From a virus, in IMG/VR virus record IMGVR_UViG_3300025810_000004, positions 94,947 through 158,946 of that record: a stretch of DNA of 64,000 bases; one strand, given 5' to 3'. The notes beneath the pieces were generated by a model. It did not search any database, was not told the DNA's origin, and saw only the letters and a program-made list of their open reading frames with translations. Shown here in pieces: positions 1-64,000 of this stretch (positions within the stretch are counted from its first letter, which is position 1; each line of letters starts with the position of its first letter). Made by a program: the position numbers and the translations under genes.

Positions 1-225
1 CTTGGTGGACCCTGCCAATAGGGCGGAGACCTTTTCACAGGCTTGGCCTATGCTCCCAGCTTTGACGTGAACGTGGGTTTCGTCAAAGTGGTCTTCAGTA
101 TGGTACCAGGGGGTCATGGGGCCTTCCGTTGCCGGGTTGGCGTCCTCTGGTCTTGGGGGGATGTTGTCGCCTTCTTTCATGAGCACCACTCTGTCTGCTT
201 CTCTATGAAAGTAGTACCACCGCAT
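1..225 (-). CDS. partial hypothetical protein, runs off left edge
   Basis: Leftward open frame starting at an ATG (225-223) with a GGAG Shine-Dalgarno about 12 nt upstream; it stays open for 75 codons to the window edge. The product begins MRWYYFHREADRVVLM and contains a TEDHFDETHVHVKAG stretch. It is not recognised. It lies downstream of the leftward gene at 430-1671, with a hairpin-bearing gap between them, so the two could share a transcript or be separately promoted. The true C-terminus lies outside the window. Confidence 0.65.
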   Translation of the reverse strand, partial: MRWYYFHREADRVVLMKEGDNIPPRPEDANPATEGPMTPWYHTEDHFDETHVHVKAGSIGQACEKVSALLAGSTK

Positions 226-302
226 TTTCTACTTGCTCCGTATTTCTTCTTCACAGTTGTAGCGAGGTGTACAACAATATACCGACAAGAACCATTATAA
301 TT

Positions 303-329
303 ACTCCCAGAAATTCCAAGACTGGGAGT
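303..329. terminator. 8-bp hairpin between leftward genes
   Basis: ACTCCCAG (303-310) and CTGGGAGT (322-329) form a perfect 8-bp stem with an 11-nt loop. A pyrimidine/T-rich run follows on the plus side. On the minus strand, which carries the flanking genes, a TATAAT hexamer (about 295-300) follows instead. It could therefore be a weak terminator for the 430-1671 gene or part of a promoter region for the gene at 225. Function is inferred. Confidence 0.4.
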
Positions 330-429
330 TTGTCTTCTTTTTCTTCTATAGGTGCCAGTCCCCTCAACAGGACTTTCCAGAATTCTTCCACACCAATTCC
401 CCTTGTGGGGAAACTCCTCTATGGGGGGA

Positions 430-1671
430 TTACTTCACTATGTAGGTCCTGCTGTTCTCCAGGTTCTTGGTCCCCCTCATATACGGCATGACCCACCTCC
501 GCTTGGAGTTGAGCTTTTCCTCCAGTTCCAGCAGTTCATCCCTGAACTTTTCCACCTTCCACTGGAGATACTCTTTTCTGGTATCGGACGCAGATTCGAT
601 TTCCAGAGTCAGGGACTTTATATCCTGCTCTTTGCGGTTGAGCTTGTTCTTGATGGTGGCCTTCTTCGGCCACCAGTGTCCCCTAACCCAGTGCCTTCTT
701 GGGGAACCCTTATCCCCCGGCTGACCCTCGGTCGGCCCTCCCCAGGACATACCCCCAACCCAGGTCACCACGTCTCTGGGGATTTTGTCCAGTTTCCTCT
801 GGAGCTTCTTCCCTTTCCCCCTCTTGGGGTCCTTTGTCCTGTTCAGGGAGTCTTCCAGAGCCTTAATCTTGGTTGCGTTGTCTTCCGTGGCTGGGTCCAG
901 CTCCAGCACCGGGTCTGAGCTGTCCATGTAGAGGAAGGTTCCAAACACGATCCGAAGCGTGTCTATGATGTGCTTTCGAGCTTCCTGGCCTTCTGGCAGT
1001 TCGGTCACCAGACCCAGCTTGCTCATTACCTCTGGATTCTCTATATCCTCCAGAGTGGAATCCCTCTTGGGGTCGTCCAACATGACCCTCAGGTATGTTT
1101 CGAGGTCGTACCTATCTTCTTCCATTTCGTGGAGGTCCAACACCATCCACATTGAAGCGTCATCGCCCACGTGGGTGGACCTCTCGTTCTCAGGCCCCCA
1201 GAGGTACAGGTAAACGCACCCCGGATCGTTTGGCGGGGCAGGCTTGGGTTCTGTGGTTTCCCCCGCGTAGTGCCTGTCCACCCCCCTCCTGAACCTCACG
1301 TACACACCTTCAATTTGGTGCCATTGAGTTTCGTTTCCTCCCCATATCTTGGTCTTCCCCTCAGGAAGGGCGATATACTGGTTCGGGTACGGGGTTCTGA
1401 TCTCAGAGGGTGATACACCTTCCAAGGAGGTGTTGGCCAAGGCTGTCTGCATGGCGGGGGGTACGACGAAGTTCTGCCTCCCCGCCATCACGTACTCTGC
1501 CTGGTGCAGGGTGAGAGTGTACAGAGCCCTGTGGAACCCTATTCCAGGTATGTGGAAGTACCCAGCTATCTCCTTGGGCCCCGCCTTGCCACTGATTATC
1601 AGGTCCAACATGTGGGAGTGTACCTTCTCCCTTGGAAGCTCTTGGGTCAGCATTCTGAATTCTGGGGTCAT
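430..1671 (-). CDS. hypothetical protein with coiled-coil inserted in an RHWxRGHW / RRWxxPYxRG motif pair
   Basis: 413-aa protein starting at ATG 1671 (AAGG 7 nt upstream). The N-terminal half is mixed alpha/beta with an early hydrophobic helix and no recognised enzyme motif. Near the C-terminus, RRHWVRGHWW (about residues 325-334) and KRRWVMPYMRG (about 390-400) are separated by a roughly 50-residue, strongly charged coiled-coil. From memory, a paired RxHWxRGHW...RWxxPYxxG signature occurs at the C-terminus of a broad family of phage proteins, some related to the AcrVA2 anti-CRISPR; that link is a weak hypothesis. It is divergent from the histidine-kinase operon. Confidence 0.8.
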   Translation of the reverse strand: MTPEFRMLTQELPREKVHSHMLDLIISGKAGPKEIAGYFHIPGIGFHRALYTLTLHQAEYVMAGRQNFVVPPAMQTALANTSLEGVSPSEIRTPYPNQYIALPEGKTKIWGGNETQWHQIEGVYVRFRRGVDRHYAGETTEPKPAPPNDPGCVYLYLWGPENERSTHVGDDASMWMVLDLHEMEEDRYDLETYLRVMLDDPKRDSTLEDIENPEVMSKLGLVTELPEGQEARKHIIDTLRIVFGTFLYMDSSDPVLELDPATEDNATKIKALEDSLNRTKDPKRGKGKKLQRKLDKIPRDVVTWVGGMSWGGPTEGQPGDKGSPRRHWVRGHWWPKKATIKNKLNRKEQDIKSLTLEIESASDTRKEYLQWKVEKFRDELLELEEKLNSKRRWVMPYMRGTKNLENSRTYIVK

Positions 1672-1707
1672 ACAACCTTATACAGACCTTCGAGCCTGTG
1701 CTTATCT

Positions 1708-1848
1708 TTATATAGAAAGGATGCTGTCCAGCACCCCTTTCACCCGTCTGACGTACCACTTCATCTGGTCTTCTGGTACTTCTTCCTGTTTATCGTTTAT
1801 AGCGAATGCCTCTTTTTGAGCCAGCTCATGGGTTCTCCTTTGGTTCAC
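1708..1848 (-). CDS. possible small protein upstream of the 430-1671 gene
   Basis: 46-codon leftward frame from GTG 1848 to TAA 1708. The product ends MKWYVRRVKGVLDSILSI and reads like coding sequence, but it has no good ribosome site. A perfect AAAGGAG site lies just downstream of that GTG and opens a different 10-codon frame (ATG at 1830). Either a short leader peptide with this site, a frameshifted small gene, or chance could explain it. The gap to the gene at 1671 is 36 nt. Confidence 0.3.
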   Translation of the reverse strand: MNQRRTHELAQKEAFAINDKQEEVPEDQMKWYVRRVKGVLDSILSI

Positions 1849-1897
1849 TTTACCAGCTGGTCCGGGTCCGTTGACCTATCTATAAGTTCGGTGAATT

Positions 1898-3478
1898 GTG
1901 ACCATGAAGATCTCCAACCTACATAAGCTGGTAGCCACACTTCCGGCACCCCACCAAGGGATGTTCTGGCTGTGCTTTGTTGTGCTTTGCTGGCAGGGTC
2001 TATACTTGGCCGAATTCTTTGGCGAGTCACTTTACTCCTTCGTAGAGCGACCAGTTCAGCCCCCTGACAAGTGTGAATTCACCCCTGACCTCGGACAAGA
2101 AGCTGAGGGGATGGACCCAGGGGAGGTCCACTTTGTGGTGGATATGCGGTGCTCCGTGTCGAATTTCAGCACGGTGTTCGTCACCACCCCGCTCTGTGGG
2201 GACTGCGACGATGAAGGCTGGAACGAACTCCAAGACGAGGATGGGGACGGGACATACGAGGGCAACATCCAGTTCGTGGATACCACGACCGACTCACCTC
2301 TGGTGGGGGCTGGGCTGATGTACAGATACGGTGTCACCATAGAATCCGGAAGCGGGTTCATGGCCACCTATCCAGAAAACCTCCTGCCCTCCAATTCGAA
2401 TGACGTCTCCTGTGCCCCGTCCTCAGACGGTATGACCTATGCCTACAGGACCCTCGTGACCGACGGTGACGGAACCGAAGTGAAGGACATATTCGGTTCT
2501 TGCACGAGTGTCCCCATCCCATCTGAAGAATGGGACAAAATCCGGGACGAGGAGTGGCGTTCTGCCAACTCGTTCCTGTATGAACACGTGGACCCATGGT
2601 GGAAACCCACCTCCGAGTTCCTGACGAAATTCCAGGTCGTTCCCCCCATCCTGTTTTTGACCTTCTGTTCTCTCTTGTACGTTTACGCCACCTTCTTCAT
2701 AGGCAGCAAATACGTCGGCAGGAAAGAAGCGGCCCTCCACAAAGCACTGGAAGAGACGAAGCACAAGAACACCTACTTGGAGCACGCGGCCAAGATCCTA
2801 CGCCATGACATGCACTCGGGGATCAACACCTACATCCCCCGTGGCATCAAGTCGCTGGAGCGGCGCTTGGAGCAGGCCCAGAAGAACCAGACCATTCGCG
2901 TCTTCAACGACAAGGGCGAGGTGTCCCCACAAACGCTGGTCGGGGCGTTGCGCCTGGACGCCCCGCTACGGATGCTCAAGGAAGGGCTGGCACACACCCA
3001 GAAGGTCTACGCTGGCGTGTGCGAGTTCACCAACCTCGTGAAGGCTGGGTCCAAGATAAACACCAAGCCCCACGACGTGGGAGAGATCCTGAGGGACTAT
3101 CTGGACACGGTGGAATACAAGAGCGAAGTCATAATAGACGACAACCTCCCAACCCTCGAAGTCAATGCGCCTCTTTTTTGCACCGCTCTGGACAACCTCA
3201 TAAGAAACGGTCTGAAGTACAACGATTCTGCATCCAGAATGGTGACGGTCACCAAATTTGACGAGCATCACATAGCCGTTCTGGACAACGGCAGGGGGAT
3301 GTCCCAAGAGGAATTCCTCGAATTTTCCAAGCCCTACACCCGCAAGGCCGGACAACAAGAAAGTGGCATGGGTCTGGGGCTCAATATTTGCATAGCCATA
3401 CTCAACGAACACGGGTTCTCTGTTTCTTCCTCGGTTAGACCAGAGGGCGGCACAGAAATAAAAGTGAGGATTTCTTGA
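1898..3478 (+). CDS. membrane histidine kinase with extracytoplasmic sensor domain
   Basis: 526-aa sensor kinase. An N-terminal membrane segment (about 20-45) is followed by an extracytoplasmic region (about 55-235). This contains CGDCDDEGWNELQDEDGDGTYEG, resembling the Ca-binding, carbohydrate-binding-like beta domains of marine bacterial proteins. A second membrane helix lies at about 247-270. The cytoplasmic kinase has the H-box ILRHDMHSG with the phospho-accepting His at 303, an N-box LDNLIRNGLKYND (about 430-440), a G1 box LDNGRGM (about 463) and a G2 box GMGLGLNIC (about 490). All core catalytic boxes are present. Start is GTG 1898 or ATG 1904, neither with a strong ribosome site. A CTATAAG box lies about 15-20 nt upstream. 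Its stop overlaps the start of the receiver gene. Confidence 0.9.
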   Translation: MTMKISNLHKLVATLPAPHQGMFWLCFVVLCWQGLYLAEFFGESLYSFVERPVQPPDKCEFTPDLGQEAEGMDPGEVHFVVDMRCSVSNFSTVFVTTPLCGDCDDEGWNELQDEDGDGTYEGNIQFVDTTTDSPLVGAGLMYRYGVTIESGSGFMATYPENLLPSNSNDVSCAPSSDGMTYAYRTLVTDGDGTEVKDIFGSCTSVPIPSEEWDKIRDEEWRSANSFLYEHVDPWWKPTSEFLTKFQVVPPILFLTFCSLLYVYATFFIGSKYVGRKEAALHKALEETKHKNTYLEHAAKILRHDMHSGINTYIPRGIKSLERRLEQAQKNQTIRVFNDKGEVSPQTLVGALRLDAPLRMLKEGLAHTQKVYAGVCEFTNLVKAGSKINTKPHDVGEILRDYLDTVEYKSEVIIDDNLPTLEVNAPLFCTALDNLIRNGLKYNDSASRMVTVTKFDEHHIAVLDNGRGMSQEEFLEFSKPYTRKAGQQESGMGLGLNICIAILNEHGFSVSSSVRPEGGTEIKVRIS

Positions 3479-3909
3479 TGATCCGGAGCATACTTCTGGT
3501 GGACGACGAGAACCTGTTCCATCTGGTTTTCGAAGACGCTTGTTCTCTACTGGACATAGTCCTGAATCTGCAGGCCATAAACTCGGCCAACAAAGCTGAG
3601 GATTTGTTCAAGGACTGGCACCAGGACCCAACCGGACGCCCAGAGTGCGTGTTCGTGGATCTGAATCTTGTGGGTTCGAGCTTCGACGGCATAGAACTCG
3701 TCAGGCGTATCAACGAACTCTACGGCAACGGAGTCGTGATAGGTATTATATCCTCTTCCTCCGACCAGATGGAGATAGAGAAGGCAAAGTCAGTCGGTGC
3801 ACAATTCTGGATTGTGAAGTCTGACGACATAGAGCCCCGGCTTGAGGCTTTCAGGGAGGACTACCAGGGGTACATGGACCGCTCCGCCTCTTTTGAGGTC
3901 TACTCCTGA
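3478..3909 (+). CDS. single-domain response regulator (CheY-like receiver)
   Basis: About 143-aa receiver. Acidic pair VDDEN (D9, D10), phospho-acceptor D61 in FVDLNL, the Ser/Thr position in IISSSSD (about 92) and invariant Lys K114 in WIVKSDD are all in place. No DNA-binding or enzymatic output domain follows, so output must be by protein contact. ATG 3478 overlaps the kinase stop (ATGA); a TTG at 3475 is the alternative start. It overlaps the next gene by one base (TGATG), giving three translationally coupled genes. Inference: partner of the adjacent kinase, with the downstream membrane protein as a candidate effector. Confidence 0.9.
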   Translation: MIRSILLVDDENLFHLVFEDACSLLDIVLNLQAINSANKAEDLFKDWHQDPTGRPECVFVDLNLVGSSFDGIELVRRINELYGNGVVIGIISSSSDQMEIEKAKSVGAQFWIVKSDDIEPRLEAFREDYQGYMDRSASFEVYS

Positions 3910-4553
3910 TGCCTCCCTCGGTTTCCTTCCCCGACGAAGCTTGGACCAGCCTCATACTTCTGGCCCAGAAGGACTCCGTCTGGTTGGAAGGAAATATACT
4001 GAAGGTGCTGGACCCAGGGGACAGCGCTTCTTACAGGTCCTACCTGGAGTCTGCTACCAAAGCGGATAAAGAAACCAGGGAAAGAAGGCTGGCTGTTACA
4101 AAGCAGGTACAAGCTCAAAACAAAGAACTGATAGCAGCCCAACAGGACTTAGACCAATCCAAAGTTCAGCTGGAAGACGCACTGGCCAAAGCCGAGGAAG
4201 AAGCAAGAAAGGCCAAAGAAGCTCAGAGGGCTGAAAAGGAGGCCAAAGAGGAAATAGACTCGGCCTACCAGAAAGCACAGCAGGACCTCGACTACATGCA
4301 GAAGAGGACCCAATTCGAGCTTATGGGGAACATAGTGAGGGTAGCCCTGGCGACCATAATAGGGGTGGGGGCGGTCACCACCATTCTTTACGCTGTCGCT
4401 TTGTTCGGAACTGGGGCGGAACCTGCCGACACCGCGCTCCTTGCAAACACTTGGTCCAGCATGTTCGGAATACTTCTCACCAACTCCTTTTCCATTATAG
4501 GAACCATAATGGGAGTGAAGTACGCCACCGATAGAAGAGAAGGCGAGGATTAG
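3909..4553 (+). CDS. coiled-coil protein with two C-terminal membrane helices
   Basis: 214 aa. A short N-terminal globular part (1-45) is followed by a long Lys/Glu/Ala-rich coiled-coil (about 50-135) and two hydrophobic helices (about 143-166 and 184-203) separated by a short loop. This predicts an integral inner-membrane protein with a cytoplasmic rod. The start overlaps the receiver stop (TGATG), so it is the third member of the two-component operon. No family is recognised. The long rod ending in a helical hairpin would suit a signal-controlled membrane effector or docking protein, but no activity can be read from the sequence. Confidence 0.85.
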   Translation: MPPSVSFPDEAWTSLILLAQKDSVWLEGNILKVLDPGDSASYRSYLESATKADKETRERRLAVTKQVQAQNKELIAAQQDLDQSKVQLEDALAKAEEEARKAKEAQRAEKEAKEEIDSAYQKAQQDLDYMQKRTQFELMGNIVRVALATIIGVGAVTTILYAVALFGTGAEPADTALLANTWSSMFGILLTNSFSIIGTIMGVKYATDRREGED

Positions 4554-4584
4554 CCCAACAGGCGTTACTTCGCGATATGAAGAA

Positions 4585-4728
4585 CTACTGAGTGTGAGCA
4601 CGGGCTCTGGAGTGAGTCTCATACACGCCCACCCATTCCCCGTTTTTATCCCAAACGTGGAACCCATTCAGATACAGCCCACCTTTTGACTCCCAAGTTC
4701 CCAACCAAACTATGTAAGAACGGTACAT
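4585..4728 (-). CDS. small 47-aa protein, leftward, convergent with the kinase operon
   Basis: ATG 4728 with GGAG 9-11 nt upstream; stop TAG at 4587-4585. The product begins MYRSYIVWLGTWESKGGLYL and continues with NGFHVWDKNGEWVGVYETHSR. It is rich in aromatic and charged residues with no stop-rich character, so it looks like a real gene. It ends 32 nt from the end of the 3909-4553 gene. Upstream of it lies the 13-bp inverted repeat 4764-4793, shared with the rightward gene at 4831. Function unknown. Confidence 0.6.
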   Translation of the reverse strand: MYRSYIVWLGTWESKGGLYLNGFHVWDKNGEWVGVYETHSRARAHTQ

Positions 4729-4763
4729 TACTTTTGTCTCCAGTTTCCACGTTCAGTGTTCCC

Positions 4764-4793
4764 TATAGAGAGGATATCGTTATCCTCTCTATA
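4764..4793. promoter_or_regulatory. perfect 13-bp inverted repeat between divergent genes
   Basis: TATAGAGAGGATA, loop TCGT, TATCCTCTCTATA: a perfect 13-bp dyad with a 4-nt loop, lying between the leftward 47-aa gene and the rightward fibre gene. Each outer arm ends in TATA; on the plus strand this extends to CTATAAAG, matching the TATAA-type boxes upstream of other rightward genes. It could be a divergent operator/promoter or an RNA hairpin. There is no T-run, which argues against an intrinsic terminator. Confidence 0.6.
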
Positions 4794-4830
4794 AAGACCG
4801 GGGTTTATACTCCTCAGGGGAGACTGAAGT

Positions 4831-6399
4831 ATGGCACAACCACCGTTCCTTATAGACGAACTCCAGATCGAGCCGGGAAGCGGCGACACACTCACCGTGT
4901 CTCGCGATTCGACCGACGGAGCTATGAAGTTCGTCGATGCAGTCGTGACATCTGGAGTGCTGCTTCCGAACCTTGTAGGATTGAGGAATGTCACCGGAGT
5001 CTACATGGTGGGTCGAGCTGGTGATGGTGCCCCGTATACGAGCGTCCAAGACGCTCTCGACGCGGTTCCCGACTCTTCCAGCGCTGCTCTCCCCTCCCTG
5101 GTTGTAATTCTGCCTGGTGTGTACACCGAGAACGTTTCCATCCAGAAGGACGGGGTGTATCTGGTCGGTCTGGGTGGAGCGACCATAACCAACGATGGGG
5201 CATCGGACACTGTTGAGATCAGCGCTGCCATAGCCACGACTCCTCAGGACGTTCTGCTCCGAGGTGTGATCATACAGAACACCTCTGCAGGTCAGTCCTG
5301 TGTCCGGATCATAGGTGCGGATTCCTTCGCCTCCGGTACGGTCACCGTGAACGCCGCGCCTCTGGCCACCGGAGACTCCATCACCATCAACGGCACTGCC
5401 CTCACCGGGACAGCAGGCACCCGCACTTCGGGGAGCAACGACTTCTCCGTCTCCGGCATGACCGACGCTGCCATAGCAGCCGAGATCGTAGACGCCATCA
5501 ACGATTCGGCCAACGCTTTCTCCTCTCTGGTAAGTGCAGAGGCAACCGGGGTCGGACTGAACGTGGTCACCCTCACGGCTATCACCGCCGGATCAGGTGG
5601 AAACGCTATAACCCTCGCAGCGAGCACCACGCCTCCGGGCAACATGACCCCATCGGGTGCGAACCTCACCGGGGGCGGGTCTTCGGGCTCCCTCGTGGGC
5701 AACGGAGTCATAACCGTCGAGGACTGCGACCTCGTGGCGGCTGGGGCAGCTGGGTACCAGGTTCGAGCCGATGCCTCTGGACACATCAGAATTCGTGGCG
5801 GCACCTGGCGTGGGTCAGACAGTGCCAGCCTCTCGACTGTCTCCAACTGCGCTCTGTTCTCGGTCGCCGGGGTCGAGTGGACCAACGACTTCGAAACCGC
5901 CTACGACACCACCTCAGACCGCCCCAATGACACCACCTGCGAGTACCTGCTCTCCGGTATAAGCCGCGCAGGTGGAATTCTGTCGAATCTCGTCGGTGCC
6001 GGGTCACTCACCATAAGTAGTTGCCCAAGTGTGGGAACACTGGCGCAGGCGGGGGACCAGACCCTCGCCGTGCAGCACTCGTCTGTGGGTGCGGTCACGC
6101 TGAGCGATACCGTGGCTGCCACACTGACCGCCAGCACACGCACGACTGCTACGGTGGGTGGCGGAACCCCCACACTGTCTGAGCCTCGTATCCGGGGCGA
6201 GGTGGCTTTTGCGGCCTCGGCTTCCGAATCGTACTCGTTCGATGTGACCCAGCCAGACACCGACTACACCGTGTTGCTGGAGAGCCCTACCACGGCTTCC
6301 GTCCTCGCGGTGACAAACAAGACAACCTCCGGGTTCGACATCGAGGCCAGTGTAGCTTTGACAGGCACCGTTGGTCTGTCTATCGTGCGCGGCCAGTAG
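4831..6399 (+). CDS. tail-fibre-like protein with beta-helix and C-terminal fibre domain
   Basis: 522 aa, ATG with GGGGAG upstream. Residues about 55-160 (SVQDALDAVP...LVVILPGVYTENVSI...GVYLVGLGG) are typical of the pectate-lyase-like parallel beta-helix of phage fibres. Residues about 165-290 form an inserted Ser/Thr/Gly-rich domain (GTVTVNAAPLATGDSITING...), a module type also seen in the protein at 7572. The C-terminal 65 residues (VAFAASASESYSFDVTQPDTDYTVLL...NKTTSGFDIEA) match a common fibre-tip domain, and a related copy ends the 17627 protein. Likely virion surface. The first half uses ATA-Ile codons and later parts mainly ATC. Confidence 0.8.
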   Translation: MAQPPFLIDELQIEPGSGDTLTVSRDSTDGAMKFVDAVVTSGVLLPNLVGLRNVTGVYMVGRAGDGAPYTSVQDALDAVPDSSSAALPSLVVILPGVYTENVSIQKDGVYLVGLGGATITNDGASDTVEISAAIATTPQDVLLRGVIIQNTSAGQSCVRIIGADSFASGTVTVNAAPLATGDSITINGTALTGTAGTRTSGSNDFSVSGMTDAAIAAEIVDAINDSANAFSSLVSAEATGVGLNVVTLTAITAGSGGNAITLAASTTPPGNMTPSGANLTGGGSSGSLVGNGVITVEDCDLVAAGAAGYQVRADASGHIRIRGGTWRGSDSASLSTVSNCALFSVAGVEWTNDFETAYDTTSDRPNDTTCEYLLSGISRAGGILSNLVGAGSLTISSCPSVGTLAQAGDQTLAVQHSSVGAVTLSDTVAATLTASTRTTATVGGGTPTLSEPRIRGEVAFAASASESYSFDVTQPDTDYTVLLESPTTASVLAVTNKTTSGFDIEASVALTGTVGLSIVRGQ

Positions 6400-6405
6400 G
6401 AGACC

Positions 6406-7218
6406 ATGAACAACGACGACTTCTGGACGAACTTCGCTACGGGCCACACCAACACGGTGCTGGCTGGGTCGATGGACTCCCACTTGTCGGGCAAGAGTCT
6501 TGACGATTCGTTCGGCTCCGTTCGCAATCTCAAGACTGCTGCACGACCCATCCGGCTTCCCACACGCGAGATCAAGACCCTCGCCAAGAGGTTGGCACAG
6601 CGGCTCTACCAGTACGGACTGCCGAAGCCCGGTCGAGTGACGGCGCAGGAGTACCTGCCCCTCACCAACGTCATGGGTGATGAGGTGGTGGTCGAGATCC
6701 TGTTGACGGGCACGCCGGGTCGGAACCGCGACCCGTTCAGCAACGAACTGCTCAACGGCGGCTTCCTCAAGCGTCGTCCCGAAGGTCCGGTGATGCGGGT
6801 GTTCGTGAACCCGCACCTCGACCCCCGGTCGTTTGAGATGCGTCCTCGCAAGATTGTCGAGGACGAGTTGTACCGTCTTCTCGCCCACGAGTTGACCCAT
6901 GCGGCAGATGTCTGGTCAGGCAAGGGGTCGGTGGGTGACCTGTCGGGGTCGATGGATGATCTCAAGAAGCATCACCACAACCATCCGGCAGAGGTTCGGT
7001 CGCTGATGCGGGACGTGGTGACGCACCTCGATGACGGGGACACCGTGCGTGAGTTCATGGGCTACGGCATGGACTTCAACACGGCGCTCCGCGAAGCTCT
7101 GAAGGACACCAAGTGGCCGGACATCGAGCCGTACCTGAACCCGAAGAACAAGAAGACCCTCTTGAAGGGGATCTACACCTTCCTTCAAGATCAAGGTCTG
7201 GACGAGGCGGGGAGGTAG
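6406..7218 (+). CDS. zincin-type metallopeptidase (HELTH)
   Basis: 270 aa. The zinc-binding motif LLAHELTHAADVW places ligands at H161 and H165 with catalytic E162. A third ligand is plausible in the downstream HHHNHPAEVRS segment (E196). The N-terminal 60 residues are variable and basic. Zincins of this size often sit in phage structural blocks and may process virion proteins, but the substrate cannot be inferred. The gene starts 4 nt after the fibre gene stop. Unlike its neighbours it uses almost no ATA-Ile, consistent with separate acquisition. Confidence 0.75.
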   Translation: MNNDDFWTNFATGHTNTVLAGSMDSHLSGKSLDDSFGSVRNLKTAARPIRLPTREIKTLAKRLAQRLYQYGLPKPGRVTAQEYLPLTNVMGDEVVVEILLTGTPGRNRDPFSNELLNGGFLKRRPEGPVMRVFVNPHLDPRSFEMRPRKIVEDELYRLLAHELTHAADVWSGKGSVGDLSGSMDDLKKHHHNHPAEVRSLMRDVVTHLDDGDTVREFMGYGMDFNTALREALKDTKWPDIEPYLNPKNKKTLLKGIYTFLQDQGLDEAGR

Positions 7219-7221
7219 TCG

Positions 7222-7536
7222 ATGGCAAGGTGTGGACGATGTGGGCTCTGGAATAAGTATCCGGACAACCACCACGAGCAGAAATATGCCGGGGTGTGTC
7301 TGTGGTACCAGCATCGTCTCATGGGCGACGACGTGTTCGAAGACCGGGAGTGCAGTGACTTCTTCGAACGCGTCCCCGGCCTGACCCCCCTCGACCATTT
7401 CGAATACAAGACCAAGCGGGACAATCTGGGGGATGCCTACAAAATGGCCAAAAGGTCCAAGTACCTCGCCTACATAGGCATAACGGTTTCTTTGATCTCT
7501 TTGGTGGCCTCCTTGTACAGGACCTTCTTCGTCTGA
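7222..7536 (+). CDS. small Cys-rich protein with C-terminal membrane helix
   Basis: 104 aa; ATG 3 nt after the previous stop with GGGAGG upstream. The N-terminus MARCGRCGLWNKYPDN plus VCLWYQH and ECSDFF gives a CxxC...C...C pattern compatible with metal binding. A hydrophobic segment (YLAYIGITVSLISLVASLY, about 82-100) would anchor the C-terminus in the membrane. Unknown function; it could be a membrane-associated assembly or lysis-related factor. Confidence 0.7.
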   Translation: MARCGRCGLWNKYPDNHHEQKYAGVCLWYQHRLMGDDVFEDRECSDFFERVPGLTPLDHFEYKTKRDNLGDAYKMAKRSKYLAYIGITVSLISLVASLYRTFFV

Positions 7537-7571
7537 GGATCATACGTTGGACTGCCTATAACCTCCTTTAG

Positions 7572-8135
7572 TTGGAGGCAACTATGGCAAACAAACTTAT
7601 AGCTGGCCAGAAGCCGTTCACCGTTATAGCCCCCATCAAGAAGGGCGGAAGCGACCCCTCCAAGGGCAGAAACGGCGTCATATCCCGCACTTCCTACAGG
7701 TCCCAGACCTTCATCGAAGTGGCTCCCCGTCGGGGCACCAATAGTGTGACCAACAACCCCGGTGGAACCCCCGGCATGGGGGCGAGGCAGGGTCTGGCCA
7801 CAGCCACGGCTGCTCCTGTCCGAGCCACCGGAACGGTGACTTTGACTCCCGGTGACGTGGACGGAACCACCACTTTGCAGCTGGGTCCCCACATCCTCAC
7901 GTTTGGTGTGGAGTTCAACTCTGCCGCCACCCTGGCGACAGCTGTGGAAGCCTTGATTGGCTTCTCCGCCACCGAAGCGGCGGGTACAGTTACGATATCC
8001 GGTCCCTATGGTCCGGAAGGAAACGAGACTGTGTTCAAGGTTTCTGGGTACTCCCCAGGAGCTTTCACCCTCACCCCCAATGATGGTTCTTTGCAGGGTG
8101 CAGAACCCTATATAGGACCCGCCGAAATAGTGTAG
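7572..8135 (+). CDS. structural-type beta protein
   Basis: 187 aa; ATG preceded by TTGGAGG. The N-terminus (1-75) is basic and Gly-rich. Residues about 80-180 form a Thr/Gly-rich beta domain (GTVTLTPGDVDGTTTLQLG...TVTISGPYGPEGNETVFKVSG) of the same general type as the insert in the 4831 fibre protein. A CTATAAC box (7555-7561) sits upstream, so a promoter is likely. Probably a head or tail decoration component; no specific family is recognised. Confidence 0.7.
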   Translation: MEATMANKLIAGQKPFTVIAPIKKGGSDPSKGRNGVISRTSYRSQTFIEVAPRRGTNSVTNNPGGTPGMGARQGLATATAAPVRATGTVTLTPGDVDGTTTLQLGPHILTFGVEFNSAATLATAVEALIGFSATEAAGTVTISGPYGPEGNETVFKVSGYSPGAFTLTPNDGSLQGAEPYIGPAEIV

Positions 8136-8142
8136 GTGTCGA

Positions 8143-8811
8143 ATGTCCTTACAGACCAAATCTGACAGATTGGGGATACTGAAGAATCTCCCTCCTGGCA
8201 CCAGGAGGGTCAAGGTGAAAGACATAACTGGCAAGGAGATGTACAAGAAGCCAGAAGAGGTGGACGTAGAAAACGACCTCATACAGTTCTCCAAATCCGG
8301 CGACGTCATAGTCATGAAGGGCAAGCCCGGAGGCCAGAACAAACTGCCCCCGGTCAACGCCAACGCCGCAGCCGTCTCCCAGGCTAGGGACTTGCACATA
8401 AGCTACAACAAGGTCGTGCACTCGGCTCGCAAAAACCCAGAGGGCGATGCGGTATACGAAGCCATAATGAAGTCCATGGCCGCAGACGTGGCCTCTCTCG
8501 AATTCGAGATAGAGGAACAGGTTCGGAAGGGACTCAACCCCACCCAGACCGTGGCCAAGAAGTCCAGAGTCCTCAAGTCTATGGCAGACGCCTGGTTGGC
8601 CCGCAAGAAGATCTCTCGGGACTCGACTGTCGATATGGAGTCCGATCAGTTCGGCGCTTTGTTCTCCCTTATCCTTTCCACCATGAAGGACTGCATGGTG
8701 GACGCCGGGACCCGCAAGGAGCACATAGAGACGATCTTCAACAAGTTCTCGGACACCATCTCCAAGCCAGCTTGGCAGTCAGAGGCAAAGAAACTCTCCG
8801 AGGGTAGCTGA
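8143..8811 (+). CDS. hypothetical protein preceding large terminase (candidate small terminase)
   Basis: 222 aa, mostly helical and charged, immediately upstream of the large terminase (2-nt gap). An N-terminal basic region (residues 1-60) is followed by helices (about 85-215). Position and size suit a small terminase subunit, but no helix-turn-helix can be pointed to with confidence, so this is inferred from context only. Confidence 0.7.
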   Translation: MSLQTKSDRLGILKNLPPGTRRVKVKDITGKEMYKKPEEVDVENDLIQFSKSGDVIVMKGKPGGQNKLPPVNANAAAVSQARDLHISYNKVVHSARKNPEGDAVYEAIMKSMAADVASLEFEIEEQVRKGLNPTQTVAKKSRVLKSMADAWLARKKISRDSTVDMESDQFGALFSLILSTMKDCMVDAGTRKEHIETIFNKFSDTISKPAWQSEAKKLSEGS

Positions 8812-8813
8812 AT

Positions 8814-10724
8814 ATGCGGCTGTCCGATATAGCGGCGAATGTGGGTCGAACTGTCTCGGACTCTGACGACGTTGTAGACCCCATCACCTATATCGAGGCT
8901 CCTTGGGGTCTGAGTCTCCGCCTTTTCCCTGTGCAGAGGGTCATAATCAAGGCCCATTATGGGATGGAGCTGGACGACAACCCCCACGATTACCCCCTCG
9001 ACCAGCCCGTCCCCCCCAACCATCCCGAATACGACCCCGTTCTCATGGACGAAGACGGGTTCTACAAGTTCAGGATAGTGGTGACAAACTTCAGGAGGAA
9101 AAACCCTCAGTTCATGACTGAAGCTGGGTACCTGAAGTTCCTCCACAGCGAGGGCAGGTGCAACATAGACAAAGTCGTTCCCGGAAAGCAACGTCGGGAA
9201 ATGGTACTGAGTGTCGGAAGGCGTAGTGGCAAGACCCTGATCACGTCCTGTATCGTAGCCTACGAGACCTACAAGCTGCTACTCAAGGGCAACCCACAGA
9301 AATACTACGGGTCCTCTCAGTCCAACGTGATCCAGCTGATCTCCGTCGCAACCGACCGGGACCAAGCGGGTCTGCTGTACCGCGAAGCCTCCGGGCACTT
9401 CCAGAAGTGCGACTTCTTCAAGCCCTATGCGGCCAACGCAACCCAGAGCTTCGCCACCTTCCAGACCCCGTTCGACATCGAGAACTACGGGTCCTACAGG
9501 GACAACCCCAAGGCCCGGTACTCGATAAACGTGACGTTCCGTTCCTGCGTTGCAAAGGGACTCCGTGGTGGTGCCAACATTCTGGTCGCTCTGGACGAGG
9601 TTGCCCACTTCGGGGAGAAGGGGCAGGCGTCAGCCGACGAGGTGTACCAAGCTGTTGAGCCGAGTACTCGTACCTTCTCCCCCAAGGACCCCAACAACCA
9701 AACCCGCCCCATAGGGGAAAACGAAGGCCGGATCATCATGATCTCGTCACCGTTGGGGCGTCAGGGCCTTTTCTACAAGCAGTACCAACTCGGATTTGGG
9801 GACAACGAGGCAGCGGACAACCTTATCTGCATTCAGGCCCCGACCTGGGAGGTCAACCCCACCGTTCCAGCCAACACCTTCGTCGCTTCCTACCTGAAAG
9901 ACCCCAACGTCTTCTTCACCGAGTTCGGTGCCGTATTCAGTGACAGAACGAGGGGCTGGATAACCAGCGAGAAGGACCTCACCGACTGCATCGACCCGGA
10001 TTTGCGTCCGAGGCACAGGGCACCAGCTCTTGCGCCCCACTTCATGGGAATCGACGTCGCTCTTGCGGGTGACTATTCTGCCATAGCAATAGGTCACAAC
10101 ACACCTGACGGCAAGATAGTCCTGGACCTCGTTGAGAGGATAAAAGCCGGGGAGGGCGACTACGAGGGGTACGACAGGCTGGAATTCGACGACGTTGCTG
10201 ACTGGATCTTCAATTTCACGAAACGGTTCTACATAGTCCACGGGGTGTTCGACCAATGGCTCGGAATCCCCATGGAGCAGGCGCTGAAGAAGCGGGGGCT
10301 CACCAACCTCGAATCCCTGTACCACTCTCGTCAGGTCAGCAGCAACATATACCAGAATTTCAAGTCCCTCATGATGGACCAGAGGCTGGTGATGTACAAC
10401 TGGCCCCTGACTGACGGCGAAGACTTCGCACCCCACATACAGGAATTGCTGGAACTGGAGCAGGAAGTCGTCAGCAAATACATCGTTAAGGTCCAGGCCC
10501 CCAACATCGAAGGCAAGCACGACGATATGTCTGATGCTATAGCCCGTATGGTGTGGTGTGCCTCTCAGGATTCTACGCAGGTCAAGAAGGTCACCGGGTC
10601 CCGCAACAGCAAAGGCAAACCTGTGCGTTCAGGTGTGGGGAACAAAACCCCGACGTTCGGCAGGAGCGCCAAGAAGTCGGGGAGGAGCGGATTCGGGAGC
10701 CACTCCTCGCGCCAGAAACGTTAG
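8814..10724 (+). CDS. terL: terminase large subunit
   Basis: 636 aa. Walker A-like SVGRRSGKT (about 133-141) and Walker B ILVALDEVAHF (about 255-263) form the ATPase. The C-terminal nuclease shows the first acidic residue in FMGIDVALAGDYSA (about 410), an internal VFDQWLG and the final metal ligand in KHDDMSDA (near 570). Together these are the two-domain packaging motor and headful/cos nuclease that loads DNA through the portal. The tail (about 595-636) is basic. It is followed at once by the tandem TTATTATAAA repeat and the next gene. Confidence 0.95.
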   Translation: MRLSDIAANVGRTVSDSDDVVDPITYIEAPWGLSLRLFPVQRVIIKAHYGMELDDNPHDYPLDQPVPPNHPEYDPVLMDEDGFYKFRIVVTNFRRKNPQFMTEAGYLKFLHSEGRCNIDKVVPGKQRREMVLSVGRRSGKTLITSCIVAYETYKLLLKGNPQKYYGSSQSNVIQLISVATDRDQAGLLYREASGHFQKCDFFKPYAANATQSFATFQTPFDIENYGSYRDNPKARYSINVTFRSCVAKGLRGGANILVALDEVAHFGEKGQASADEVYQAVEPSTRTFSPKDPNNQTRPIGENEGRIIMISSPLGRQGLFYKQYQLGFGDNEAADNLICIQAPTWEVNPTVPANTFVASYLKDPNVFFTEFGAVFSDRTRGWITSEKDLTDCIDPDLRPRHRAPALAPHFMGIDVALAGDYSAIAIGHNTPDGKIVLDLVERIKAGEGDYEGYDRLEFDDVADWIFNFTKRFYIVHGVFDQWLGIPMEQALKKRGLTNLESLYHSRQVSSNIYQNFKSLMMDQRLVMYNWPLTDGEDFAPHIQELLELEQEVVSKYIVKVQAPNIEGKHDDMSDAIARMVWCASQDSTQVKKVTGSRNSKGKPVRSGVGNKTPTFGRSAKKSGRSGFGSHSSRQKR

Positions 10725-10758
10725 CGTTATTATAAACCCCAGCGTTATTATAAACCCC
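10723..10758 (+). promoter_or_regulatory. tandem 18-bp duplication containing TTATTATAAA
   Basis: AGCGTTATTATAAACCCC occurs twice without a gap (10723-10740 and 10741-10758), starting inside the terminase stop codon and ending 18 nt before the GTG of the next gene. TATAA/TTATA boxes also lie upstream of 4831, 7572, 13622, 17322, 18106 and 26674. This therefore looks like a doubled late promoter driving the post-terminase gene. A tandem box would fit a highly expressed product. Confidence 0.65.
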
Positions 10759-10776
10759 GTTAACGGAGGAACTGCC

Positions 10777-11349
10777 GTGGCGTACACCCAAAATTCGAGT
10801 ATGGACGACGCTGGTGACGTGGAACTTATGTTCCCCGGTGACAGATTTCCGGTCGTCGTAGGACCCAACCTCAGGACCAGCGGTTGGAGGGGTGGCACAT
10901 TCGTCCAATACGTCACGGGCGATCAGGACTTCACCGTTGAAGTGAGTGACGGCAACCAGGCAGCTGGTTTCCTCCTCTTCCAGAGTGAAAACTATGAGCT
11001 TATCCCCCCGTATGGGAACGGTCCCGGCTCTCCCCAGAATTTCTTGGGCCAGCAGAACCGCAGCCCCGTGGGAGGCAACAACGTTATGACCGTGGTGGAA
11101 GGAGGGGTCCGTGCCTTCTTCAAGGTCTTTGAGACGGTCGCTCTGGACGGGGCCGGGGACAGGGTCGGGGGGTCCATAACCTACACCCTCAACGAAGACC
11201 TGAAAATCAGCGAGAACGGACTCCTCTGCAACGACTCGGACGCCAACCTCGCCGCAGCTGGGGTTTCGAGTCCACAGGTTGTAGGTATAGTGTCCGCGAT
11301 ACCCTCTTCTTCCAACAACAACCGACTCTGCATAGACCTCAAGTATTAG
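10777..11349 (+). CDS. probable virion structural protein between terminase and portal
   Basis: 190 aa from GTG 10777, preceded by GGAGG 7 nt upstream; this start is chosen over upstream in-frame codons that overlap the terminase. The product (MFPGDRFPVVVGPN..., DFTVEVSDGNQAAGFLLF..., VEGGVRAFFKVFET..., ITYTLNEDLKISENG) is beta-rich and has a Cys-containing C-terminus. The doubled promoter-like repeat in front suggests strong late expression, as for a head decoration or completion protein. No family assigned. Confidence 0.7.
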   Translation: MAYTQNSSMDDAGDVELMFPGDRFPVVVGPNLRTSGWRGGTFVQYVTGDQDFTVEVSDGNQAAGFLLFQSENYELIPPYGNGPGSPQNFLGQQNRSPVGGNNVMTVVEGGVRAFFKVFETVALDGAGDRVGGSITYTLNEDLKISENGLLCNDSDANLAAAGVSSPQVVGIVSAIPSSSNNNRLCIDLKY

Positions 11350-11358
11350 GACCGGGAA

Positions 11359-11658
11359 TTGGACAAAAAGGCGCGAGAGATAGAGAACCTCAACTCCCGG
11401 ATAAAAGAACTGGCTCGTACGGCTTCTTCCAATCTGGAGGAAGCTCTGCGTATTGTCCGAAATTCCCCGGCTTCCAGGTTGGAAAAGAGGATAGCCCAGA
11501 GAAGGCTGGCAGAGGCTCTCGATGCGCTCCAGGGAGTGAAGGGCATAGTGACCACACCCGAAAGGGAGACACACGAGGAGTGGAAGGAGAGGCGTGAAGA
11601 GCGAAAGAAGAGACGTTCTGAGCGGCTCAAAGGCATGAAGGAGCAGGCTGATGTCTGA
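11359..11658 (+). CDS. small charged coiled-coil protein
   Basis: 99 aa starting at TTG 11359 (AGGACCGGGAA upstream) and overlapping the portal start by 8 nt. The sequence is almost wholly helical and charged (IENLNSRIKELAR..., EEWKERREERKKRRSERLK). It may be a scaffold or portal-assembly helper by position. Function unknown. Confidence 0.65.
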   Translation: MDKKAREIENLNSRIKELARTASSNLEEALRIVRNSPASRLEKRIAQRRLAEALDALQGVKGIVTTPERETHEEWKERREERKKRRSERLKGMKEQADV

Positions 11659-13357
11659 CAACAACGAGGGCAAGTCCGTCAAGAAGGTCAGAAACGGCGA
11701 CGGCAAGAAGAAGGCCAAGACCGGGAAGCCCCGCAAAGTCACCGCTTCCATGATGCGAACCAGGACCGCCTCGTACGGTGGTATGAGCGCCGGGAACGGC
11801 GGGTCAGTAGAGGGGGCGGGGGGCAACTTCTACTCCCCGGAACTCAGCACGGACTTTCTGGAGCTTCCTCAGTCTCTCCACGAGCAGTGGAATTACTACA
11901 GGTTCTTCTACAACTCCGAGCCGTTCGTCGGTCAGGCTGTGGACCTCCACACGGAGTTGCCAATCAGCAAGGTCCGGATCGGTATGGCCCACGCCAAGAA
12001 CCGGGACATAGCTGTTGCCGCAACCAAGTTCTGTGAGAGGTGGGCGAAGAATATCAAGCTCCTCGACAGGCTGATCTCCATCACACACGACCGGAACCTC
12101 ATAGGTGAGGTCAACATATGGTGTGAAGACGCCAACCCGGATATGCCCAGGGACATACGCCAGCAGCTCCAGCGCACTCTGCTCGAATCCGGAGAAGCGG
12201 AAGAAAAGTGGGTGGACAGAGAGGACGCCGACGAGAGGGCCGTTGCTTGGCTCAAGAAGAACTACAAGGGGTGGACCAGCATCCGGGTTCTTCCTCCAGA
12301 GCAGGTCAAGATGGAGTCGTTCAACTTCACGGACGAACGCATATTCGAGCTTATCCCCGACTCCAAGACTCGGGACATCATAGACAAATACCAGCAGGGG
12401 GACCCCAACGCGAAGCGTATCGTGGAGTCCATGCCACCTGAGGTGGTCAAAGCCGTCGTTGAGGGCGGGAACATCCCGCTCAACACGGACCCGATGGCTG
12501 GGTCTTTCATCTACTATCTGGCAAACAAGAAGTCAGACTATGAGCCCCGTGGCCGTTCCATCCTTGAGAGGTGTATGAGGGCGCTCGTATACCGGGACAA
12601 GCTGCGTCAGGCACAGACCAGCATCGCCTCCCGCCACATGACCCCGATCCGTGTCGTGTTCGGTGAGGATATGGACGTGGCAGACGTGGAGGCTCTGCGA
12701 GAGCAGGTGGACAACGCGCTGCAGGACCCGGATTACAGCATCATCGCGAACTTCCAGATCAACTGGGAGGAAATGGGTGCAGACCAGAGACTGTTGGACC
12801 TGAGTGGTGAATACGACCTCACCGACCGGCAGTTGTACTCTGGTCTGGGAGTCACAGAAGGGTTGCTGTCTGGGGAGTCCAGCTATTCGGGCGACCGGAT
12901 CAATCTGGAAGTTATCAACACTCGGTATATGCTCCTCCGGGAGCAGCTTCAGGACTTGGTGGAGACCCAGTTCTTCAAGCCCATGTGCGCACGTATGGGC
13001 TTCGTAGAGGAGGACGACGACGGTGAAGAATACGTCGTCGTACCGACCCTGTCGTTCACCCGGCTTGCACTCCGTGACAATCGAGACACCTTCGACGCTC
13101 TATACAATCTGTATACAAAGGGTTCACTGGATGTGGACACCATTCTGGAGCTTCTCAACCTCGACCCCATAGCTGTCAGAGAGAGAATCGAGCGTGACCT
13201 GTTCACGGTCAATGACCCGACCTTCAACGAGGTTCTGCGAGGAGTCTACGGAGATACTGGCCGAGCGATTGCGGAGAACTCGAACGCAGCCGAGAAGATC
13301 GCGGAAGTGCTGGGGCTGAAGATGAACCCACCGGAAGAAGATGGCGGCAGATACTAA
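11651..13357 (+). CDS. portal protein
   Basis: 568 aa. Identified from the fold-typical pattern of portal proteins: a basic, low-complexity N-terminus (1-50), then QSLHEQWNYYRFFYNSEPFVGQAVDLHTELPISKVRI (about 80-115), a central ISITHDRNLIGEVNIWCE (about 145-165), RMLLREQLQDLVETQFFKPMCA (about 430-450) and a helical C-terminus. Position just after terminase agrees. It forms the dodecameric DNA channel at the head vertex. The next small gene starts inside its last codons. Confidence 0.85.
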   Translation: MSDNNEGKSVKKVRNGDGKKKAKTGKPRKVTASMMRTRTASYGGMSAGNGGSVEGAGGNFYSPELSTDFLELPQSLHEQWNYYRFFYNSEPFVGQAVDLHTELPISKVRIGMAHAKNRDIAVAATKFCERWAKNIKLLDRLISITHDRNLIGEVNIWCEDANPDMPRDIRQQLQRTLLESGEAEEKWVDREDADERAVAWLKKNYKGWTSIRVLPPEQVKMESFNFTDERIFELIPDSKTRDIIDKYQQGDPNAKRIVESMPPEVVKAVVEGGNIPLNTDPMAGSFIYYLANKKSDYEPRGRSILERCMRALVYRDKLRQAQTSIASRHMTPIRVVFGEDMDVADVEALREQVDNALQDPDYSIIANFQINWEEMGADQRLLDLSGEYDLTDRQLYSGLGVTEGLLSGESSYSGDRINLEVINTRYMLLREQLQDLVETQFFKPMCARMGFVEEDDDGEEYVVVPTLSFTRLALRDNRDTFDALYNLYTKGSLDVDTILELLNLDPIAVRERIERDLFTVNDPTFNEVLRGVYGDTGRAIAENSNAAEKIAEVLGLKMNPPEEDGGRY

Positions 13358-13574
13358 ACGCAGCCACGGGTCCGGATTCTGTGCCCGATGTGGTGGTATG
13401 GGAAAAGCCCAGATCTACAGGGGCGGTAGGATTATGTCTGTGTACTGCGACTGTCCCGCAGGGGACAGATTCGTGGCGCGTGTGTCCGAGGGGCGCGTGA
13501 CAAAGCACAAGTTCCTTCGGGTTTCAGATTTCCCCACAAAATCGCGGTATTACGGTTTGGTTCCCAAGGATTAG
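13341..13574 (+). CDS. small Cys-containing protein overlapping portal end
   Basis: 77 aa; ATG 13341 lies inside the portal 3' end. CARCGGMG and VYCDCPAG motifs suggest a zinc knuckle related to DnaJ-type CxxCxG repeats. Basic C-terminus. Unknown role; the overlap suggests translational coupling to the portal. Confidence 0.6.
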   Translation: MAADTKRSHGSGFCARCGGMGKAQIYRGGRIMSVYCDCPAGDRFVARVSEGRVTKHKFLRVSDFPTKSRYYGLVPKD

Positions 13575-13621
13575 TTTCCCTCCCCCTGTCGGTATTATAC
13601 GGCTTCCACTCAGGAGAAAAA

Positions 13622-14083
13622 ATGGCAGTTGAAATCTGGAAAGCCAACGAAGATATCCACAAGCAGATGATGGCTCTGGTTGCCACCAATCATCCCGACT
13701 TAGCTCTATGCGTGGACGAGATCGTGATCGTCTTCCGCGAGAAGGCGGGAAAGGCTGGTGGTCAGGTCGTCCTCGGCAACTCCAAGAAGGTTGCGGCCAT
13801 CGCCAATGCCATCGGGAACACCGACTATAAGTTCGTGCTCGAAATTGCCGCAGACCAGTGGGAGAACGAACTGACCTCCCGACAGAAGGAAGCCCTTCTG
13901 GACCACCTCCTCTGTGCCTGCAGGGTGGACGAGGACCCCAAGTCTGGGAACATCAAGTACACCGTGGCGAAGCCCGACATCGCCGCGTACTCCGACAACG
14001 TGGAGCGGTACGGAATGTGGTTCCCGCGAGAGGAATCGGAAGCTGGGGAAGATGTGGCAGATTTGCTGCCTTCCGCGCAGTAG
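13622..14083 (+). CDS. phage metallopeptidase-like protein with degraded active site
   Basis: 153 aa; ATG after AGGAG, with a TATTATACGG box upstream. The pattern SRQKEALLDHLLCACRVDED followed by KPDIAAYSDNVERYGMW matches my recollection of the putative phage metallopeptidase family, in which ...LLDHELCHxxxDED is followed by a HDxxxF segment. Here the expected HELxH reads HLLCA (H95 L96 L97 C98 A99), so the catalytic Glu and second His ligand are missing, and the later HD is PD. Probably a non-catalytic relative. It is 6 nt upstream of the clamp-loader gene. Confidence 0.6.
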   Translation: MAVEIWKANEDIHKQMMALVATNHPDLALCVDEIVIVFREKAGKAGGQVVLGNSKKVAAIANAIGNTDYKFVLEIAADQWENELTSRQKEALLDHLLCACRVDEDPKSGNIKYTVAKPDIAAYSDNVERYGMWFPREESEAGEDVADLLPSAQ

Positions 14084-14089
14084 GCCCCC

Positions 14090-14770
14090 ATGGCATTCGA
14101 CACGAAGTACAGGCCCAAGACCTACAAAGAGGTCTTGGGTCAGGACACCACTGTGTCCATACTCAAGAAATACGTTTCAGAAGGCAAGGGGTTCCACCAA
14201 TCTTATGTCTTCTGCGGCCAGCACGGTTCGGGCAAGACCACTCTTGCCCGAATTCTGGCCCGTGCCCTTCTGTGTCACCAGCCCGTAGAAGGTGCTCCCT
14301 GTGACGAGTGCAACTCCTGCCTGTCCTTGCTGAATGGACAGGGGCATGAGTGCTTCGAAGAACTGGACGCCGCCACGAAGTCTGGGAAGGACGACCTCGC
14401 TCGGATTATCGAGGACGCCAACTACAGCACGTTGAGCGGTTCCCGGCGCGTCTACGTTATAGACGAGTGTTTCACTGAGGACACCGTTCTACTGACCCGT
14501 GACGGGTTCCGGTCCATTCGAGACATAGTGGATTCCAAATTCGTTGGGGAGGTTCTGTCTTTCGATCCTGACACCGGTAGGGAAATTTGGAAGCCCATAA
14601 CGGATTGGTTTGACCTCGGTGAACGCGAGGTCATTACTCTGGAATTCGATAACGGGGTCGAGATCACTGTCACCCTCGGTCAGGAGCTTTACACCTCCAA
14701 CCGTGGCTGGGTGAAAGTAGAAGATCTGACAGACCAGGACGACGTGGTGGAATCTTCGTGGGGTCAATAA
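14090..14770 (+). CDS. dnaX: clamp loader DnaX N-terminal extein fused to intein N-fragment
   Basis: 226 aa. Residues 1-126 are the N-terminal AAA+ part of a DnaX-type clamp loader: KYRPKTYKEVLGQ, Walker A GQHGSGKTT (43-51), a DnaX-like zinc module (C72, C75, C78: PCDECNSC) and Walker B VYVIDE (121-126). At residue 127 an intein begins (CFTEDTVLLTRDGFRSIRDIV, block A) and continues 100 residues to a stop. The block B segment reads TLGQ where TxxH is usual, so the conserved His is Gln. The gene ends just where a homing endonuclease would be inserted. It can only give a full clamp loader by joining to the 15049-16176 product. Confidence 0.9.
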   Translation: MAFDTKYRPKTYKEVLGQDTTVSILKKYVSEGKGFHQSYVFCGQHGSGKTTLARILARALLCHQPVEGAPCDECNSCLSLLNGQGHECFEELDAATKSGKDDLARIIEDANYSTLSGSRRVYVIDECFTEDTVLLTRDGFRSIRDIVDSKFVGEVLSFDPDTGREIWKPITDWFDLGEREVITLEFDNGVEITVTLGQELYTSNRGWVKVEDLTDQDDVVESSWGQ

Positions 14771-14774
14771 GTCT

Positions 14775-15074
14775 TTAGCTCTTGCTTATTGGTTCATGGA
14801 TGACGGATCAATTGGTAGGAGGACCAAAAGTGGTGCACTGTTGAGTGCCTGTATACACACTTGTGGATTCGGGATTCCAGAGAACGAATTATTGGTAACA
14901 TTCCTGAAAGAGAGATTCGGGTTGGAACCGATTTTAGCATTTTCCAAAGGTTATCCTTACCTAAGGTTCAATGTAAAAAGCGCGCGAGCATTGGGGGAAA
15001 TAATTACCCCATATTTGCACCCTTCTATGGCTTACAAAGGAAACTGCTTTGGCTCGACTGACGAACAAATCTGA
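14775..15074 (+). pseudogene. orphaned C-terminal half of a LAGLIDADG homing endonuclease
   Basis: In a frame different from both intein halves, LALAYWFMDDGSIG (14775 on) is a LAGLIDADG motif. It is followed by LLSACIHTCGFGIPENELLV, FLKERFGLEPILAF and YPYLRFNVKSARALGEIITP, then PYLHPSMAYK. This matches the second half of a two-motif endonuclease of the LAGLIDADG_2 type. The first motif and its domain are absent, and no start codon precedes the motif in this frame (only ATG 14796, inside it). It appears to be a deletion remnant sitting between the two halves of the split intein. AT content is higher than in the exteins. Confidence 0.8.
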
Positions 15075-16176
15075 ACCTTTTCGCGCTCCAGTATATGATG
15101 TGACCGTGGAGGGGACACATTCTTTTTTTGCTGGTTCAGGCCCCACCCCCAACAGAGGTGTGCTGGTCCACAACTGCCACCGACTCTCCAAGAACGCACT
15201 GGACGTCCTGCTCAAGCCCATGGAGGACAATGTTCCTGGGTCTGAGAACAAGAGGCTCGTCATTCTGTTCTGCACCACGGAACCAGACAAGATGGTCGGG
15301 ACCGTGTTCTCCAGATGCGCACCTGCTTTCACCATCAGACCCACATCGTTTGAGGAGATCTCGGATAGGTTGGCCTCCATCTGTGTGCTGGAGGGTATCA
15401 AATACGAGCCGACTGCCCTTCTGACCTTGGCTGAGATCAGCAAGAGTCACATCCGCGATGCCTTGAAGACCCTGGAGGGGGTCTCGGTCGTCAGCAACAG
15501 GGTCGTGGACGACAAGGCAGTCAGCTCGTATTTCAAATTCGATACCAACGAAGTCATCCTGAGTCTGTTGAAGGAGATACTCCTGGACAACAAACCAGAA
15601 TGCTTCGAGTTGGCCGAGTCCGTGTCCCGTGACCTTGGCCCAAAGGTTTCGTACGAGAGGCTTTCGGAAGCCTCGATGCTGGCCTATAGGTCGAGTCTGG
15701 GAATTCCGCCGAAGCGGACGTCTTGGGATCTCCAGAAACTCAGGGAGATCGGCGTGAACCACCAACAGGCTCTGTTGGAGGTCGCCAAGCACTTCGCCGC
15801 ACCTCCAAACAGGTCTTCTGGTTCTTCCTTTGTATTGGACTGCGTGGGTTTCACCCCCCACGTCAATACTGCCCCGACACCTCGAAGAGACACCAGCGAA
15901 AATAAGGGAGAAAAGGGGGAAGACAAGACCCCCGAAAAACTGGTAGACTACGAGAAGAGCAAGCAGGTGTCCCACCCTTCTGTTAATTCAGGTGGGGTGT
16001 ATATCGAGCCCAAAGCAGTCAAGAAAATCGAAGATGGGGCAGGCGGGTATGATACCCTGACTGTTCCGGTCGTCAAGACTAAGTCTTTAGACAGAGCTAC
16101 GTTTATTAAGCTGCTGCAGGTGCACCTCGGAGGGGTCAACATAAATGCCAAAAGGGGAGTCTTGGATAGTTCTTGA
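15049..16176 (+). CDS. dnaX: intein C-fragment fused to clamp loader C-terminal extein
   Basis: 375 aa from TTG 15049, with AAAGGA 7 nt upstream. Residues 1-42 are an intein C-terminus: block F VYDVTVEGTHSFFAG and block G GVLVHN, with penultimate His and terminal Asn. Residue 43 is the +1 Cys, followed by HRLSKNALDVLLKPMEDN, the continuation of the AAA+ Walker B helix, then sensor 1 LVILFCTTEPDK, the arginine-finger segment VFSRCAPAF and the helical lid/collar. Joining 126 N-extein and 333 C-extein residues would give a 459-aa clamp loader. The residues at the junction (IDE/CHRLS) are exactly continuous with DnaX. Confidence 0.9.
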   Translation: MARLTNKSEPFRAPVYDVTVEGTHSFFAGSGPTPNRGVLVHNCHRLSKNALDVLLKPMEDNVPGSENKRLVILFCTTEPDKMVGTVFSRCAPAFTIRPTSFEEISDRLASICVLEGIKYEPTALLTLAEISKSHIRDALKTLEGVSVVSNRVVDDKAVSSYFKFDTNEVILSLLKEILLDNKPECFELAESVSRDLGPKVSYERLSEASMLAYRSSLGIPPKRTSWDLQKLREIGVNHQQALLEVAKHFAAPPNRSSGSSFVLDCVGFTPHVNTAPTPRRDTSENKGEKGEDKTPEKLVDYEKSKQVSHPSVNSGGVYIEPKAVKKIEDGAGGYDTLTVPVVKTKSLDRATFIKLLQVHLGGVNINAKRGVLDSS

Positions 16177-16666
16177 ACTTTCTTTCCAAGGGGAAAGATT
16201 AGCCTCTTACGGCTCGCTTCTGGAATTTCTGTGCTCCATAGCTCACCTTGAAGACGAAGAAGAAGACCTCATATTCATACCCTATGCGGTGTTGAATTCC
16301 AAGAATTCCAAACACGTCCTGAACGTCATGGAAGGGTACTGCTTCGTCCACGAGTCCATCCCCGAAGACGCTCTGGCAACCCTCATAAATAGCGAGTACA
16401 TATCCGGAACAGTTTCCCAGGGCAGAAACACCTATGGCACCGTTGACGGCCAAGCCATAGCCGGAATAAAGAACAAACTGGGGGAAATGGTATCCTCCAA
16501 ACTTGAGAAGGGACAGCCAGTCAGAGTCATTGGAGGTCCCTTCAAAGGTATAGTCGGGGTAATACAGATAAAGGGCTCCACCAGCTCTTGTGTGCACTTC
16601 TCTTTCAGGTCCATGGAGACCATGAGGGTCGTGTTCAACTACCTATTGGAGCCCTACGATGCCTAG
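16145..16666 (+). CDS. NusG-like KOW-domain transcription factor
   Basis: 173 aa, overlapping the clamp-loader end. The N-terminal part (about 40-95: IFIPYAVLNSK..., HVLNVMEGYCFVH..., ALATLINSEYISGTV) has the spacing of the NGN fold. The C-terminus (about 118-170: KLEKGQPVRVIGGPFKGIVGVIQ, then VHFSFRSMETMRVVFNYLLEP) is a clear KOW/SH3 domain with its GPFKGIxG loop. NusG paralogues modulate RNA polymerase elongation and antitermination. Placement between the clamp loader and a sigma-like protein suggests a phage transcription module. Confidence 0.75.
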   Translation: MPKGESWIVLELSFQGERLASYGSLLEFLCSIAHLEDEEEDLIFIPYAVLNSKNSKHVLNVMEGYCFVHESIPEDALATLINSEYISGTVSQGRNTYGTVDGQAIAGIKNKLGEMVSSKLEKGQPVRVIGGPFKGIVGVIQIKGSTSSCVHFSFRSMETMRVVFNYLLEPYDA

Positions 16667-17276
16667 CAACTGGTATTCCCACGTCTTCATGGACCCCTCC
16701 GACATAGAGAAATTCTTCTCCTCCGACAGGGGGCTGCACGAGATATATGGGGAGACCCCGGAAGACAAAGAAGAAGTCAACAACGAGCAGCTATCCCAAA
16801 TCAGAAAAGTGCTGCACAGAATCCCCCCGAGGGAAGCCGACTTCGTGGAGTTGTACTACTTCCACGAGGTGAAGCAGGCAGCGATAGCTGAGCTGTTTGG
16901 TGTCAGCCAGCCCACCATCTGCTACAGACTCCAGAGGGCTTCCAAGAGAATCAAGTACCTCATAGAGCTTCCAGAATACGAAGAAAAGAAACTGGCCAAA
17001 TTCCTGAACATGGTCCTGTCCGACCCAGTGGACATAGAGATCATGAGGCTGATGCTATTGACCACCTGCCAGAGCGAAGTCGCAAGGTCCCTCAATGCCT
17101 CGCAGGGCTTCGTCAGGCACAGATTCTACAGGTCCCTGAAGAAGATCAAGGACTATCCGGGTGCAGAATCCAAACTGTACCAGAAGGTGTTCACGCACCT
17201 ATCCCAGAACCTGAACGTTCTGAAGAGTGACGACAAGCTCAAGAAGACCGAGCCCATGGTGTTCGTCCTGGGGTGA
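16659..17276 (+). CDS. sigma-region-4-like protein with two HTH segments
   Basis: 205 aa, overlapping the NusG-like gene by 8 nt. Residues about 50-102 (VLHRIPPREADFVELYYFHEV followed by KQAAIAELFGVSQPTICYRL) are a typical sigma-70 region 4 helix-turn-helix. A second HTH-like unit follows (IEIMRLMLLTTCQSEVARSL, then NASQGFVRHRFYRSLKKIK, about 125-163). No region 2 is seen, so it may act with host polymerase like a small late sigma or coactivator. Candidate reader of the TATAA-type boxes upstream of the rightward genes (inference). Confidence 0.75.
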   Translation: MPSNWYSHVFMDPSDIEKFFSSDRGLHEIYGETPEDKEEVNNEQLSQIRKVLHRIPPREADFVELYYFHEVKQAAIAELFGVSQPTICYRLQRASKRIKYLIELPEYEEKKLAKFLNMVLSDPVDIEIMRLMLLTTCQSEVARSLNASQGFVRHRFYRSLKKIKDYPGAESKLYQKVFTHLSQNLNVLKSDDKLKKTEPMVFVLG

Positions 17277-17321
17277 CGTTTGGTCTTTTATACGGACTGT
17301 CCGGTATAGGATAAACGAGGT

Positions 17322-17630
17322 ATGTCCGAAACCAAAACCACTTTTATGGCCAAGAAGTTAGCGAGTCGCTGGCTCGCTGAGAACATGGTCCCTGAGTACA
17401 AAATGGTTGTCTATATGCACGGGGGAGGCAGTCATATAAACCTCCCTTCGATCATAAGGACTGCCAGAAAACGTCAGTTCAAGTGGGCTCAGGACAAGTA
17501 TCCTGACCTGAGGCTGAAGGTTGGGTTCGACTTTGTGTCCGTCAGGTCCAAAGACCCCCGAGCCATAAAAGACCTCAAAGCCTACTTCACCAAGCTGGGG
17601 TTTGAAACATTCGGGATGGAAGGGGAATGA
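17322..17630 (+). CDS. hypothetical protein
   Basis: 102 aa; ATG with ACGAGG upstream and a TTTTATACGG box about 35 nt before. Basic N-terminus, YMHGGGSHINLPSIIRTARKR and a C-terminal KDPRAIKDLKAYFTKLGFETF helix. No family recognised. It ends in an ATGA overlap with the next gene. Confidence 0.65.
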   Translation: MSETKTTFMAKKLASRWLAENMVPEYKMVVYMHGGGSHINLPSIIRTARKRQFKWAQDKYPDLRLKVGFDFVSVRSKDPRAIKDLKAYFTKLGFETFGMEGE

Positions 17631-18055
17631 CCGCCTCTCTCATACAGTCCGAGTTCGTGTACAGGTCTGGGGTTTCCCCCAATCTGTACACGTTCACCAT
17701 ATCCTCCAACTCAACTGGTGTCATATCGGTCAGGGACATACAGGACCCCTACGGTTTTGTCATTTCCCCGTACACCCAGATACCCCAGTCTGTGACGGCG
17801 GACATCAGCTCCGCTATGTCGCAAGTGGAGACCATCTTGTCACTCACCTCAGCCGTCAACGGCACCCTCACCTTCACCGCTGAAACCGAAAAGACCGTGA
17901 CCTTCGCGGAAGCCTTTTCTGACACCTCTTACAGGGTGCAGGTCACTTCGGACGTTTTCGCTCCTTTCCGAATCACCAACAAGACCGTGCTTGGATTCAC
18001 GGTCCAAGCCGGGTCGACCATAACGGGCAGCGTCGGATACGACGTGTTTGTTTGA
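17627..18055 (+). CDS. tail/fibre-type protein with C-terminal fibre-tip domain
   Basis: 142 aa coupled to the previous gene by ATGA. The C-terminal 65 residues (GTLTFTAETEKTVTFAEAFSDTSYRVQVTS...NKTVLGFTVQAGSTITGSVGYDVFV) share the layout of the last domain of the 4831 protein (xVTFxxAxxDTxYxVxL...NKTxxGFxIxA). Probably a virion surface adaptor. Confidence 0.65.
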   Translation: MTASLIQSEFVYRSGVSPNLYTFTISSNSTGVISVRDIQDPYGFVISPYTQIPQSVTADISSAMSQVETILSLTSAVNGTLTFTAETEKTVTFAEAFSDTSYRVQVTSDVFAPFRITNKTVLGFTVQAGSTITGSVGYDVFV

Positions 18056-18105
18056 GTCGATAACTCTCCTATAACTGTTATTATTCCGAACACGGAGATC
18101 CGAAA

Positions 18106-20121
18106 ATGCTACTCCCCATCGAAACCCACAAGTCGGCTTCTGACACCATTGGCTCGGGCGACAACACTTATATAGCCCGTTACAAGCGACAGCAGGTCGT
18201 GGTGATGGCTGACACCTCGTACGAGGCACAGCAGATTGCAGCCAAGCACTTCCGGGCTCGCAAGCCCTACGAAGTGAGTGTCATGCTCGCGGAGAAGGGC
18301 GGCAAGCAGGTCACCCACATGCCCCTCATGGCTTCTGAGCAGGAGGCCGAGAAGTTGGAGGCCGAGGCCGAAGCCAACGAGGCACAGGCTGATGCTGACC
18401 GCCAGAAGGCCGACGCCGCTCGCATGAAGGAAGGCTGGGCTGAGGGTGCACAGGGCCGCAAGGACTGGCAGGCTTGGTTCGACCAGCAGTCTCAGGAGTT
18501 CCAGGACAAGTGGAACGAGATGAACGAGCAGTATGGGGAAGTGGTCAAGGACCAGTACAAGACCGCTGCTGGTGGTCTTTACGGCTACACCAAGGGCACC
18601 CAGCGCGACGTGGAAGCCACGATCCGCAAGTCCACCAAATATGCCACCAAGCTCGCAAAGGGCATCTACGCCAAGGACGAGCGCAGCGTGGACTTCCTGA
18701 AGACCCACGCGAAGCGCGGCAGCAAGACCGCCAAGTTGCTCCTGGTTGCTATGTCCAGTGTCGGTCCCCGAGTGGCTTCCGAAAAGTCTGCAAATGTCTT
18801 TGAGCTTCCCATAGAGAACAAGACCGCCGCGAAGCGCAAGAGCCCCTCCAACGGCATGTACGGGTTCCCTTCCAAGGTCGCTCGTCTTTCTCTCACGGCT
18901 TGCTCGGACCTGAAGTCCTACATCGGTGAGATCACCTACGATCTCCACAGCCGTCGCGCAGCGAAGCACGAGCGCATCACCGGGTTCCTCAAGGAGCACA
19001 GCAAGACCGCCAAGTGCGGTTATTCCCGCATGATTCTGTCCTGCTACCCGGACGCCCCCAAAGTCGCCAAGCAGAAGCTCCCCAAGGAACTGGAAGAGCA
19101 CCAGTTCACCTCCAAGGACGGGGACAACCCTCCCCCTGCAGACGCCGACGGCGACGGCAAGACCAACGAGCCGAAGCCCGAGGGTCTCAAAAACAAAAAG
19201 TCTTCCATGAAGAAGAAGATTGACCGCCACATGTACGTGATCCACAAGGCGGGTGACCGCTACGTGGTCACCCTGGGCGACCCGAGGAAGCCCGGTGTGG
19301 ATATTAAATTCCAGTCACCGCATATGAGCGATGTAACGGAGTACCTGGAAGACAAGGGTATCAGCAACGACCACGTATTTGATACGACTCGTAAATTCGG
19401 TATCCCCGATACCTACAGCGAGTTCTACATAAGTATGAACCGTCTTGCATCCCGAGGTGGCCACCACTATACCTCCCCCGACGGGACCGTGCTCGTGGAT
19501 ACCGCTTTCCTGAATTCCCTCGGCGGAATACGGGGGGTCTCCCTGCAGCACATGGGATTCGGTGAGTTTTTTGCCGACACCCCAAAGGGCCGGGTTGACT
19601 TCATAAGGGGAGGGGCGGATTTCCCCGGAAAGTCTGGCCGTTCCCACAAGGTCAGGGGCCCAGGTGCAGAGTGGCTCGTGGCCGAGATGACCTCCAAGGG
19701 CAAGTCTGAGGAAATGTCCTCCCACAAGAGCGCAGCTGAGGAGACGCTGAAGAAGGCGTTCGTCCCCGACTCGGTGGACGGCTGGCTGGAGTGGGCGGAA
19801 GGTTCCCGTACCGCTGCCCCCATTGACGACTTGTTTGAGATGCGTGATGTCCGGTATCCACCAGAGGTGGGTTTCATCGTTGACCTGTTGGTCAATCTGG
19901 GATTCGGGAAGGGTTACGGCTCTCCCGATGCAATCCTTCGGTGGGTGGAGGCTGGCAAGTCTGTCCCCGAAACCATCGCAGACATCACGAAGCATTGGCG
20001 TAAGCAGTTCAAGAGCACCAACCCGAAGGTGCAGGCTGCGTTTCTGAAAGCGATGGCGTCTATTGAGGACAACGCGGCTCCCGCGAAGGAGTACCCGCCG
20101 CCTCGCCGACGCCGTGCCTGA
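18106..20121 (+). CDS. multidomain virion-associated protein
   Basis: 671 aa, no recognised enzyme. Residues 1-75 contain DTSYEAQQIAAKHFRARKPYEVSVMLAEKGG, a module type I recall in small phage virion proteins. Residues 80-130 are an Ala/Glu-rich coiled-coil. Residues 185-330 carry two related KTAKxxxxxM segments around YGFPSKVARLSLTACSDLKSYIG...DLHSRRAAKHERITGFLKEH. An acidic DADGDGKTNEP linker (about 345) leads into a 160-residue beta domain. Codon use changes inside the gene: 18106 to about 19280 is ATC-rich, about 19280-19600 uses ATA, then ATC again. This suggests modular assembly. Confidence 0.75.
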   Translation: MLLPIETHKSASDTIGSGDNTYIARYKRQQVVVMADTSYEAQQIAAKHFRARKPYEVSVMLAEKGGKQVTHMPLMASEQEAEKLEAEAEANEAQADADRQKADAARMKEGWAEGAQGRKDWQAWFDQQSQEFQDKWNEMNEQYGEVVKDQYKTAAGGLYGYTKGTQRDVEATIRKSTKYATKLAKGIYAKDERSVDFLKTHAKRGSKTAKLLLVAMSSVGPRVASEKSANVFELPIENKTAAKRKSPSNGMYGFPSKVARLSLTACSDLKSYIGEITYDLHSRRAAKHERITGFLKEHSKTAKCGYSRMILSCYPDAPKVAKQKLPKELEEHQFTSKDGDNPPPADADGDGKTNEPKPEGLKNKKSSMKKKIDRHMYVIHKAGDRYVVTLGDPRKPGVDIKFQSPHMSDVTEYLEDKGISNDHVFDTTRKFGIPDTYSEFYISMNRLASRGGHHYTSPDGTVLVDTAFLNSLGGIRGVSLQHMGFGEFFADTPKGRVDFIRGGADFPGKSGRSHKVRGPGAEWLVAEMTSKGKSEEMSSHKSAAEETLKKAFVPDSVDGWLEWAEGSRTAAPIDDLFEMRDVRYPPEVGFIVDLLVNLGFGKGYGSPDAILRWVEAGKSVPETIADITKHWRKQFKSTNPKVQAAFLKAMASIEDNAAPAKEYPPPRRRRA

Positions 20122-20210
20122 CAGGAGGGTGAGAAGCGGTCGCTTCCACACTCCCATCCCCACCCCGAAGACATTGACGAATGGAACCCGGTCATAGAGG
20201 ACGATGAGAA

Positions 20211-21326
20211 ATGAGCCAGCACCAGCGCGACAAGCAGGCGTACTTGAACGCCACCCCGATGCAGCGTGAGGTCGTGCGTCGGCTCCTGTGCGATGTGCTG
20301 GCGTGCCTCCGAGCACAGGCACTCTCATACCAGACGAGCCACTGGCAGGTCGTCGGGCAGTCCTTCTACGGCAACCACCTCCTGTTCGCCCGCCTCTACG
20401 AGTCGGTGAAGGAACAGGTAGACGGACTCGCCGAGAAGATCGTAGGCTACCTGGGTAGGGACGCCGTTGACCTCACCTACCAGATGGAAGACATCCGGGA
20501 CTTCACCTCGGCCTGGTCTCAGATAGGGTGTCACCACCGGAGGGGATTGCAGTCCGAAACTGACCTCCAGGCCACCCTGAAATTGGCATATAACGCCATA
20601 ACTTCCACCGGGCTTATGACTCTTGGGTTGGATGACTGGATCATGGCGACTGCCAACGCCCATGAGGAGAACGAGTACCTGCTCCAGCAGGCATTGACTC
20701 CGGTTCCGGGGCAGAAGCAGGCGTCCAAGCAGGCCAGCACCAACACCGAGCGGTACTTCTACAAGGCCACGGACGGCAAGTGGTACGTCGAGAACGAGGA
20801 GTACGAGGAGGACTGGGGCACAGGCGAGCAGATCGAAGGTGAGATGACCCATTATGGGCCGTTCCCATCGTTTGATGCCGCCGAGAAGTACATGCGCCGC
20901 AATTTCGCCAACTCCGGTTCCTACTCCGATGACCATTCCGGTCGCATGAAGCCCCCGCGCAACCCGGTGAAGCCCGGTCGTGGACGTAGGCTCTGGGGAT
21001 CTGACGCCCCTTCCGAGGAGCACCGCTTCTTCGACAACCCGGAGAAGCGTGAGGTGCGGGAGTTCGCTCAGGCAGGTGCCATCAGCAACAGCCCCGAGAT
21101 CGCCGCCGAAGCCTCCGAAGAAGACCAGCTGGACGTTTCCGAGGCCAAGGCCGTAGCGGAAGCCGAAGCGGCCCCTCCCACCCCCGAAGAGATCAAGGAA
21201 GAGCCGGGTGGAAAGACCCTGAGCACCCTGAATAGGCTGGTGGTGGAGTCCGAAGACCCCGACGCGGCAAAGGCTGCTGAAGACAACAAAGCAAGAATGG
21301 CGGCATGGCTCCGCGAACTCGGTTGA
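20211..21326 (+). CDS. Dps/ferritin-like protein with long C-terminal extension
   Basis: 371 aa. Residues 20-165 match the Dps four-helix bundle: TSHWQVVGQSFYGNHLLFARLYESVKEQVDGLAEKI holds the intersubunit ferroxidase ligands (His of SHW, His of GNHLLF, Asp and Glu of VDGLAEK) in correct spacing. Residues 180-371 are an unrelated, acidic extension. Dps proteins oxidise and store iron and bind DNA. In a phage structural block this may be packaged in or on the virion, or protect DNA during infection. A short ATA-rich stretch (about 20518-20640) sits within otherwise ATC-rich codons. Confidence 0.75.
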   Translation: MSQHQRDKQAYLNATPMQREVVRRLLCDVLACLRAQALSYQTSHWQVVGQSFYGNHLLFARLYESVKEQVDGLAEKIVGYLGRDAVDLTYQMEDIRDFTSAWSQIGCHHRRGLQSETDLQATLKLAYNAITSTGLMTLGLDDWIMATANAHEENEYLLQQALTPVPGQKQASKQASTNTERYFYKATDGKWYVENEEYEEDWGTGEQIEGEMTHYGPFPSFDAAEKYMRRNFANSGSYSDDHSGRMKPPRNPVKPGRGRRLWGSDAPSEEHRFFDNPEKREVREFAQAGAISNSPEIAAEASEEDQLDVSEAKAVAEAEAAPPTPEEIKEEPGGKTLSTLNRLVVESEDPDAAKAAEDNKARMAAWLRELG

Positions 21327-21380
21327 CTCCCTATCTCCCCGTCTCAGGTATCAAGACCAACTCTCACGGAGAACATCACC

Positions 21381-21704
21381 ATGGCACGCACCCTTACCGC
21401 ATCGGATCGCAAGGCTCTGACTCGTTTGGCTTCGACCCTTGAGAAGGGTTCTGATGAACGTCGGGCGATCCTCTCCTTCCTCAAGAAGGAGGGGATGGAC
21501 TTCAAGAGAATCGACCGATACATGATCAACGCGGCGGAGGAGATGGGATCTCTTCTGTACGGGAATCCCGATGTCGCATTGAAGATCCGGGATGCTCTCG
21601 GAGGCCCCTACAAGAAATCAGCGCGGGCGCTCTTCGATGCGTACGAGAAAGCCCAGGCTAAGTTTGACTTTGCGAACGACTACGACTACGACTTCGACTA
21701 CTAG
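21381..21704 (+). CDS. paralogue 1 with shared LTASDRK...RLAS N-terminal signature
   Basis: 107 aa; begins MARTLTASDRKALTRLASTL, then EKGSDERRAILSFLKKEG. The first 35 residues are shared with the next two proteins, while the rest is unrelated (YEKAQAKFDFANDYDYDFDY at the end). A short N-terminus shared by otherwise different phage proteins is what would be expected of a targeting or propeptide sequence directing cargo into the prohead; this is inference. Confidence 0.75.
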   Translation: MARTLTASDRKALTRLASTLEKGSDERRAILSFLKKEGMDFKRIDRYMINAAEEMGSLLYGNPDVALKIRDALGGPYKKSARALFDAYEKAQAKFDFANDYDYDFDY

Positions 21705-21738
21705 CTTCCCATAACATATTCCTTGGAGTGGTCCAATC

Positions 21739-22047
21739 ATGTCCCGTTCCCTTACTGCTTCCGATCGCAAGAACCTCATTCGCTTGGCTTCGACGCTTCC
21801 CGCTGGGAGTGCGGAGCGCCGTGCGATTCTGGCGGGGTTGAGCAAGCAGGCGTGGTCCCCGGCGCGAACGGATGCTGAAGTCTTTGCGAACGGGAACATG
21901 AACGCACGGCTCCTTGTTCGCAAGGTGGACAAGATGGTCGATGGTTTGGGGTCGTTGATGGGATTTCCAGACCAGATCGGTGTGAAGGCCGCTAAGGCTC
22001 GCCTTGCTCTGATTGAACTGGCTCGTGAGATCGGTCAATACGACTGA
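21739..22047 (+). CDS. paralogue 2 with shared LTASDRK...RLAS N-terminal signature
   Basis: 102 aa; begins MSRSLTASDRKNLIRLASTL, then PAGSAERRAILAGLSKQ. The remaining 65 residues (helical, MNARLLVRKVDKMVDGLGSLMG..., ARLALIELAREIGQYD) do not resemble the neighbours. Second of three tandem genes with the same leader. It ends 109 nt before the third. Confidence 0.75.
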   Translation: MSRSLTASDRKNLIRLASTLPAGSAERRAILAGLSKQAWSPARTDAEVFANGNMNARLLVRKVDKMVDGLGSLMGFPDQIGVKAAKARLALIELAREIGQYD

Positions 22048-22156
22048 CCCAAGAACCCCTCCAGCCGTGACCTCACGGAGTCCGGGTCTGACTCGGTAGG
22101 CTGTCTATGACCCCGATACGGGTATCAACAGACATCCTCGTTGGAGTGACCCCATC

Positions 22157-22666
22157 ATGTCCCGCACTCTCACTGCTTCCGATCGCAAGGTCCTCATTCG
22201 ACTCGCTTCTTCGCTCCCGAAGGGAGATAAGTCGCGTCGTGCGATCCTCGCTGGTCTGGCGAAGACCAGCCGATATGAGGATTTTGATGACTCCGTCATG
22301 AAAGACGCTGAGTATTACTTTGACAAAGTAGACTCCAGTCTTTTCAGCGGTTTGAAGAGGATGGATATAAAGATCCGGAAAAACGGTCGCTCCGACCACG
22401 AGTTCTTTGAAGAGGACTCACTCGGTGCGGTGGGGGAATGGACGAAGGGCTACACTTTCACTTCTCCCAGGGGTCACATAGACATATCAGTGTCCATGTA
22501 TCATAACTCCGCTGGTGATCCCATATGGTATCACTACGCGGTGCGCGGGGGGGCGGACTGGATTCCGTCTTCGGGTTGGGGCAAGATCGGGGAGGTTGAG
22601 GAGGAAGACCCCAGAAAGTTCGTAGAAAAGGTCTTGAAGGACATACAAGCCGTTCTGGCCTACTGA
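22157..22666 (+). CDS. paralogue 3 with shared LTASDRK...RLAS N-terminal signature
   Basis: 169 aa; begins MSRTLTASDRKVLIRLASSL, then PKGDKSRRAILAGLAKT. A distinct C-terminal domain follows (KNGRSDHEFFEEDSLGAVGEWTKGYTFTSPRGHIDISVSMY..., VEEEDPRKFVEKVLKDIQAVL). Codons switch from ATC-type in the leader to ATA-type after about 22300, so leader and body appear to have different histories. Tail-to-tail overlap of 7 bp with the leftward sulfotransferase. Confidence 0.75.
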   Translation: MSRTLTASDRKVLIRLASSLPKGDKSRRAILAGLAKTSRYEDFDDSVMKDAEYYFDKVDSSLFSGLKRMDIKIRKNGRSDHEFFEEDSLGAVGEWTKGYTFTSPRGHIDISVSMYHNSAGDPIWYHYAVRGGADWIPSSGWGKIGEVEEEDPRKFVEKVLKDIQAVLAY

Positions 22667-24045
22667 AACATAGGGGACAGGAATTCTGCGTAGTTCTTCC
22701 CCCTGCCTATGGACTTGGTGTTTATCGGCCTCTTCACCTGCGAATAAGAAGCCGTGGCCACGTGTCTGTCTGATTTGTGGGGGCACAAGCACCCCTCGTG
22801 GAAGCTGAGACCCAAACTCTCCAGTAGACTTGGTATCTCCGTCTCTGGGCTGGAAACCAGCTCTTCGTATCGTACCACCACGTCGGCGTCAACTTCGGTG
22901 TTCTTCCACTCCTCGTAATAGTGCTTCAGTCCCTCCACCGAGTTGGACCAAGAAGTGCCTATGGTGTGGAACATCTGCATGTAGCAGCTCGCCAGACAGT
23001 CCTCAGGGTTCCTGACGCAGTGGACTATCTTTGCGCCCGGAAACATCTGTCTTATTAGTCCGGTGTGTCTCCAGTTGCCTGGAAGTTTGTCTGTCACGTA
23101 TCCCTGCTCTGGCACCGGACCGTCGTGTTTCCCCTTCGTGTAGATGGTCGCTATCTGGTCTATCTGGTCGACCGACAAATCGGGCCACCAGGCAGCTCCA
23201 AGGTCGTTGGCTATCTTGTCCAGGTCCTTCCTCTCACCCATGGCGGTGACCTCTGGGTGCATGGAAAGGATCTGCTCCGTCAAACTGGTGCCTGACCTTG
23301 GGATTCCGACTATGAAGATGAACCGGGAGCAGTCGAGGGTGCTTGTGTTGGACCGGACCGCCTTCTTCTCAAGCTCGCGTTTGATCTTGAACTTGTCCCG
23401 GTCGTACACCAGTCCCTGCTTGTTCACCTCAGAAAAGTGGCTCCATGCTTCCGCGTAATTCCCCAATTTGTCGTGCAGCATCCCGAGTTCGTGTGCAAGC
23501 TCAGGACTCCAGACCAGCCCCTGCAGGGTGTCCACCCCCTCCTGGTGTCTGCCCATCCTTCTGAGGCACTTCGCTTTTATCACCTTGGCCTTTCTGTCGA
23601 AGTAGGCTGGTGGTAGCTTCCTGCCGTCGAGAATCACCTCCTCGACCTCGGAAGCCTGCTCCACGGCCTTCTCGCAGAAAGCTATGGCTTCCTCCAGAAG
23701 CCCCGCGACCTCCCTCACCTGCGCTCGCACCACGTTCGACCCGATGGTGTTTATCCCCTCAAGGATCTTCTCCACCTCCTCGAATTTCCCCAGCCCCACC
23801 AGCGAGAACGCATACTGTTCTCTCCATATGTCGGATTTGGGGTCGAGCAGGACCGAATTCTTGTAGCATTCTCTGGCTTCGTCTATCCTGCCCACGGAGG
23901 AAGCCACCATCCCCATGATGCCCCACAGGTACCCGTTGTCTTGGTACCTTTTCAGCATAGCCTGGAAATACTGATAGGCCCCATCCCGGTTTCCGGACTG
24001 GAACAGGTTCATCCCGAATTCGAATTCTTCGTCTATCTTTCGCAT
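22660..24045 (-). CDS. TPR-sulfotransferase
   Basis: 461 aa from ATG 24045 (GGAG 9 nt upstream; an in-frame TTG at 24060 is less likely). Residues about 5-210 are tetratricopeptide-like helix pairs. Residues about 242-461 are a PAPS-dependent sulfotransferase: 5'-phosphosulfate loop FIVGIPRSGTSLTEQIL (about 243-259), 3'-phosphate segment AKIVHCVRNPEDCLAS (about 345) and a C-terminal KRPINTKSIGRGKNY motif. It would transfer sulfate from PAPS to an unknown acceptor (glycan, lipid or protein). It lies on the opposite strand within a late block, a typical moron-like placement. Confidence 0.9.
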   Translation of the reverse strand: MRKIDEEFEFGMNLFQSGNRDGAYQYFQAMLKRYQDNGYLWGIMGMVASSVGRIDEARECYKNSVLLDPKSDIWREQYAFSLVGLGKFEEVEKILEGINTIGSNVVRAQVREVAGLLEEAIAFCEKAVEQASEVEEVILDGRKLPPAYFDRKAKVIKAKCLRRMGRHQEGVDTLQGLVWSPELAHELGMLHDKLGNYAEAWSHFSEVNKQGLVYDRDKFKIKRELEKKAVRSNTSTLDCSRFIFIVGIPRSGTSLTEQILSMHPEVTAMGERKDLDKIANDLGAAWWPDLSVDQIDQIATIYTKGKHDGPVPEQGYVTDKLPGNWRHTGLIRQMFPGAKIVHCVRNPEDCLASCYMQMFHTIGTSWSNSVEGLKHYYEEWKNTEVDADVVVRYEELVSSPETEIPSLLESLGLSFHEGCLCPHKSDRHVATASYSQVKRPINTKSIGRGKNYAEFLSPMFQ

Positions 24046-24067
24046 TTGGCTAAACTCCAAATACAGG

Positions 24068-24313
24068 TTACCCGGAAGTTATGCCTCCGGGTAAAACACA
24101 CCGCTCTTTCCCCGCCCCCCGAACAAGAATGACCAAAAAAAGAGGGGAGGGAAAGAGCGGTGTGTCAGGAATGGGGGGCTGAGTGCTGGCCGACGACCCA
24201 TAGCGAAAGCGGGACCACAATTCGAGCCCCAGCCACTCCCGCGCGAAGGGCTCCAGCGACGGGTGCAGGGACAGGGGGATGGGGTCATCGTGGTCTTTGA
24301 GGGAATCAGACAC
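24068..24313 (-). CDS. small hypothetical protein with hydrophobic C-terminal part
   Basis: 81 codons from GTG 24313 (GGAG 6 nt upstream), overlapping the end of the 24306-24539 gene by 8 nt. Begins MSDSLKDHDDPIPLSLHPSL, continues EPFAREWLGLELWSRF and later has FPSPLFLVILVRG. Its last third spans the 17-bp inverted repeat 24096-24165, so the real 3' end is uncertain. GC-rich codons differ from the sulfotransferase. Confidence 0.5.
   Translation of the reverse strand: MSDSLKDHDDPIPLSLHPSLEPFAREWLGLELWSRFRYGSSASTQPPIPDTPLFPSPLFLVILVRGAGKERCVLPGGITSG
24096..24165. repeat. 17-bp perfect inverted repeat, 36-nt loop
   Basis: ACACACCGCTCTTTCCC (24096-24112) and its exact complement (24149-24165) flank a 36-nt loop containing an A7 run. 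A second small hairpin (ACCCGGA...TCCGGGT, 24070-24092) lies beside it on the sulfotransferase side. Together they could terminate the upstream leftward transcript before the sulfotransferase, or protect an mRNA end. Confidence 0.65.
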
Positions 24314-24539
24314 CCGGCACTCCCCTGCGAAGCTCCAGACCGTGCGGCGTGTCGACGGCGGCCAACTGGCCGGGCTTGGTGCCCAGCGCCTCGTGCGCCA
24401 GCCGGATGGCCAGCAGGCGCTGCTCGGCGGTCAGGGCAGGCGGTGCGCTGCGGCGCTCCTCACCAGGGGGCCACGTGGTGCTGGCCCGCACCACGCTGGT
24501 CTCGGTGTCGATGGTCAGGGTCAGGGTCGTCTTGGACAT
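24306..24539 (-). CDS. small hypothetical protein
   Basis: 77 aa from ATG 24539 with GGAG 6 nt upstream. Product MSKTTLTLTIDTETSVVRAS..., ALTAEQRLLAIRLAHEALG: a beta N-terminus and a central helix. It belongs to a GC-rich, leftward group of small genes (24.1-24.9 kb) whose codon use contrasts with flanking regions. Confidence 0.6.
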   Translation of the reverse strand: MSKTTLTLTIDTETSVVRASTTWPPGEERRSAPPALTAEQRLLAIRLAHEALGTKPGQLAAVDTPHGLELRRGVPGV

Positions 24540-24597
24540 CGTGTTCTCCGGTGGTTGTCTGCTGTCTCTTGGCATCAGGACGGGGAAGTGAGATCAG

Positions 24598-24828
24598 TCA
24601 CGCCTTCATCTCCAAGAAGCACAACGGCAGTCCGTCGTGCGCGGGGAAGCGGTTGATGAGGTTGGCGCAGGACTCGCAGTAGAGCAGCGGCGTCCCTCGG
24701 TTGGACCACGCGGGGTCAGCCTTGTTGGTGCAGGCTCCGCGCCCACACTCAGGCTTCTCGCCACGAGCACGAGCCTCGTCCTGCCACTTGCGGCGGTCGT
24801 GGTAGTCGTCGGGCTTGGGGCGGCTCAC
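24598..24828 (-). CDS. small putative zinc-binding protein
   Basis: 76 aa from GTG 24828 (GGAGG about 5 nt upstream). CGRGACTNKADPAWSNRGTPLLYCESCANLINR has four Cys in a CxxxxC...CxxC arrangement typical of phage zinc ribbons. Its start overlaps the stop of the preceding ORF (GTGA). Confidence 0.65.
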   Translation of the reverse strand: MSRPKPDDYHDRRKWQDEARARGEKPECGRGACTNKADPAWSNRGTPLLYCESCANLINRFPAHDGLPLCFLEMKA

Positions 24829-24990
24829 AGCGCCTCCAGCAGCCCCGCCACGCTGTTCAGCGCCACGGCGGCCATGGTGAGGATGGAAAGGCACCACAGC
24901 GCCAGCAGGGACAGCGTGGTGCGGTGCTCGTCCGCGTCGGGCGTCCAGCGAGGACGGCGCAGACCGATGTGGGGGTCGCGGGGGGTGTGG
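24825..24990 (-). pseudogene. membrane-helix ORF without clear start, adjacent to tRNA-Ser
   Basis: Open frame ending ...RTTLSLLALWCLSILTMAAV ALNSVAGLLEAL, with one convincing transmembrane helix and a stop that overlaps the next gene start. No ATG, GTG or TTG lies between the tRNA-Ser 3' end and the helix, so the gene may be truncated by the tRNA or start at a non-standard codon. Confidence 0.35.
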
Positions 24991-25075
24991 CGGAGAGAGT
25001 GGGATTCGAACCCACGGTACGTTGCCGCACACTCGCGTTCCAGGCGAGCACCTTCGTCCACTCGGTCATCTCTCC
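24988..25075 (-). tRNA. tRNA-Ser (anticodon GGA)
   Basis: Reads leftward GGAGAGA...TCTCTCC: 7-bp acceptor, anticodon arm CTCGC-CTGGAAC-GCGAG (GGA), class II variable arm, T-arm GTGGG-TTCGAAT-CCCAC, discriminator G and an encoded CCA. It is well formed throughout. Confidence 0.95.
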
Positions 25076-25087
25076 AAAATTCTACGG

Positions 25088-25170
25088 TAGGGACGGTGGG
25101 ATTCGAACCCACAAGACCGTAAGGCCAGCAGATTTTAAATCTGCCATGTCTACCATTCCATCACATCCCC
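25088..25170 (-). tRNA. tRNA-Leu (anticodon TAA)
   Basis: Acceptor GGGGATG pairs with CGTCCCT (first pair G-U). Anticodon arm GCAGA-TTTAAAA-TCTGC (TAA), long variable arm, T-arm GTGGG-TTCGAAT-CCCAC. CCA is not encoded (the discriminator A is followed by CCG). It would read the rare UUA/UUG Leu codons. Confidence 0.9.
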
Positions 25171-25177
25171 GAAAAAA

Positions 25178-25249
25178 TGGACCCGGTGGGAGTCGAACCC
25201 CTGACCCCCTGCGTGCAGGCAGGTGCTCTCCCAACTGAGCTACAGCCCC
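25178..25249 (-). tRNA. tRNA-Ala-like gene (TGC), structurally degenerate
   Basis: The 5' half is canonical tRNA-Ala (GGGGCTGTAGCTCAGTTGGG). However, the anticodon loop between CCTGC and GCAGG is only 6 nt (CTGCAC), the T-stem has two mismatches (AGGGG/CCCAC) and the acceptor has one. The expected loop CTTGCAC lacks one T. It is probably a decaying or pseudo-tRNA, unless this reflects a sequence error. Confidence 0.6.
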
Positions 25250-25577
25250 ATTATGTCGTCAAAGTTGGCACACTTTAACCGGTGTGCCAGCGGGTTTGTA
25301 AGCCACGTTTTGCAAGCTCTTGAACTTTAATTCCAGAACACGTTTTCCTACCTCTTGGCTCTTAGTTGGCTTGTTGTCACCAACTACAAGGCACACTTTA
25401 ACCGGTGTGCCAGCGGTATAGGTTTAGATTTTCACTTACGTTTCGGGCTTCGCCACGATGCGCTGGATGCCTTCTCAGACTTTAGCCTCCGATAACCTAA
25501 AACGGAGGTCGCACTCTTGTTCCGCCTTCTGCCGTGAGGCTCCAACGGGGGTGCAAAGTTATCAGATTTTCAATGAA
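25250..25577. repeat. non-coding stretch with a 27-bp direct repeat and hairpins
   Basis: No convincing gene in about 330 nt. A 27-bp exact repeat (25267-25293 and 25390-25416) has an internal dyad GGCACAC...GTGTGCC with an 8-nt loop. Between the copies, AGTTGG...CCAACT (25364-25385) forms a second hairpin. These structures lie directly upstream, in transcription order, of the leftward tRNA group, so they could be processing or termination signals. Confidence 0.55.
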
Positions 25578-25709
25578 CTATTCGGGTTTTACCGAGCAGG
25601 GCTCGCAAACCGGAAGCCAACCACTTTTCCATCTTCTGGACTTGGTAGCTTTTGATGAACATTGCCCCCAATCACACGTAGGATTGGGGCGAAGTTGGGG
25701 ACCACACAA
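25578..25709 (-). CDS. possible small Cys-rich protein
   Basis: 43 codons from a possible TTG at 25709 (AGG about 10 nt upstream), beginning 17 nt after the transglycosylase stop. CDWGQCSSKATKSRRWKSGW followed by LPVCEPC resembles a short CxxxxC...CxxC zinc motif. The weak start makes this tentative. Confidence 0.35.
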   Translation of the reverse strand: MCGPQLRPNPTCDWGQCSSKATKSRRWKSGWLPVCEPCSVKPE

Positions 25710-25725
25710 AGTGATGTGACCTACT

Positions 25726-26391
25726 TCAGAACCAGGGGGTTTCCCCCCAGAAATCTCGGTATACAAGGTATTGTTCTGTAGCATACCTTTGGGCGGCAGG
25801 TCCTGATCCATTATACCGACGGAGAGCGTCTTTGGGGTCGCCTTTTGCATATCTGAGAGCTTCCGAAAGAACGAATCCCACAGCGTGTAGGTTTACCTCC
25901 GGGTCGTATAGGTCATCGACCGAATTGATGATACCCTCCCTTTTGAGGGTCGTCTCCCAAACGACCGGGTGAATCTGGCCCAGACCTATTTCTCCTGCTG
26001 CCCCGAGCGCGTCGGTCTTGCATCGGCTCTCCCTGTACACGGTCAGTGCTATGACTCTGGGGTTGACTTTGTGGGCTTCTGCCGCTTTTCCGATGAAGGC
26101 GTTGAACTCTTCTGGGGGGTTGATCCTACAGTGCTGGGCGAAGTCTTCGGTCGGAAGTCCCTCAGGAACTTCGCTGTCGGCTCCCCCATTTCCTGCAATA
26201 CTGTCTCCCTGTCCCCCTTCTCCCACAAGGTCACCAGTCTCTCGCACTCCTGTATGGTCCGTGTCTTCACAGTATTCCTTTCCGACCTTCACGAAGGCCA
26301 GCAGGGCGAATGTGAAGGCTGCCCCGCACGCAAAGAACCCCAACGCCTCGTAGAAGCGATGGTTGCCCTCAGTATACAGAGGCGGTCTCAC
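25726..26391 (-). CDS. membrane-anchored lytic transglycosylase (SLT fold)
   Basis: 221 aa from GTG 26391. An N-terminal membrane segment (about 14-34) and a Gly/Asp/Glu-rich linker (45-80) lead into a goose-type/SLT domain: NPRVIALTVYRESRCKTDALG with catalytic Glu121, AAGEIGLGQIHPVVWE (about 131-146), then LRRYNGSGPAAQRYATEQYL. It would cleave peptidoglycan glycan strands from the membrane, for lysis or DNA entry. Its start overlaps the stop of the small HTH-like gene (GTGA). Confidence 0.9.
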   Translation of the reverse strand: MRPPLYTEGNHRFYEALGFFACGAAFTFALLAFVKVGKEYCEDTDHTGVRETGDLVGEGGQGDSIAGNGGADSEVPEGLPTEDFAQHCRINPPEEFNAFIGKAAEAHKVNPRVIALTVYRESRCKTDALGAAGEIGLGQIHPVVWETTLKREGIINSVDDLYDPEVNLHAVGFVLSEALRYAKGDPKDALRRYNGSGPAAQRYATEQYLVYRDFWGETPWF

Positions 26392-26549
26392 GATGCACTC
26401 TCACGGTCCTTCCGCGACTGGATGGCCGACCGAATGTGCCTCTGGTCCACGTTTGGGAACTGGCGCTTGACCTGCTTCCGGCTGGGGCACTCAGGCTGGG
26501 CGTCTACCCATGCCTGCACCCTGTTGCGCTGTTCACGGCTTTCGTACAC
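26388..26549 (-). CDS. 53-aa HTH-like small protein upstream of the transglycosylase
   Basis: GTG 26549 with GGAG 8 nt upstream; the stop overlaps the next start. The product starts VYESREQRNRVQAWVDAQPE; the C-terminal half (CPSRKQVKRQFPNVDQRHIR, then SAIQSRKDRES) has the spacing of a helix-turn-helix. It might regulate the divergent 26391/26674 promoters. Function inferred from shape only. Confidence 0.6.
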   Translation of the reverse strand: MYESREQRNRVQAWVDAQPECPSRKQVKRQFPNVDQRHIRSAIQSRKDRESAS

Positions 26550-26673
26550 TCTCGCGTCTCCGAAGTTGGTCTATACCTACAGTTTACAATACCACCGTCT
26601 TGTGGTTTATCGTTCTTCTCCGGTCCGTGTTTTATAGGTAAAGTAACCACAGAAGCAAGAAGCACGGGACCCA

Positions 26674-29600
26674 ATGTCTATACTAGACTCTTCCTCATAC
26701 GTGTTGAGACCATCACGCAGCGCGGGTGGTAACTCCAGTACGACCGACGAGGCCACCACTGGGGTGGATCGTGACCATCTGTATCCGGAGGAGTTCCCTG
26801 CGGCGTACGTGGTCAAGCCCACAGATGGTCCGGTGGAGCCATACGGCGATATGTACCGTGCCGCTGTGCTGCTTCAGCCTTCTGACAGGGCCGGGAAGCA
26901 GGAATACTGTCTGTTTGCTGCCACCACGGGCTCCCTGAGCACTATCGAGGATGCTTCCTTCGTTGTGACTGGTGGGTCCGACTCCGTGCAGGTTATTCCG
27001 GGTTCGCTTTCCGTTGGGGGGTTCGAAGACGGAACCACCTCCTTCTACATCCGAGACGAGGGTGCCAGAGACGTTTCCAGTGTGGTCTCCATATCCATAG
27101 TGGTGGGGGGAACCTCCGTGACCAATGCGGTCACCTGTACCGTGACATCCTATGATGCTCTCACCGGGCGGGTTGAGATAGACGCTTCTGGGATAGGGGG
27201 AGGATATTCCGAGGAGAGAGGAGACACTATACTTGCGGCCTATTATGTCCTTGCCGGGGTGTCCTTCTGGTGGACCCGCAACGACACGGTAGACGGTGTT
27301 TCCCGATTTGGGTGGAACGGAAAGGTCCAGAAGTGGCTCCCCCTTCCCGGAACCCCCGCCAGGTCTTTGGGTGCGGTTGACCCGGACGAGGCTTACACCC
27401 TGAACCCGGCCCCCACCAGATTCGAAATTGGGGACACCCTTCCAGGCGACCCCTCAGAGGGAGACCAATACGCGTTGCTGCGTGTGGGTCTGTACTCAGA
27501 CAAGGATTCCACCCCCCTCGAAGTGAGGGTGGTGTCCGACGAAGTCGCAGACGCAGGATGGGATGGAGGCGGCGGGGACGCCATAGTCGGAGTGAACAGT
27601 GGATTCCTTGTTCTCAGCGACGCCTTCATTGAAGTCAACGCGGGACGCACACTTTGGTACAACGCAGAAACCTTCGTTCCCGATGCCGACGGGGATATGG
27701 GAGTTGTTGCAGACTTCCCCATCGTGGACAACCAGGGGTTCCCTTCTCTTTCCCCGGCACCCGGCCCCACCGAGCGCCCCTTCCTGAGAATAGGGAACAG
27801 GCAGTACCTGACCCCCATACCCAAGGAGGATGACACCTCCTTGAACAGCCCAAGCGGGGTCCCCAGCGGCTCCTTTGAATGGAGCAAGACCACAGGCAAG
27901 ATAGTCCTGTCCGCTGTCGACATAGCGAAGTGCACCCCCGGCTTTTCTACGGCAGAAGGCGACCCAGCCGACTACGAGATACCCTATCTGGGTGCGCGTC
28001 TGTTCTTCGACGGGGTGGCGCTCAGCACCCAGCCCATCCCTGTCAGGGGTCCCTCTTATTGCATAGACGCTGAAGGAGACGGCGGAAACGGCTCCCCTAT
28101 AACTGGCGACCCGGATGGGGTTCCAACCTTCGGTGACCTCTTCGTTGACAGGGCCAAGCCACTGCCCCCTCCTGGGGTCAGTGGGGTGTCTTGGGTGCCA
28201 GACAACAGCGGCGTTGTGCCTGATGGTGCCGCTGTCCCTGTCCCCGACCCCCCTCAGACCCGCCCCAACGGAACGGGGCTCGTGAGACAGGTCAAGGCAG
28301 AAGCTGGAGACATGTTCTTCTTCAATGGCAACACCGGGGGGTCCGGATACGCCTACGAAAACGTCGACATCATCGAGTACGACGAAGATGTAACCAAGCT
28401 CGAATTCAGAATCCCCAAGACTGACGTGGAAGTCGCTCGTCAGTCCAAGAACGCCCCCAGCAACTATCCTTATTCTTCTCAGATAAACATGAGAAGGAGG
28501 CCAGTGAAGGGTGACGGCCTGCTCTTCAGGCAGGCCATGGTCATACCCTCAGTGTACTCTGATACCGCTCGGGTCTATTCGAGGTTCATGGGTCCGTACC
28601 AGCTGGACGGGACGGAAACTCTCCGCTATGCGCTGGGCGGTACAGAGTATCTTTGGACTGCTCCGGGGTCTGGTTCTTACACCGCTTCTGACATAGCGGC
28701 CAGTTTCCCTGTCGGACACGCAGGCCACCAGCGGGGAATCCTGTACCTGGAGGACCCAAGCGGGACCGACATAGAGATAGGGTGGCACCTCCCTGAGTCC
28801 TCAGGTGGTCCTCCACGCGGGAGATTTGAACTGTCCGCACACGCGGCACTTGGTCTCCTTCCCGGCTGGAAGATTGTCGCCGGGGACAGCGAATACAGGT
28901 GGCTACCAGACAACGGGGTTGCGCTCGGAGTCTTCCGTAGCCCCACGAACCTTGACCGGAGTGACCCCACCCCGGATATAAGGGCCAGGTCGGTCTTGAA
29001 GAACGAGGTTCTGACCGACAACATCCCCGCCGTTCCCTTCATAACCATAAACCAGCCTCCGCTGGAGGATATTCCTGGGTACGAGGAGGACTCCCACTTC
29101 AGGGTCCGGTCCGGTCTCCTCAGGTTGAACCTCAAGAATTACCAGACCATCCGGGACATTGGGCTGAAGTATGACTGGCCCAACGACAGGATGCAGTGGA
29201 TAAGGGAAGGCAAGACCAACTCCACGGAAATAGCCTTCCCTTCTTCCGTTCTGCAGTTGGCTGACACCGGGGTACTTCCGGAAACGGTGTCGTCGGATGC
29301 CATGCTGGACGGCGCTTTCGGTCTGGACCTGAAGTCCGCTAAGGACGACTCCTTCAGTGAGCTGACTCAGGGAACAGAATTCCTGATGCCGGGTGGAGGA
29401 AACCCAGGTCAGGCGTTTCTCGTTGAGGTAGCCGGGGAGACGAAGTACCAGGGGGGCAACGGTACCTTCGTTGCGGGTGACACGCTCTTCTCCGACCCCA
29501 ACACCACCATAGGGTCCGTGCCAGCGGGATACCTCCTGCACATCATAAACGGGGACGCCGAGGGGGTCTACACCTTCACGGACAGCTTCCTGAATGTGTC

Positions 29601-32600
29601 CCCGGCCTTCCCCGCCAGCGCTGGTTTCCCCCTGGGCCCACCCGCACAGTGGAAGATATACGAGGCCAAGACCAGAGGGGAAGTGGACAACACGCTCTTG
29701 GCTGACGTTCAGCAGACCGTGCAGAACCACCTCTCAGAGGAGCCATTCAAGATCCGGCTCTTGACCTATGCAGGAGACGTTGGGAGCACTCTGACGGTCA
29801 ACCCGTCTGATGCCATCAGAAGTGGCCGAATAGTCAGGGTGAGGTTTGGACTGGAATCCGGGTCCCCGGAAGCCGTACCCTCTTATCTGGTCAGAGGCAC
29901 GGATCTCGGTCCGATTGCAACAGACGGTCTTTTTGTGGACCCCACAGACCCCCACGTTTCCAATTCTGGGGCGACCGTATACTTCCAGATCCGCGTGGGG
30001 GCAGAGATTTACGTCCCCACCGTGAACGGAGGCGGCGGGCTCGTTGACGTGGACACCACCACCGGAGAGGTCTTCATAGACCCCAACGTCGTGTCGGACC
30101 AGACCGGGAGTTCTGTTTTCTACGATCAGATCTTCCTGTCCCCCAGCGATCTGAGTGCGGGTGAATGCGAGATAGACTCCTCGGATGGGTCGGTCAACCT
30201 TTCTGGGGCCGATACAAGCAGCTATTCCGGTGCGAAGGCTTATTTTGTTGAGCAGATGGTCACCGAGAACAACCTCGACGTCACCACTTCTCCCCTGAAC
30301 GGAAGTCTGCTGTTCAACAAGCCGCTCCGCGCTATGCAGATAGTGGAGGTCAACTACTTCCAGGCGGATACCAACGGCGACAAAGCCCTGGATTCAGACG
30401 GGAACGAGATAGAGGTGACCGAATTCTTACCCCTCGTGGTGAGACTGGAGACTGCCACCAGAATCGACGGGTACACCTATTCCTACAATCCCACCGGAAG
30501 AACCGAGTCCTCGACTGTGGAACCCTTCATGTGGGTTGGGGTGGAGTTGCAGAATTTTGCGGGTGTCACGAACGCCGTCGCCAACGAGGGGACCATAACC
30601 TTCACCAACGAAGTGTCCGAAACCGACACCGTTCAGATCAATTACGGTGTTCTCGAAGCATTCGGAGGGGAACAGGCTTACACCGTGAGCACTCCCCCGG
30701 TGTACAGGAAGCCATTCTGGATAGACGCCGAGTCCAGCAGCTTCCCCCTACAGTCGGACAAGACCTCTGTGTTTGAGGCTGGTGATCTCGTTCTGGTGGG
30801 AGAAACTCCGCTGTACGTGACTGGTTCGTCTTATGACGCCTCCACCGAGGCGACCACTGTTTCCTTCTTCCCCACCACCCAAGGCGAAGTGGGTAGCAGA
30901 GCAGTGGGGAGGGACGTCAGTCTGACCGTTTCTGACTTCAAAGTGGCGGTGGATTACGGGGGCGACGAGGGTTTCATGCCCACCCTCAACACCGACGCCA
31001 TAACTGGTACCCCTCTGCAGCCAGCAGACAGGGGACAGCTGGAAGTTTCCTTCTATGGTGACGTCAGGGCCTTCACGAGGGCAAGCCACATACTGGAGAT
31101 AGACGGGTACCCGTACCTCATAATCAGCTCTTCTCAGTCCGCTGACGGCAGAAACACGGTCGTCACAGTCGGTACCCCCCTCTACAAGGACCACGACAAC
31201 TCGCAGAAGGTCAGAGTCAGTGTGCGCCCGGTTCACACCCCCGGACCCACCGAATTCGTTGGGCTCGGACCCTTGGTTCCGACCGAAGAGTTCGACCTTT
31301 TCTTGATGGGCCGAACCGAATCCTCAGGGAACCCGATTCCCGGTAAGAACCTCATAGAAGGCGTCCACTACACCCTCGATCCCACCACGGGTTCTGTGGT
31401 GTTCCAGTCTCCGACCCAGGGACCCCTTCAGGCGGGGGAATACCTCCACTTCAGGTACATGAAGCTGGTGGAGGTCACTCCAGAGATTGTGGACGGGGCC
31501 TTGTTGTATCCTCTCTACAAGTCCAAGTACCTGGCTGTGTCTACCCCCAGCTCAAAGAACGGGATACTGGGGAAGGTCCTCAAGGCGAAGTACACCTATA
31601 GAAACCAAGACTCCTTCTTCTTCGAAGTTCTGCCTCTTCTGGACTATCTGCCGGAAGTGGAGAGTGCTTCTTCCTCTCAGGGCATAACCCCAATAGGCGG
31701 AGGAGCGGTCCCAAGCACCCCAGGTGAAACCCCCCTCAACAAGCAGGGAAGATTTGGGCTCAGGGGAGAAACCCAAGATTATCTGGACCAGGACAGAGCT
31801 GCCAGAGCATACGTTGAATTCTTCAATGGGGTCATACTGGCGTTCGAGCAGGTGTTGGAAGCCATCGACGGTCGGATCATCGGTGACCGGGACGGCAAGT
31901 TCCGATTCTTCGTGGGTCGTGGTGCCCGGTACGCTCGACCTGGGTGGGAAGACGAGATCACGGGAGACCTCGTGGCACGTCTCGTCTGGCGTGAGGTCGT
32001 CAACGAGTGGGCACCGGATGGGTTCGACGGTTGGTATCGAACCACTGACCCCGTGTTTGACCCCACGACCGCTGAAGTGCCTGACGCGAGCAACCGTCCT
32101 GGCGAGACAAATGGGGTGACACCCAACCCGGACACGCTGAGATTCTTCGCTAACCTCCAGCGGAACCGCATTAAGAATGATATGGATGACCGCCTGCTGG
32201 TTGGCTTCGGTCGTCCGCGTGGGTTCGCCACATTGTTCCCGAGCATCGACGTACCCGGTCTCTTCAAAGCGATGTGGATGGCACACCGGTATTCACGCCT
32301 CTTCCCTGAAGCGACCAAGCACTTCTCCCGGCTGTTCCCTGGCATCGAATACGTTCCTGGGTCGAGTGCTGGGTTCTACACGTCTGGACGCAAAGTCGCG
32401 GTTCCCGGTCCCGAACCGGGTGAAGAGACCGAGCAGGTCGTCAAGACTCAGAAGTCTGCCATCGGACAGATCGCAAACCCGGCTCTGGGCAACGTCGAGA
32501 ACGTGGTGGATATCACGAGTGCCGATCGGCTGCCTCGGGCACGAGTCTGGGCCTACTACCCAGACGGAAATGCAGATCTCGGCACGGCTGGTCAGGCGAC

Positions 32601-35600
32601 CATCGTGGCGACTCCTCTCCCTCTCGGGGAGTTTCCCATCGACCCGACCACCGGGTACCCGGACCCTGCCCAGCTTCTCTCGGGTGGTGGTGACCTGTAC
32701 GACCTTGTGTCGGGCGACGTGGACTTGGCGACCCCAGCTTTCACGGCGGGTCAGCGGGTCAACTACGGAAAGCCAACGGGCGCGGTGTACGACCTCACCG
32801 ACTCCAGCGGGAACGGGATCTTCGTTGACCAGGTGACCAACGGGTACATCATCACCCTGGCCGACCAGAGCGGGTCAGGTGTGACGGGATCAAGCATTCT
32901 GTACAACGGCACTGACCCCCTGGAAGACATCATCAGCGTCGATGACGGCTACGGCGACACGGTGTTCTGCGGCCCGGTAGTACCTGACATCACGACGTTG
33001 GTGTACCCACCAACTTCGGAAAACGAGATTCAAGAACTTATCGAGGTTCTTCCAGACTACCGCATTCAGTTCGACCTCAAAGTCGGCAAGCGCACGGGTG
33101 AATTCATCGACGCGTCATTACCCACGAATGACGACGTGTTCCCTCTACCCTTGCAGAACTGGAACGGTCAGAGACCACCTCAACCGCTGACCTGCATCGA
33201 GGGTGAGGTCGAGTTCGTGAACACGGACTCCGAGCCCGTGCAGCTTCCCTGTCTTCTGGGTCAGGACAAGGACGACTCGGGAGACTACCAGATCCCCTAC
33301 ATTCGGGGAGCCGACACCGAGCTTTCGGTTCTCGGTCGAGTGGCGGCAGACTTCCGGTACCTGTTTGAGGACACGACGGGTGCGCCTTCCCACACGTGGA
33401 AGGCCATCTACCCCGACGAGATCATCGCGAGCGATGGGACCATCCTCCTGAGCTACGACGTTGGAACGTCCCGTGACCCGGCGACGTTGTACACGGCAAC
33501 GGACCTGACTCCCGTGGCAACGGCTGGGTCGTACACCCCGAACTCGGGCATCGGTGACGCTCGACCGTATGACCTTCTCCTCGTGCAGACAGAGCAGTCT
33601 CCTGCGGGGATTACGGGCATTCTTTCCATCGGTGATGCGGCATCCTCAAAGGTAGAAGTACCTCGGTTCGTCACCAAGGTGAACGCGGACGCCACCAGCA
33701 CGGATCTGGTTCGCCACACCATCCGGAACGCAGCGGTTGCTGTTGGCGGGGGTGGCACCACAGGTGTCATCGTTACCGAGACCAATCCATTCCCTGGTCT
33801 GTATAACACCACGTTCAACTGCGATTCCGTCGGGTTCGTGCTGGATGATGGGTTTGGTGGTGGTGTGGGGGCTACAGGTGGATTCAACCAGTTCCTCGGA
33901 GCCGGTCGTGTCGCCATCCTCCGCGTCTACAGTCCCTCGACGGGGGCTCTGATCGAAGAGATCGCGGTGTCTGGCCTCACCGTGTGGTCCACGTTGGTCC
34001 CGGCTGGGACAGCCATGATCGGCGCACCTTACTTCTCCGATGGACAACTGTTCGTTGAGACGAGTGTTGCCATCTCGACGGTGGCGAACGATGGCAACTA
34101 CTACGACGTGACGGTCTCGGTGGACTGCTACATCGACGCCGTGACCTCTGCGTTGACCGGTCTCGCCGTGGGTTCGGGCGTCGGCACTACCACGGCCTCC
34201 GTTCAGTCTGACCGCCTGACCTTCACGGAGACGACCAGTCTTGCGAAGGCTGCCGACCGCACCACGACGACCGCGACGGGAGCGGTGAACGTCGGCACTT
34301 CCCTCGCGGTGTGGGAGCTTGAGCTTGCCGGTGGTGTCACCGGCTGCACGGTCAACGCACCCGCTTCGGTGAATGGTGGTGACCCCTTCACCTTCCTTGA
34401 GCGGCTGAACGGGGTGACCCCTTACGTCGGAACATTCGCTTCGGCTTCCGCTGCGGGTGCCGGTGACGAGGTGGGAACCATCCGAGTCATGTCCTGGGAA
34501 GGACACAACAACACTCCGGTGAGCACCACGGGTCTGACTTTCGGTGCAGTGCCATCTTCCGACTACGGCGCGGTTGCTGAGATCTTGCGTGGAACCGGAA
34601 CCATCCTCGACTCCCTCTATGCGGGGGCGAACCTCCGATACCGCGCGTGGATTCAGAACGTCACCGTGCTTGCTGGCGGGCTTAACGAGGTTCAATCGGG
34701 CGACATCCTGACCGTGTCCGGGAGCGGCGCGATCCCCAACAATGCAGCGGTCAAGAGCGGGACGTACCTCGTCCGCCACAAGGTCACGACCAATGGAACG
34801 GACTCGGGTGTGGACATTCTCCGCGTGTCGGCCACGGCGAACGCTGGGAACAGCAACGTCATCGACCTTCGGTTCCCGAAGGTGCTGTCGAGCGATGAGG
34901 CGGGTACGACACTCACGACCTCACTTCCGGCTCTGATCACGTCGTCCGTCTCTGGACCCACCCATGCGTTCCCGGCGAGTGGTCGTGTCTATCTGATCTT
35001 GAAGGACCAGTACGCGACCTTTGATGGGGTCGCGAACTGGGTGGTCGATGCTTCTGCGGTCTACTCTGCCGCGTATACATCCGTTGTGGAGAACTCGACC
35101 AATGAGACACTGACGTTCTCTGGCCTTACGGATTTCAAGAACGCCCACGGTTCGGGATTACTCTCAAGCTCATTCTTCGCCGCTGCTCAGAGAAACGTGA
35201 AGGTGTCGGGGATGACCTACTTCCCCAACCGCCTTCTGGCCTCGACGCTGCCCGAAAACAACGTCCTCGGGTTCAACGCAGACGGAGCTTTGAATGCCTT
35301 TGGTGGCGTTGCGATGGTCTACTTCGCCAGCACACTGGCGGGTGGGGGTTCCAAGCCCTTCAACAGCACGTTCGCCAATCTGAAGCGGAACAACGCAGGC
35401 GTCATCGTCAACGACGACCTCCTGGTCCGCGTGCCGTTCGGTCGGAACAGCACGGCCTTCTACGAGGCGCGTGACGTCACCATCTACCCACCGGACAGTA
35501 TAACAGGCGGCAACCCCATCGGAGTCGCCACCTACCTGGAGACGACGCAGTTCACGAACACGTCCTGGGATCAGATTCACTTCGACTCGGTGACTGGACC

Positions 35601-37338
35601 TAACAACGTCATTCCGGCCACCCCGGAACTTAACTGCCTCCTCCCTGGAGATCGGGTTCGATATGCCGACCAGCCTCTTACCGGGGGTGCCGGAAAGTTC
35701 ATCGCGGTTTCCGGTGTGTTCCTGGAGCCCTCGATGCCTCGACCCGTCGGGGATCTGAGCCAAGCCCTTCCGCATGTGGTCGCAAACTCGTACACCAACA
35801 ACTTCGACAACATCGGCCTCCGGGACTACGACGACTTCAATGCGGTCGCTGTGGGCAGCGAGGACGTGTACTTCGAGGTGCGTCGGATTCGGAGGTTCCA
35901 TGAGCAGCCGGGTGAGGTCGCAGCCGGTCTGGAGCCGCTTCGGTATGTCTATGAGATCCGACGTGGTGAGGTTTCCAGCTACACCGCGTCCTCCCGTCAG
36001 TTTGTTGCTCTCACCGGGGGCATTTACACGGAGGCGACCAATCTTGGAGCGTTCAACAACCCGGACGTGAACATCCACTCGGGCGACGTGCTCCGGATCA
36101 TTGATCCCAGCACCGGAGCGGTCACGGATACGGCAGAGGTCCAGCGCGTCGTCGATCCGGTGACACTGAAGCTCCGCAAGCCTGGTCTGGCGAATACGCC
36201 CCCAGCGGGAGCTTTGTTTGAGATCTATCTGGAGCAGGCCATCGTTCCGCACGAGCAGTCCAACGAGCAGCTGCTTGAACTCATAACGGACAAGGTGGTC
36301 TTCGAGCGGCGTGTCGACTACCCCGGTGGGGACACCGATGGCGGTTTCGTCTCCACCGTCAACGATATGCAGGACACCACGGTCACTTCATGGCAGGCCG
36401 AGGGTGTGGTGTCGGGAGACTACGTGGTGGTCGACCCGGCTGGGAGGCTCTACCTCGACACGGAGTTTGGGGCGCGACCCACGGGAGACCGATCCGTCAT
36501 TGAGCGCGGCGCGGTCTACACTGCCGGTGTTCCGAGCGTCTTCGATGACAACCGGGGCTTCTACAGGGTCACCGATGCACCCGCCACGGGAGTCCTGACC
36601 GTAGATGGTACTTCCAGATTCTCGGACGGTACGAAGTTCGGAGATGCCGGTGCCGAGTACGTCGTGCTGCCGACCATCAACAACGGCACGACCGAGAACC
36701 AGCAGGACCTCCGCGTCACGGCAGCCGCATCCGGGGGGTCCTTCGCGGGGTCCCCAGCCTCGATTCAGCCCTTCGCTTACCGGATCATTCGGCCCAATGG
36801 AGTGTTCTCACAGGATGCGGTGGAACTTGTCCTCTTCATGCGGGAACGGATGCTCTCGTGGATTGGCGCGTTGAACGACGCCTACGTTCGGGGTGGTGAC
36901 TACTACGTCTTCCAGCGGGACGACCACATCAAGAACCTCCGAGAGTTTGGCGTGCTGCACAACTCTGTGGTGGAGAACCTTGAGGGCCTGGTGGACACGA
37001 CGCCGTTCGCCAACACGGCGGATTGCCTGTCGATTCTGGATCGCCGGTTCTGGACCCTGGACTTCCGGCTCGACAGCCTTCCCATAGGTGCTGGTACCAC
37101 GTACACTCAGTTTGCCGACGACGGATTCGCCCAGAGACCCGTGTTGCCAGACCTGATAGAAGAAGTCCTGAACCTTGACGACAAGTTCAGGGACCAGAGG
37201 TACTCTTGGATCTCGTTCAGGGCCAACAGGACGGATGGCTCGATAAGAACGGCGAAGAGGGCGGAAAACAGCCTCGAATCCAGGCTCAGGAAGCAACGTG
37301 AGGCCATCAACCGCAGCAAGGGACTGAAGAAGTCATAG
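26674..37338 (+). CDS. giant tail/baseplate-type structural protein, 3,554 aa
   Basis: One uninterrupted ORF of 10.7 kb. It is made of Ser/Thr/Gly/Asp-rich beta modules with no recognised enzymatic motif. The last 200 residues are helical (HIKNLREFGVLHNSVVENLE..., SWISFRANRTDGSIRTAKRA) and end in a basic tail. Size and location fit a central tail fibre, baseplate or adhesin-like protein. Codon use is mosaic: about 26674-31860 and about 37080-37338 are rich in ATA-Ile and AGG-Arg, whereas the middle 5.2 kb uses ATC and CGN almost only (two in-frame ATA seen, near 35502 and 36290). The start ATG has a weak ribosome site; a TTTTATAGG box lies about 40 nt upstream. Confidence 0.85.
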   Translation: MSILDSSSYVLRPSRSAGGNSSTTDEATTGVDRDHLYPEEFPAAYVVKPTDGPVEPYGDMYRAAVLLQPSDRAGKQEYCLFAATTGSLSTIEDASFVVTGGSDSVQVIPGSLSVGGFEDGTTSFYIRDEGARDVSSVVSISIVVGGTSVTNAVTCTVTSYDALTGRVEIDASGIGGGYSEERGDTILAAYYVLAGVSFWWTRNDTVDGVSRFGWNGKVQKWLPLPGTPARSLGAVDPDEAYTLNPAPTRFEIGDTLPGDPSEGDQYALLRVGLYSDKDSTPLEVRVVSDEVADAGWDGGGGDAIVGVNSGFLVLSDAFIEVNAGRTLWYNAETFVPDADGDMGVVADFPIVDNQGFPSLSPAPGPTERPFLRIGNRQYLTPIPKEDDTSLNSPSGVPSGSFEWSKTTGKIVLSAVDIAKCTPGFSTAEGDPADYEIPYLGARLFFDGVALSTQPIPVRGPSYCIDAEGDGGNGSPITGDPDGVPTFGDLFVDRAKPLPPPGVSGVSWVPDNSGVVPDGAAVPVPDPPQTRPNGTGLVRQVKAEAGDMFFFNGNTGGSGYAYENVDIIEYDEDVTKLEFRIPKTDVEVARQSKNAPSNYPYSSQINMRRRPVKGDGLLFRQAMVIPSVYSDTARVYSRFMGPYQLDGTETLRYALGGTEYLWTAPGSGSYTASDIAASFPVGHAGHQRGILYLEDPSGTDIEIGWHLPESSGGPPRGRFELSAHAALGLLPGWKIVAGDSEYRWLPDNGVALGVFRSPTNLDRSDPTPDIRARSVLKNEVLTDNIPAVPFITINQPPLEDIPGYEEDSHFRVRSGLLRLNLKNYQTIRDIGLKYDWPNDRMQWIREGKTNSTEIAFPSSVLQLADTGVLPETVSSDAMLDGAFGLDLKSAKDDSFSELTQGTEFLMPGGGNPGQAFLVEVAGETKYQGGNGTFVAGDTLFSDPNTTIGSVPAGYLLHIINGDAEGVYTFTDSFLNVSPAFPASAGFPLGPPAQWKIYEAKTRGEVDNTLLADVQQTVQNHLSEEPFKIRLLTYAGDVGSTLTVNPSDAIRSGRIVRVRFGLESGSPEAVPSYLVRGTDLGPIATDGLFVDPTDPHVSNSGATVYFQIRVGAEIYVPTVNGGGGLVDVDTTTGEVFIDPNVVSDQTGSSVFYDQIFLSPSDLSAGECEIDSSDGSVNLSGADTSSYSGAKAYFVEQMVTENNLDVTTSPLNGSLLFNKPLRAMQIVEVNYFQADTNGDKALDSDGNEIEVTEFLPLVVRLETATRIDGYTYSYNPTGRTESSTVEPFMWVGVELQNFAGVTNAVANEGTITFTNEVSETDTVQINYGVLEAFGGEQAYTVSTPPVYRKPFWIDAESSSFPLQSDKTSVFEAGDLVLVGETPLYVTGSSYDASTEATTVSFFPTTQGEVGSRAVGRDVSLTVSDFKVAVDYGGDEGFMPTLNTDAITGTPLQPADRGQLEVSFYGDVRAFTRASHILEIDGYPYLIISSSQSADGRNTVVTVGTPLYKDHDNSQKVRVSVRPVHTPGPTEFVGLGPLVPTEEFDLFLMGRTESSGNPIPGKNLIEGVHYTLDPTTGSVVFQSPTQGPLQAGEYLHFRYMKLVEVTPEIVDGALLYPLYKSKYLAVSTPSSKNGILGKVLKAKYTYRNQDSFFFEVLPLLDYLPEVESASSSQGITPIGGGAVPSTPGETPLNKQGRFGLRGETQDYLDQDRAARAYVEFFNGVILAFEQVLEAIDGRIIGDRDGKFRFFVGRGARYARPGWEDEITGDLVARLVWREVVNEWAPDGFDGWYRTTDPVFDPTTAEVPDASNRPGETNGVTPNPDTLRFFANLQRNRIKNDMDDRLLVGFGRPRGFATLFPSIDVPGLFKAMWMAHRYSRLFPEATKHFSRLFPGIEYVPGSSAGFYTSGRKVAVPGPEPGEETEQVVKTQKSAIGQIANPALGNVENVVDITSADRLPRARVWAYYPDGNADLGTAGQATIVATPLPLGEFPIDPTTGYPDPAQLLSGGGDLYDLVSGDVDLATPAFTAGQRVNYGKPTGAVYDLTDSSGNGIFVDQVTNGYIITLADQSGSGVTGSSILYNGTDPLEDIISVDDGYGDTVFCGPVVPDITTLVYPPTSENEIQELIEVLPDYRIQFDLKVGKRTGEFIDASLPTNDDVFPLPLQNWNGQRPPQPLTCIEGEVEFVNTDSEPVQLPCLLGQDKDDSGDYQIPYIRGADTELSVLGRVAADFRYLFEDTTGAPSHTWKAIYPDEIIASDGTILLSYDVGTSRDPATLYTATDLTPVATAGSYTPNSGIGDARPYDLLLVQTEQSPAGITGILSIGDAASSKVEVPRFVTKVNADATSTDLVRHTIRNAAVAVGGGGTTGVIVTETNPFPGLYNTTFNCDSVGFVLDDGFGGGVGATGGFNQFLGAGRVAILRVYSPSTGALIEEIAVSGLTVWSTLVPAGTAMIGAPYFSDGQLFVETSVAISTVANDGNYYDVTVSVDCYIDAVTSALTGLAVGSGVGTTTASVQSDRLTFTETTSLAKAADRTTTTATGAVNVGTSLAVWELELAGGVTGCTVNAPASVNGGDPFTFLERLNGVTPYVGTFASASAAGAGDEVGTIRVMSWEGHNNTPVSTTGLTFGAVPSSDYGAVAEILRGTGTILDSLYAGANLRYRAWIQNVTVLAGGLNEVQSGDILTVSGSGAIPNNAAVKSGTYLVRHKVTTNGTDSGVDILRVSATANAGNSNVIDLRFPKVLSSDEAGTTLTTSLPALITSSVSGPTHAFPASGRVYLILKDQYATFDGVANWVVDASAVYSAAYTSVVENSTNETLTFSGLTDFKNAHGSGLLSSSFFAAAQRNVKVSGMTYFPNRLLASTLPENNVLGFNADGALNAFGGVAMVYFASTLAGGGSKPFNSTFANLKRNNAGVIVNDDLLVRVPFGRNSTAFYEARDVTIYPPDSITGGNPIGVATYLETTQFTNTSWDQIHFDSVTGPNNVIPATPELNCLLPGDRVRYADQPLTGGAGKFIAVSGVFLEPSMPRPVGDLSQALPHVVANSYTNNFDNIGLRDYDDFNAVAVGSEDVYFEVRRIRRFHEQPGEVAAGLEPLRYVYEIRRGEVSSYTASSRQFVALTGGIYTEATNLGAFNNPDVNIHSGDVLRIIDPSTGAVTDTAEVQRVVDPVTLKLRKPGLANTPPAGALFEIYLEQAIVPHEQSNEQLLELITDKVVFERRVDYPGGDTDGGFVSTVNDMQDTTVTSWQAEGVVSGDYVVVDPAGRLYLDTEFGARPTGDRSVIERGAVYTAGVPSVFDDNRGFYRVTDAPATGVLTVDGTSRFSDGTKFGDAGAEYVVLPTINNGTTENQQDLRVTAAASGGSFAGSPASIQPFAYRIIRPNGVFSQDAVELVLFMRERMLSWIGALNDAYVRGGDYYVFQRDDHIKNLREFGVLHNSVVENLEGLVDTTPFANTADCLSILDRRFWTLDFRLDSLPIGAGTTYTQFADDGFAQRPVLPDLIEEVLNLDDKFRDQRYSWISFRANRTDGSIRTAKRAENSLESRLRKQREAINRSKGLKKS

Positions 37339-37372
37339 TCAGTCCACAACAAGGGAAGCTGTACAAACCATC

Positions 37373-37777
37373 ATGAAGTACGAGATACCAGACGAACTGA
37401 CGGTTGAACACATCCTCAGCTTGAACTACACCAGAGCCATGGCGAGGGTTATGGAGAGCCCCTCCCTCTCTGCCTTCTCCAAGATGGGCATGAGGGAGGA
37501 ATTCCTTGCAGCCGCCAGAAAGTCTATCATTGAAGGTCAGGACTTTTTGGTGGAAATGCTGAGGATGACCCCCAGGGACCGACTCATGGGTGTCTGCGAG
37601 GTGTACCACACGGTGGATACGTTTGCACCCACCATCAATAGGGTGGTCACCCTTCTTGTGGCTGGGAGAGACGAACAGGCTTGGGAGGTCTTCAAGAGTC
37701 TAAAGGAAAACTTCGGTGACAGCCTTCCCCGGATGCTGAACCACGAGAGTCCGGAGTGGCTCGACGTCAGGACCTGA
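37373..37777 (+). CDS. hypothetical helical protein
   Basis: 134 aa following the giant gene by 34 nt. Mostly helical (VEHILSLNYTRAMARVMESP..., SLSAFSKMGMREEFLAAARK..., TINRVVTLLVAGRDEQAWEV). Possibly a chaperone or assembly partner of the giant protein by position. Overlaps the convergent gene by 11 bp. Confidence 0.65.
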   Translation: MKYEIPDELTVEHILSLNYTRAMARVMESPSLSAFSKMGMREEFLAAARKSIIEGQDFLVEMLRMTPRDRLMGVCEVYHTVDTFAPTINRVVTLLVAGRDEQAWEVFKSLKENFGDSLPRMLNHESPEWLDVRT

Positions 37778-38396
37778 GCAGCTCAAACATACGCCCCAGA
37801 ACTTTGTCAGACCCCGGTGGGCTCAGCCTCAGAATTCCCAGCTGGTAAGCCTTCTCAAGGTCCCCAAGGAATATCTGCGTCCCTTCTCCTGAGCTGCAGT
37901 CCTCTCCGTATATCGATCTGCACAGGGCCTCTATCTTTGGTTCTGCCTTCTTGGCAGAGGCCACGAGTTCGATTCGGAGCTTTGGAAACAGTTCTTTTTT
38001 GGTCTGCCCCACCAATTTCTTCAGGGCCATTTTCACGTCGTCCTTGTCGAACTCTATACGCTTTCTGGGTTCGTTTTCGTAGTCTCCCAGTGCTCTGACA
38101 CTCTTCAGCAGGTCCAGGTACTCCCAGTCCCTTCGGGACAGACCCATGGACTCTTGACCGTATAGGAAGTCCTGAATTATCCCGGAAGTTATAAGGGGGT
38201 CTTCGGCGTCGAATAGGGACAGCCAGCCCCTCTTCTTCCCCTGAACTATCCGGTCCGCGAGTTCGGCGTGAGTCCCCCATTTGCTCGTCATCTGGTCGGC
38301 TATCTTGAACACGATTTCGGCTATTTCGTCTGGATTTACCAGACGTTCTACGCTACCCGGAATCCCCTGTTCAAACAGCAGTTGTGTTCTAGCCAT
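37767..38396 (-). CDS. hypothetical helical protein
   Basis: 209 aa. Helix-rich and charged (PDEIAEIVFKIADQMTSKWG..., DDVKMALKKLVGQTKKELFP). No motif recognised. Starts 3 nt after the stop of the upstream gene at 38400-39200, so the pair is probably one leftward operon inside the rightward structural block. Confidence 0.7.
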   Translation of the reverse strand: MARTQLLFEQGIPGSVERLVNPDEIAEIVFKIADQMTSKWGTHAELADRIVQGKKRGWLSLFDAEDPLITSGIIQDFLYGQESMGLSRRDWEYLDLLKSVRALGDYENEPRKRIEFDKDDVKMALKKLVGQTKKELFPKLRIELVASAKKAEPKIEALCRSIYGEDCSSGEGTQIFLGDLEKAYQLGILRLSPPGSDKVLGRMFELLRS

Positions 38397-38399
38397 CTT

Positions 38400-39200
38400 T
38401 CAATCCACTATGACGTTGAGCACTCCCGGACCCCAGGAGGTGAGAACGTATCCGTTTCTCGTCTTCTGCGAAGTCACAGATCCAGAAGTGAACACCCTCA
38501 TATTTGACTCTTCTATAAACAACCGACCGAAGCGTCTCCTGTTGGACTTCTTCTTGGGTGTTGTCTGAAGTTGGTTCAGGCTTTTTAGGGACTCTTCGAA
38601 GGTTTGACCCAATATACCAAGGGCCTTCAGGGCTCCTATCGTTCTGTCGCCCACTATCCCGTCTATGGGTCCGCAGGGAATTCCGAGTTTATGGAGACCA
38701 GCCTGTATACTCCTCTCTGTCACTCTCCCTCCTTCCCACTTGTCGACTTCCAACTGGCTGGCGACGCACATCGAGTACCAAGAGTGCTCCCCTCTGCCTT
38801 CTCCCTGGAGAGAATCCCCCACGTTGATCCAATCGCCGAAATAGTGGAAAACGTGGCTTGTAGGTGAGGGGAGGGGGTATCGGTCCCAGGGTACGAAGCC
38901 ATTGGGCACGAGGACAGACCACAGAACGCTAAGGAGGGCCTCTCCTCGGTCTTCCCTTGAGCTTTTGAGTTCTATGCAGACTTCCCGCCCCGTCTGCAGC
39001 ATAGAAGCAAAGGGAGACATTTTCGTTGGACCGGGAGCGCGTTCCACGTCCCCCCAGTCCTTTATAGAGGTCGGGCAACCTCTGTAGGAGAGGCTGAACC
39101 TGTCCCCGTAGTTTTCGACCAGCTGGGAACCAGCCCTGTTGAGGGCCTCTATCGTATCCGGGGTGAGTAACGTGTTCTTGTGCTGGACGAGTTTTGGCAT
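38400..39200 (-). CDS. peptidoglycan-binding-domain protein (candidate endolysin or cell-wall factor)
   Basis: 266 aa. Residues about 160-200 (GGRVTERSIQAGLHKLGIPC, then GPIDGIVGDRTIGALKALGI) are a peptidoglycan-binding type 1 repeat. The N-terminal 150 residues have no recognised catalytic motif; GRGEHSWYSMCVAS near 145 might belong to an active site. The C-terminus is basic. A role in cell-wall recognition or lysis is plausible but catalysis is unproven. Divergent from the fibre gene at 39255, with GTTGA...TTCAAC dyad sequence in the gap. Confidence 0.65.
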   Translation of the reverse strand: MPKLVQHKNTLLTPDTIEALNRAGSQLVENYGDRFSLSYRGCPTSIKDWGDVERAPGPTKMSPFASMLQTGREVCIELKSSREDRGEALLSVLWSVLVPNGFVPWDRYPLPSPTSHVFHYFGDWINVGDSLQGEGRGEHSWYSMCVASQLEVDKWEGGRVTERSIQAGLHKLGIPCGPIDGIVGDRTIGALKALGILGQTFEESLKSLNQLQTTPKKKSNRRRFGRLFIEESNMRVFTSGSVTSQKTRNGYVLTSWGPGVLNVIVD

Positions 39201-39254
39201 CGTTGAATCGCCTATTAGGAAAGTTGATAAAGTTCAACACATTTAAGGATACCC

Positions 39255-39968
39255 ATGGCTGCGAACATAAGAAGCGAGGTACCAGCCAAACCGACCGTGG
39301 ACGGGGCAAGCCGTGACGATTTGTCCGCTGGCGACGTTGTAACCCTCACCAGCATTGACGCTGCCACCACCTACACCTGGGACCTGGTTTTCATACCGGA
39401 GGGGAGCGCAGTAACCATAGTCGGGTCAGGGGTTTCTGTCAGTTTCACTGCAGACCTCGTTGGTCCTTATCTTGTGCGGCTGGTGGTAGATATAGGGCTG
39501 GCGACCGAGGACGTCCAATACGTCCGACTCCGGGCACTGACCACTTCACTCGGGCTGAAGCTGGTAGCAGCCGGAGAGCGCCGTGACTCCACAGGCGTGA
39601 TCCCGGTCGACGTGGACACCGGGGGCTGGGCGAACGAGCAGAATTACAACCTCCAGCGGCTTGAGTCTATCATCACGGCTGGTGGTGTGTGGGCAGTCAC
39701 AAGCGTGGGCGGACCCTCGTTCACCCCCGCGAACTTTGACTTCGTGGTCATCACCGCAGCAACGACCGAGATCACCCTCCCAGCCCCGTCCGCCAACGCC
39801 CGCATCGCGTTCAAGTTGGCCGTGGTTCCCGTAGATGTGCAGGTCAAGACGGACGCCGCTGGTGTGACCATCGACGGAACGGACTACTCAGGGGTTGGGC
39901 TCTCTATTGCCGCACAGTGGGAGCAGTTCAACGTGATCTCGGACGGCTCAAACTGGTTCATTTTCTGA
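39255..39968 (+). CDS. tail-fibre-type protein
   Basis: 237 aa. An N-terminal Ig/PKD-like beta module (SAGDVVTLTSIDAATTYTWD...VSFTADLVGPYLVRLVV, about 20-85) is followed by SLGLKLVAAGERRDSTGVIP and a C-terminal domain FDFVVITAATTEITLPAPSA...WEQFNVISDGSNWFIF, a common fibre/tip ending. Codon dialect shifts from ATA to ATC at about 39540, within the gene. Confidence 0.75.
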   Translation: MAANIRSEVPAKPTVDGASRDDLSAGDVVTLTSIDAATTYTWDLVFIPEGSAVTIVGSGVSVSFTADLVGPYLVRLVVDIGLATEDVQYVRLRALTTSLGLKLVAAGERRDSTGVIPVDVDTGGWANEQNYNLQRLESIITAGGVWAVTSVGGPSFTPANFDFVVITAATTEITLPAPSANARIAFKLAVVPVDVQVKTDAAGVTIDGTDYSGVGLSIAAQWEQFNVISDGSNWFIF

Positions 39969-39981
39969 TTCTGAGGTTGGC

Positions 39982-41586
39982 ATGGCTTATTCCCCCGCAG
40001 TTCGCAGCACCGTAGACACAGGCAATAGCACCACCGCTGCTCTTGGAGCGGCTGGTGTTTTTACAGGGTCTTGGACCGATGTCGAGGTCTGGAACGGCAT
40101 CAGTGTCATTCTCAAGGGCACGGCGGTGGCTACGGCTCCCGGCACACTGGTCATGCAGTTCAGCCAGGACGGGGTCACGGTCACAAAGCCGATCACGGTT
40201 CCCGTGGAAGATATCGGTGGCGTAATCTCCCCGCGAACGCTGGGCACCATCGCCAAGTATTTCCGGGTGGTGTACACCAACGGCGCACAAGCGCAGACCA
40301 CGTTCAGCCTTCAGACGATGTTGCACACTTCGCAGGTCAACCCCGTATCCCGGCTGGATGACGGGTTCGATAACGAGGATGTTATCAACGTGCGGGCTGC
40401 TCCGACAGGGGCGCAGCCTGACGGCGACTATGTGAATGGCAAGGCAGACGGCACTGCGTTCTCTTCGGTTGCGCCGCTGGTAGCGGGTGCCACGTACAAC
40501 TCAGGTTGGATCGACACGGACGGGTGGGTCTCCATCGAGTTGTTCGTCTCCACCGACGAGTTGTCCGCATCGGGAGGCATCGTCGTTGAGTTCACCGACG
40601 ACGTGCAGGGTGGTGCCGTGGTCCGGTCGTCTACAGTCTATTCCTACACGCAAACGGACATCGACCGAGGGTACTTGGAACTCGACCTCCCCGTTCGACT
40701 TGACGGGTTCCGGGTGCGGTACACCAACGGGGCATCGAATCAGGGCTCCTTCTTCCTTCAAGCCGACCTTCGTGTCAACGCCACCCCCCTCCGCACGAAC
40801 GCTGCGGGTGCCTTGATCACCAACGACTTTGAGATCGAGGTCGCGCTGGGGAACATCCCTAACCACACCAATGGCACCAAGTTCGGGTCGGTTCTGGACA
40901 TCGACAACGCGGATCCTACCCCCGTCACGGTTTGGCGTGCGGGAGATAGCGGCTCTGCTTTTCGCCGCAAGACCTTCGCCACGGTAGCCGCGAACCTGTG
41001 GGTCGCCAGTACAGACAATGCTGACACCGCTGACATCACTCTGATCATCAACGACGCGAGCAACGCCCTCGTCACGGCCACCGTGACCCTGACGGGTCAG
41101 ACCCCGGTAGACACAGGGGTGAGCGCCCTCGACTGCAACACAGCCTATATCAGCGGCAACGACCAGACGCTCGCCGGGGATGTGTGGGTCACCAACGCGA
41201 ACAACTTCGTCGCACCCGGAGTTGGTGGCGGTGTTCCGGTTGATCCCACCGAGGTTCAAGCCTACATCCCGGCAGCGGACGGGCGAACCCAGCAGGCTGT
41301 GTACCGAGTCCCCTTTGACACCACCATGGTCATCCGGGAGTTCCACGCTTCGATGCAAGCGGGCACGGGACAAGCGGCGGCTAAGGTCAAAGTGCTGGTC
41401 TGCAAGCCCAACGAGTCGTGGTACACGCTTCGCCCCTACGCGCTGACCAACTACATCGCGCTGGAGCGGCCAGAAATCATCACCCTTCCAGCGGGAACCT
41501 TCGTTGAGGTTGTGCTTGACGACGTGGCCTCAAACAACACCGACACCGTGGTCATCTTCAACTACGACCTCATTGTGGGGGCATAG
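39982..41586 (+). CDS. tail-fibre-type protein with repeated beta modules
   Basis: 534 aa. Two related modules of about 120 residues: FTGSWTDVEVWNGISVILKG...YFRVVYTNGAQAQTTFSLQT (near 25-115) and YNSGWIDTDGWVSIELFVST...FRVRYTNGASNQGSFFLQAD (near 170-265). Each has a W-(S/T)-(I/V) strand and a (F/Y)RVxYTNGA turn. A C-terminal beta region follows. Likely virion surface. ATC-type codons throughout. Confidence 0.75.
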   Translation: MAYSPAVRSTVDTGNSTTAALGAAGVFTGSWTDVEVWNGISVILKGTAVATAPGTLVMQFSQDGVTVTKPITVPVEDIGGVISPRTLGTIAKYFRVVYTNGAQAQTTFSLQTMLHTSQVNPVSRLDDGFDNEDVINVRAAPTGAQPDGDYVNGKADGTAFSSVAPLVAGATYNSGWIDTDGWVSIELFVSTDELSASGGIVVEFTDDVQGGAVVRSSTVYSYTQTDIDRGYLELDLPVRLDGFRVRYTNGASNQGSFFLQADLRVNATPLRTNAAGALITNDFEIEVALGNIPNHTNGTKFGSVLDIDNADPTPVTVWRAGDSGSAFRRKTFATVAANLWVASTDNADTADITLIINDASNALVTATVTLTGQTPVDTGVSALDCNTAYISGNDQTLAGDVWVTNANNFVAPGVGGGVPVDPTEVQAYIPAADGRTQQAVYRVPFDTTMVIREFHASMQAGTGQAAAKVKVLVCKPNESWYTLRPYALTNYIALERPEIITLPAGTFVEVVLDDVASNNTDTVVIFNYDLIVGA

Positions 41587-41660
41587 AGATGCACCCGGAG
41601 GTTCGCAGCGAGAAGCACCGAAGTCTGGGCCCCAGGATCCTCTGTTCCGTAGGAGCTTGA

Positions 41661-44600
41661 GTGCCTGTATACCTTCCAGGACTAACCCTCGGCGGCCTCG
41701 GCTACGGCGGGGCTTCCTACGGCTACTCGCCTTATGGGTCGGGTGTTCATCCACGCCTTCCAGTTCCTACGACTGGGGGCTACGGCGGAGCGTCATATGG
41801 CCTCGCTTCGTATGGCTCCGTTGACATAACCCCTCCGAGAGTCACCGGGGCCGTGTCTCTGGATGGCTACAGGGTCGAGGTGTTCTTCAGCGAAGATATG
41901 GCTGGTGACTCTGCCCTTGTTGACCCAGCCAACTATTCGTTCTCTGACGTTTACGGGGTTCCTGTATCGACTGTGCAGGTTCAGCTCGGGATGAGTTCTG
42001 GGCTAGGTTTCTCTTCAGTCATAGTGGTCCACTCCGGCACTACGCTGGGCGGTCAGTATCTGGTAGAGGTTACCGGACCCACCGACATAGCTGGTAACCC
42101 GGTAGGACCCCCACCAACGAATTCGACTTCCTTCTACTCTCTGGGTGATCAGGCTTCAGCCCTGGTCTCAATACCACCTCCCCCGGAAGACGACGGCAGA
42201 ACCGTCCGGGTGGACTTCAAAAACAGCCTGGGAGATTCCCAGGCCATGCTGACTGAGGCTGAATTCTCGCCTGGGGTGGAAAGCACCTCTTCTTATGGTA
42301 CCGAAACCAGCTATCCCGTAGCGCCAACCATAGGCTCCGCAACACAGAACCCAACCCTCCTCAGTCAGGTGGACCTGGACGTCCACCCCATGACCAGCGC
42401 CACGTACGACCTCACACTTGGTCCCAGCCTTTCCATGGACTACGAGGGTGGTCTTCTGCCAGACGACGACCCGAATTTCGCAGGAACCGAGATAGGAACC
42501 GGGTCCAGCTCTTTGGGGACCTCGGTTCTTGTACTCTCCAAGGGCCCCGCCGTGCAGTACGGTTGGTCGTTTGGGGACACCACGGGAAGGATGGTTGCAG
42601 GAACCTCCTACAGGCTCGACTTCGAGTTCAGCACTTCTGGCACGACCATAACCCCGGCAGTAACCAACTCCACTCTCGGTGTGCTGTCTGCCTCTGACGG
42701 GGTTATCCAGATAGACGTTGGTCTGGCCTCCCAGCTGGGCACCGAGGTGTTGGAAATAACCTCCGGTGCCTTCTCAGCTCAGGTCCCCGCCGTTTGGAAC
42801 GACTCAAACACGCACACCGTGTCGGTCATAAGGAACCAGAAGGGGGACTTCTATTCGGTCCTGTTCGACGGGGTTCCTCTTTCCACGTTCTCCATAGCCT
42901 CCGCCACCGGAGCGGCTGTATACGCGGCTGGGTCTGCATTCGTTCTTGGAACCGCCCACGAGGTGAGTCTGTTCAAGCTGAACAGGGTGAAACTCACCTC
43001 CTCCTCCACCCTGTTCACGAGTGCCTGGAACTTCATCCACGGACTGGAAGAATCGTTCACCGGGTCGAGCGTCCTGACTCGTGACCGCATTCTCACCAAG
43101 TATGGGCCTCTCGTTCGCGGTTGGGGGGACAACACACCCGCCACAAAGCAGGACGTGGAAGTCAGGGTGGACGGGGTGGCTGTTTCCTTGGCGGGTGTGA
43201 ACCCGTATGTGGGAGAGGTTTACCCTGAGATCCCCATACCTCTGGCGGCAGCTGGAACCCTCAGCGTTGAGGTGGACTACATCTGGTTCAGAACCCCAGC
43301 CATGGAGATGGCTGGGCTGAACACGCGTGGTCTCACTTTGAACACCTGGGATAGGAGTTCTGGGCACACCTCTCCCCCTGAGCCGGGTCCCACACCCATA
43401 AGCGCCACGGGAACGGTGAAGACCAACAGGTTCTCGCTCGGTGTGGCTCTCGCCCCGTATGCCAGAAAGAGCCCGGAGCAAATAGGTCACAAGTACATCG
43501 GGTACCAGAAGGAGTATTCGGCCCTTCTGAACACGGAGTCGACGCTCAAACTCAACCAGAACCCCCACGCCATTTCTGTGGGAGACATAACCGTTGAGGC
43601 TCTGGTGGAATCCGGGGTGTTCGACGGAACCACGACTCCGGCTGCGGCCCCAACGCCTTGGGACTTTGATGGGGAGGACGATGGGTCTGTAGTAGGGGAC
43701 GGGACCTACAAGGTCGTGGATTCCTCCACCGGACCTTACGGGATAGGAACCGCTGCGATATACCACAGGGAGCTGGACCTATCGCTGGAGACGTTTGCGA
43801 GTATAACCTCCAGATTCTTGGTCGACAGCTACGTTCTTGACGGGGTTTTCACGGGGGTCGGATTCGGAATCCACGATGGTGCCAACCTGATAATGGTCGG
43901 TGCCCTCGTCGTGGATGGAGTGAAACACGTCGGTATTCTCCTCGACGGTTCGAACCCGCACCTTGAGGAAAGTTGGCAGGTTGGACCTGCTTCCGACGCA
44001 GAGGCGAAGTCCAGCACTGAGATTCTCATACCCTTCGGGGAGGCCCCCGTAGGTCTGTATCCGGGGCAGAAGTTCAGGGTTCCCAGTGGACCCCAGAAGG
44101 GGGTGTACACCATCGGGGAGTGCGGACTGGACACAGAGTCGGACAGTGTGGGGAACACGTTCGTTGAGATAACGTTCTCCCCGGCTCTTCCCTATTCGAT
44201 AGACCTGTACGAGGGCAGGGATTTCCCGGTTGTCTTCGAGGTTCCTTGGGACACCAATCTGGTTTCGTTCAGGCTGAATTCCGAGTTCCCGGAAGGGGGA
44301 ATGACGATAAGGCTGGGCGGGGTCTTGTCGGCGGTTCTGGCCGACACATCGGTGGAATATCCGGCCACCCTCCCAGCTCCGGTTGAAACCTCGCTGTTGA
44401 TACCCGCTTCCGACAAGGGAGAGGTATTCTGGGGCTCCATATCCAGACGGGCCGAATCAGAAAGCCTCTGGGATTTCGTCCAATACGAGTCCAGCCCCAC
44501 CATAATACACCAGACGGTTCAGGGTGTTCAGGTCACGAATAACACCGACGCTGTTCTGACCGACCCGTGGTATGAAGTCGGTGGGCTTGGGGAAGCAAAG

Positions 44601-47159
44601 GTAGATCCAAACACGGGCACCAAGCTTCTGGTGAGGTCCACCAGCGCGAGTCCTCCCTCCCAGAACGTCCCGACGGAGTTCTGCTATGAGAGGGTGGAAC
44701 CGTTCCTGGCTATAAGGAAGTCCTCGCTCGACGCAAACTTCGAGTTCCAGGTCACGACCGGAGTGGAAGGGGTGGGGAACGCCTCTTTCAGAGCGCTGGA
44801 CACTCGCAAGAAGTCGCTTCTGACCACCATCCTGTACGTGGACACCCCCTCCAGTTCGGGGGCGATAAAGAGGCGGGTCATAACGGGCAGACCCAAGGTT
44901 TCCCTGAGCGGCCTCCAGTCCCCAACCGACGCCGGGTATACCCGGTCCGCATTTTCGACGGCGAGTGACCCATTTGTCAGGGGGCAGGTTCTCGAATTCA
45001 CCAAGAGCACTTCCCAGGTTGCCGAATGGACCTTGTCTTCAACCGGAGACTCCCTGGTAGAAGACGAGGGGATGGTCCTTGAGTGCAGACTGGCGATAGG
45101 TACTGGCACCACCGTAGGGGATACGGGGATAGGCTTCGTCATAGGCGGGAACGTCGCGATAAGCACCACGGAAAGCAGGACCGTGCAACTCTCCTTCTCC
45201 GGTGGGGGGAAGGACACGATAGACCTGTTGGACGCGAACGAAGCGGTGGTTGTCTCCTTCGCCTTCCCTGGAACGACCTGGGAGGACGGAGCATTTCACA
45301 GCTACAAACTGTCTTGCGACCCGGTAGCAGACATAGTGGTGCTCTCCATAGACGACGTGGTTATAGGGAACGAGCCTCTATCTTCGTTCTCTGGAGGGAC
45401 GGGGGCAGTATCCCACACGATAGAGAACCAGATTTCCACAGTGGGGACCGGAGAATTCAGCGAGGTGGTGCTGGATTCTGTATACGCAATACCGCTTCGG
45501 GTGAAAGCTACGGGTACAGACACGATAGGCAGAACTCTGGGGTTCTTGGCACACAGGAACAAGAGAACAGGAGCACCTTCCTATACGGAATTGGAAGACA
45601 TAGACTCGTACGTAGTGCCGAGGTCGGACCTCGCACCGCACAGTCTGAACTCCAGCGCAGCGGCGACGATAGTACAGATGGACTACACGGCTTCTTCGGT
45701 GAACGCACGTGTGTTCCTGGACCCAGGCTGGGGGGTGTCACTGTACAGGCCGGACCTACCGTTGCCGCCGACCTCACCCGGAACGCCGGGAATAACGCCT
45801 GCAAACAGCACGGACCCACGTGACGCCTGGTGCACTCTGGAATACGCAGAGATGCCGCTGGATACAAGGTCCGGAGGAAATACTGCGAGGCAGCGCGGGG
45901 TAATAACCTTAGGGACTGGAATAGAGGAGTTCGCAGGCAAGAAGATAGGGACTACACTGTGGGGACCGACACCCATTTCGTACAGAGTGCGAGAGTTCCC
46001 ACATGCAGGGTACGGGCTGGCACCACAGAACATGGTGCTGAACCGACACACGACGCTGACCAGCGGCGAATACAACATAGACTCTGTACCGGAAACCAGA
46101 GAGATAGTATCCAGAAGCGCGGTTCTGGTGGTCATAACCGACTCCGTAGGGGCCTATAAGGCAGACAGGATATTCGTAGTCGTAGTGGACGGGGGTGTAG
46201 TACCAGCCGCAGACTACACATTCGACAAGATCACACAGGAACTGCGATTCGTATCAACGGCGGCGCTGCCTACATCGCACCACAAGGTGGCGGTGACGTT
46301 CGCGATAGGCAAGCCAGTAACCAAGCAATACCTGTGCGACCAGGAGATCGAAGAAACCGTAACGGTGCTGAACACAGGCACACCTGTACTGGTGCAGAGT
46401 GCGGATTATGCCGACGACAAATACGCTTCAGTAGAGATCTGCACGAACTCCTCCGGAGGAGACGAAGACGTACCCGCATTTGCGCCAGCATGCGACGTGG
46501 CGGGACTGACCGACATTGAAATACCAGTCACGATAAACAGCTCTTTCACCACAGAGACCGTACACGCAGCCAGCACACAGCTGCAGGGAACGGGAATAGT
46601 GGGTACCGGAACCTCGCTCGTCTCAGGGACTGCAGGGCTGTTCACGGCAAACGCACTGCCATATGCGAGACAGCAGCAGTCCACACTCAACTCGCTCGTA
46701 TACACGACCGCACACAACATACCGTTCACCAACGCGGCTGCTCCACAACGTGCACAGCAGCAGATGTCTGCACACTCACAGGGTGTGGCCATAATACTGG
46801 AGGATCGTTCCCCGAGAGAGGAAGACGCAAGCAGTCTGTTCTCAGGAGGAGAGGGGGACAACACACCACCTTCCATGGTGGACGTCCCTACAATAAACGC
46901 TGCATACGAAAACGTGCCGTCAGGAACACCGACCACAAACGGAAACGGAGCAGCCGCGTACGCACTGGAAGACTTCGCAACCACAGGCACGGTTTCGGTT
47001 GCAGGACCGGCGTTATTTTACACGGGAAGAACCACGATACAGGGTGGAAACCAGCTCCCTGCTTCGAGTACTGCGCAGCAGTATCTGGTGTTGTCAGGTG
47101 GTTCGGCTATAAACAAGACCCCGACCATAACCACAGGCATAGTCAGAGCAGCTAACTGA
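41661..47159 (+). CDS. giant tail-fibre/adhesin-like protein, 1,832 aa
   Basis: GTG start with TAGGAG upstream. The N-terminus has Gly/Tyr-rich repeats (GYGGASYGYSPYGSG; GGYGGASYGLASYGS), then an Ig-like module (PPRVTGAVSLDGYRVEVFFS). Several concanavalin/LamG-like segments follow (YRLDFEFSTSGTTI, AFHSYKLSCDPVADIVVLSID, FASITSRFLVDSYVLDGVFTG). A glycan-binding adhesin is likely. From about 45550 the codons change to A-ending forms (GCA, ACA, CCA, GTA), unlike the first two thirds, suggesting a grafted C-terminal receptor-binding region. Confidence 0.8.
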   Translation: MPVYLPGLTLGGLGYGGASYGYSPYGSGVHPRLPVPTTGGYGGASYGLASYGSVDITPPRVTGAVSLDGYRVEVFFSEDMAGDSALVDPANYSFSDVYGVPVSTVQVQLGMSSGLGFSSVIVVHSGTTLGGQYLVEVTGPTDIAGNPVGPPPTNSTSFYSLGDQASALVSIPPPPEDDGRTVRVDFKNSLGDSQAMLTEAEFSPGVESTSSYGTETSYPVAPTIGSATQNPTLLSQVDLDVHPMTSATYDLTLGPSLSMDYEGGLLPDDDPNFAGTEIGTGSSSLGTSVLVLSKGPAVQYGWSFGDTTGRMVAGTSYRLDFEFSTSGTTITPAVTNSTLGVLSASDGVIQIDVGLASQLGTEVLEITSGAFSAQVPAVWNDSNTHTVSVIRNQKGDFYSVLFDGVPLSTFSIASATGAAVYAAGSAFVLGTAHEVSLFKLNRVKLTSSSTLFTSAWNFIHGLEESFTGSSVLTRDRILTKYGPLVRGWGDNTPATKQDVEVRVDGVAVSLAGVNPYVGEVYPEIPIPLAAAGTLSVEVDYIWFRTPAMEMAGLNTRGLTLNTWDRSSGHTSPPEPGPTPISATGTVKTNRFSLGVALAPYARKSPEQIGHKYIGYQKEYSALLNTESTLKLNQNPHAISVGDITVEALVESGVFDGTTTPAAAPTPWDFDGEDDGSVVGDGTYKVVDSSTGPYGIGTAAIYHRELDLSLETFASITSRFLVDSYVLDGVFTGVGFGIHDGANLIMVGALVVDGVKHVGILLDGSNPHLEESWQVGPASDAEAKSSTEILIPFGEAPVGLYPGQKFRVPSGPQKGVYTIGECGLDTESDSVGNTFVEITFSPALPYSIDLYEGRDFPVVFEVPWDTNLVSFRLNSEFPEGGMTIRLGGVLSAVLADTSVEYPATLPAPVETSLLIPASDKGEVFWGSISRRAESESLWDFVQYESSPTIIHQTVQGVQVTNNTDAVLTDPWYEVGGLGEAKVDPNTGTKLLVRSTSASPPSQNVPTEFCYERVEPFLAIRKSSLDANFEFQVTTGVEGVGNASFRALDTRKKSLLTTILYVDTPSSSGAIKRRVITGRPKVSLSGLQSPTDAGYTRSAFSTASDPFVRGQVLEFTKSTSQVAEWTLSSTGDSLVEDEGMVLECRLAIGTGTTVGDTGIGFVIGGNVAISTTESRTVQLSFSGGGKDTIDLLDANEAVVVSFAFPGTTWEDGAFHSYKLSCDPVADIVVLSIDDVVIGNEPLSSFSGGTGAVSHTIENQISTVGTGEFSEVVLDSVYAIPLRVKATGTDTIGRTLGFLAHRNKRTGAPSYTELEDIDSYVVPRSDLAPHSLNSSAAATIVQMDYTASSVNARVFLDPGWGVSLYRPDLPLPPTSPGTPGITPANSTDPRDAWCTLEYAEMPLDTRSGGNTARQRGVITLGTGIEEFAGKKIGTTLWGPTPISYRVREFPHAGYGLAPQNMVLNRHTTLTSGEYNIDSVPETREIVSRSAVLVVITDSVGAYKADRIFVVVVDGGVVPAADYTFDKITQELRFVSTAALPTSHHKVAVTFAIGKPVTKQYLCDQEIEETVTVLNTGTPVLVQSADYADDKYASVEICTNSSGGDEDVPAFAPACDVAGLTDIEIPVTINSSFTTETVHAASTQLQGTGIVGTGTSLVSGTAGLFTANALPYARQQQSTLNSLVYTTAHNIPFTNAAAPQRAQQQMSAHSQGVAIILEDRSPREEDASSLFSGGEGDNTPPSMVDVPTINAAYENVPSGTPTTNGNGAAAYALEDFATTGTVSVAGPALFYTGRTTIQGGNQLPASSTAQQYLVLSGGSAINKTPTITTGIVRAAN

Positions 47160-47196
47160 TACTGAGTATCACTCACTGTCAGTCAATATCACTGAC
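47157..47196. terminator. dyads at the convergent ends of 41661-47159 and 47179-47874
   Basis: TGATAC-TGA-GTATCA (47157-47171) is a perfect 6-3-6 dyad overlapping the stop of the giant gene. GTCAGT...ACTGAC (47178-47196, 7-nt loop) follows. Both could fold in either transcript and separate the convergent units; there is no T-run. Confidence 0.5.
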
Positions 47197-47874
47197 CCAA
47201 CCTACAATCCCTCCACCCCACCAGTGGACTTTGCTGTTCATCTTGTCCCTGTATGCAACTCCAAAGAAGTGTTCGTTGTCGAACAGGGGACACGGGGGAC
47301 CCAAACTGCGCCAACCAATCCTTGGGTCCTTCTCGTACAGAAGTGGGGCGATTCGACGAGATATCGAGGTCAGACTCTCCCTGCTGTTTCGACCCATTGA
47401 GGAAGCGATGGGTTTGTAGATACCTGTGCTTTGCAATTCGAGGACTCTGATACCCCAAACCTTTTCGTTGTGGATCGAGTTTTCGCTCCCCGTGACGGAA
47501 GAGTGTTCCCTCCTCAGAACAAAGTTCTTGAGTATCCCAATCCTCAAACCTGAACGTTCAACCGCGTGGTAGGTAAGACCATGGCCTATGATTTCCTTGA
47601 CCATGTGTCGGAACTTCTTTCCGTCTATCTGCTCCTCGATATAATCGATGGTATTCGATTGTATCGAGGCTATCGAATTGAGAGGTCGTTCTTCTTTGTT
47701 TGGTGGCACATCTGACTCCCGTCCGTGGAAGATTGCTCGATAGTAGGGAAATACCAGTATTTTGGGGGGTACGATACCCCTCTCCGGGTAGAGAAGGGCA
47801 AATGGAATCAGGCCAGTATTCCAAGAGGTCCCGAAGCCCAAATACAAGTCAAGGCCCCTCCCGTGTTTCTGCAT
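47179..47874 (-). CDS. hypothetical protein with atypical composition
   Basis: 231 aa, not recognised. It has a Trp/Gly-rich C-terminus (VHWWGGGIVGWVSDID) and SLTSISRRIAPLLYEKDPRI. Base composition is more AT-rich than the neighbours. No ribosome site is visible before ATG 47874; instead a TCGGT-GAC-ACCGA dyad (47882-47894) lies there. It also contains a TCGAT-TGT-ATCGA dyad (47655-47667). It may be a recent insertion. Confidence 0.6.
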   Translation of the reverse strand: MQKHGRGLDLYLGFGTSWNTGLIPFALLYPERGIVPPKILVFPYYRAIFHGRESDVPPNKEERPLNSIASIQSNTIDYIEEQIDGKKFRHMVKEIIGHGLTYHAVERSGLRIGILKNFVLRREHSSVTGSENSIHNEKVWGIRVLELQSTGIYKPIASSMGRNSRESLTSISRRIAPLLYEKDPRIGWRSLGPPCPLFDNEHFFGVAYRDKMNSKVHWWGGGIVGWVSDID

Positions 47875-47881
47875 CGGTCGG

Positions 47882-47950
47882 TCGGTGACACCGAACCGAG
47901 CAGAACAGCAGGAGGGGCCAGTAGAGTGCTTCGGTTATCGATAATATCGA
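47882..47950. promoter_or_regulatory. two 13-bp 5-3-5 palindromes upstream of the 47874 gene
   Basis: TCGGT-GAC-ACCGA (47882-47894) and TCGAT-AAT-ATCGA (47938-47950), 43 nt apart, in the leader of the 47179-47874 gene. Both have the TC-purine-purine-T, 3-nt spacer, complementary arm design found also at 48175 and five times between 57554 and 58345. Candidate operators or small RNA hairpins. Confidence 0.6.
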
Positions 47951-47964
47951 GATACAAATGAAGG

Positions 47965-48010
47965 CCCCCCAGCCGGATTGCCCCTTGCTCAAAGGCATCC
48001 GGCTGGGGGG
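47965..48010. terminator. long G/C hairpin
   Basis: CCCCCCAGCCGGATTGCC (47965-47982) pairs with GGCATCCGGCTGGGGGG (47994-48010), leaving one bulged base and an 11-nt loop. It separates the tRNA-like sequences at 48.0-48.3 kb from the leftward 47874 gene and is a strong candidate for a terminator or RNA-processing structure. Confidence 0.65.
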
Positions 48011-48027
48011 AATTCACATGAAAAGAA

Positions 48028-48051
48028 GCGGGAGGGAGGATTCGAACCTCC
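48028..48051 (-). other. isolated tRNA T-arm-like sequence
   Basis: GGAGG-TTCGAAT-CCTCC is a perfect T-arm, followed by CTCCCGC as would suit an acceptor 3' strand. The matching 5' strand (GCGGGAG) is not found within a normal tRNA distance upstream, and no clear D or anticodon arm could be built. Probably a tRNA remnant or a highly divergent tRNA. Confidence 0.4.
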
Positions 48052-48174
48052 GAAAACCACCCCACAAGGGCCTTCGCCAGAGCAGAGTGGCGCAGCCACC
48101 ATGGCTGTCTTCGGTACGTCTGCCAACGCACCTTGCCTATCCCCTCGCCCAGTGGCAGCTGGACACACAGTCAC

Positions 48175-48187
48175 TCAGTATCACTGA
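48175..48187. promoter_or_regulatory. 13-bp palindrome TCAGT-ATC-ACTGA
   Basis: Member of the 5-3-5 palindrome family with a third arm version (TCAGT/ACTGA). It lies between two tRNA-like sequences in non-coding DNA. Confidence 0.5.
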
Positions 48188-48215
48188 GAACTGAAAGGGC
48201 TCCCGCGCAAAATTT

Positions 48216-48306
48216 GGTCTGTGGAGGGAGTCGAACCCACTTTATCCAACGTCGGAATCGAACCGACCTGCCAGCTGCCGCCGACTGCCATTCCAGGCTC
48301 ACAGAT
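48216..48306 (-). tRNA. tRNA-Ser-like sequence (anticodon CGA), aberrant
   Basis: Acceptor halves TCTGTG and CACAGA pair over 6 bp. GTCGG-TTCGATT-CCGAC gives an anticodon arm with CGA, and GTGGG-TTCGACT-CCCTC a T-arm with one mismatch. The D region is about 20 nt too long and could hold an insertion. Read as a damaged or unusual class II tRNA; the assignment is uncertain. Confidence 0.3.
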
Positions 48307-48339
48307 TTCCGAGGGAGGAGAGGAAAAACCTCCCCCCTT

Positions 48340-48376
48340 CACCCCTTTATCCTCATTTGGGGCTTCAATTAATATA
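48340..48376 (-). promoter_or_regulatory. nine-copy leader element, copy 1
   Basis: Read leftward: TATATTAATTGAAGCCCC, then AAATGAGGATAAAGGGGTG. TATTAAT-like box followed by CCCC...GGGG arms. It directs transcription toward the tRNA-like sequences and the 47874 gene, and lies just after the 48439-49182 gene. Confidence 0.75.
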
Positions 48377-48438
48377 CTTTATTTCGAACTTGTATTTCGA
48401 ATTTAACCAAATTGTGCTTTAAGACACCAAAAACGCCA

Positions 48439-49182
48439 CTAAGCGGCGGCATCGCGCTCTGCGTTCAGCGACTCGGCGTAGGCCACGAGGTCAGCTCCGA
48501 GCTTGGTGTCCAGAGCCTTCCACTGGTCGAAGACCCCCAGAACGTGGCAGCAATCCGGACCGTAACCGATCTCGATGCTGGCCGGGACGGAGAGCTTGTG
48601 GCCACAACGGCAGCAGGCACCCTCGTGCCAGACCTCGACCACCTTGGGGAGGTCGGTGCCGAACCGGACCTGGTCCCAGATCCATGCGAACGCTTTGTGG
48701 CGCACGGTGTCGCTGGCCGGAACCTCACCGGGCTTGGCAACTCCGTACTTGTTGCACGCGCCACGGAGGCGGTACTCCTGGTTCGCGGTGGGGCGACCGT
48801 ACTTCTTGACGTTCTCAACCAGCTTCTGGTGGTTGTCGATCCAGTGACCCTTCAGCCCCTCAGCCATCTTGGCTTCGAGGGCAGCAGCCGCGTCACGCCA
48901 CCCGTAGGCGCGGTACTGCCCGTTGGGCTCCACGACCCCGATGCACTTGTAGTGCGACTTGCGGAGGTTGTTGTCTCCGGTGAAGACCCACACCTCAAAC
49001 AGGGCACCCGCGAGGTCGGGTTTGATCGCCTTGTAGGTGGCGCGGTTTCCGGTCTTGATGTTCTTGACGGTGAACATCGCGTTTCCGCCAGTGATGAACT
49101 CCATGATCGCCATGGGATTTTCCAGCAGACGCTGGTGGCGAGAGTTGTTGGCGGTGACTACGGGCTGGGATGCGTTGGCCAT
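48439..49182 (-). CDS. DUF6011-like zinc protein
   Basis: 247 aa; ATG with GGAG upstream. The C-terminus CCRCGHKLSVPASIEIGYGP, then DCCHVLG (about 197-222), matches the CxxCGxxLxxPxSxxxGxGPxC signature of DUF6011, a presumed zinc ribbon common in phages. The N-terminal 120 residues (AMFTVKNIKTGNRATYKA..., LFEVWVFTGDNNLRKSHY) look like a beta domain often paired with it. Own promoter-like element (copy 2) 38 nt upstream. ATC-type codons. Confidence 0.8.
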   Translation of the reverse strand: MANASQPVVTANNSRHQRLLENPMAIMEFITGGNAMFTVKNIKTGNRATYKAIKPDLAGALFEVWVFTGDNNLRKSHYKCIGVVEPNGQYRAYGWRDAAAALEAKMAEGLKGHWIDNHQKLVENVKKYGRPTANQEYRLRGACNKYGVAKPGEVPASDTVRHKAFAWIWDQVRFGTDLPKVVEVWHEGACCRCGHKLSVPASIEIGYGPDCCHVLGVFDQWKALDTKLGADLVAYAESLNAERDAAA

Positions 49183-49220
49183 TGTGATGACTCCTGCTTG
49201 GGTTGTACAGTTTTCTCTCT

Positions 49221-49259
49221 CACCCCTTTATCCTCGTTTAGGGGGCTCGATTAATACCT
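49221..49259 (-). promoter_or_regulatory. nine-copy leader element, copy 2
   Basis: Leftward GGTATTAATCGAGCCCCC, then TAAACGAGGATAAAGGGGTG; ends about 38 nt before the ATG of the DUF6011-like gene. Arms CCCC/GGGG with the loop carrying GAGGATAAA. Confidence 0.8.
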
Positions 49260-49276
49260 ATTATTTTAGGCGAATG

Positions 49277-50134
49277 TCAGACGAGACCTTCGAGGACAGC
49301 CTCGTCGACCTCCACCTCGTCAGTCTGTGCCTTACAAGCAGCGACGCCACCAGCGTTGAGGAGCCAGTTGACGGTCCCCTCTTCGTCGGCGGGTGCCAGC
49401 TTGAAGCTGGTGTAGCGGCCAATCTTCAGCTGGGCACGAATTACCCGCTTGGCCACCTGCAGGGGTGCGCTCTTGGAGCGCGGGATCGGACCGTTCTCGG
49501 CTGCGGTGAGAACCTTCTGCCCGATCAGCAGTCCCTGGAGGTAGACCGTTCCGACGGGAGCAGCCAGCTTCGCGTCGGGGTCGGTGGAACCCTTGTAGAC
49601 GCGAGCACCACGGACCTTGTTGCCGTCCTTGTCGAGCAGAGGCTCGAAGACGTCAGCCGTGGTCGGCTTGGTGTCTCCGTCGATGGTGCGCTGGAGGTCA
49701 GCAACCACCGCGTCCACGGCAGCATCCACGATCTCGCGGGTGACGGGCACCTGACGCATCCCACCGGGGATCTCGGCGTCGAGACGGGCCACGAGGTCGG
49801 CCTTCTTCCCGGAGTCGTCCAGTCCGTTCTCGCGGCACCACTCCTGCAGCTGAGCCAGCTTCGCGGACTTCTTCCAGACGCGCTCCCATCCCATCAGGCC
49901 ACGGTCAGCGATCGCCTGCTTGTCGTCGGCGGTCATGGCCTCGGCCTCCGCCTTGGAGACGGTGACCAGCCGCATGTACTTGAACCCGGTGACCACGAGT
50001 GCATGCACGAGGTCGTCCCCGTATCGCTTCCCTCCGACGACGCGTCCGACCTTGGGGTAAATGAGTCCGGTGAAGCCCTTGTGGGCAGCGGCGAGGGTCT
50101 CAACGAGGTGGGGGAGGTTGGCGGAAACGGTCAT
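49277..50134 (-). CDS. SAP-domain protein
   Basis: 285 aa; ATG with CCGGAG upstream. A SAP motif (AKLAQLQEWCRENGLDDSGK, then KADLVARL, about 91-118) predicts binding to DNA. The rest (FTGLIYPKVGRVVGGKRYGD, GARVYKGSTDPDAKLAAPVG TVYLQGLLIGQKVL) is a beta-type domain of unknown role. Preceded by leader element copy 3. Confidence 0.75.
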   Translation of the reverse strand: MTVSANLPHLVETLAAAHKGFTGLIYPKVGRVVGGKRYGDDLVHALVVTGFKYMRLVTVSKAEAEAMTADDKQAIADRGLMGWERVWKKSAKLAQLQEWCRENGLDDSGKKADLVARLDAEIPGGMRQVPVTREIVDAAVDAVVADLQRTIDGDTKPTTADVFEPLLDKDGNKVRGARVYKGSTDPDAKLAAPVGTVYLQGLLIGQKVLTAAENGPIPRSKSAPLQVAKRVIRAQLKIGRYTSFKLAPADEEGTVNWLLNAGGVAACKAQTDEVEVDEAVLEGLV

Positions 50135-50184
50135 GGAAAACTCCGGTGTGTGGGAATAACGGATGCAAACGCGTCGAAGGTGGA

Positions 50185-50228
50185 ACCCCTCGGGTTTTTA
50201 TCTTTATTATAGACTTTGATTAATATAT
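50185..50228 (-). promoter_or_regulatory. nine-copy leader element, copy 3 (divergent)
   Basis: Leftward ATATTAATCAAAGTCTATAA, then TAAAGATAAAAACCCGAGGG: keeps TATTAATC and AAGATAAA but the stem is altered. An (AT)n run (50221-50241) precedes it. Located 51 nt upstream of the SAP gene. Confidence 0.6.
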
Positions 50229-50296
50229 ATATATATATATATACGCACGGTATGTCCAAGAAGGACATACCGTGCGCTGTTGGGGGATCTAATCGT

Positions 50297-50935
50297 TTAT
50301 CGGCCCCAGATTTCGTCCTCGGTGGGCGACTCACCGCATTCCGCGTACAGAGCCTTCAAAACCTCTTCGGCCTCTTCAACTCCGTAGCCGTCCTCGTTCA
50401 TTTCCACACCCCGGATTTCTGCCAAGATGTGTTCACGTGGACGCTGTGCAGCCCCCAATTTCGCGACCTGAACCACCTGCGTCCGACCCTGGCCGAACAC
50501 CAGCATGGCTGGTGGGTTGGAATTGATGGCTTCGCGGATTACGACGCCCGTGACGCTGGTCACCTTCTTTTCCTTCCAGGACCAACCCTTGTAGGAAACC
50601 CCGGTGCCCATGCCCAACGACAGTTCCTGCTCGCAGTCGCTCTCTTCGGTCAGGTTCTGTGCTTCAAGCTCCACCACGATTTGGATGTTCACCCGCCCTT
50701 GGAGAGGGGAGGCACCAACCACCCTTGCGGTTTCATCCAACTCGATTCCCTGCAGCACCGCTTCCATCAAAGCACTGGACTTCTTGATGAAGTGCGAGAC
50801 GCCGTGGCGACCCGGTTCCCTCCGTTCCACCAATCCATCGGCAACAACGTCCGGGTCAGCAAGGGCGTGGTATACGTGAACCTCCACGCCCTTGCTTGGT
50901 TCTTCCCAGAAAGTGTGGGAGATTACAGCGAACAT
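50297..50935 (-). CDS. hypothetical protein coupled to the vWA gene
   Basis: 212 aa starting within the stop of the vWA gene (TGATG). Beta/alpha character (VEVHVYHALADPDVVADGLV, VNIQIVVELEAQNLTEESDC), acidic C-terminus. No motif. Coupling suggests it acts with the CobT-like vWA protein. Confidence 0.65.
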   Translation of the reverse strand: MFAVISHTFWEEPSKGVEVHVYHALADPDVVADGLVERREPGRHGVSHFIKKSSALMEAVLQGIELDETARVVGASPLQGRVNIQIVVELEAQNLTEESDCEQELSLGMGTGVSYKGWSWKEKKVTSVTGVVIREAINSNPPAMLVFGQGRTQVVQVAKLGAAQRPREHILAEIRGVEMNEDGYGVEEAEEVLKALYAECGESPTEDEIWGR

Positions 50936-52413
50936 CAGTACCCCCGACGGGCATGGCCCGTGGTGCCGTCCAACTGGGCACGGCCACCACCAGTGGGAGG
51001 GAAGACCAGCGACTCAACCTTGTCGACCAAGGCGCGAGGCAGATCCTCGACATTTTCAACGACCACGTGGTCGGGGAAAAGACCCTCAACTCCGCGACAG
51101 CCCCAGCCGATGCCGACGCCCACGACCTTGATCCCAGCCTCTTCGGCCAGCCGGATCTGACGCTGCACCACCTTGGGGGAGTTGGGGACACCGTCCGTCA
51201 CTACCAGAATCAGACGGTGCTTCTCTTCCCGCGTGTTGATCTGTTCAAGGGCGAACTGAACCCCATCGCTGAGCGGAGTACCACCAGTGGCGCTGTACTT
51301 CCAGAAGCGGTCCGCAACGTCCTTGGTCTTCTCCTGCCAGTCCTTGAAGATGATGTAGTCCACGCCACTGGTCCGGTGGAAGTCTCCTTCTTTCACCAGA
51401 GCCCTGGCCCCGTAGGGGTTGGCCGCGTATTCCCAGTTGTCTCTGACGCCACAGCACAGGATGGGGGAGCCAAGGTCGCAGAAGGCACTGGCGACAGCGT
51501 ACATGCCCTTTGCTGCCATCTTGTAGAGTTTTCTGTCTCCACGACCTCCGTCCATCGAACCCGACATATCACCAACAACGGCGATCGCCAGACTCTCGGC
51601 AGGCTGCTTCTTGATCCGAGCCCACGGACGGCTGGGGGTCTTGCCTCCCTTCATTTCGATGAAGGAAGCGACCAGACGCCGATCCGAGAGGTGCGAACCA
51701 CGACGGAGACCGTGGCGAACCTCGGGCTGGCGGCTCGAAAGGAACTTGTTCCGGAAGTAACTGCGGAGAGCAGCCACGGTCGTCAGAAGCTCCTTGTCTG
51801 CCTTCCTGGTCTTCCGCTTGAAGGAGTCCCGCTGGTGATCAGCAATCTCCGGGGTTACCACCCGGTCACAGCCCGTGTCCCAAGGACGCCAGATCTGCTC
51901 GTCGGTGCGAACGTCCTCAGCTTCCTTGTCGAAGCCCTGAGTCAGAGCCTCCAGAGGGTCGAGAAGTCCGGTGTCTCCCTCGAAGTCTTCGAGTTCCATG
52001 CCCGGACCTTCGTCCTCGGCGTTCCCACCAGCCTTGTTGCCGCCTTCTTCGCCAGCACCCTCACCGTCGGCGTCGTCACCGTCATCGGCGTCGTCACCCT
52101 CGGCACTCTCTCCCTCACCCTCACCCTCGGCACCCTCACCGTCTTGGGGCTCACCGTCATCGGCGTCACCCTCGGCTTCTTCGCCGTCAGCGTCACCGTC
52201 GGTATCCTCACCACCCTCACCTTCGGTGGGGTCGTCAGCGCCCTCTTCCTCGGTGTCGTCGGCTTCGTCGCCAGCACCGTCGGCACCCTCGGTGTCGCCG
52301 TCTGCGGGCTCACCCTCGGCACCATCAGTGTCGTCAGCAGGTCGGGCCACCGGACGGAGCTGATCGGACGTTCCATCGAACAGACCGACCAGTCGCATCA
52401 TCATGGTTTTCAT
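50935..52413 (-). CDS. CobT-like vWA-domain protein
   Basis: 492 aa from ATG 52413 (GGAGG 9 nt upstream); the upstream open frame is rejected because it overlaps the promoter element and the neighbour gene. Residues about 30-140 are an extremely acidic Asp/Glu/Gly linker, as in CobT. The C-terminal vWA domain has an intact MIDAS: VVGDMSGSMDGG (DxSxS), ATGGTPLSDGVQFA (Thr) and LVVTDGVPNS (Asp). vWA proteins of this type pair with MoxR/CobS AAA+ ATPases. Here the partner is encoded at 55368-56522 and the usual N-terminal part is separate (52469-53554). Confidence 0.85.
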   Translation of the reverse strand: MKTMMMRLVGLFDGTSDQLRPVARPADDTDGAEGEPADGDTEGADGAGDEADDTEEEGADDPTEGEGGEDTDGDADGEEAEGDADDGEPQDGEGAEGEGEGESAEGDDADDGDDADGEGAGEEGGNKAGGNAEDEGPGMELEDFEGDTGLLDPLEALTQGFDKEAEDVRTDEQIWRPWDTGCDRVVTPEIADHQRDSFKRKTRKADKELLTTVAALRSYFRNKFLSSRQPEVRHGLRRGSHLSDRRLVASFIEMKGGKTPSRPWARIKKQPAESLAIAVVGDMSGSMDGGRGDRKLYKMAAKGMYAVASAFCDLGSPILCCGVRDNWEYAANPYGARALVKEGDFHRTSGVDYIIFKDWQEKTKDVADRFWKYSATGGTPLSDGVQFALEQINTREEKHRLILVVTDGVPNSPKVVQRQIRLAEEAGIKVVGVGIGWGCRGVEGLFPDHVVVENVEDLPRALVDKVESLVFPPTGGGRAQLDGTTGHARRGY

Positions 52414-52425
52414 AACTTTTGCCTC

Positions 52426-52461
52426 CACCCCTTTATCCCTCTTTCGGAGTTTGATTAATAC
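52426..52461 (-). promoter_or_regulatory. nine-copy leader element, copy 4
   Basis: Leftward GGGTATTAATCAAACTCCGA, then AAGAGGGATAAAGGGGTGG; about 13 nt before the vWA ATG. Arm ACTCC pairs with GGGGT using one wobble pair. Confidence 0.8.
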
Positions 52462-52468
52462 CCACCCT

Positions 52469-53554
52469 TCACTCCTCAACCAGCGACCACTGGAGGTCCT
52501 GGACCCCGGTTTCGGGGTGGGGGACTCCAGCAACCACGACCTCGACCATCTGCCCGGTGGCCTTGATCTCGGCACGGTCACCGACCTTCCACATGTGACC
52601 CTTGGGAGGTGGGTTCGACTTCTTGTCGTCGTTGGCGTCTTCCTCGGTGGGCTCGCCTTCACCCTCACCCGGCTCACCCTCACCTTCGGTGGGAGGGGGA
52701 GGCTGCTGGGACTTGACCAGACCGAACAGGTAAGCCACGACTTCCATCGCAAGCCACCAGTGTCCCAAGTCGTCTTCGCGAGTCATGTTGATCGCACGGT
52801 CCAGAAAGGGACGGAGTTCACCACCCGCAACCAGCTGGAAATGTTCGGGGGACGAAGCCGCGTAGCGGATCACCGCGTTCCGCTGGGTCGGGGTCTCGTA
52901 CCCCAAACCAAGGTCGCGGAAGGTTCCCGCAATCACCTGCATGGGTCCAATCATGCTGGCCCGGTGTTCGTTGACAATCAGCCCCATCCCCTCCTGCTCC
53001 AGGATGAAGTCCTGGAGGTCGGGCATGACCGAACCAGCACCGGGGTGATCCTCGCACCCACGACGCTCAATCCGAATGTCCTCAATCAGGTTCCCCCAGT
53101 GGAGGACCATTCCGACCAGCCGAGGCCAGTTCTTGTCCGGGTCGGGAATCAGGTTCCACCGATCCTTCAGCGGACCCCAGACCTCTTCGAAGGTGAGGTC
53201 ACGAGTGCAGCTGTACTTGTCGTGCCAGCTCTCGTGGTAGACCCCAGCGATGCGGACACGCTGTGGCTTCCGGGTCTTGGCCTCCGAATCGGCAGGACCC
53301 CAAGCGGCAACGTTCAGCTGCTTATGAGGTTCCGGAACACGGGTTGCGTTGGCGGCTGCGATCGCAGTGCGGACCATCCACTCGTCCAGTCCGTTTCCGA
53401 GCTTGATCCCGTTGGCGATCTTGTCGAAGAGGATTCGAGCGGTCCAGCGGTTGACGTTGTAGAACATCTTCCCGGTGGCTCGGACGGGAGGGCAAGCCTC
53501 TCCGAGGATGGACTCACCAGCAGCCTGCTGGGCCTCGCGCATGGCGTTGATCAC
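52469..53554 (-). CDS. stand-alone HExxH domain of CobT/vWA-type metallopeptidase
   Basis: 361 aa from GTG 53554 (GGAG 7 nt upstream). VYHESWHDKYS gives a zinc motif H107-E108-xx-H111, and GNLIEDIRIERRG (about 154-166) the acidic third ligand typical of the metallopeptidase-like domain linked to vWA proteins. The tail (290-320) is Pro/Glu-rich, followed by a KGHMWKVGDRAEIKATG beta segment. In many relatives this domain and the vWA domain are one polypeptide; here they are neighbouring genes. Proteolysis is possible because the motif is intact, but the substrate is unknown. Confidence 0.75.
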   Translation of the reverse strand: MINAMREAQQAAGESILGEACPPVRATGKMFYNVNRWTARILFDKIANGIKLGNGLDEWMVRTAIAAANATRVPEPHKQLNVAAWGPADSEAKTRKPQRVRIAGVYHESWHDKYSCTRDLTFEEVWGPLKDRWNLIPDPDKNWPRLVGMVLHWGNLIEDIRIERRGCEDHPGAGSVMPDLQDFILEQEGMGLIVNEHRASMIGPMQVIAGTFRDLGLGYETPTQRNAVIRYAASSPEHFQLVAGGELRPFLDRAINMTREDDLGHWWLAMEVVAYLFGLVKSQQPPPPTEGEGEPGEGEGEPTEEDANDDKKSNPPPKGHMWKVGDRAEIKATGQMVEVVVAGVPHPETGVQDLQWSLVEE

Positions 53555-53607
53555 TTCGCTTCTCCTTGTCTCTGTGAGAGATCCAGATTTGGTGTGTTTT
53601 TCCCTTT

Positions 53608-53643
53608 CACCCCTTTATCCTCATTCGGGGTTTCAATTAATAC
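53608..53643 (-). promoter_or_regulatory. nine-copy leader element, copy 5
   Basis: Leftward GGTATTAATTGAAACCCCGA, then ATGAGGATAAAGGGGTG; 53 nt before the HExxH gene. Its TTAATTGA contains the stop codon of the upstream gene (53633). Confidence 0.8.
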
Positions 53644-54121
53644 CTCCCCTGACGAGGTCTTGGAACTTGGGTCCAAGGAACTGCAGGGAGTAGACCCCCT
53701 TCTGGTCGAACACCTCGACCTTTGCGGACACAAGCACAGCCCATTCGTTTTCGATGGCCACCACGAAGTCTCTCCCCACGTAGGACACAGGGGTTACGCG
53801 CCCAGGCAGCGAGCGAGGGTCTTCCTTTAGCTTCCCTTGGTCCCAGAGAGCTTTCACGGCCCCAAGGTCCATACCGGACTCCCAAAGCCAAAGGAAGCCC
53901 TCGGAGAGGTCTTCGATGGCCACCAGCGTTCCAGTACCTGCGGGGGTGTAATCCTGGAACTCTCGCTCTTCGATCGTGTATTCGTCTCCTACCACCAAAC
54001 CACGGTCCAAATACGACAAAAGCACCTCCCCCAACTCAGCGTCGGAGGAGGTCCAGTCCATGGGTCCCATGCTGGGGTCGGAGACCGGGTGGTTGCCCAC
54101 CACAATCCGACGCAGTTTCAT
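53633..54121 (-). CDS. hypothetical protein
   Basis: 162 aa; beta-rich (VGDEYTIEEREFQDYTPAGT, RVTPVSYVGRDFVVAIENEW). Starts 4 nt inside the end of the upstream gene and ends inside leader element 5. No motif recognised. Confidence 0.7.
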   Translation of the reverse strand: MKLRRIVVGNHPVSDPSMGPMDWTSSDAELGEVLLSYLDRGLVVGDEYTIEEREFQDYTPAGTGTLVAIEDLSEGFLWLWESGMDLGAVKALWDQGKLKEDPRSLPGRVTPVSYVGRDFVVAIENEWAVLVSAKVEVFDQKGVYSLQFLGPKFQDLVRGGIN

Positions 54122-54498
54122 TCGTCTTCTCCCTGGTCCCAGCGGAACCCGATACGTGCCTTGTATTCCTTGCGTTCGATGTAAGCCATCAGGATTGATA
54201 CCTGACGTGGCTCCAGGAGTTCAAGAACGGTGGATGTGTCGCGGATTTCCGCGTTGGTGGTGACGCGGATGGTCTCCAGGAATCGGTCTCCCAATTCCTG
54301 GGCCAGACGGTCGAGGTCGACCCCCTTGCGCAGCACCCACTTCGGGTCCTGGTGGGTCACCAGGATTCTCCCGGAGTCACAGGTCAGAACGCCCGTGCTC
54401 CGGTTTTCTTCGCGAATCTTCTCCTTGATGGATTCCAGTTCCTTGGTCATGGAGTCGATGGCCTTGGCCAGGGCAATTGCCCGATCGAGGTCAGCCAC
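54118..54498 (-). CDS. hypothetical helical protein
   Basis: 126 aa from GTG 54498 (GAGG 5 nt upstream), overlapping the upstream stop. An N-terminal coiled-coil (LDRAIALAKAIDSMTKELES, then IKEKIREENR) is followed by a compact domain (WVLRKGVDLDRLAQELGDRF). Middle gene of the 55264-53633 operon. Unknown. Confidence 0.65.
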   Translation of the reverse strand: MADLDRAIALAKAIDSMTKELESIKEKIREENRSTGVLTCDSGRILVTHQDPKWVLRKGVDLDRLAQELGDRFLETIRVTTNAEIRDTSTVLELLEPRQVSILMAYIERKEYKARIGFRWDQGEDE

Positions 54499-54499
54499 A

Positions 54500-55264
54500 T
54501 CAACCTCGCTCAGCGTGGCAGCCCACGTGGTAGGCACCCTCGGCCTCGACCCGAACGAACTGGTCACCGGGCTCGATGAAGCCCCGGCACTCCCGGCAGA
54601 ACAGCGGGAATTCAGCCCAATGGAGCTGCACATCACCACGCTCAGCAGCCGCAAGGAGGGCAACCTCGTCGGCCTCCTGCTCGGCAACAACCGGAGCTTC
54701 GACCTCGACTGCGACCCATGCCGCGAGCCGTGCAGCAGCCTCGGCGTAGCGGACTGCCTTTGCCTCACCGCAGAACCCAGCCAGAGGGCAACCACGGCAG
54801 GTGCGCGAACGCAGGTTCTGGGCACCAAAGCATTTGGTCTGCTCGATGACCCGGAGCCGGAGGTTCTCGTCGGCTTCCATGATGGGGTGGTTGGAGAGGG
54901 CAGCGTGTCGCACTGCCTTGACCGCCTTGGAGACCTCAACCGCTCCAGCCGCCTCAGCGACCGTCTGAGTGGCGACTGCCTGCTCAGGCACCTTCAAGGT
55001 GAAGGAACCCCGCTTGGGGCTGAAGACCTTTCCCTCGTCGCGGAGCTTGGAGAGGGCGAACGACATATCCCGTCGCGCCTTGGGGTAGTCCTTGCCGCGA
55101 GCCTTGATGTGGCCCCAGTGGTCCCAGCCGGGGAATCCCTCGGTGGCGACGATTGCGGCATCGACGTCCGGGGTTCGGACCATTCCGTCCGCAGCGATGT
55201 TCTGGAGAACAGCGAGGACGACAGGCTTCCAAGCGGTGACGTCGGAGTTGGCGGGGAAGTTCAT
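54500..55264 (-). CDS. winged-helix protein with two Cys clusters
   Basis: 254 aa from ATG 55264 (GGAG 10 nt upstream). Residues about 8-90 (WKPVVLAVLQNIAADGMVRT, WDHWGHIKARGKDYPKARRD, LSKLRDEGKVFSPKRGSFTL) resemble an Mrr-N-type winged helix. TKCFGAQNLRSRTCRGCPLAGFC (about 140-162) and FCRECRGFIEPGDQF...YHVGCH near the end are separate zinc-like clusters, the latter like PARP/LIM-type fingers. Probable nucleic-acid binding. Preceded by leader element copy 6. Confidence 0.75.
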   Translation of the reverse strand: MNFPANSDVTAWKPVVLAVLQNIAADGMVRTPDVDAAIVATEGFPGWDHWGHIKARGKDYPKARRDMSFALSKLRDEGKVFSPKRGSFTLKVPEQAVATQTVAEAAGAVEVSKAVKAVRHAALSNHPIMEADENLRLRVIEQTKCFGAQNLRSRTCRGCPLAGFCGEAKAVRYAEAAARLAAWVAVEVEAPVVAEQEADEVALLAAAERGDVQLHWAEFPLFCRECRGFIEPGDQFVRVEAEGAYHVGCHAERG

Positions 55265-55315
55265 TGTTGTTTGTCTCCTTGTCTCCCTGTGGGAGATCGG
55301 GTGATTTGGGGCTCT

Positions 55316-55349
55316 CACCCCTTTATCCTTCTTTGGGGCTCTGATTAAT
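55316..55349 (-). promoter_or_regulatory. nine-copy leader element, copy 6
   Basis: Leftward CCATTAATCAGAGCCCCAAA, then GAAGGATAAAGGGGTG; 51 nt before the winged-helix gene. GCCCC/GGGG(T) arms. Confidence 0.8.
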
Positions 55350-55367
55350 GGGTCAGTGTTCGACCGA

Positions 55368-56522
55368 TCAGAACCCGACCTCTGCGTCGGCGTCGTTGAG
55401 GACACCGCACTTGATGGCCTCGTTGATCGCTGCCTCGGCAATCAGGATCTGGTCGCCGTCCAGACGCTCCGTCCAAGCCTCCATGGCCTCGGCCAGAATC
55501 TTGTCGGCAGTCCGATTCGGGAAGTCCTCACGGACGTTGCGAGCGCACTTCATGATTGCCTGAACGCCACGCATCGACAGACCGCTGCTGCAGTAGAGCT
55601 TGCGCTCGACCAGCATGGCGCGGATCCGCTCAACGCACTTGCCCAGAGTGTCGAAGATCTCCGGCATGGCCTCGTTCATTCCGGGGAACATGGCCCGGTA
55701 GATGACCACCTCTTCCTCCCACGCCATGTGGTGGAAGCGGATGAACTCACCCATCCGGTCGAGCAGCGAACCGTCGATCGGACGGCTGCTCATACCGTCA
55801 GCACCGTTGCCGTTGGAGTTGGCGGTGAAGACGAACTGCGTTCCCGGCAAGATCTTGTGGGCCTTGCCGTAGGGGTCGATGACCCGCTTCGAGGTCGTGT
55901 CGAGGACGAGCCGGAACTCTTCCAACTGGTCTTCGTCGCCACGGTCGACGTCGGAGAACAGAATCAGGAAGGGACGACGGATTCCATCGGCTCCCACGTA
56001 GCCCTCGGTGAGAGCCTTCCAGAGGGCACCGAACTCCCAGCCCGTCCCCTCGCTGTCCAGCTTCTGCTTGTAGAACCAACCCTTGACGTCGGTTCCACGG
56101 GTGAAGCAGAACGCCAAGGACGGCTTGCGCTGGGCGTAGCAGAACTGGTGAGGAAGAGCGTCCTTGCCGGTACCGGGACCGCCGTAGAGGAAGACGGGCT
56201 CACCACCCTTCAGCGCACGGTTGGCGCGTTCGTGGGCACGAGCCGCCTTGCCCTTCTTGGGCAGGAAGTAGTGGGGAATGCCGGGCAGGCACTCTTCCTC
56301 GGGGACGTGAGCGTCGATCTTGTAGGTGTACCGACCAAACTGGAACGTCAGGTTGTTGAGGTCGGGAGCCTTTCGCTTCACCTTGACCTCAGCCTCCAGT
56401 TCAGGGGAGACGAGTTCCGCCTCTTTGAAGTCGGCTGGGTCGAGTCCGTGCACCTCCTCGATGTGAGGGGTGAGGAAGTGGCCAACGTGGTTGCAGCCTT
56501 CGACGGGGCAGGTGATTGCCAT
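55368..56522 (-). CDS. CobS/MoxR-like AAA+ ATPase with N-terminal C2H2 finger
   Basis: 384 aa from ATG 56522 (GGAG upstream). An N-terminal finger CPVEGCNHVGHFLTPHIEEVHG (C5, C10, H20, H25) precedes the AAA+ core: P-loop LYGGPGTGKD (112-121), Walker B region FLILFSDVDRGDEDQLEEF, sensor-1 QFVFTANSNGN and a C-terminal lid. The residue after the P-loop Lys is Asp instead of Ser/Thr, which is unusual for Mg-ATP binding. Expected to work with the HExxH and vWA proteins downstream as a three-part CobS/CobT-like remodelling machine. Leader element copy 7 upstream. Confidence 0.85.
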   Translation of the reverse strand: MAITCPVEGCNHVGHFLTPHIEEVHGLDPADFKEAELVSPELEAEVKVKRKAPDLNNLTFQFGRYTYKIDAHVPEEECLPGIPHYFLPKKGKAARAHERANRALKGGEPVFLYGGPGTGKDALPHQFCYAQRKPSLAFCFTRGTDVKGWFYKQKLDSEGTGWEFGALWKALTEGYVGADGIRRPFLILFSDVDRGDEDQLEEFRLVLDTTSKRVIDPYGKAHKILPGTQFVFTANSNGNGADGMSSRPIDGSLLDRMGEFIRFHHMAWEEEVVIYRAMFPGMNEAMPEIFDTLGKCVERIRAMLVERKLYCSSGLSMRGVQAIMKCARNVREDFPNRTADKILAEAMEAWTERLDGDQILIAEAAINEAIKCGVLNDADAEVGF

Positions 56523-56603
56523 GTGTGTTGTCTCCTTGTCTCTCTGTGAGAGATCCGGTGAGTGTGAATTTACAGGGTTAGAGAGTCGCACTGACTCCCC
56601 CTC

Positions 56604-56640
56604 CACCCCTTTATCCCTCTTTCGGAGTTTGATTAATATA
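56604..56640 (-). promoter_or_regulatory. nine-copy leader element, copy 7
   Basis: Leftward TATATTAATCAAACTCCGAA, then AGAGGGATAAAGGGGTGG; 81 nt before the AAA+ ATG. Almost identical to copy 4, the vWA leader, so the two partners may be co-regulated. Confidence 0.8.
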
Positions 56641-56657
56641 TCCCTCAGTTCTACCGA

Positions 56658-56954
56658 TTAGAAGGGCATATCGTCATCATCCCAGGTTTCTTCCTGGAGG
56701 GTGGGGGGCTGCTGGTACCTGACGTCGGCGTCCACGATGGCCTTCAGCAGTGCGAGGTAGTTGCGGTCGTTTTCCCAGAATTCGTCGGGGACGAGGATAC
56801 CCATAGCATCCCGCAGCTGGATCTCCTCGACCTCTGGTTCCTCAGGTGGGTCCCAATACGAGCCGGGGTAGCCGTCGTGGTACTCGACGGTTCCGGTCAG
56901 GAGCCCCAACCCCTCAACAACGAGACCAGACTCAGCCGTGACTTCGATCTTCAC
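56658..56954 (-). CDS. hypothetical acidic protein
   Basis: 98 aa from GTG 56954 (GGAGG about 7 nt upstream). Acidic and beta-rich (VKIEVTAESGLVVEGLGLLT), with a DDDDMPF tail like those of phage single-strand DNA-binding or clamp-interacting proteins; that comparison is weak. Ends just before leader element 7. Confidence 0.6.
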   Translation of the reverse strand: MKIEVTAESGLVVEGLGLLTGTVEYHDGYPGSYWDPPEEPEVEEIQLRDAMGILVPDEFWENDRNYLALLKAIVDADVRYQQPPTLQEETWDDDDMPF

Positions 56955-57073
56955 TGCGCACCTCCAGTTTGATAAATGCCGATAAACGGAATTGCTTTTT
57001 CGGCAGTTGTTTCGAACTTGTATTCGAATTCTAATTCGAACGCCCCAGAAGGGCATCATGCGACTGACAACGT

Positions 57074-57436
57074 TTATCGTTTATCAGCCGACCCGGCGAG
57101 GGACCACACGACCTTGTGGTCCTGGTCGCGGTCGGTGACCTCGGTGCAGTAGCCAGCCTCAGTCCACCAGCGGCACTTGCGACACCGGATGGCGGCGTCG
57201 ATGCTCCAGTAGCTCTCGCCACAAGAGCACTCGTAGCGGTACTCGGCGTAGAGAGCCTCCCAGCGCGCGTTGTCGGCGGCGATGGCGGCATCCTCGGCCT
57301 CCTGGCTGTACTCGGTGACCGTGCCGTCGCGGAGGTCCACGCAGCTCACCTTGCAGCACCGGGCGGCGTAGCGGGCGGCCCGGTACTCGGCCCCACAGGC
57401 GTTGCAGCGGTGGGGATGGTCGTTCTGGATGGACAC
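57074..57436 (-). CDS. small protein with two Cys clusters
   Basis: 120 aa from GTG 57436 (GGAG 8 nt upstream). RCNACGAEYRAARYAARCCKVSC and YECSCGESYWSIDAAIRCRKC are two zinc-ribbon-like halves linked by a helix. Probably nucleic-acid or protein binding. Leader element copy 8 lies 80 nt upstream. Confidence 0.7.
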   Translation of the reverse strand: MSIQNDHPHRCNACGAEYRAARYAARCCKVSCVDLRDGTVTEYSQEAEDAAIAADNARWEALYAEYRYECSCGESYWSIDAAIRCRKCRWWTEAGYCTEVTDRDQDHKVVWSLAGSADKR

Positions 57437-57515
57437 GGTAAGGACTCCTTCCTCGCACCTTGCGAGGAATCGGGGTACGAGAAGAAAAAACAAGAACACG
57501 AATGTGTCCCCTCTC

Positions 57516-57550
57516 ACTCCTTTATCCCCTTTTAAAAGTCCGATTAATAC
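57516..57550 (-). promoter_or_regulatory. nine-copy leader element, copy 8
   Basis: Leftward GGTATTAATCGGACTTTTAA, then AAGGGGATAAAGGAGTG. The arms differ from other copies but still pair (ACTTT with GGAGT), i.e. compensatory changes, supporting an RNA stem. Precedes the 57436 gene. Confidence 0.8.
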
Positions 57551-57553
57551 CCC

Positions 57554-57839
57554 TCGATACCATCGAATAAAACTGACTTCACACACCCCGAAACCGCATT
57601 AACACCTGTTGGACTATATGCCCATATGTCTGTGAGGCCCATCAGACCGTCGCACCCCAAAAGAGCCAGCGATGCCAGATGTCCTCGGATTGCCTTCCGT
57701 GCGCTGTCAGTATTACTCGATATTATCGAAAGGTGGTTTTCTCCCACGAGGGGGTATTTCTCGGAGGTATACCCCCTTCTTTCAGCACCGCTGGATGACT
57801 CCCCGAATCGGTGACACCGACGATGTTCGGTGTTACCGA
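57554..57839. promoter_or_regulatory. four 13-bp 5-3-5 palindromes
   Basis: TCGAT-ACC-ATCGA (57554-57566), TCGAT-ATT-ATCGA (57717-57729), TCGGT-GAC-ACCGA (57808-57820) and TCGGT-GTT-ACCGA (57827-57839). The last contains the stop codon of the frameshifted ParB-like frame. The stretch 57551-57832 shows no convincing gene on either strand beyond a stop-free leftward frame (57544-57918), which is not clearly coding. Confidence 0.6.
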
Positions 57840-58260
57840 CGATCGACCCGGCGTCCGACGATTGCGGGGATGCTACGGGCGGAGCCAACCACCAACCCGG
57901 CAGACCTGTGCCACCCATCCCAGATGCCCTCTACAGCACCCTTAGAGTCTTCAATGACGACTATGGGGTCTATGGTCCCTTTTTTAGTTTCTCCATGTAT
58001 CCGGACCTTCCCAATTCTTCGTCGAATTCAACCTCTTGGGCGTACCACTTTTCCCAGCTACGCCGCCCTCCCGGCATAGCGCCAATCAGCTTCCGCTCTG
58101 GGTACGCAGGCTCATATCTCCAACGAAGTTTACGGGGGTCAACGTCAGGGTCATTGACCCCCGTAAACTTCGGCTTCGTCCCACATCCAACGATGCGGCA
58201 GATCGTCACCTCCCCAGATGCTCGGCCCCTTGACACCCTCGTTGGAATAGCGTTCGGCAA
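57833..58260 (-). CDS. ParB-N-like protein encoded across a -1 slippery site
   Basis: The leftward zero frame (58260 to stop at 57970) includes KLRWRYEPAYPERKLIGAMP and WEKWYAQEVEFDEELGRSGY, ending MEKLKKGP. At 57985-57979 it reads CTA AAA AAG, so the heptamer is A AAA AAG. A -1 shift continues GTIDPIVVIEDSKGAVEGIW, then DGWHRSAGLVVGSARSIPAI VG, to a stop at 57833. The DPIVV...DGWHR...IPAIVG pattern is the core of ParB-N/Srx-like domains, so the shifted frame is the meaningful one. A GGAG lies 5-6 nt upstream of the heptamer. Either programmed frameshifting or a homopolymer indel. The N-terminus is uncertain. Confidence 0.55.
58124..58172. repeat. 19-bp perfect inverted repeat, 11-nt loop
   Basis: CGAAGTTTACGGGGGTCAA (58124-58142) and its exact complement (58154-58172). 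It overlaps the stop codon of the 49-aa gene (58151) and the N-terminal part of the ParB-like frame. Very stable if transcribed. It could terminate the upstream gene, stimulate recoding, or be a scar of an inverted duplication. Confidence 0.75.
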
Positions 58261-58300
58261 CTCGTGCAGCTGAGGGTGGAAGTTCTGGTCTGTAAGGCAT
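58151..58300 (-). CDS. 49-aa hypothetical protein
   Basis: ATG 58300 with GGGAG 8 nt upstream. Product MPYRPELPPSAARVAERYSN, then EGVKGPSIWGGDDLPHRWMW; the stop lies in the loop of the 19-bp inverted repeat. Two 5-3-5 palindromes (58313-58325 and 58333-58345) lie immediately upstream. Confidence 0.55.
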   Translation of the reverse strand: MPYRPELPPSAARVAERYSNEGVKGPSIWGGDDLPHRWMWDEAEVYGGQ

Positions 58301-58312
58301 GTGTGTTCTCCC

Positions 58313-58345
58313 TCGATGCTATCGAGTTCTACTCGGTATCACCGA
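58313..58345. promoter_or_regulatory. paired 13-bp 5-3-5 palindromes before the 58300 gene
   Basis: TCGAT-GCT-ATCGA (58313-58325) and TCGGT-ATC-ACCGA (58333-58345), 7 nt apart, ending 13 nt before the ATG of the 49-aa gene and covering the end of the 58592 gene. Paired placement next to a start codon suggests an operator or a translational hairpin. Confidence 0.6.
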
Positions 58346-58592
58346 TAAAGGAGTTACCCGGAGTCGTGGATGCTGCCCCGTGGACTGATACGGCTTCTGT
58401 CACGACCGTGTTTCCCTCGCGGGCAACAAAGACGCGGACTTCCTCGGTCTCAATGTTCTGGAGCAAGTCTCCTCGGACGACGACCACACGGTCAGGGCGT
58501 GGACGGACAATTCCGAAGAACACGTCCACCGACCGAAAGCCGAACCGCTCAGGACTTGTCACACTGGCCATTCGAGAAGTACGAATCATCAT
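58329..58592 (-). CDS. hypothetical protein
   Basis: 87 aa from ATG 58592 or 58589 (GAGG upstream). Beta-rich: FGFRSVDVFFGIVRPRPDRV, VVVRGDLLQNIETEEVRVFV. No motif. The 3' end overlaps a 5-3-5 palindrome. Confidence 0.6.
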   Translation of the reverse strand: MMIRTSRMASVTSPERFGFRSVDVFFGIVRPRPDRVVVVRGDLLQNIETEEVRVFVAREGNTVVTEAVSVHGAASTTPGNSFIGDTE

Positions 58593-58633
58593 GTCCTCTT
58601 CACTACTATATTTATGACCTAAAAAGTACCTAA

Positions 58634-59113
58634 CTAAAGCAGAGGCCCCAACACACGAGCCACGCGGGAGAACCCCTCCTTCGCGGCGTCCGGGGGTCGC
58701 TCCGTGATGTAGCGGTGCATCTTGTCGATTGCCTCGTCCGGAACTCGACGGTCAGCGGGACGCGTAGCGTTGCGCTCCTTGCAGACGTGCTTCGGGGTGT
58801 CGAGCCAGACACACTCAACCGGACACCCGGTGTAGGCTGCCCACACCATACGGGAAACTCGTGCCCGCTTCCAATCCGTGTCGAAACAGGCGTCGAAGTA
58901 GAGCACACCGTGCTCCCGGTTCTGGCGCAACCAAGTGCTCTTGCCAGAACCGGGAGCACCCATGAGGATGACCACCTTCTTGGGCTCGGGACACCAGCGG
59001 AGGTAGTCCTCCAGGGCAGCCCACGTGCGCTGCCACGCGGCCTTTGCCCGGCGCGGGGTCCAGTGGTACCGACCCTGGAGGTCGTAGAGGTGATTGTCGG
59101 GAGAGAAGATCAT
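58634..59113 (-). CDS. P-loop kinase (polynucleotide kinase/zeta-like)
   Basis: 159 aa from ATG 59113 (GAGG 6 nt upstream). Walker A ILMGAPGSGKSTWLR (about 55-69), then LYFDACFDTDWKRARVSRMV and VECVWLDTPKHVCKERNATR, with the Arg-rich lid RNATRPADRRVPDEAI. This is the layout of small nucleotide or polynucleotide 5'-kinases. The preceding N-terminus RYHWTPRRAKAAWQRTWAAL is typical of phage members. Substrate not determined. Confidence 0.8.
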   Translation of the reverse strand: MIFSPDNHLYDLQGRYHWTPRRAKAAWQRTWAALEDYLRWCPEPKKVVILMGAPGSGKSTWLRQNREHGVLYFDACFDTDWKRARVSRMVWAAYTGCPVECVWLDTPKHVCKERNATRPADRRVPDEAIDKMHRYITERPPDAAKEGFSRVARVLGPLL

Positions 59114-59153
59114 TGTGTTCCTCGTGTTTCCAATCCCTTGTGTATCCACTCCA

Positions 59154-59342
59154 TCAGAACCTCCTCCAGGGTTGGGGGGCACCCTTACGGACACCTTCAC
59201 GTCGAGCGTCGTCTTGGACGTTCTGGATAAGCCGCCAAAGAGCCCGCCTCTCCTGCTCGTTGAGTTTGTCGAGCATCGGGATCAGCGTTGCTCGGTCGCA
59301 GCGCTCTCGATGCAGCAAGGCGGTCAAGTGTTGCTTGATCAC
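59154..59342 (-). CDS. small helical protein
   Basis: 62 aa from GTG 59342 (GGAG 6 nt upstream). IKQHLTALLHRERCDRATLI, then PMLDKLNEQERRALWRLIQN: two or three amphipathic helices and a basic end. Unknown. Member of the 61150-58300 leftward operon. Confidence 0.6.
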   Translation of the reverse strand: MIKQHLTALLHRERCDRATLIPMLDKLNEQERRALWRLIQNVQDDARREGVRKGAPQPWRRF

Positions 59343-59352
59343 GTCCGTCTCC

Positions 59353-59634
59353 TTAGTTGTTGGTCCAGCAGGCTTCTGCGCAGACTTCGTTGCCCCCGCC
59401 GATGATCTTCCCTCGCTTCTCGCGAAGTTTGCTCTTGAACTTGGGTGCCCCGCACTTGTTGCAGGAGACTGGTCGGTTGCTCGCAACCCACACCTCCCGC
59501 ATCCGGGTCACCATGCGCTCAGGGATCTCTTCGGTCTGACCGACCCGGAAGACGCGAGCCTGGGCCTTCACGATCCCCCGCTCTTGCCCTTCACGGTTGG
59601 TGTAGACCCCGCAGACGCGAATCGCGTCCTTCAT
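59353..59634 (-). CDS. small zinc-ribbon protein
   Basis: 93 aa from ATG 59634 (GGGAG upstream). N-terminal beta part (IRVCGVYTNREGQERGIVKA), C-terminal SCNKCGAPKFKSKL...NEVCAEACW with a CxxC...CxxxC arrangement. Starts inside the 3' end of the previous gene. Confidence 0.65.
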   Translation of the reverse strand: MKDAIRVCGVYTNREGQERGIVKAQARVFRVGQTEEIPERMVTRMREVWVASNRPVSCNKCGAPKFKSKLREKRGKIIGGGNEVCAEACWTNN

Positions 59635-59746
59635 TGGCTGTCTCCCAGCTCGAATAGTCGAGCTTGTTGTTGATGATCTCTTCCGCCTCAAGGCGGCCCT
59701 TGACCTTCTCCGTCTTGGACCACTTTCCGCCTCTCCAGTCCTCCAT
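59591..59746 (-). CDS. 51-aa hypothetical protein
   Basis: ATG 59746 to TGA 59591. Product MEDWRGGKWSKTEKVKGRLE, then AEEIINNKLDYSSWETANEG. It overlaps the next gene start by 44 nt. Ribosome site weak. The amino-acid pattern is coding-like in its first 35 residues. Confidence 0.5.
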   Translation of the reverse strand: MEDWRGGKWSKTEKVKGRLEAEEIINNKLDYSSWETANEGRDSRLRGLHQP

Positions 59747-59757
59747 GTGTGCGTTCG

Positions 59758-60039
59758 TCAAGCCTGGCCCCGTTTCCTCAGCCGGCGGATCGCCTCGTCT
59801 TGGTCTGCCCCTTTCAACGCCTCGATGCAGTCGAGGGTCGGGGCTCCGGTCTCTCGTCTGACCAGCTTGACCTCGTCCGGGTCAACCGGTCGCTGACGTC
59901 GCATCAGGAGCTTGTCCAGGCTGTGCATGAAGCCGTCCAGGTCGCCCTTGATCGACAGGCCGTTGACGTCCCTGACCTCGGCGACGAAGGCGTCGTACCA
60001 GGCCAGCGTGTCCTTCAGCTCTTGCTCCAGTTTGTTCAT
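59758..60039 (-). CDS. hypothetical helical protein
   Basis: 93 aa; ATG 60039 overlaps the upstream stop; GGGAGG 9 nt upstream. Product MNKLEQELKDTLAWYDAFVA..., PTLDCIEALKGADQDEAIRR LRKRG. Helical throughout. Unknown. Confidence 0.65.
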   Translation of the reverse strand: MNKLEQELKDTLAWYDAFVAEVRDVNGLSIKGDLDGFMHSLDKLLMRRQRPVDPDEVKLVRRETGAPTLDCIEALKGADQDEAIRRLRKRGQA

Positions 60040-60413
60040 CACGACGCACCTCCCGACCACCGCCCGAGTGCTTCGGCAGCGGCGATGCAGGCGGGTCCGA
60101 GGGTTTCGTGCCACGAGATACGATCTCCGTGGTCCACCTGCCATGGATGCCGGCGATTCTGCGCGTGAGCCGCGCGCACGCGCCATGCGTCATCCCCCAG
60201 CAGCGCCAGCAGACACCCAGCGGTCGCGGGGTCGTCGGGGTCGGGGACCGACTTGTTGTACATCCACATGGACTCCTCGGTGTAGGAGTCGAAACGCGGG
60301 TTTTCGATCCACTCATTGCACTCGAACACCTGCGGCAGCATCCCCGGCATCCACCGCCAACCCGGCAGCGACACAGCAAGGCGGCCCCACTCCTCAGTAG
60401 TTCTCTCAGTCAT
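60039..60413 (-). CDS. hypothetical protein, Trp-rich
   Basis: 124 aa from ATG 60413, overlapping the upstream stop by 4 nt. LAVSLPGWRWMPGMLPQVFE and WRVRAAHAQNRRHPWQVDHG, with a C-terminal SWHETLGPACIAAAEALGRW: a compact Trp-rich type found in many phage genomes, with no known activity. Confidence 0.65.
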   Translation of the reverse strand: MTERTTEEWGRLAVSLPGWRWMPGMLPQVFECNEWIENPRFDSYTEESMWMYNKSVPDPDDPATAGCLLALLGDDAWRVRAAHAQNRRHPWQVDHGDRISWHETLGPACIAAAEALGRWSGGAS

Positions 60414-61150
60414 CGGTCACTCTCCTTGTCGAAGACGATTCCGAACTGAGGGCTAATCATCTTGTCGACGACGATGCCCTGTTCCTCCAAAGTGTGCTCG
60501 GAGGCAGTCCCGTAGAAGGTCATCCCCGGAGCCTTGACGGCCACAGCGGAGAATCCCTTCTTGTACCCGATGTAGAAACCGATGTCCACATCAGTGGTGG
60601 GAACCGACTCTGGATAGTTGTCGGGGTCCCACTCGAAGTGGGTGGCCTCGCGAAATTCGGCCAGCTTGTGGGAAGCGAATTCCAGCACAGACGCCTTCGG
60701 GTCTTCCACCCGCTCGACGGAGTCAGCCCAGCTGTTGAAGGCCAACACGTGCCGGAACGCCAGAACCATCCGTTCTTCTGCGGATTCCTCGGTGTACCCG
60801 TGCTCGTTTTCGTGCGAAAACGCCGCCAGCACCAGCCAAGCCACCTCCGCAGCGTGGTGGGGCTCGTAGTGGGCCAATTCGCCATTCCAACCCAGCTCCT
60901 CACCGGATTCGAAGATTCCGGGTCCCATCTTGTGGGCTCCCTCGATGGCGACCATGACCTCGTGGGGGGTAAGCCCCACGAACTTCGCCAGAAGTCGGAC
61001 GCCGTTCTGGGCCATCTTGGCGATGAACAAGGGGTCGGCTCCTTGCAAGAACATGCGGGAGAGCATGGTTGCGGAACCGGGGTCGGCTCCCCCGACGAGG
61101 GGGGAGACTTCCTCAGTGCAGCGCTTCTGGTCGTTGGTGGGCTGGGTCAC
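60410..61150 (-). CDS. hypothetical protein, first gene of operon after leader element 9
   Basis: 246 aa. GLTPHEVMVAIEGAHKMGPG, AAEVAWLVLAAFSHENEHGY and a C-terminal beta region (DIGFYIGYKKGFSAVAVKAP). No motif identified. ATG with GGAGG upstream. Confidence 0.7.
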   Translation of the reverse strand: MTQPTNDQKRCTEEVSPLVGGADPGSATMLSRMFLQGADPLFIAKMAQNGVRLLAKFVGLTPHEVMVAIEGAHKMGPGIFESGEELGWNGELAHYEPHHAAEVAWLVLAAFSHENEHGYTEESAEERMVLAFRHVLAFNSWADSVERVEDPKASVLEFASHKLAEFREATHFEWDPDNYPESVPTTDVDIGFYIGYKKGFSAVAVKAPGMTFYGTASEHTLEEQGIVVDKMISPQFGIVFDKESDR

Positions 61151-61191
61151 GGGACCTCCTGTTCAGCTTCTTAGTGTTTTGGTTTTTCTTT

Positions 61192-61228
61192 CGCCCCTTT
61201 ATACTTTTTTTTGGGGCTCGATTAATAC
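61192..61228 (-). promoter_or_regulatory. nine-copy leader element, copy 9
   Basis: Leftward AGTATTAATCGAGCCCCAAA, then AAAAAGTATAAAGGGGCG. Arms GCCCC/GGGGC pair perfectly, with a base change matched on both sides relative to other copies. 41 nt before the 61150 gene. Confidence 0.8.
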
Positions 61229-61295
61229 TGGTTTTTACTTTTAAGACGCGAGGAAAGCCACTTTGCGGACAGTTCCTGTTCAAAGAGGATTTCAA

Positions 61296-61514
61296 CTACC
61301 TCCCTGTTTCATCCACTCCTGCTGCCGCGAGGCACTTTGCCAAGTGCACCTCGGTGGGGCTCAGGATCACCTCTCCCCCCTCTTCGTCCAGGGCTTGCTT
61401 GACGAACCACTTCCCTCCACGGAGGGCAAGGACAACGGTGATATCCACGAATGGGTCCCCGCACTTGGTAGAGGACTTTGGGGTTCGGCTCACGGTAACG
61501 GTCACGTCGTTCAT
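61296..61514 (-). CDS. hypothetical beta protein
   Basis: 72 aa from ATG 61514 (GGGAG upstream), overlapping the upstream stop (ATGA). MNDVTVTVSRTPKSSTKCGD, FVDITVVLALRGGKWFVKQA, AKCLAAAGVDE. Unknown. Last gene of the 62706-61296 operon. Confidence 0.6.
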   Translation of the reverse strand: MNDVTVTVSRTPKSSTKCGDPFVDITVVLALRGGKWFVKQALDEEGGEVILSPTEVHLAKCLAAAGVDETGR

Positions 61515-61723
61515 TGGTTGACTCTCCCTTTGATACCCGGCCATCCGATGCCAGGGAAGTTGAAGTTGCCCTTGACCACCGCTGCGTGTCCAACGTCCTT
61601 GGCGTATCGATAGTCCGGGTGGGCTTCCTCTTGCCGTTGGCAGTCAGCACAGAGGGTGTCAGTGTTGAACCACGAAACCTTTGTGGAGTTCGTGGGATTG
61701 GAACAACGGTCGCAACGGGTCAT
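61511..61723 (-). CDS. small zinc-ribbon protein
   Basis: 70 aa. MTRCDRCSNPTNSTKVSWFN, then TDTLCADCQRQEEAHPDYRY: two CxxC knuckles followed by the ExxHPDYxxAK pattern seen in numerous phage zinc-ribbon proteins. Overlaps both neighbours by 3-4 nt. Confidence 0.75.
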   Translation of the reverse strand: MTRCDRCSNPTNSTKVSWFNTDTLCADCQRQEEAHPDYRYAKDVGHAAVVKGNFNFPGIGWPGIKGRVNQ

Positions 61724-61926
61724 GAACAGTCCTCGGGGTACTCGGGTTCGATGGGTTCGTCCACATCGGCCTGGGTGTACCCGGTGAGGATTTCAGGACG
61801 GTACTGGGACAGTTTGACCTTCTCGCACACATGGCAGACGAAGCACAGGGGGATGCCCTGGGCGTCGTGTGCAAGACGACGGTCCTCGTTCTTGCACCTG
61901 TGGTGCATGAGTTCTGATCGTTCCAT
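61720..61926 (-). CDS. small Cys/His protein
   Basis: 68 aa from ATG 61926 (AGGAGGAG upstream). HHRCKNEDRRLAHDAQGIPL, then CFVCHVCEKVKLSQYRPEIL: the DARGIPLCxVCxxCEKxKLxxYRPEIL signature recalled from very many environmental phages. Probably a zinc knuckle; role unknown. Confidence 0.8.
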   Translation of the reverse strand: MERSELMHHRCKNEDRRLAHDAQGIPLCFVCHVCEKVKLSQYRPEILTGYTQADVDEPIEPEYPEDCS

Positions 61927-61934
61927 AACTCCTC

Positions 61935-62195
61935 CTACTTTCGGGTTTGGACCAAATCGACACACTCGGCGTAAGCCTCCTGAGAGGATAGGTCTCCCTT
62001 CTCCAGCATACAGCTGGCAACTGCGTTGAGGAACTGGTCGTGGGGGATGACCCAGTAATTGACCCACAGGAGCGCACCCACAGCGAGCGCAAGGACGGCG
62101 AGCCCGGTGTCAGAGCAAAGCCACATCAGAGCGGTCTTGCAGACCACCCACATGGCGATGCGCCAGTATCCGAGTTTGATGGCGAGGCGAACCAT
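61935..62195 (-). CDS. small membrane protein
   Basis: 86 aa from ATG 62195 (GGAG 5 nt upstream). Hydrophobic segments about 12-25 (RIAMWVVCKTALMWLC) and 30-48 (GLAVLALAVGALLWVNYWV), soluble C-terminus with two Cys. Could be an accessory lysis or superinfection protein; not assignable. Confidence 0.65.
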   Translation of the reverse strand: MVRLAIKLGYWRIAMWVVCKTALMWLCSDTGLAVLALAVGALLWVNYWVIPHDQFLNAVASCMLEKGDLSSQEAYAECVDLVQTRK

Positions 62196-62205
62196 GTTCT
62201 CTCCT

Positions 62206-62706
62206 TCACAGAACGGGGAATGGGTTGGCGAACTTCCGACCAGCAACCTGGACGTATTCCCGCTCACCCGCTTCGTTGAACACCAAGGCGGTCAGGTGAC
62301 CACCGAACACGGCACCAGTGTCGATGCCCGTACCGTGGGCGAATTCCCTGGGGCCTTCCATGAACGGCTGGTGGCCGAAGACCACATGGCCGAATCGACC
62401 GCAGTAGATTTCCGCCCAGAACGGGTCCTCCGGACCCTCTTCACCCAGAGGGACCATCTGGCCCGTCTCGTGGTGAACGTTCCGAGTCCGCATCAAGTCA
62501 CCGAATTCCTTCCTCCAGTTTTCGGGGACCATGGCCTCTTCCACCGTCTCCGGAAGCTCCTTCCGGTTGGCGGGAATCCCCGCATGAACCACCAAGAGTC
62601 CGTGCTCTTCAACCTTGTGGAACGGAACCGTGTTGTTGAGGAATTCGACGTCCTCAGGAGTCAGGGCATCCGTGATCGTGACCAGTTCGGGCCGCTTTTC
62701 AGCCAT
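62206..62706 (-). CDS. C-terminal half of a calcineurin-like metallophosphatase
   Basis: 166 aa; ATG with GGGAGGAA upstream. LLVVHAGIPAN (about 37-47) and GHVVFGHQPFMEGPREFAHG then TGIDTGAVFGGHLTALVF (about 105-142) are the later metal-binding motifs of PrpE/ApaH-type Ser/Thr or Ap4A phosphatases. The N-terminal motifs (GDxHG, GDxxDRG, GNHD) are missing and no upstream frame supplies them. Truncated, or a subunit needing a partner. Confidence 0.75.
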   Translation of the reverse strand: MAEKRPELVTITDALTPEDVEFLNNTVPFHKVEEHGLLVVHAGIPANRKELPETVEEAMVPENWRKEFGDLMRTRNVHHETGQMVPLGEEGPEDPFWAEIYCGRFGHVVFGHQPFMEGPREFAHGTGIDTGAVFGGHLTALVFNEAGEREYVQVAGRKFANPFPVL

Positions 62707-62743
62707 TTCCTCCCCTGGTTTCCACCCGTCACTTCGTTTGAGG

Positions 62744-62863
62744 TTACATGCGGGGGCGGAGCTCGTAGAGCTTGGCCGCCCACACGGGGAAGTGCAGGGC
62801 CACGCCGCCCTTGTACACGGTGGCTGTGTCGCGGCCGGCGCGGCCGACGGTGACTGCTTTCAT
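62744..62863 (-). CDS. 39-aa hypothetical protein
   Basis: ATG 62863 to TAA. MKAVTVGRAGRDTATVYKGG, then VALHFPVWAAKLYELRPRM. High GC codons. ATG overlaps the stop of the upstream gene (4 nt). Confidence 0.55.
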   Translation of the reverse strand: MKAVTVGRAGRDTATVYKGGVALHFPVWAAKLYELRPRM

Positions 62864-63291
62864 CCGAGACCCGCGAGGACTTCGTCCAGCGCCTTGGCGC
62901 GCCAGGCCGGGACGATCTCGACGAGGTCGGCCGCCGTGACGGCGGCCGGGAACAAAAGGGCCGGGCTTTGCCCCGCCAGGACGGAGGAGTCGAGACCGTG
63001 GCGGATGCGGTAGACGCCGTCTCGCTGCCGGGGGAAGCCGTCGAGCGTCTCGACCTTGGCGACGACCCGGCCCTGCGGCGTCTGGAGCGTGGCCCACAGC
63101 CACACGGCCTCGGCCTCGGCCTGGGGCTCGTAGCCCCGGAAGTCGGCGAGGGCTTGGGCCGGGACCCAGACGCTGACGTCGCCGACGCCCTCGATCTCTT
63201 GGGTGACCTGAGCCTCTCCGCTCAGGTCGCTGTTGAAGTGGATGCGTCCGGCCTCGTTGCCGTCGGCGTCTCTCAGGATGTGGGTGTGCAT
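62860..63291 (-). CDS. hypothetical beta protein
   Basis: 143 aa from ATG 63291 (AAGGA 5 nt upstream). MHTHILRDADGNEAGRIHFN..., VVAKVETLDGFPRQRDGVYR. GC-rich codons like 24.1-24.9 kb, unlike the 48-61 kb genes. Unknown. Confidence 0.65.
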   Translation of the reverse strand: MHTHILRDADGNEAGRIHFNSDLSGEAQVTQEIEGVGDVSVWVPAQALADFRGYEPQAEAEAVWLWATLQTPQGRVVAKVETLDGFPRQRDGVYRIRHGLDSSVLAGQSPALLFPAAVTAADLVEIVPAWRAKALDEVLAGLG

Positions 63292-63500
63292 GGGGTCCTT
63301 GTTGCGGTGACGGTGTAGCGGGCAGGGTGCCCTGTGTTGGAGCGGGCTCGGACCACGCGAAAGCCGGCGGCCTCGAAGCCTTCGGCGATGGCGAGGGCTT
63401 CCTTGCGGTCGAGCCTCGGGAGGATGAAGCGGTTGGGGCGCGGGGCCTTGATGATCTTGATCGCCCGGTCTTGGACCAGCAGGCCAGCCGTAGGTTGGCG
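63273..63500 (-). pseudogene. gene fragment lacking an N-terminus
   Basis: Frame with IKIIKAPRPNRFILPRLDRK, then EALAIAEGFEAAGFRVVRAR ending at 63273. It reads as coding but has no start of its own and merges upstream into the HNH frame. Best explained as the remainder of a gene joined to the HNH fragment by deletion. Confidence 0.45.
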
Positions 63501-63667
63501 AACCTGTCGGTGCCCCCGTGGATCCGAGGGATGATGTGCTCGAAGGTGCTGATCTGAGACCCGCACCCAGGGTAGTACTCCGCTGCAGGTACCAGGTGGC
63601 ACCGACAGTAGAGACAGTGGGGGTCCGACGCAAGGAGCCGGGCCCGCTTACGTTGGGAGTTGTTCAC
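63470..63667 (-). pseudogene. HNH endonuclease fragment
   Basis: From GTG 63667: NNSQRKRARLLASDPHCLYC, then STFEHIIPRIHGGTDRFANL RLAC. First CxxC, the catalytic His (EHI) and the Asn of the ββα-metal motif are present, but the final CxxC/H segment is lost when the frame runs into unrelated sequence (WSKTGRSRS...). Probably an inactive, truncated homing-type nuclease. Confidence 0.6.
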
Positions 63668-63689
63668 AGCAAGGACCTGGACGCGGTCT

Positions 63690-64000
63690 TCACCATCGGT
63701 CCCCCATGTAGGCCGCCGCCGCCATCGCTCGCGCTCGCGACAAGGCGCTGCTCTCGCGCTGTTCGTCGTCTGCGGCCTGCGCGGCTGCGTCCATCTCGTC
63801 GCTGAACTGCTCAGCCATCGCAAGCGCAGCCTTACTCCCGAGGCTCACGTAGCCGTCGCCCTCAGCGTCCCCGTTGTCACCACCCTCGCCGGGGTGCTGA
63901 ACTTCGGCCAGCTTGCCCCGACCTCCACGGGCGACCTGCTTCTCCCAGCCCATTCCGGTTCGCACATGCGTCTTCGGAGCACCGGGCTTGTACTTCCGGG
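63690..64000 (-). CDS. partial hypothetical protein, runs off right edge
   Basis: Leftward frame open to the window end. The visible 103 residues include GYVSLGSKAALAMAEQFSDE, then MDAAAQAADDEQRESSALSR ARAMAAAAYMGDRW. An internal GTG (63965) is a possible start, but the frame continues upstream (RKYKPGAPKTH) past the edge. Ala-rich helical C-terminus. GC-rich. Confidence 0.6.
   Translation of the reverse strand, partial: RKYKPGAPKTHVRTGMGWEKQVARGGRGKLAEVQHPGEGGDNGDAEGDGYVSLGSKAALAMAEQFSDEMDAAAQAADDEQRESSALSRARAMAAAAYMGDRW

Follow-up and report, generated by a model that had tools for sequence, protein, structure and literature searches.

A two-box element repeated nine times before one gene block of a large uncultured bacteriophage, and its different counterparts in related phages

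There are nine representatives of a two-box element on the minus strand of the 64,000-nucleotide stretch of phage DNA analysed here (the window), all of them located within positions 48340-61227. These elements are very probably phage-specific promoters with sigma-70 geometry, most likely read via a phage-directed specificity factor. In the predicted promoter layout, the upstream box TATTAA is separated by 17 or 18 bp from the downstream box (G/T)ATAAA, which is followed by a G-rich discriminator and by a purine at the position where transcription is expected to begin. All nine copies reported in a preliminary description of this DNA are real, although copies 3 and 8 belong at 50191-50225 and 57515-57549. 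The elements are as follows, with distances to start codons measured from where the -10 box ends.

48340-48374, minus strand: copy 1, TATTAA-17-GATAAA, heading a non-coding tRNA-like stretch
49221-49256, minus strand: copy 2, TATTAA-18-GATAAA, 44 nt before ATG 49182 (DUF6011 protein)
50191-50225, minus strand: copy 3, TATTAA-17-GATAAA, stem absent, 62 nt before ATG 50134 (SAP-domain protein)
52426-52460, minus strand: copy 4, TATTAA-17-GATAAA, 18 nt before ATG 52413 (VWA protein)
53608-53642, minus strand: copy 5, TATTAA-17-GATAAA, 59 nt before GTG 53554
55316-55350, minus strand: copy 6, CATTAA-17-GATAAA, 57 nt before ATG 55264
56604-56638, minus strand: copy 7, TATTAA-17-GATAAA, 87 nt before ATG 56522 (AAA_5 ATPase)
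57515-57549, minus strand: copy 8, TATTAA-17-GATAAA, 84 nt before GTG 57436
61192-61227, minus strand: copy 9, TATTAA-18-TATAAA, 47 nt before GTG 61150

The sequence TATTAAT occurs eight times in the whole 158,946-base record and every occurrence lies inside an element, the ninth element (copy 6) reading CATTAAT instead. When at most one mismatch is allowed, TATTAATCRA has nine matches in the window versus 1.4 expected, a count that was reached by no shuffle. Eight of these matches are elements, the other (57711, plus strand) being a stray. Copy 6 (CATTAATCAG) is matched only when two mismatches are allowed. Only ATTAAT, an AA in the spacer and ATAAA are invariant across the copies. Because ATTAAT and ATAAA do not vary and the positions upstream of the boxes do, the information of the element resides in its boxes. 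The full motif had been assigned to all nine copies, along with a conserved loop. Most of its parts are indeed repeated, but copy 3 lacks both the CCCC arm and GGGGTG, retaining only TATTAATCAA, the 17-bp spacer and GATAAA, copy 6 departs in its first letter, and the loop GAGGATAAA is exact in copies 1, 2 and 5 only.

Eight copies are found 18-87 nt upstream of start codons on the same strand, as had been proposed for the set, and copy 1 precedes the tRNA-like stretch. The 3' end of the preceding ORF overlaps the upstream box of copy 5. As is expected of promoters for phage sigma factors, the motif is repeated upstream of genes in the direction of transcription, and its boxes (TATTAA-17/18-GATAAA) are unlike those of host sigma-A and are held at a fixed spacing. 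Even copy 3, which has no stem, retains both boxes at 17 bp. The idea of a dedicated promoter gains support from the two boxes at 17/18 bp and from gene orientation. It is backed further by the relatives, since almost all of those whose upstream DNA could be read have a fixed-spacing equivalent at the orthologous gene. Transcription start, reader and timing of expression are what we infer here: the promoters would drive the leftward, non-structural gene block, and host RNA polymerase would most likely recognise them with the help of a phage-directed specificity factor.

Relatives were gathered via the portal protein in IMG/VR. In at least nine of them, probably 11, the corresponding gene neighbourhood contains a two-box element with another sequence. 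A lineage's own element precedes the AAA ATPase orthologue in G002, G004, G006, G008, G011, G012, G018, G028, G033, G034 and G043, with those of G006 and G043 based on 3-4 copies. Examples of the box pairs are GTTCAA/TATAGG, GTTGGA/TACCTA and TTATCC/TATTAG, the two boxes always lying a constant distance of roughly 17 bp apart. In searches that did not fix the gap, near-consensus matches occurred at one spacing per lineage (23 copies in G004, 25 in G012, 18 in G028, 14 in G011 and 7 in G002), although a few of these copies, principally G011 ones and those at either end of G004, are weak matches. Alignment on the downstream box likewise shows that every lineage has its upstream hexamer at a distance of about 17 bp, the hexamer borders having been set partly by eye. 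No clear element was found in the contigs fetched for G003, G005 and G051. Across related phages, gene position and box geometry have been conserved and box sequence has turned over, the probable promoter having been replaced lineage by lineage with positions and spacing kept.

The exact element is rare elsewhere. The wider search proposed earlier confirms that TATTAAT is confined to elements in this record, but among 50 related contigs the exact element has a single isolated match (G026). A scan of IMG/VR gave four matches, of which one is convincing (G001, a 25 kb contig with one copy, L013:4442-4476), and peptide patterns of the DUF6011 and AAA proteins retrieved no close relatives from IMG/VR. 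The notion that the element mimics a host sequence was rejected, as 84,980 bacterial and archaeal genomes yielded 20 scattered matches, about the number estimated for chance.

Judged from sequence comparisons, the leading candidate for the specificity factor belongs to a divergent sigma-H-like family that the phage clade encodes. Members of this family occur in 17 of 35 related records, and its profile has a match to sigma-H (3mzy, E = 3.9e-8). Among eight lineages, mean identity is 58% in the region-2-like part and 24% in the region-4 helix-turn-helix. Separately, relatives G011 and G012 encode full sigma-70 factors. No complete sigma factor was found in the record studied, which is probably only part of a genome; relatives are as large as 436 kb. 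From the divergent family it contains a 41-residue remnant of region 4, and it has one intact sigma-like protein, namely:

16659-17276, plus strand: sigma-70 region-4-like protein, 205 aa, without region 2, a possible transcription factor

This protein was rejected as the specificity factor since its recognition helices stay conserved even between lineages whose boxes are dissimilar. Box similarity and similarity of the divergent sigma showed no significant correlation over eight lineages (Mantel rho 0.16, P = 0.22). It is quite possible, and we propose only tentatively, that a clade of large phages with an undescribed divergent sigma, fixed in its core-binding region and fast-changing in its DNA-reading region, has recoded its promoters at orthologous genes in one lineage after another, with position and the 17-bp geometry kept. 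If so, each phage would have a private transcription system that is not shared with related co-infecting phages.

The element was originally modelled in another way, with TATTAAT acting as a -10-like box and CCCC-loop-GGGG forming a 5' hairpin in the transcript, to which protein or RNA would bind as to a translational operator. In the two-box geometry these arms are spacer and discriminator, and a transcript beginning just 3' of the G run would leave the stem mostly untranscribed. Eight of the nine copies can form a stem of 4-5 bp with loops of 13-15 nt, and copies 8 and 9 do change both strands compatibly. However, copy 3 is unpaired, and an arm-swap test of the other eight copies in their best registers gave 40/40 paired positions for a copy's own arms versus a mean of 38.9/40 for swapped arms (P = 0.21). 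Counted in fixed columns, two pairs show one double change each, which was equalled in 73 of 500 shuffles. The other fixed-column measures exceed most shuffles and are nominally high (matched by 13-18 of 500), mostly owing to the loss of both arms in copy 3. Compensatory change beyond chance was therefore not detected, with nine copies affording low power. A start set by TATTAAT as -10 would fall within the 5' arm, and no conserved -35 lies upstream of it. Moreover, no conserved pairing was found at the corresponding site of the relatives' elements, an Rfam scan of 47000-64000 returned no family at E <= 1, and no evidence for a protein-binding translational operator was found. A structured leader formed by this stem is thus not supported, and the model as a whole appears very unlikely.

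The elements could instead be merely diverged early promoters for the host primary sigma, perhaps with a MotA-like phage activator at the upstream box. The 17-bp spacing and the T/A opening of many downstream boxes (TATAGG, TATTAG, TAAGGA) suit sigma-70 geometry, and the upstream boxes of G012, G033 and G034 (TTGCA-) are near TTGACA. Yet TATTAA/GATAAA, GTTGGA/TACCTA and TTATCC/TATTAG are far from TTGACA/TATAAT, so that boxes TATTAA and GATAAA stand where host sigma-A would call for TTGACA-17-TATAAT-like ones, and conservation is much stricter than in usual sigma-70 promoters. The whole record contains three sigma-70-like sites (one mismatch per box), none at an element, and we regard this explanation as unlikely. 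Recognition by a phage RNA polymerase, whether T7-like, N4 virion-type or multisubunit, seems most improbable, even though GATAAAGGGGTGA loosely resembles T7/T3-type start regions and the arms could make a DNA hairpin. The early promoters of N4 require such a hairpin together with the virion polymerase (PMC4496689). They resemble the present elements in being repeated phage promoters with an inverted repeat, but here the loops are 13-15 nt, one copy is stem-less, the two boxes are separate at 17/18 bp and no virion polymerase was found. The record and ten related contigs gave no match to RNA_pol_Rpb2_6 (PF00562) or to RNA_pol (PF00940), the latter a weak negative as control genomes were silent too, and the ORFs carry no polymerase motif. 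A 3554-aa protein considered as an N4-like virion polymerase was rejected, with no family or motif found. AR9 and phiKZ-type jumbo phages (PMC5312081, PMC7598289) are also large phages with promoter classes of their own, but those promoters serve multisubunit phage RNA polymerases, and no such polymerase gene was detected here. Finally, the repeats might be repressor or activator sites of the stoperator kind, a reading suggested by intergenic repeats that differ by lineage, as in homotypic immunity sites. This is extremely unlikely, as the elements strictly follow the direction of the downstream gene, have two asymmetric boxes spaced as in a promoter and are consistently placed upstream of Shine-Dalgarno starts.

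With the elements read as promoters for a phage-directed factor, a structured leader nevertheless exists, but it is a separate hairpin of 5-9 bp directly 5' of the Shine-Dalgarno sequence and is distinct from the CCCC/GGGG stem. Four leaders in the record carry it.

53569-53581, minus strand: hairpin TCTCT-CAC-AGAGA then CAAGGAGA, copy 5 transcript
55282-55296, minus strand: hairpin TCTCCC-ACA-GGGAGA then CAAGGAGA, copy 6 transcript
56539-56553, minus strand: hairpin TCTCTC-ACA-GAGAGA then CAAGGAGA, copy 7 transcript
57449-57469, minus strand: hairpin TTCCTCGCA-AGG-TGCGAGGAA abutting GGAG, copy 8 transcript

Such hairpins are much commoner after promoters than before other genes, both in this record (4/9 promoter leaders versus 9/207 other starts, Fisher P = 9e-4) and in relatives G004 (13/20 versus 29/422, P = 4e-10) and G002 (5/6 versus 13/181, P = 3e-5). 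They were not found in G011 and G012. Several different paired stems, present above background, are what a cis-acting structured RNA would show, and the hairpins probably aid translation or mRNA stability. They offer a second, testable layer of leader design that is common to the same genes. Hairpins immediately following the predicted start are also frequent in G002 (6/7) and G004 (11/23), and in the record studied (4/9 versus a background of 0.25) they are not clearly above background.

This large uncultured bacteriophage presents what is very probably a private two-part promoter repeated before one gene block, with a different sequence at the same place in the related phages examined, which makes for a good natural system in which to learn how a phage changes its gene-reading code. 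If the proposal is right, about a dozen promoter alphabets would form a natural series within one phage clade, in which it could be followed how a transcription factor evolves along with its numerous sites. The candidate sigma family, together with its promoters, would also supply the laboratory with sigma/promoter pairs that work independently of one another.

Phage SPO1 encodes sigma factors, gp28 and gp33/gp34, that have promoters of their own. Phage sigma promoters are typically well conserved and low in copy number (PMC4331800). The elements described here resemble those of SPO1, phiEco32 and phage 7-11 (PMC4331800) in being few, strongly conserved, gene-oriented and unlike host sigma-A sites, and their clade likewise encodes sigma-like proteins, with no RNA polymerase of its own found. 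They differ from the SPO1, phiEco32 and 7-11 promoters in sequence, in their full two-box architecture and in the divergent sigma family concerned, and also in that their box sequence changes lineage by lineage at orthologous genes. The kind of promoter is known, whereas its turnover from one lineage to the next appears to be new.

All nine minus-strand elements listed in the preliminary description (copies 1 to 9, window 48340-61227) are present. Their two boxes, TATTAA and (G/T)ATAAA, are separated by 17 bp in seven copies and by 18 bp in two. TATTAAT occurs eight times in the virus record (G000), always within an element, and copy 6 carries CATTAAT in its place. When a copy from a different virus contig is aligned with these nine, the columns that never vary are ATTAAT, two spacer A nucleotides, ATAAA and a final G. 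A same-strand start codon lies 18-87 nucleotides past the (G/T)ATAAA box in eight copies, and the shortest case (copy 4, 18 nucleotides) has room for a short leader with a Shine-Dalgarno sequence. A purine is found six to seven nucleotides downstream of this box. Judged from the sequence, this purine position and the spacing are ordinary sigma-70-family promoter geometry.

One alternative is that TATTAAT serves instead as the -10 box. However, transcription would then start in the C tract, destroying the 5' arm of the stem proposed earlier, and there is no conserved box upstream of TATTAAT among the nine copies. The reading as two-box phage promoters is well supported by the paired boxes, their fixed 17/18 bp spacing and the same-strand starts after eight copies, so the earlier suggestion of a dedicated promoter stands. 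The specificity of these elements is likely phage-directed. The non-coding region after copy 1 (window 48050-48310, minus strand) contains three T-loop-like motifs (GGTTCGATTCC, GGGTTCGACTCC and GGTTCGAATCC), and no tRNA was found there by ARAGORN or Rfam.

The same description also proposed that CCCC/GGGG arms form a covarying stem in a transcribed 5' leader. Both arms are absent from copy 3, which retains TATTAA, the 17 bp spacing and GATAAA. Single copies fold with energies of -2.6 to -9.5 kcal/mol and z-scores of +0.2 to -2.6. With copy 3 excluded, giving each 5' arm a 3' arm taken from a different copy still pairs 38.9 of 40 on average, versus 40 of 40 for its own (P = 0.21). A fixed-column count gives two pairs with one double change each, which is equalled by 73 of 500 shuffles. 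We consider this stem not supported, rather than disproved, because nine copies give low power.

A structured leader does exist, but it is a different hairpin, located downstream of the promoters and ending 0-8 nucleotides 5' of the Shine-Dalgarno sequence. When all Shine-Dalgarno starts were scanned, it followed 4/9 promoters in G000, and 13/20 and 5/6 in the related phage records G004 and G002. At non-promoter starts the counts were 9/207, 29/422 and 13/181, respectively, near the 4% of shuffled leaders. The stems vary in sequence yet stay paired:

G004: GCCTC/GAGGC, GCCCC/GGGGC, GCCCG/CGGGC, GCTCC/GGAGC, CCTGC/GCAGG
G002: GCCGC/GCGGC
G000: TCTCCC/GGGAGA, TCTCTC/GAGAGA

The search accepted Watson-Crick stems only, so what counts as evidence is that the hairpin goes with promoters rather than that its stems pair. 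This hairpin was not found in the A+T-richer relatives G011 and G012. A strong hairpin also directly follows the predicted start in 6/7 cases in G002 and 11/23 in G004 (leaders L106 and L105), where it perhaps protects the transcript 5' end.

There are 67 related loci recovered via the portal protein and 15 related contigs with an orthologous neighbourhood recovered via the AAA protein, whose gene follows copy 7 (ATG 56522). A pairwise repeat search in this neighbourhood revealed that relatives carry their own repeats, unlike those of G000:

G004: GGTTCAAC...CCGTATA
G002: GGTTGGAGC...CCGTAYCT
G012: GGTTGY...CCGTATA
G011: AACGTAA...TCGTATA
G028: TTATCCCAA...CTTATTAG
G008: GGGTTCC...CCGTA
G034: ACTTGCAA...AGTGTTTA
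G033: TTGCAA...AGTGTTAT
G018, G043, G006: smaller repeat sets

One copy precedes the AAA gene in each of these eleven relatives; none was seen there in G038, where the upstream DNA is part of the preceding gene. A Shine-Dalgarno start lies downstream of most copies, and where copies occur on both strands they track gene direction. Each lineage has a single spacing, despite several lengths being permitted in the scan. With the downstream boxes aligned, every lineage shows an upstream hexamer at a distance of about 17 bp; hexamer borders, unlike the constant distances, were placed by eye.

Hexamer pairs: TATTAA/GATAAA, GTTGGA/TACCTA, GTTCAA/TATAGG, GTTCCC/TAGAGA, CTAACG/TATAGG, GTTGCA/TATANN, TTATCC/TATTAG, TTGCAA/TGTTTA

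In widely scanned contigs the copies form several clusters (about 23 copies within 297 kb in G004 and about 25 within 289 kb in G012).

Neither a T7-type nor a multisubunit RNA polymerase was found; the T7-family control was silent too, which weakens the T7 negative. G000 encodes a 205-amino-acid protein (16659..17276, plus strand) with a sigma region-4 domain, lacking region 2, and with a probable second helix-turn-helix. Its orthologs occur in most relatives, and their recognition helices are near-constant across lineages with differing boxes, which speaks against this protein as the specificity factor. Standard sigma-70 factors are encoded by G011 and G012. A plausible candidate reader, from sequence comparisons, is a divergent sigma family that 17 of the 35 related records encode and that scores below Pfam cut-offs:

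Related loci L226-L242, e.g. G004:C1:107571-108488 (minus strand): divergent sigma family

Across both conserved regions, the family profile hits sigma-H structure 3mzy (E = 3.9e-8). Between lineages, identity is 58% in the region-2-like part and only 24% in the region-4 helix-turn-helix, as would be expected of a protein reading a changing upstream box. In a matrix test, box similarity and sigma similarity were not significantly correlated (rho 0.16, P = 0.22). G000 has only a 41-residue region-4 piece (record 70,568-70,690, plus strand, outside the window), which might be a relic, a split sigma or a recombination product; it directly follows a 1151-amino-acid ORF. The record may be a fragment, in which case a complete sigma could lie in the missing sequence.

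The window spans bases 94,947-158,946 of the 158,946-base record G000 and is 57% G+C. G000 is assigned to a tailed phage because it encodes terminase, portal, clamp loader and baseplate proteins. The best GenBank-phage match of its terminase is LR745208.1, a 485-kb uncultured phage (54% identity), and the phage collection searched contains no close relative. A tRNA-like gene with an unassigned two-base anticodon call (window 25177-25250, minus strand) adjoins tRNA-Leu and tRNA-Ser. Outside the window, an adenylosuccinate-synthetase-like protein (G000:C1:60876-61955; L005:1176-2255, plus strand) carries GSEGKG where GDEGKG is usual. An ORF resembling IMP dehydrogenase occupies 63412-64464. One G000 protein matches the PHROG for 2-amino-adenylosuccinate synthetase (PurZ). 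A search of the DNA retrieved from relatives found no homolog. The phage DNA might contain 2-aminoadenine, which would also affect promoter melting.

We found no description in the open-licence literature of lineage-by-lineage box turnover at orthologous genes, or of the candidate divergent sigma family. The elements themselves would belong to a known kind, the phage sigma-dependent promoters (PMC4331800).

Follow-up and report, generated by a model that had tools for sequence, protein, structure and literature searches.

An in-phase A_AAA_AAG heptamer in a split phage ParB/sulfiredoxin-fold gene probably marks an ordinary frame break

Does a phage gene whose two halves lie in different reading frames, meeting at a highly slippery A_AAA_AAG heptamer, make its product by programmed ribosomal frameshifting, or has it simply lost its frame? 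The question is raised by a ParB-like gene in the window (the whole 64,000-nucleotide (nt) stretch of DNA analysed here), which covers positions 94,947–158,946, the right end, of a virus record of 158,946 bases. Matches to terminase, portal and baseplate profiles indicate that the record belongs to a tailed phage. A first-pass annotation had described the gene as two frames meeting at an A-run, without giving the strand. The gene lies on the minus strand, and on re-reading of the minus-strand frames that description proved accurate: the two-frame arrangement at the A-run is real.

Two frames of one ParB-like protein

The upstream frame, f2, taken as the zero frame by the first-pass annotation, runs on the minus strand over 57970–58260 and contributes 96 amino acids that, from the open reading frame (ORF), paired homologue matches and an HMM, correspond to the first half of a ParB/sulfiredoxin (ParB/Srx) domain. 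It is open from TTG at 58260 to TAG at 57970, and its tail reads ...ATG GAG AAA CTA AAA AAG GGA CCA TAG, confirming that CTA AAA AAG in the zero frame is followed by a stop three codons on. The heptamer A AAA AAG (57979–57985, minus strand) is in phase with f2 and, judged from the sequence and from the crossing seen with the closest homologue, is the place where the frames cross. The −1 frame, f1, stays open between 58030 and the TAA at 57833 and reads KKGTIDPIVVIEDSKGAVEGIWDGWHRSAGLVVGSARSIPAIVGRRVDRR. Past the crossing (57833–57984, minus strand), sequence, homologues and HMM assign to it the second half of the domain, and it does carry the DPIVVI...DGWHR...IPAIVG core ascribed to it, with the DGWHR codons at 57919–57905. 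From 58030, where its last upstream stop lies, to DGWHR, f1 contains no ATG, GTG or TTG; its first start codon, at 57895, lies past the motif. The joined reading has no additional nonsense codon, and the gene looks intact apart from its frame.

We searched for relatives with the joined protein and obtained eight plasmid records (best E 2e-6, Rhizobium); an alignment of the joined protein with these plasmid relatives was then used to find nine viral loci. Against an HMM of 11 homologues, the f2 piece scored 37.1 bits and the f1 piece 50.6 bits, and the joined protein reached 96.2 bits. In the reverse test, in which nine homologue proteins were compared with the record, five gave paired matches at E < 1e-5, each pair having one member in f2 and the other in f1. 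The strongest pair (E 1e-19) came from the homologue L025, a plain 144-amino-acid ORF that is 45% identical over 111 residues spanning the crossing and that places the frame switch between 57979 and 57976. Moreover, an IWDGWHR...IPAIVG core is common to the window protein and its homologues. Because the joined HMM score is far above those of the halves, and because homologue matches pair up across the two frames, with that to L025 changing frame at the crossing, we conclude from sequence comparison that the f2 and f1 halves encode one ParB-like protein with its junction at the A-run. The join proposed by the first-pass annotation is thereby borne out.

Overlapping genes are common in phages, and f2 and f1 do overlap. 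That they are two separate genes that merely look like one is nevertheless scarcely credible, given the lack of any ATG, GTG or TTG in the 3′ frame from 58030 to the motif and given that homologues encode the two halves as a single chain with a single fold.

No match was returned by tblastn of the joined protein against phages, by a viral scan with the single protein, by a near-DNA search of phages with window positions 52.4–64 kb, by use of an AAA gene as a search anchor or by a search of phages with L025; a search of phages with P0003 gave four weak, partial matches, which were left out of the analysis. A ParB relative was found in 0 of 14 related phage records, and a scan of genome contigs yielded 23 pattern matches, none of which was confirmed. 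Some relatives (L021:487–1821, L026, L027 and L031) have the same ParB/Srx domain embedded in far longer proteins or forming their end; the domain also occurs alone.

Assignment to the ParB/sulfiredoxin fold

Sequence profiles recognized the family weakly: Pfam ParB_N matched one of seven members (E 0.051) and PHROG ParB-like profiles matched two of seven (best E 0.002), with none for the window protein. The joined protein had no significant match in Pfam, PHROGs or PDB sequences. L025 was modelled, folded from unchanged homologues only (pLDDT 89, pTM 0.81). Compared with the PDB, this model retrieved sulfiredoxins and ParB/Noc/KorB proteins with moderate scores (best Foldseek E 8e-3; best Z 6.5, 2.8 Å over 78 residues), and in a viral structure library its best match was A0A1B2IE46, which has a ParB/sulfiredoxin domain and comes from Erwinia phage vB_EamM_Kwan (E 3.6e-5, TM 0.67/0.75). 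By way of the fold predicted for this homologue, ParB/sulfiredoxin-fold appears a fair name for the window protein. The likeness to the Kwan protein thus passes through the model of L025, and the window protein differs from ParB/Srx-fold phage proteins in having no significant Pfam or PHROG match. To judge by its size, it would have no DNA-binding helix–turn–helix part within its length. With it, the ParB/Srx-fold proteins of phages gain one frame-broken member.

The heptamer and programmed frameshifting

The first-pass annotation pointed to a −1 slip at A_AAA_AAG; as programmed frameshifting, this would set the amount of full-length ParB/Srx protein. Consistent with this idea, a slippery heptamer of the form X XXY YYZ (A AAA AAG, 57985–57979) stands at the frame crossing in the correct phase. 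The annotation had also equated it with the heptamer of bacterial dnaX, which holds for Escherichia coli dnaX, where the same A_AAA_AAG is likewise in phase, and the available text of PMC5009743 compares heptamers in E. coli and gives A_AAA_AAG as the one most prone to shift. In-phase copies are rare, at 1 per 44,001 codon positions in the other called genes of the record, and the missing start codon ahead of the motif in the 3′ half, together with the homology of both halves to one protein, also favours a shift. The only other in-phase A_AAA_AAG in a called gene is at L002:12274–12280 (plus strand), again as CTA AAA AAG; that gene runs on to its own stop and has no sign of a frame change.

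The homologues, however, do not keep the arrangement. A single frame was found in seven of the nine viral loci, that is, in all seven that span the crossing (L028 and L029 end at contig ends), and in all five plasmid homologues fetched from the eight records matched, so the comparison that the first-pass annotation had suggested turned out negative. No in-phase slippery heptamer lies within 45 residues before the motif in any of 11 homologues, with the limit that the site-spanning relatives are at most 45% identical (tblastn), so that a very recent site could escape notice. The GGAG that had been placed 5–6 nt upstream is indeed present, 5 nt before the heptamer (57991–57994, minus strand), but the role of bacterial-type stimulator given to it is not supported: the available text of PMC5009743 describes Shine–Dalgarno spacings of 9–14 nt for −1 stimulation and of 3 nt for +1 shifts. 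Downstream of the heptamer, 117 nt show no structure above that of shuffled sequence (z +0.96; 168 of 200 shuffles were equally or more stable), whereas dnaX has both a Shine–Dalgarno stimulator and a 3′ stem–loop (PMC5009743, same text). In addition, f2 lacks a good start, and in the absence of a shift it would yield half a domain that lacks the conserved motif. Taken together, an unconserved arrangement, a misplaced GGAG, no downstream structure above shuffles and a poorly started f2 leave programmed frameshifting unsupported, and we consider it unlikely. Transcriptional slippage was dropped as a candidate; the run has six A, compared with the runs of nine A or T in the available text of PMC5009743.

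Given that the relatives are unsplit, an ordinary one-base break, by mutation or by sequence error, is the most likely explanation rather than a programmed switch. We hold it highly probable that a phage ParB/sulfiredoxin-fold gene of about 150 codons lost its single frame when homopolymers changed in length by one base. The length change that is certain would be the one in the A-run (57985–57980). Where the phase is right, a one-base change in the length of that run would create the heptamer automatically, which makes the coincidence less telling than it looks; the in-phase A_AAA_AAG would be a by-product of that change and not a selected signal, and we infer that the change was accidental rather than selected. 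Ribosomes may still slip at the heptamer at some rate and so make a little of the full-length C-terminal half. Such leaky correction, with some full-length protein, is possible, and a break on so slippery a heptamer would offer a natural test of how much activity can be rescued by leaky ribosomes. More generally, the locus is a warning that a lone in-phase A_AAA_AAG should not be read as programmed frameshifting.

Gene start and a likely second break upstream

The start of the gene is probably ATG 58300. This ATG, preceded at 7 nt by a Shine–Dalgarno-like GGGAG (58308–58312, minus strand), is the only one with a Shine–Dalgarno sequence before it, and it is out of frame with f2; the f2 start candidates (TTG 58260, GTG 58236 and GTG 58209) have, by eye, no well-spaced Shine–Dalgarno sequence. 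It opens a 5′ stretch of f1 (58151–58300, minus strand) of 49 amino acids, MPYRPELPP...DEAEVYGGQ, that ends at TGA 58153–58151. If the gene starts here, a +1 change is needed before this TGA, most simply at a run of five G (G5; 58162–58158, minus strand). Both G5 and the TGA are held within a perfect inverted repeat (58124–58172) with 19-nt arms and an 11-nt spacer, worth about −37 kcal/mol as RNA, and its arms match perfectly through G5. The residues before G5 (DEAEVYG) resemble DEASAHEG and EYARVYG of relatives. In the HMM, support for the f1 N-terminus or for the upstream +1 join was not significant (the score was 97.1 bits when the f1 N-terminus was included, 96.5 with that of f2 and 96.2 with none; 40 of 500 shuffled N-termini did as well). 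A second break upstream is likely, and less certain than the one at the A-run; it would most simply be a length change at G5 within the inverted repeat.

The repeat itself suggests how such a change could arise. According to the available text of PMC7202029, quasipalindromes are mutation hotspots at which template switching makes the repeat more perfect, and a perfect repeat of which one arm has changed its run length, as proposed for the window gene, would fit this process. Template switching at a quasipalindrome would be a natural cause of the likely upstream break, a putative event by comparison with the mutations in that text. An exact search of viral contigs for the repeat arm found none.

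An Rfam match of the hairpin to a microRNA family, at 24.4 bits where the gathering score is 90, was taken as chance. Translational bypassing over a hairpin, as known from T4 gene 60, was dropped here, since the bypassed stretch, around DPRKLRWRYEP, would be one with homology to relatives. The two breaks could also be read as two recoding events in one gene, a +1 shift at G5 beside the hairpin followed by a −1 shift at A6. The good Shine–Dalgarno sequence on the f1 ATG fits this, as does the position of the f1 TGA, two codons past GGG GGT and inside the 19-bp stem. It would, however, require two opposite shifts, with no Shine–Dalgarno sequence 3 nt before the +1 site, unlike the bacterial +1 shifts in the available text of PMC5009743, and with an f1 N-terminus that has no significant homology; no homologue does this, and we regard it as extremely improbable.

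It is also doubtful that the phage truly has this A-run and that A_AAA_AAG keeps the full-length ParB/Srx protein at a fixed low amount, whether or not a second shift takes place at the hairpin. If the run lengths were real and the full protein were made, the gene would be an instance of recoding in a class of genes new to it, and an A_AAA_AAG-regulated ParB/Srx gene, if true, would be the first recoded member of its family in the material searched. The titles and abstract openings of literature on A_AAA_AAG frameshifting or on ParB-like phage frameshifts report no frameshift in a ParB/Srx phage gene.

Mutation in the phage DNA or error in the record

If the break is an ordinary one, it is about equally likely that the length change is present in the phage itself and that it exists in the assembled record alone. 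Relatives found via terminase (14 loci) allowed about 65.5 kb of the record to be checked, and in this part no real frame break was found. Comparison with the relatives gave ten frame-jump rows: six regions, when read, were gene junctions or antisense frames, and the remaining four were antisense, at the boundaries of called genes. General sequence error is thus not evident in the record, with the limit that the cover by relatives at 58–64 kb is nearly nil (0 to 13% per 2 kb).

In the available text of PMC3711429, frame breaks that are unclustered and validated by BLASTp are expected to be mostly sequencing errors. The window gene resembles the GeneTack class of indel-broken genes and sequencing errors described there in being a singleton, validated by homology and without a conserved site; it differs from that class in that its break falls on a heptamer itself able to slip.

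A second gene at the same contig end is likely to be broken as well. An HNH endonuclease gene (63250–63820, minus strand; Pfam PF01844, E 4e-7), 5.5 kb from the ParB-like gene, has an apparent frame change near 63493, where the codon scores of one frame collapse and those of another rise. Similarity to Rhizobium phages, though weak, runs across this point (E 6e-3), and the gene has neither a start codon for the downstream frame nor a slippery site near 63493. Two broken genes near a contig end would fit either an error local to this part of the record or an accessory region in decay. A simple frame-break scan of both strands listed 61 candidates, with the ParB-like gene third, after two that are antisense to called genes; five other regions of this list, inspected by eye, held no clear broken gene. 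A Viterbi gene model that allows frameshifts flagged, for the most part, ordinary overlaps between genes and did not pick up the ParB-like gene.

Repeats, palindromes and tRNA-like sequences

Other repeats lie close to the gene. A second perfect inverted repeat, with 17-nt arms (58910–58959), is about 740 nt from that at 58124–58172; both are in coding sequence, and the second overlies the part of an intact kinase-like gene that encodes the P-loop. Perfect inverted repeats with arms of at least 13 nt number 13 in the record as a whole, compared with 1, 0 and 0 in three mononucleotide shuffles, and some of the 13 are probably terminators.

The palindrome TCGATNNNATCGA occurs six times in the whole record, in every case within 47636–47938 or 57554–58345, and four of the five copies of TCGGTRNYACCGA fall within the same two intervals. 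The clusters occupy two intergenic places that flank a minus-strand block at 48.4–57.6 kb, and both sides of the ParB-like gene; they are possible operators or partition sites. On the minus strand at 48030–48300, several TCGAACC-type stretches resemble the T-arms of tRNAs, with no tRNA there by ARAGORN or Rfam. A tRNA-like gene at 25177–25250 (minus strand) has a two-base anticodon by ARAGORN and is accepted as a tRNA by Rfam, at 39 bits.
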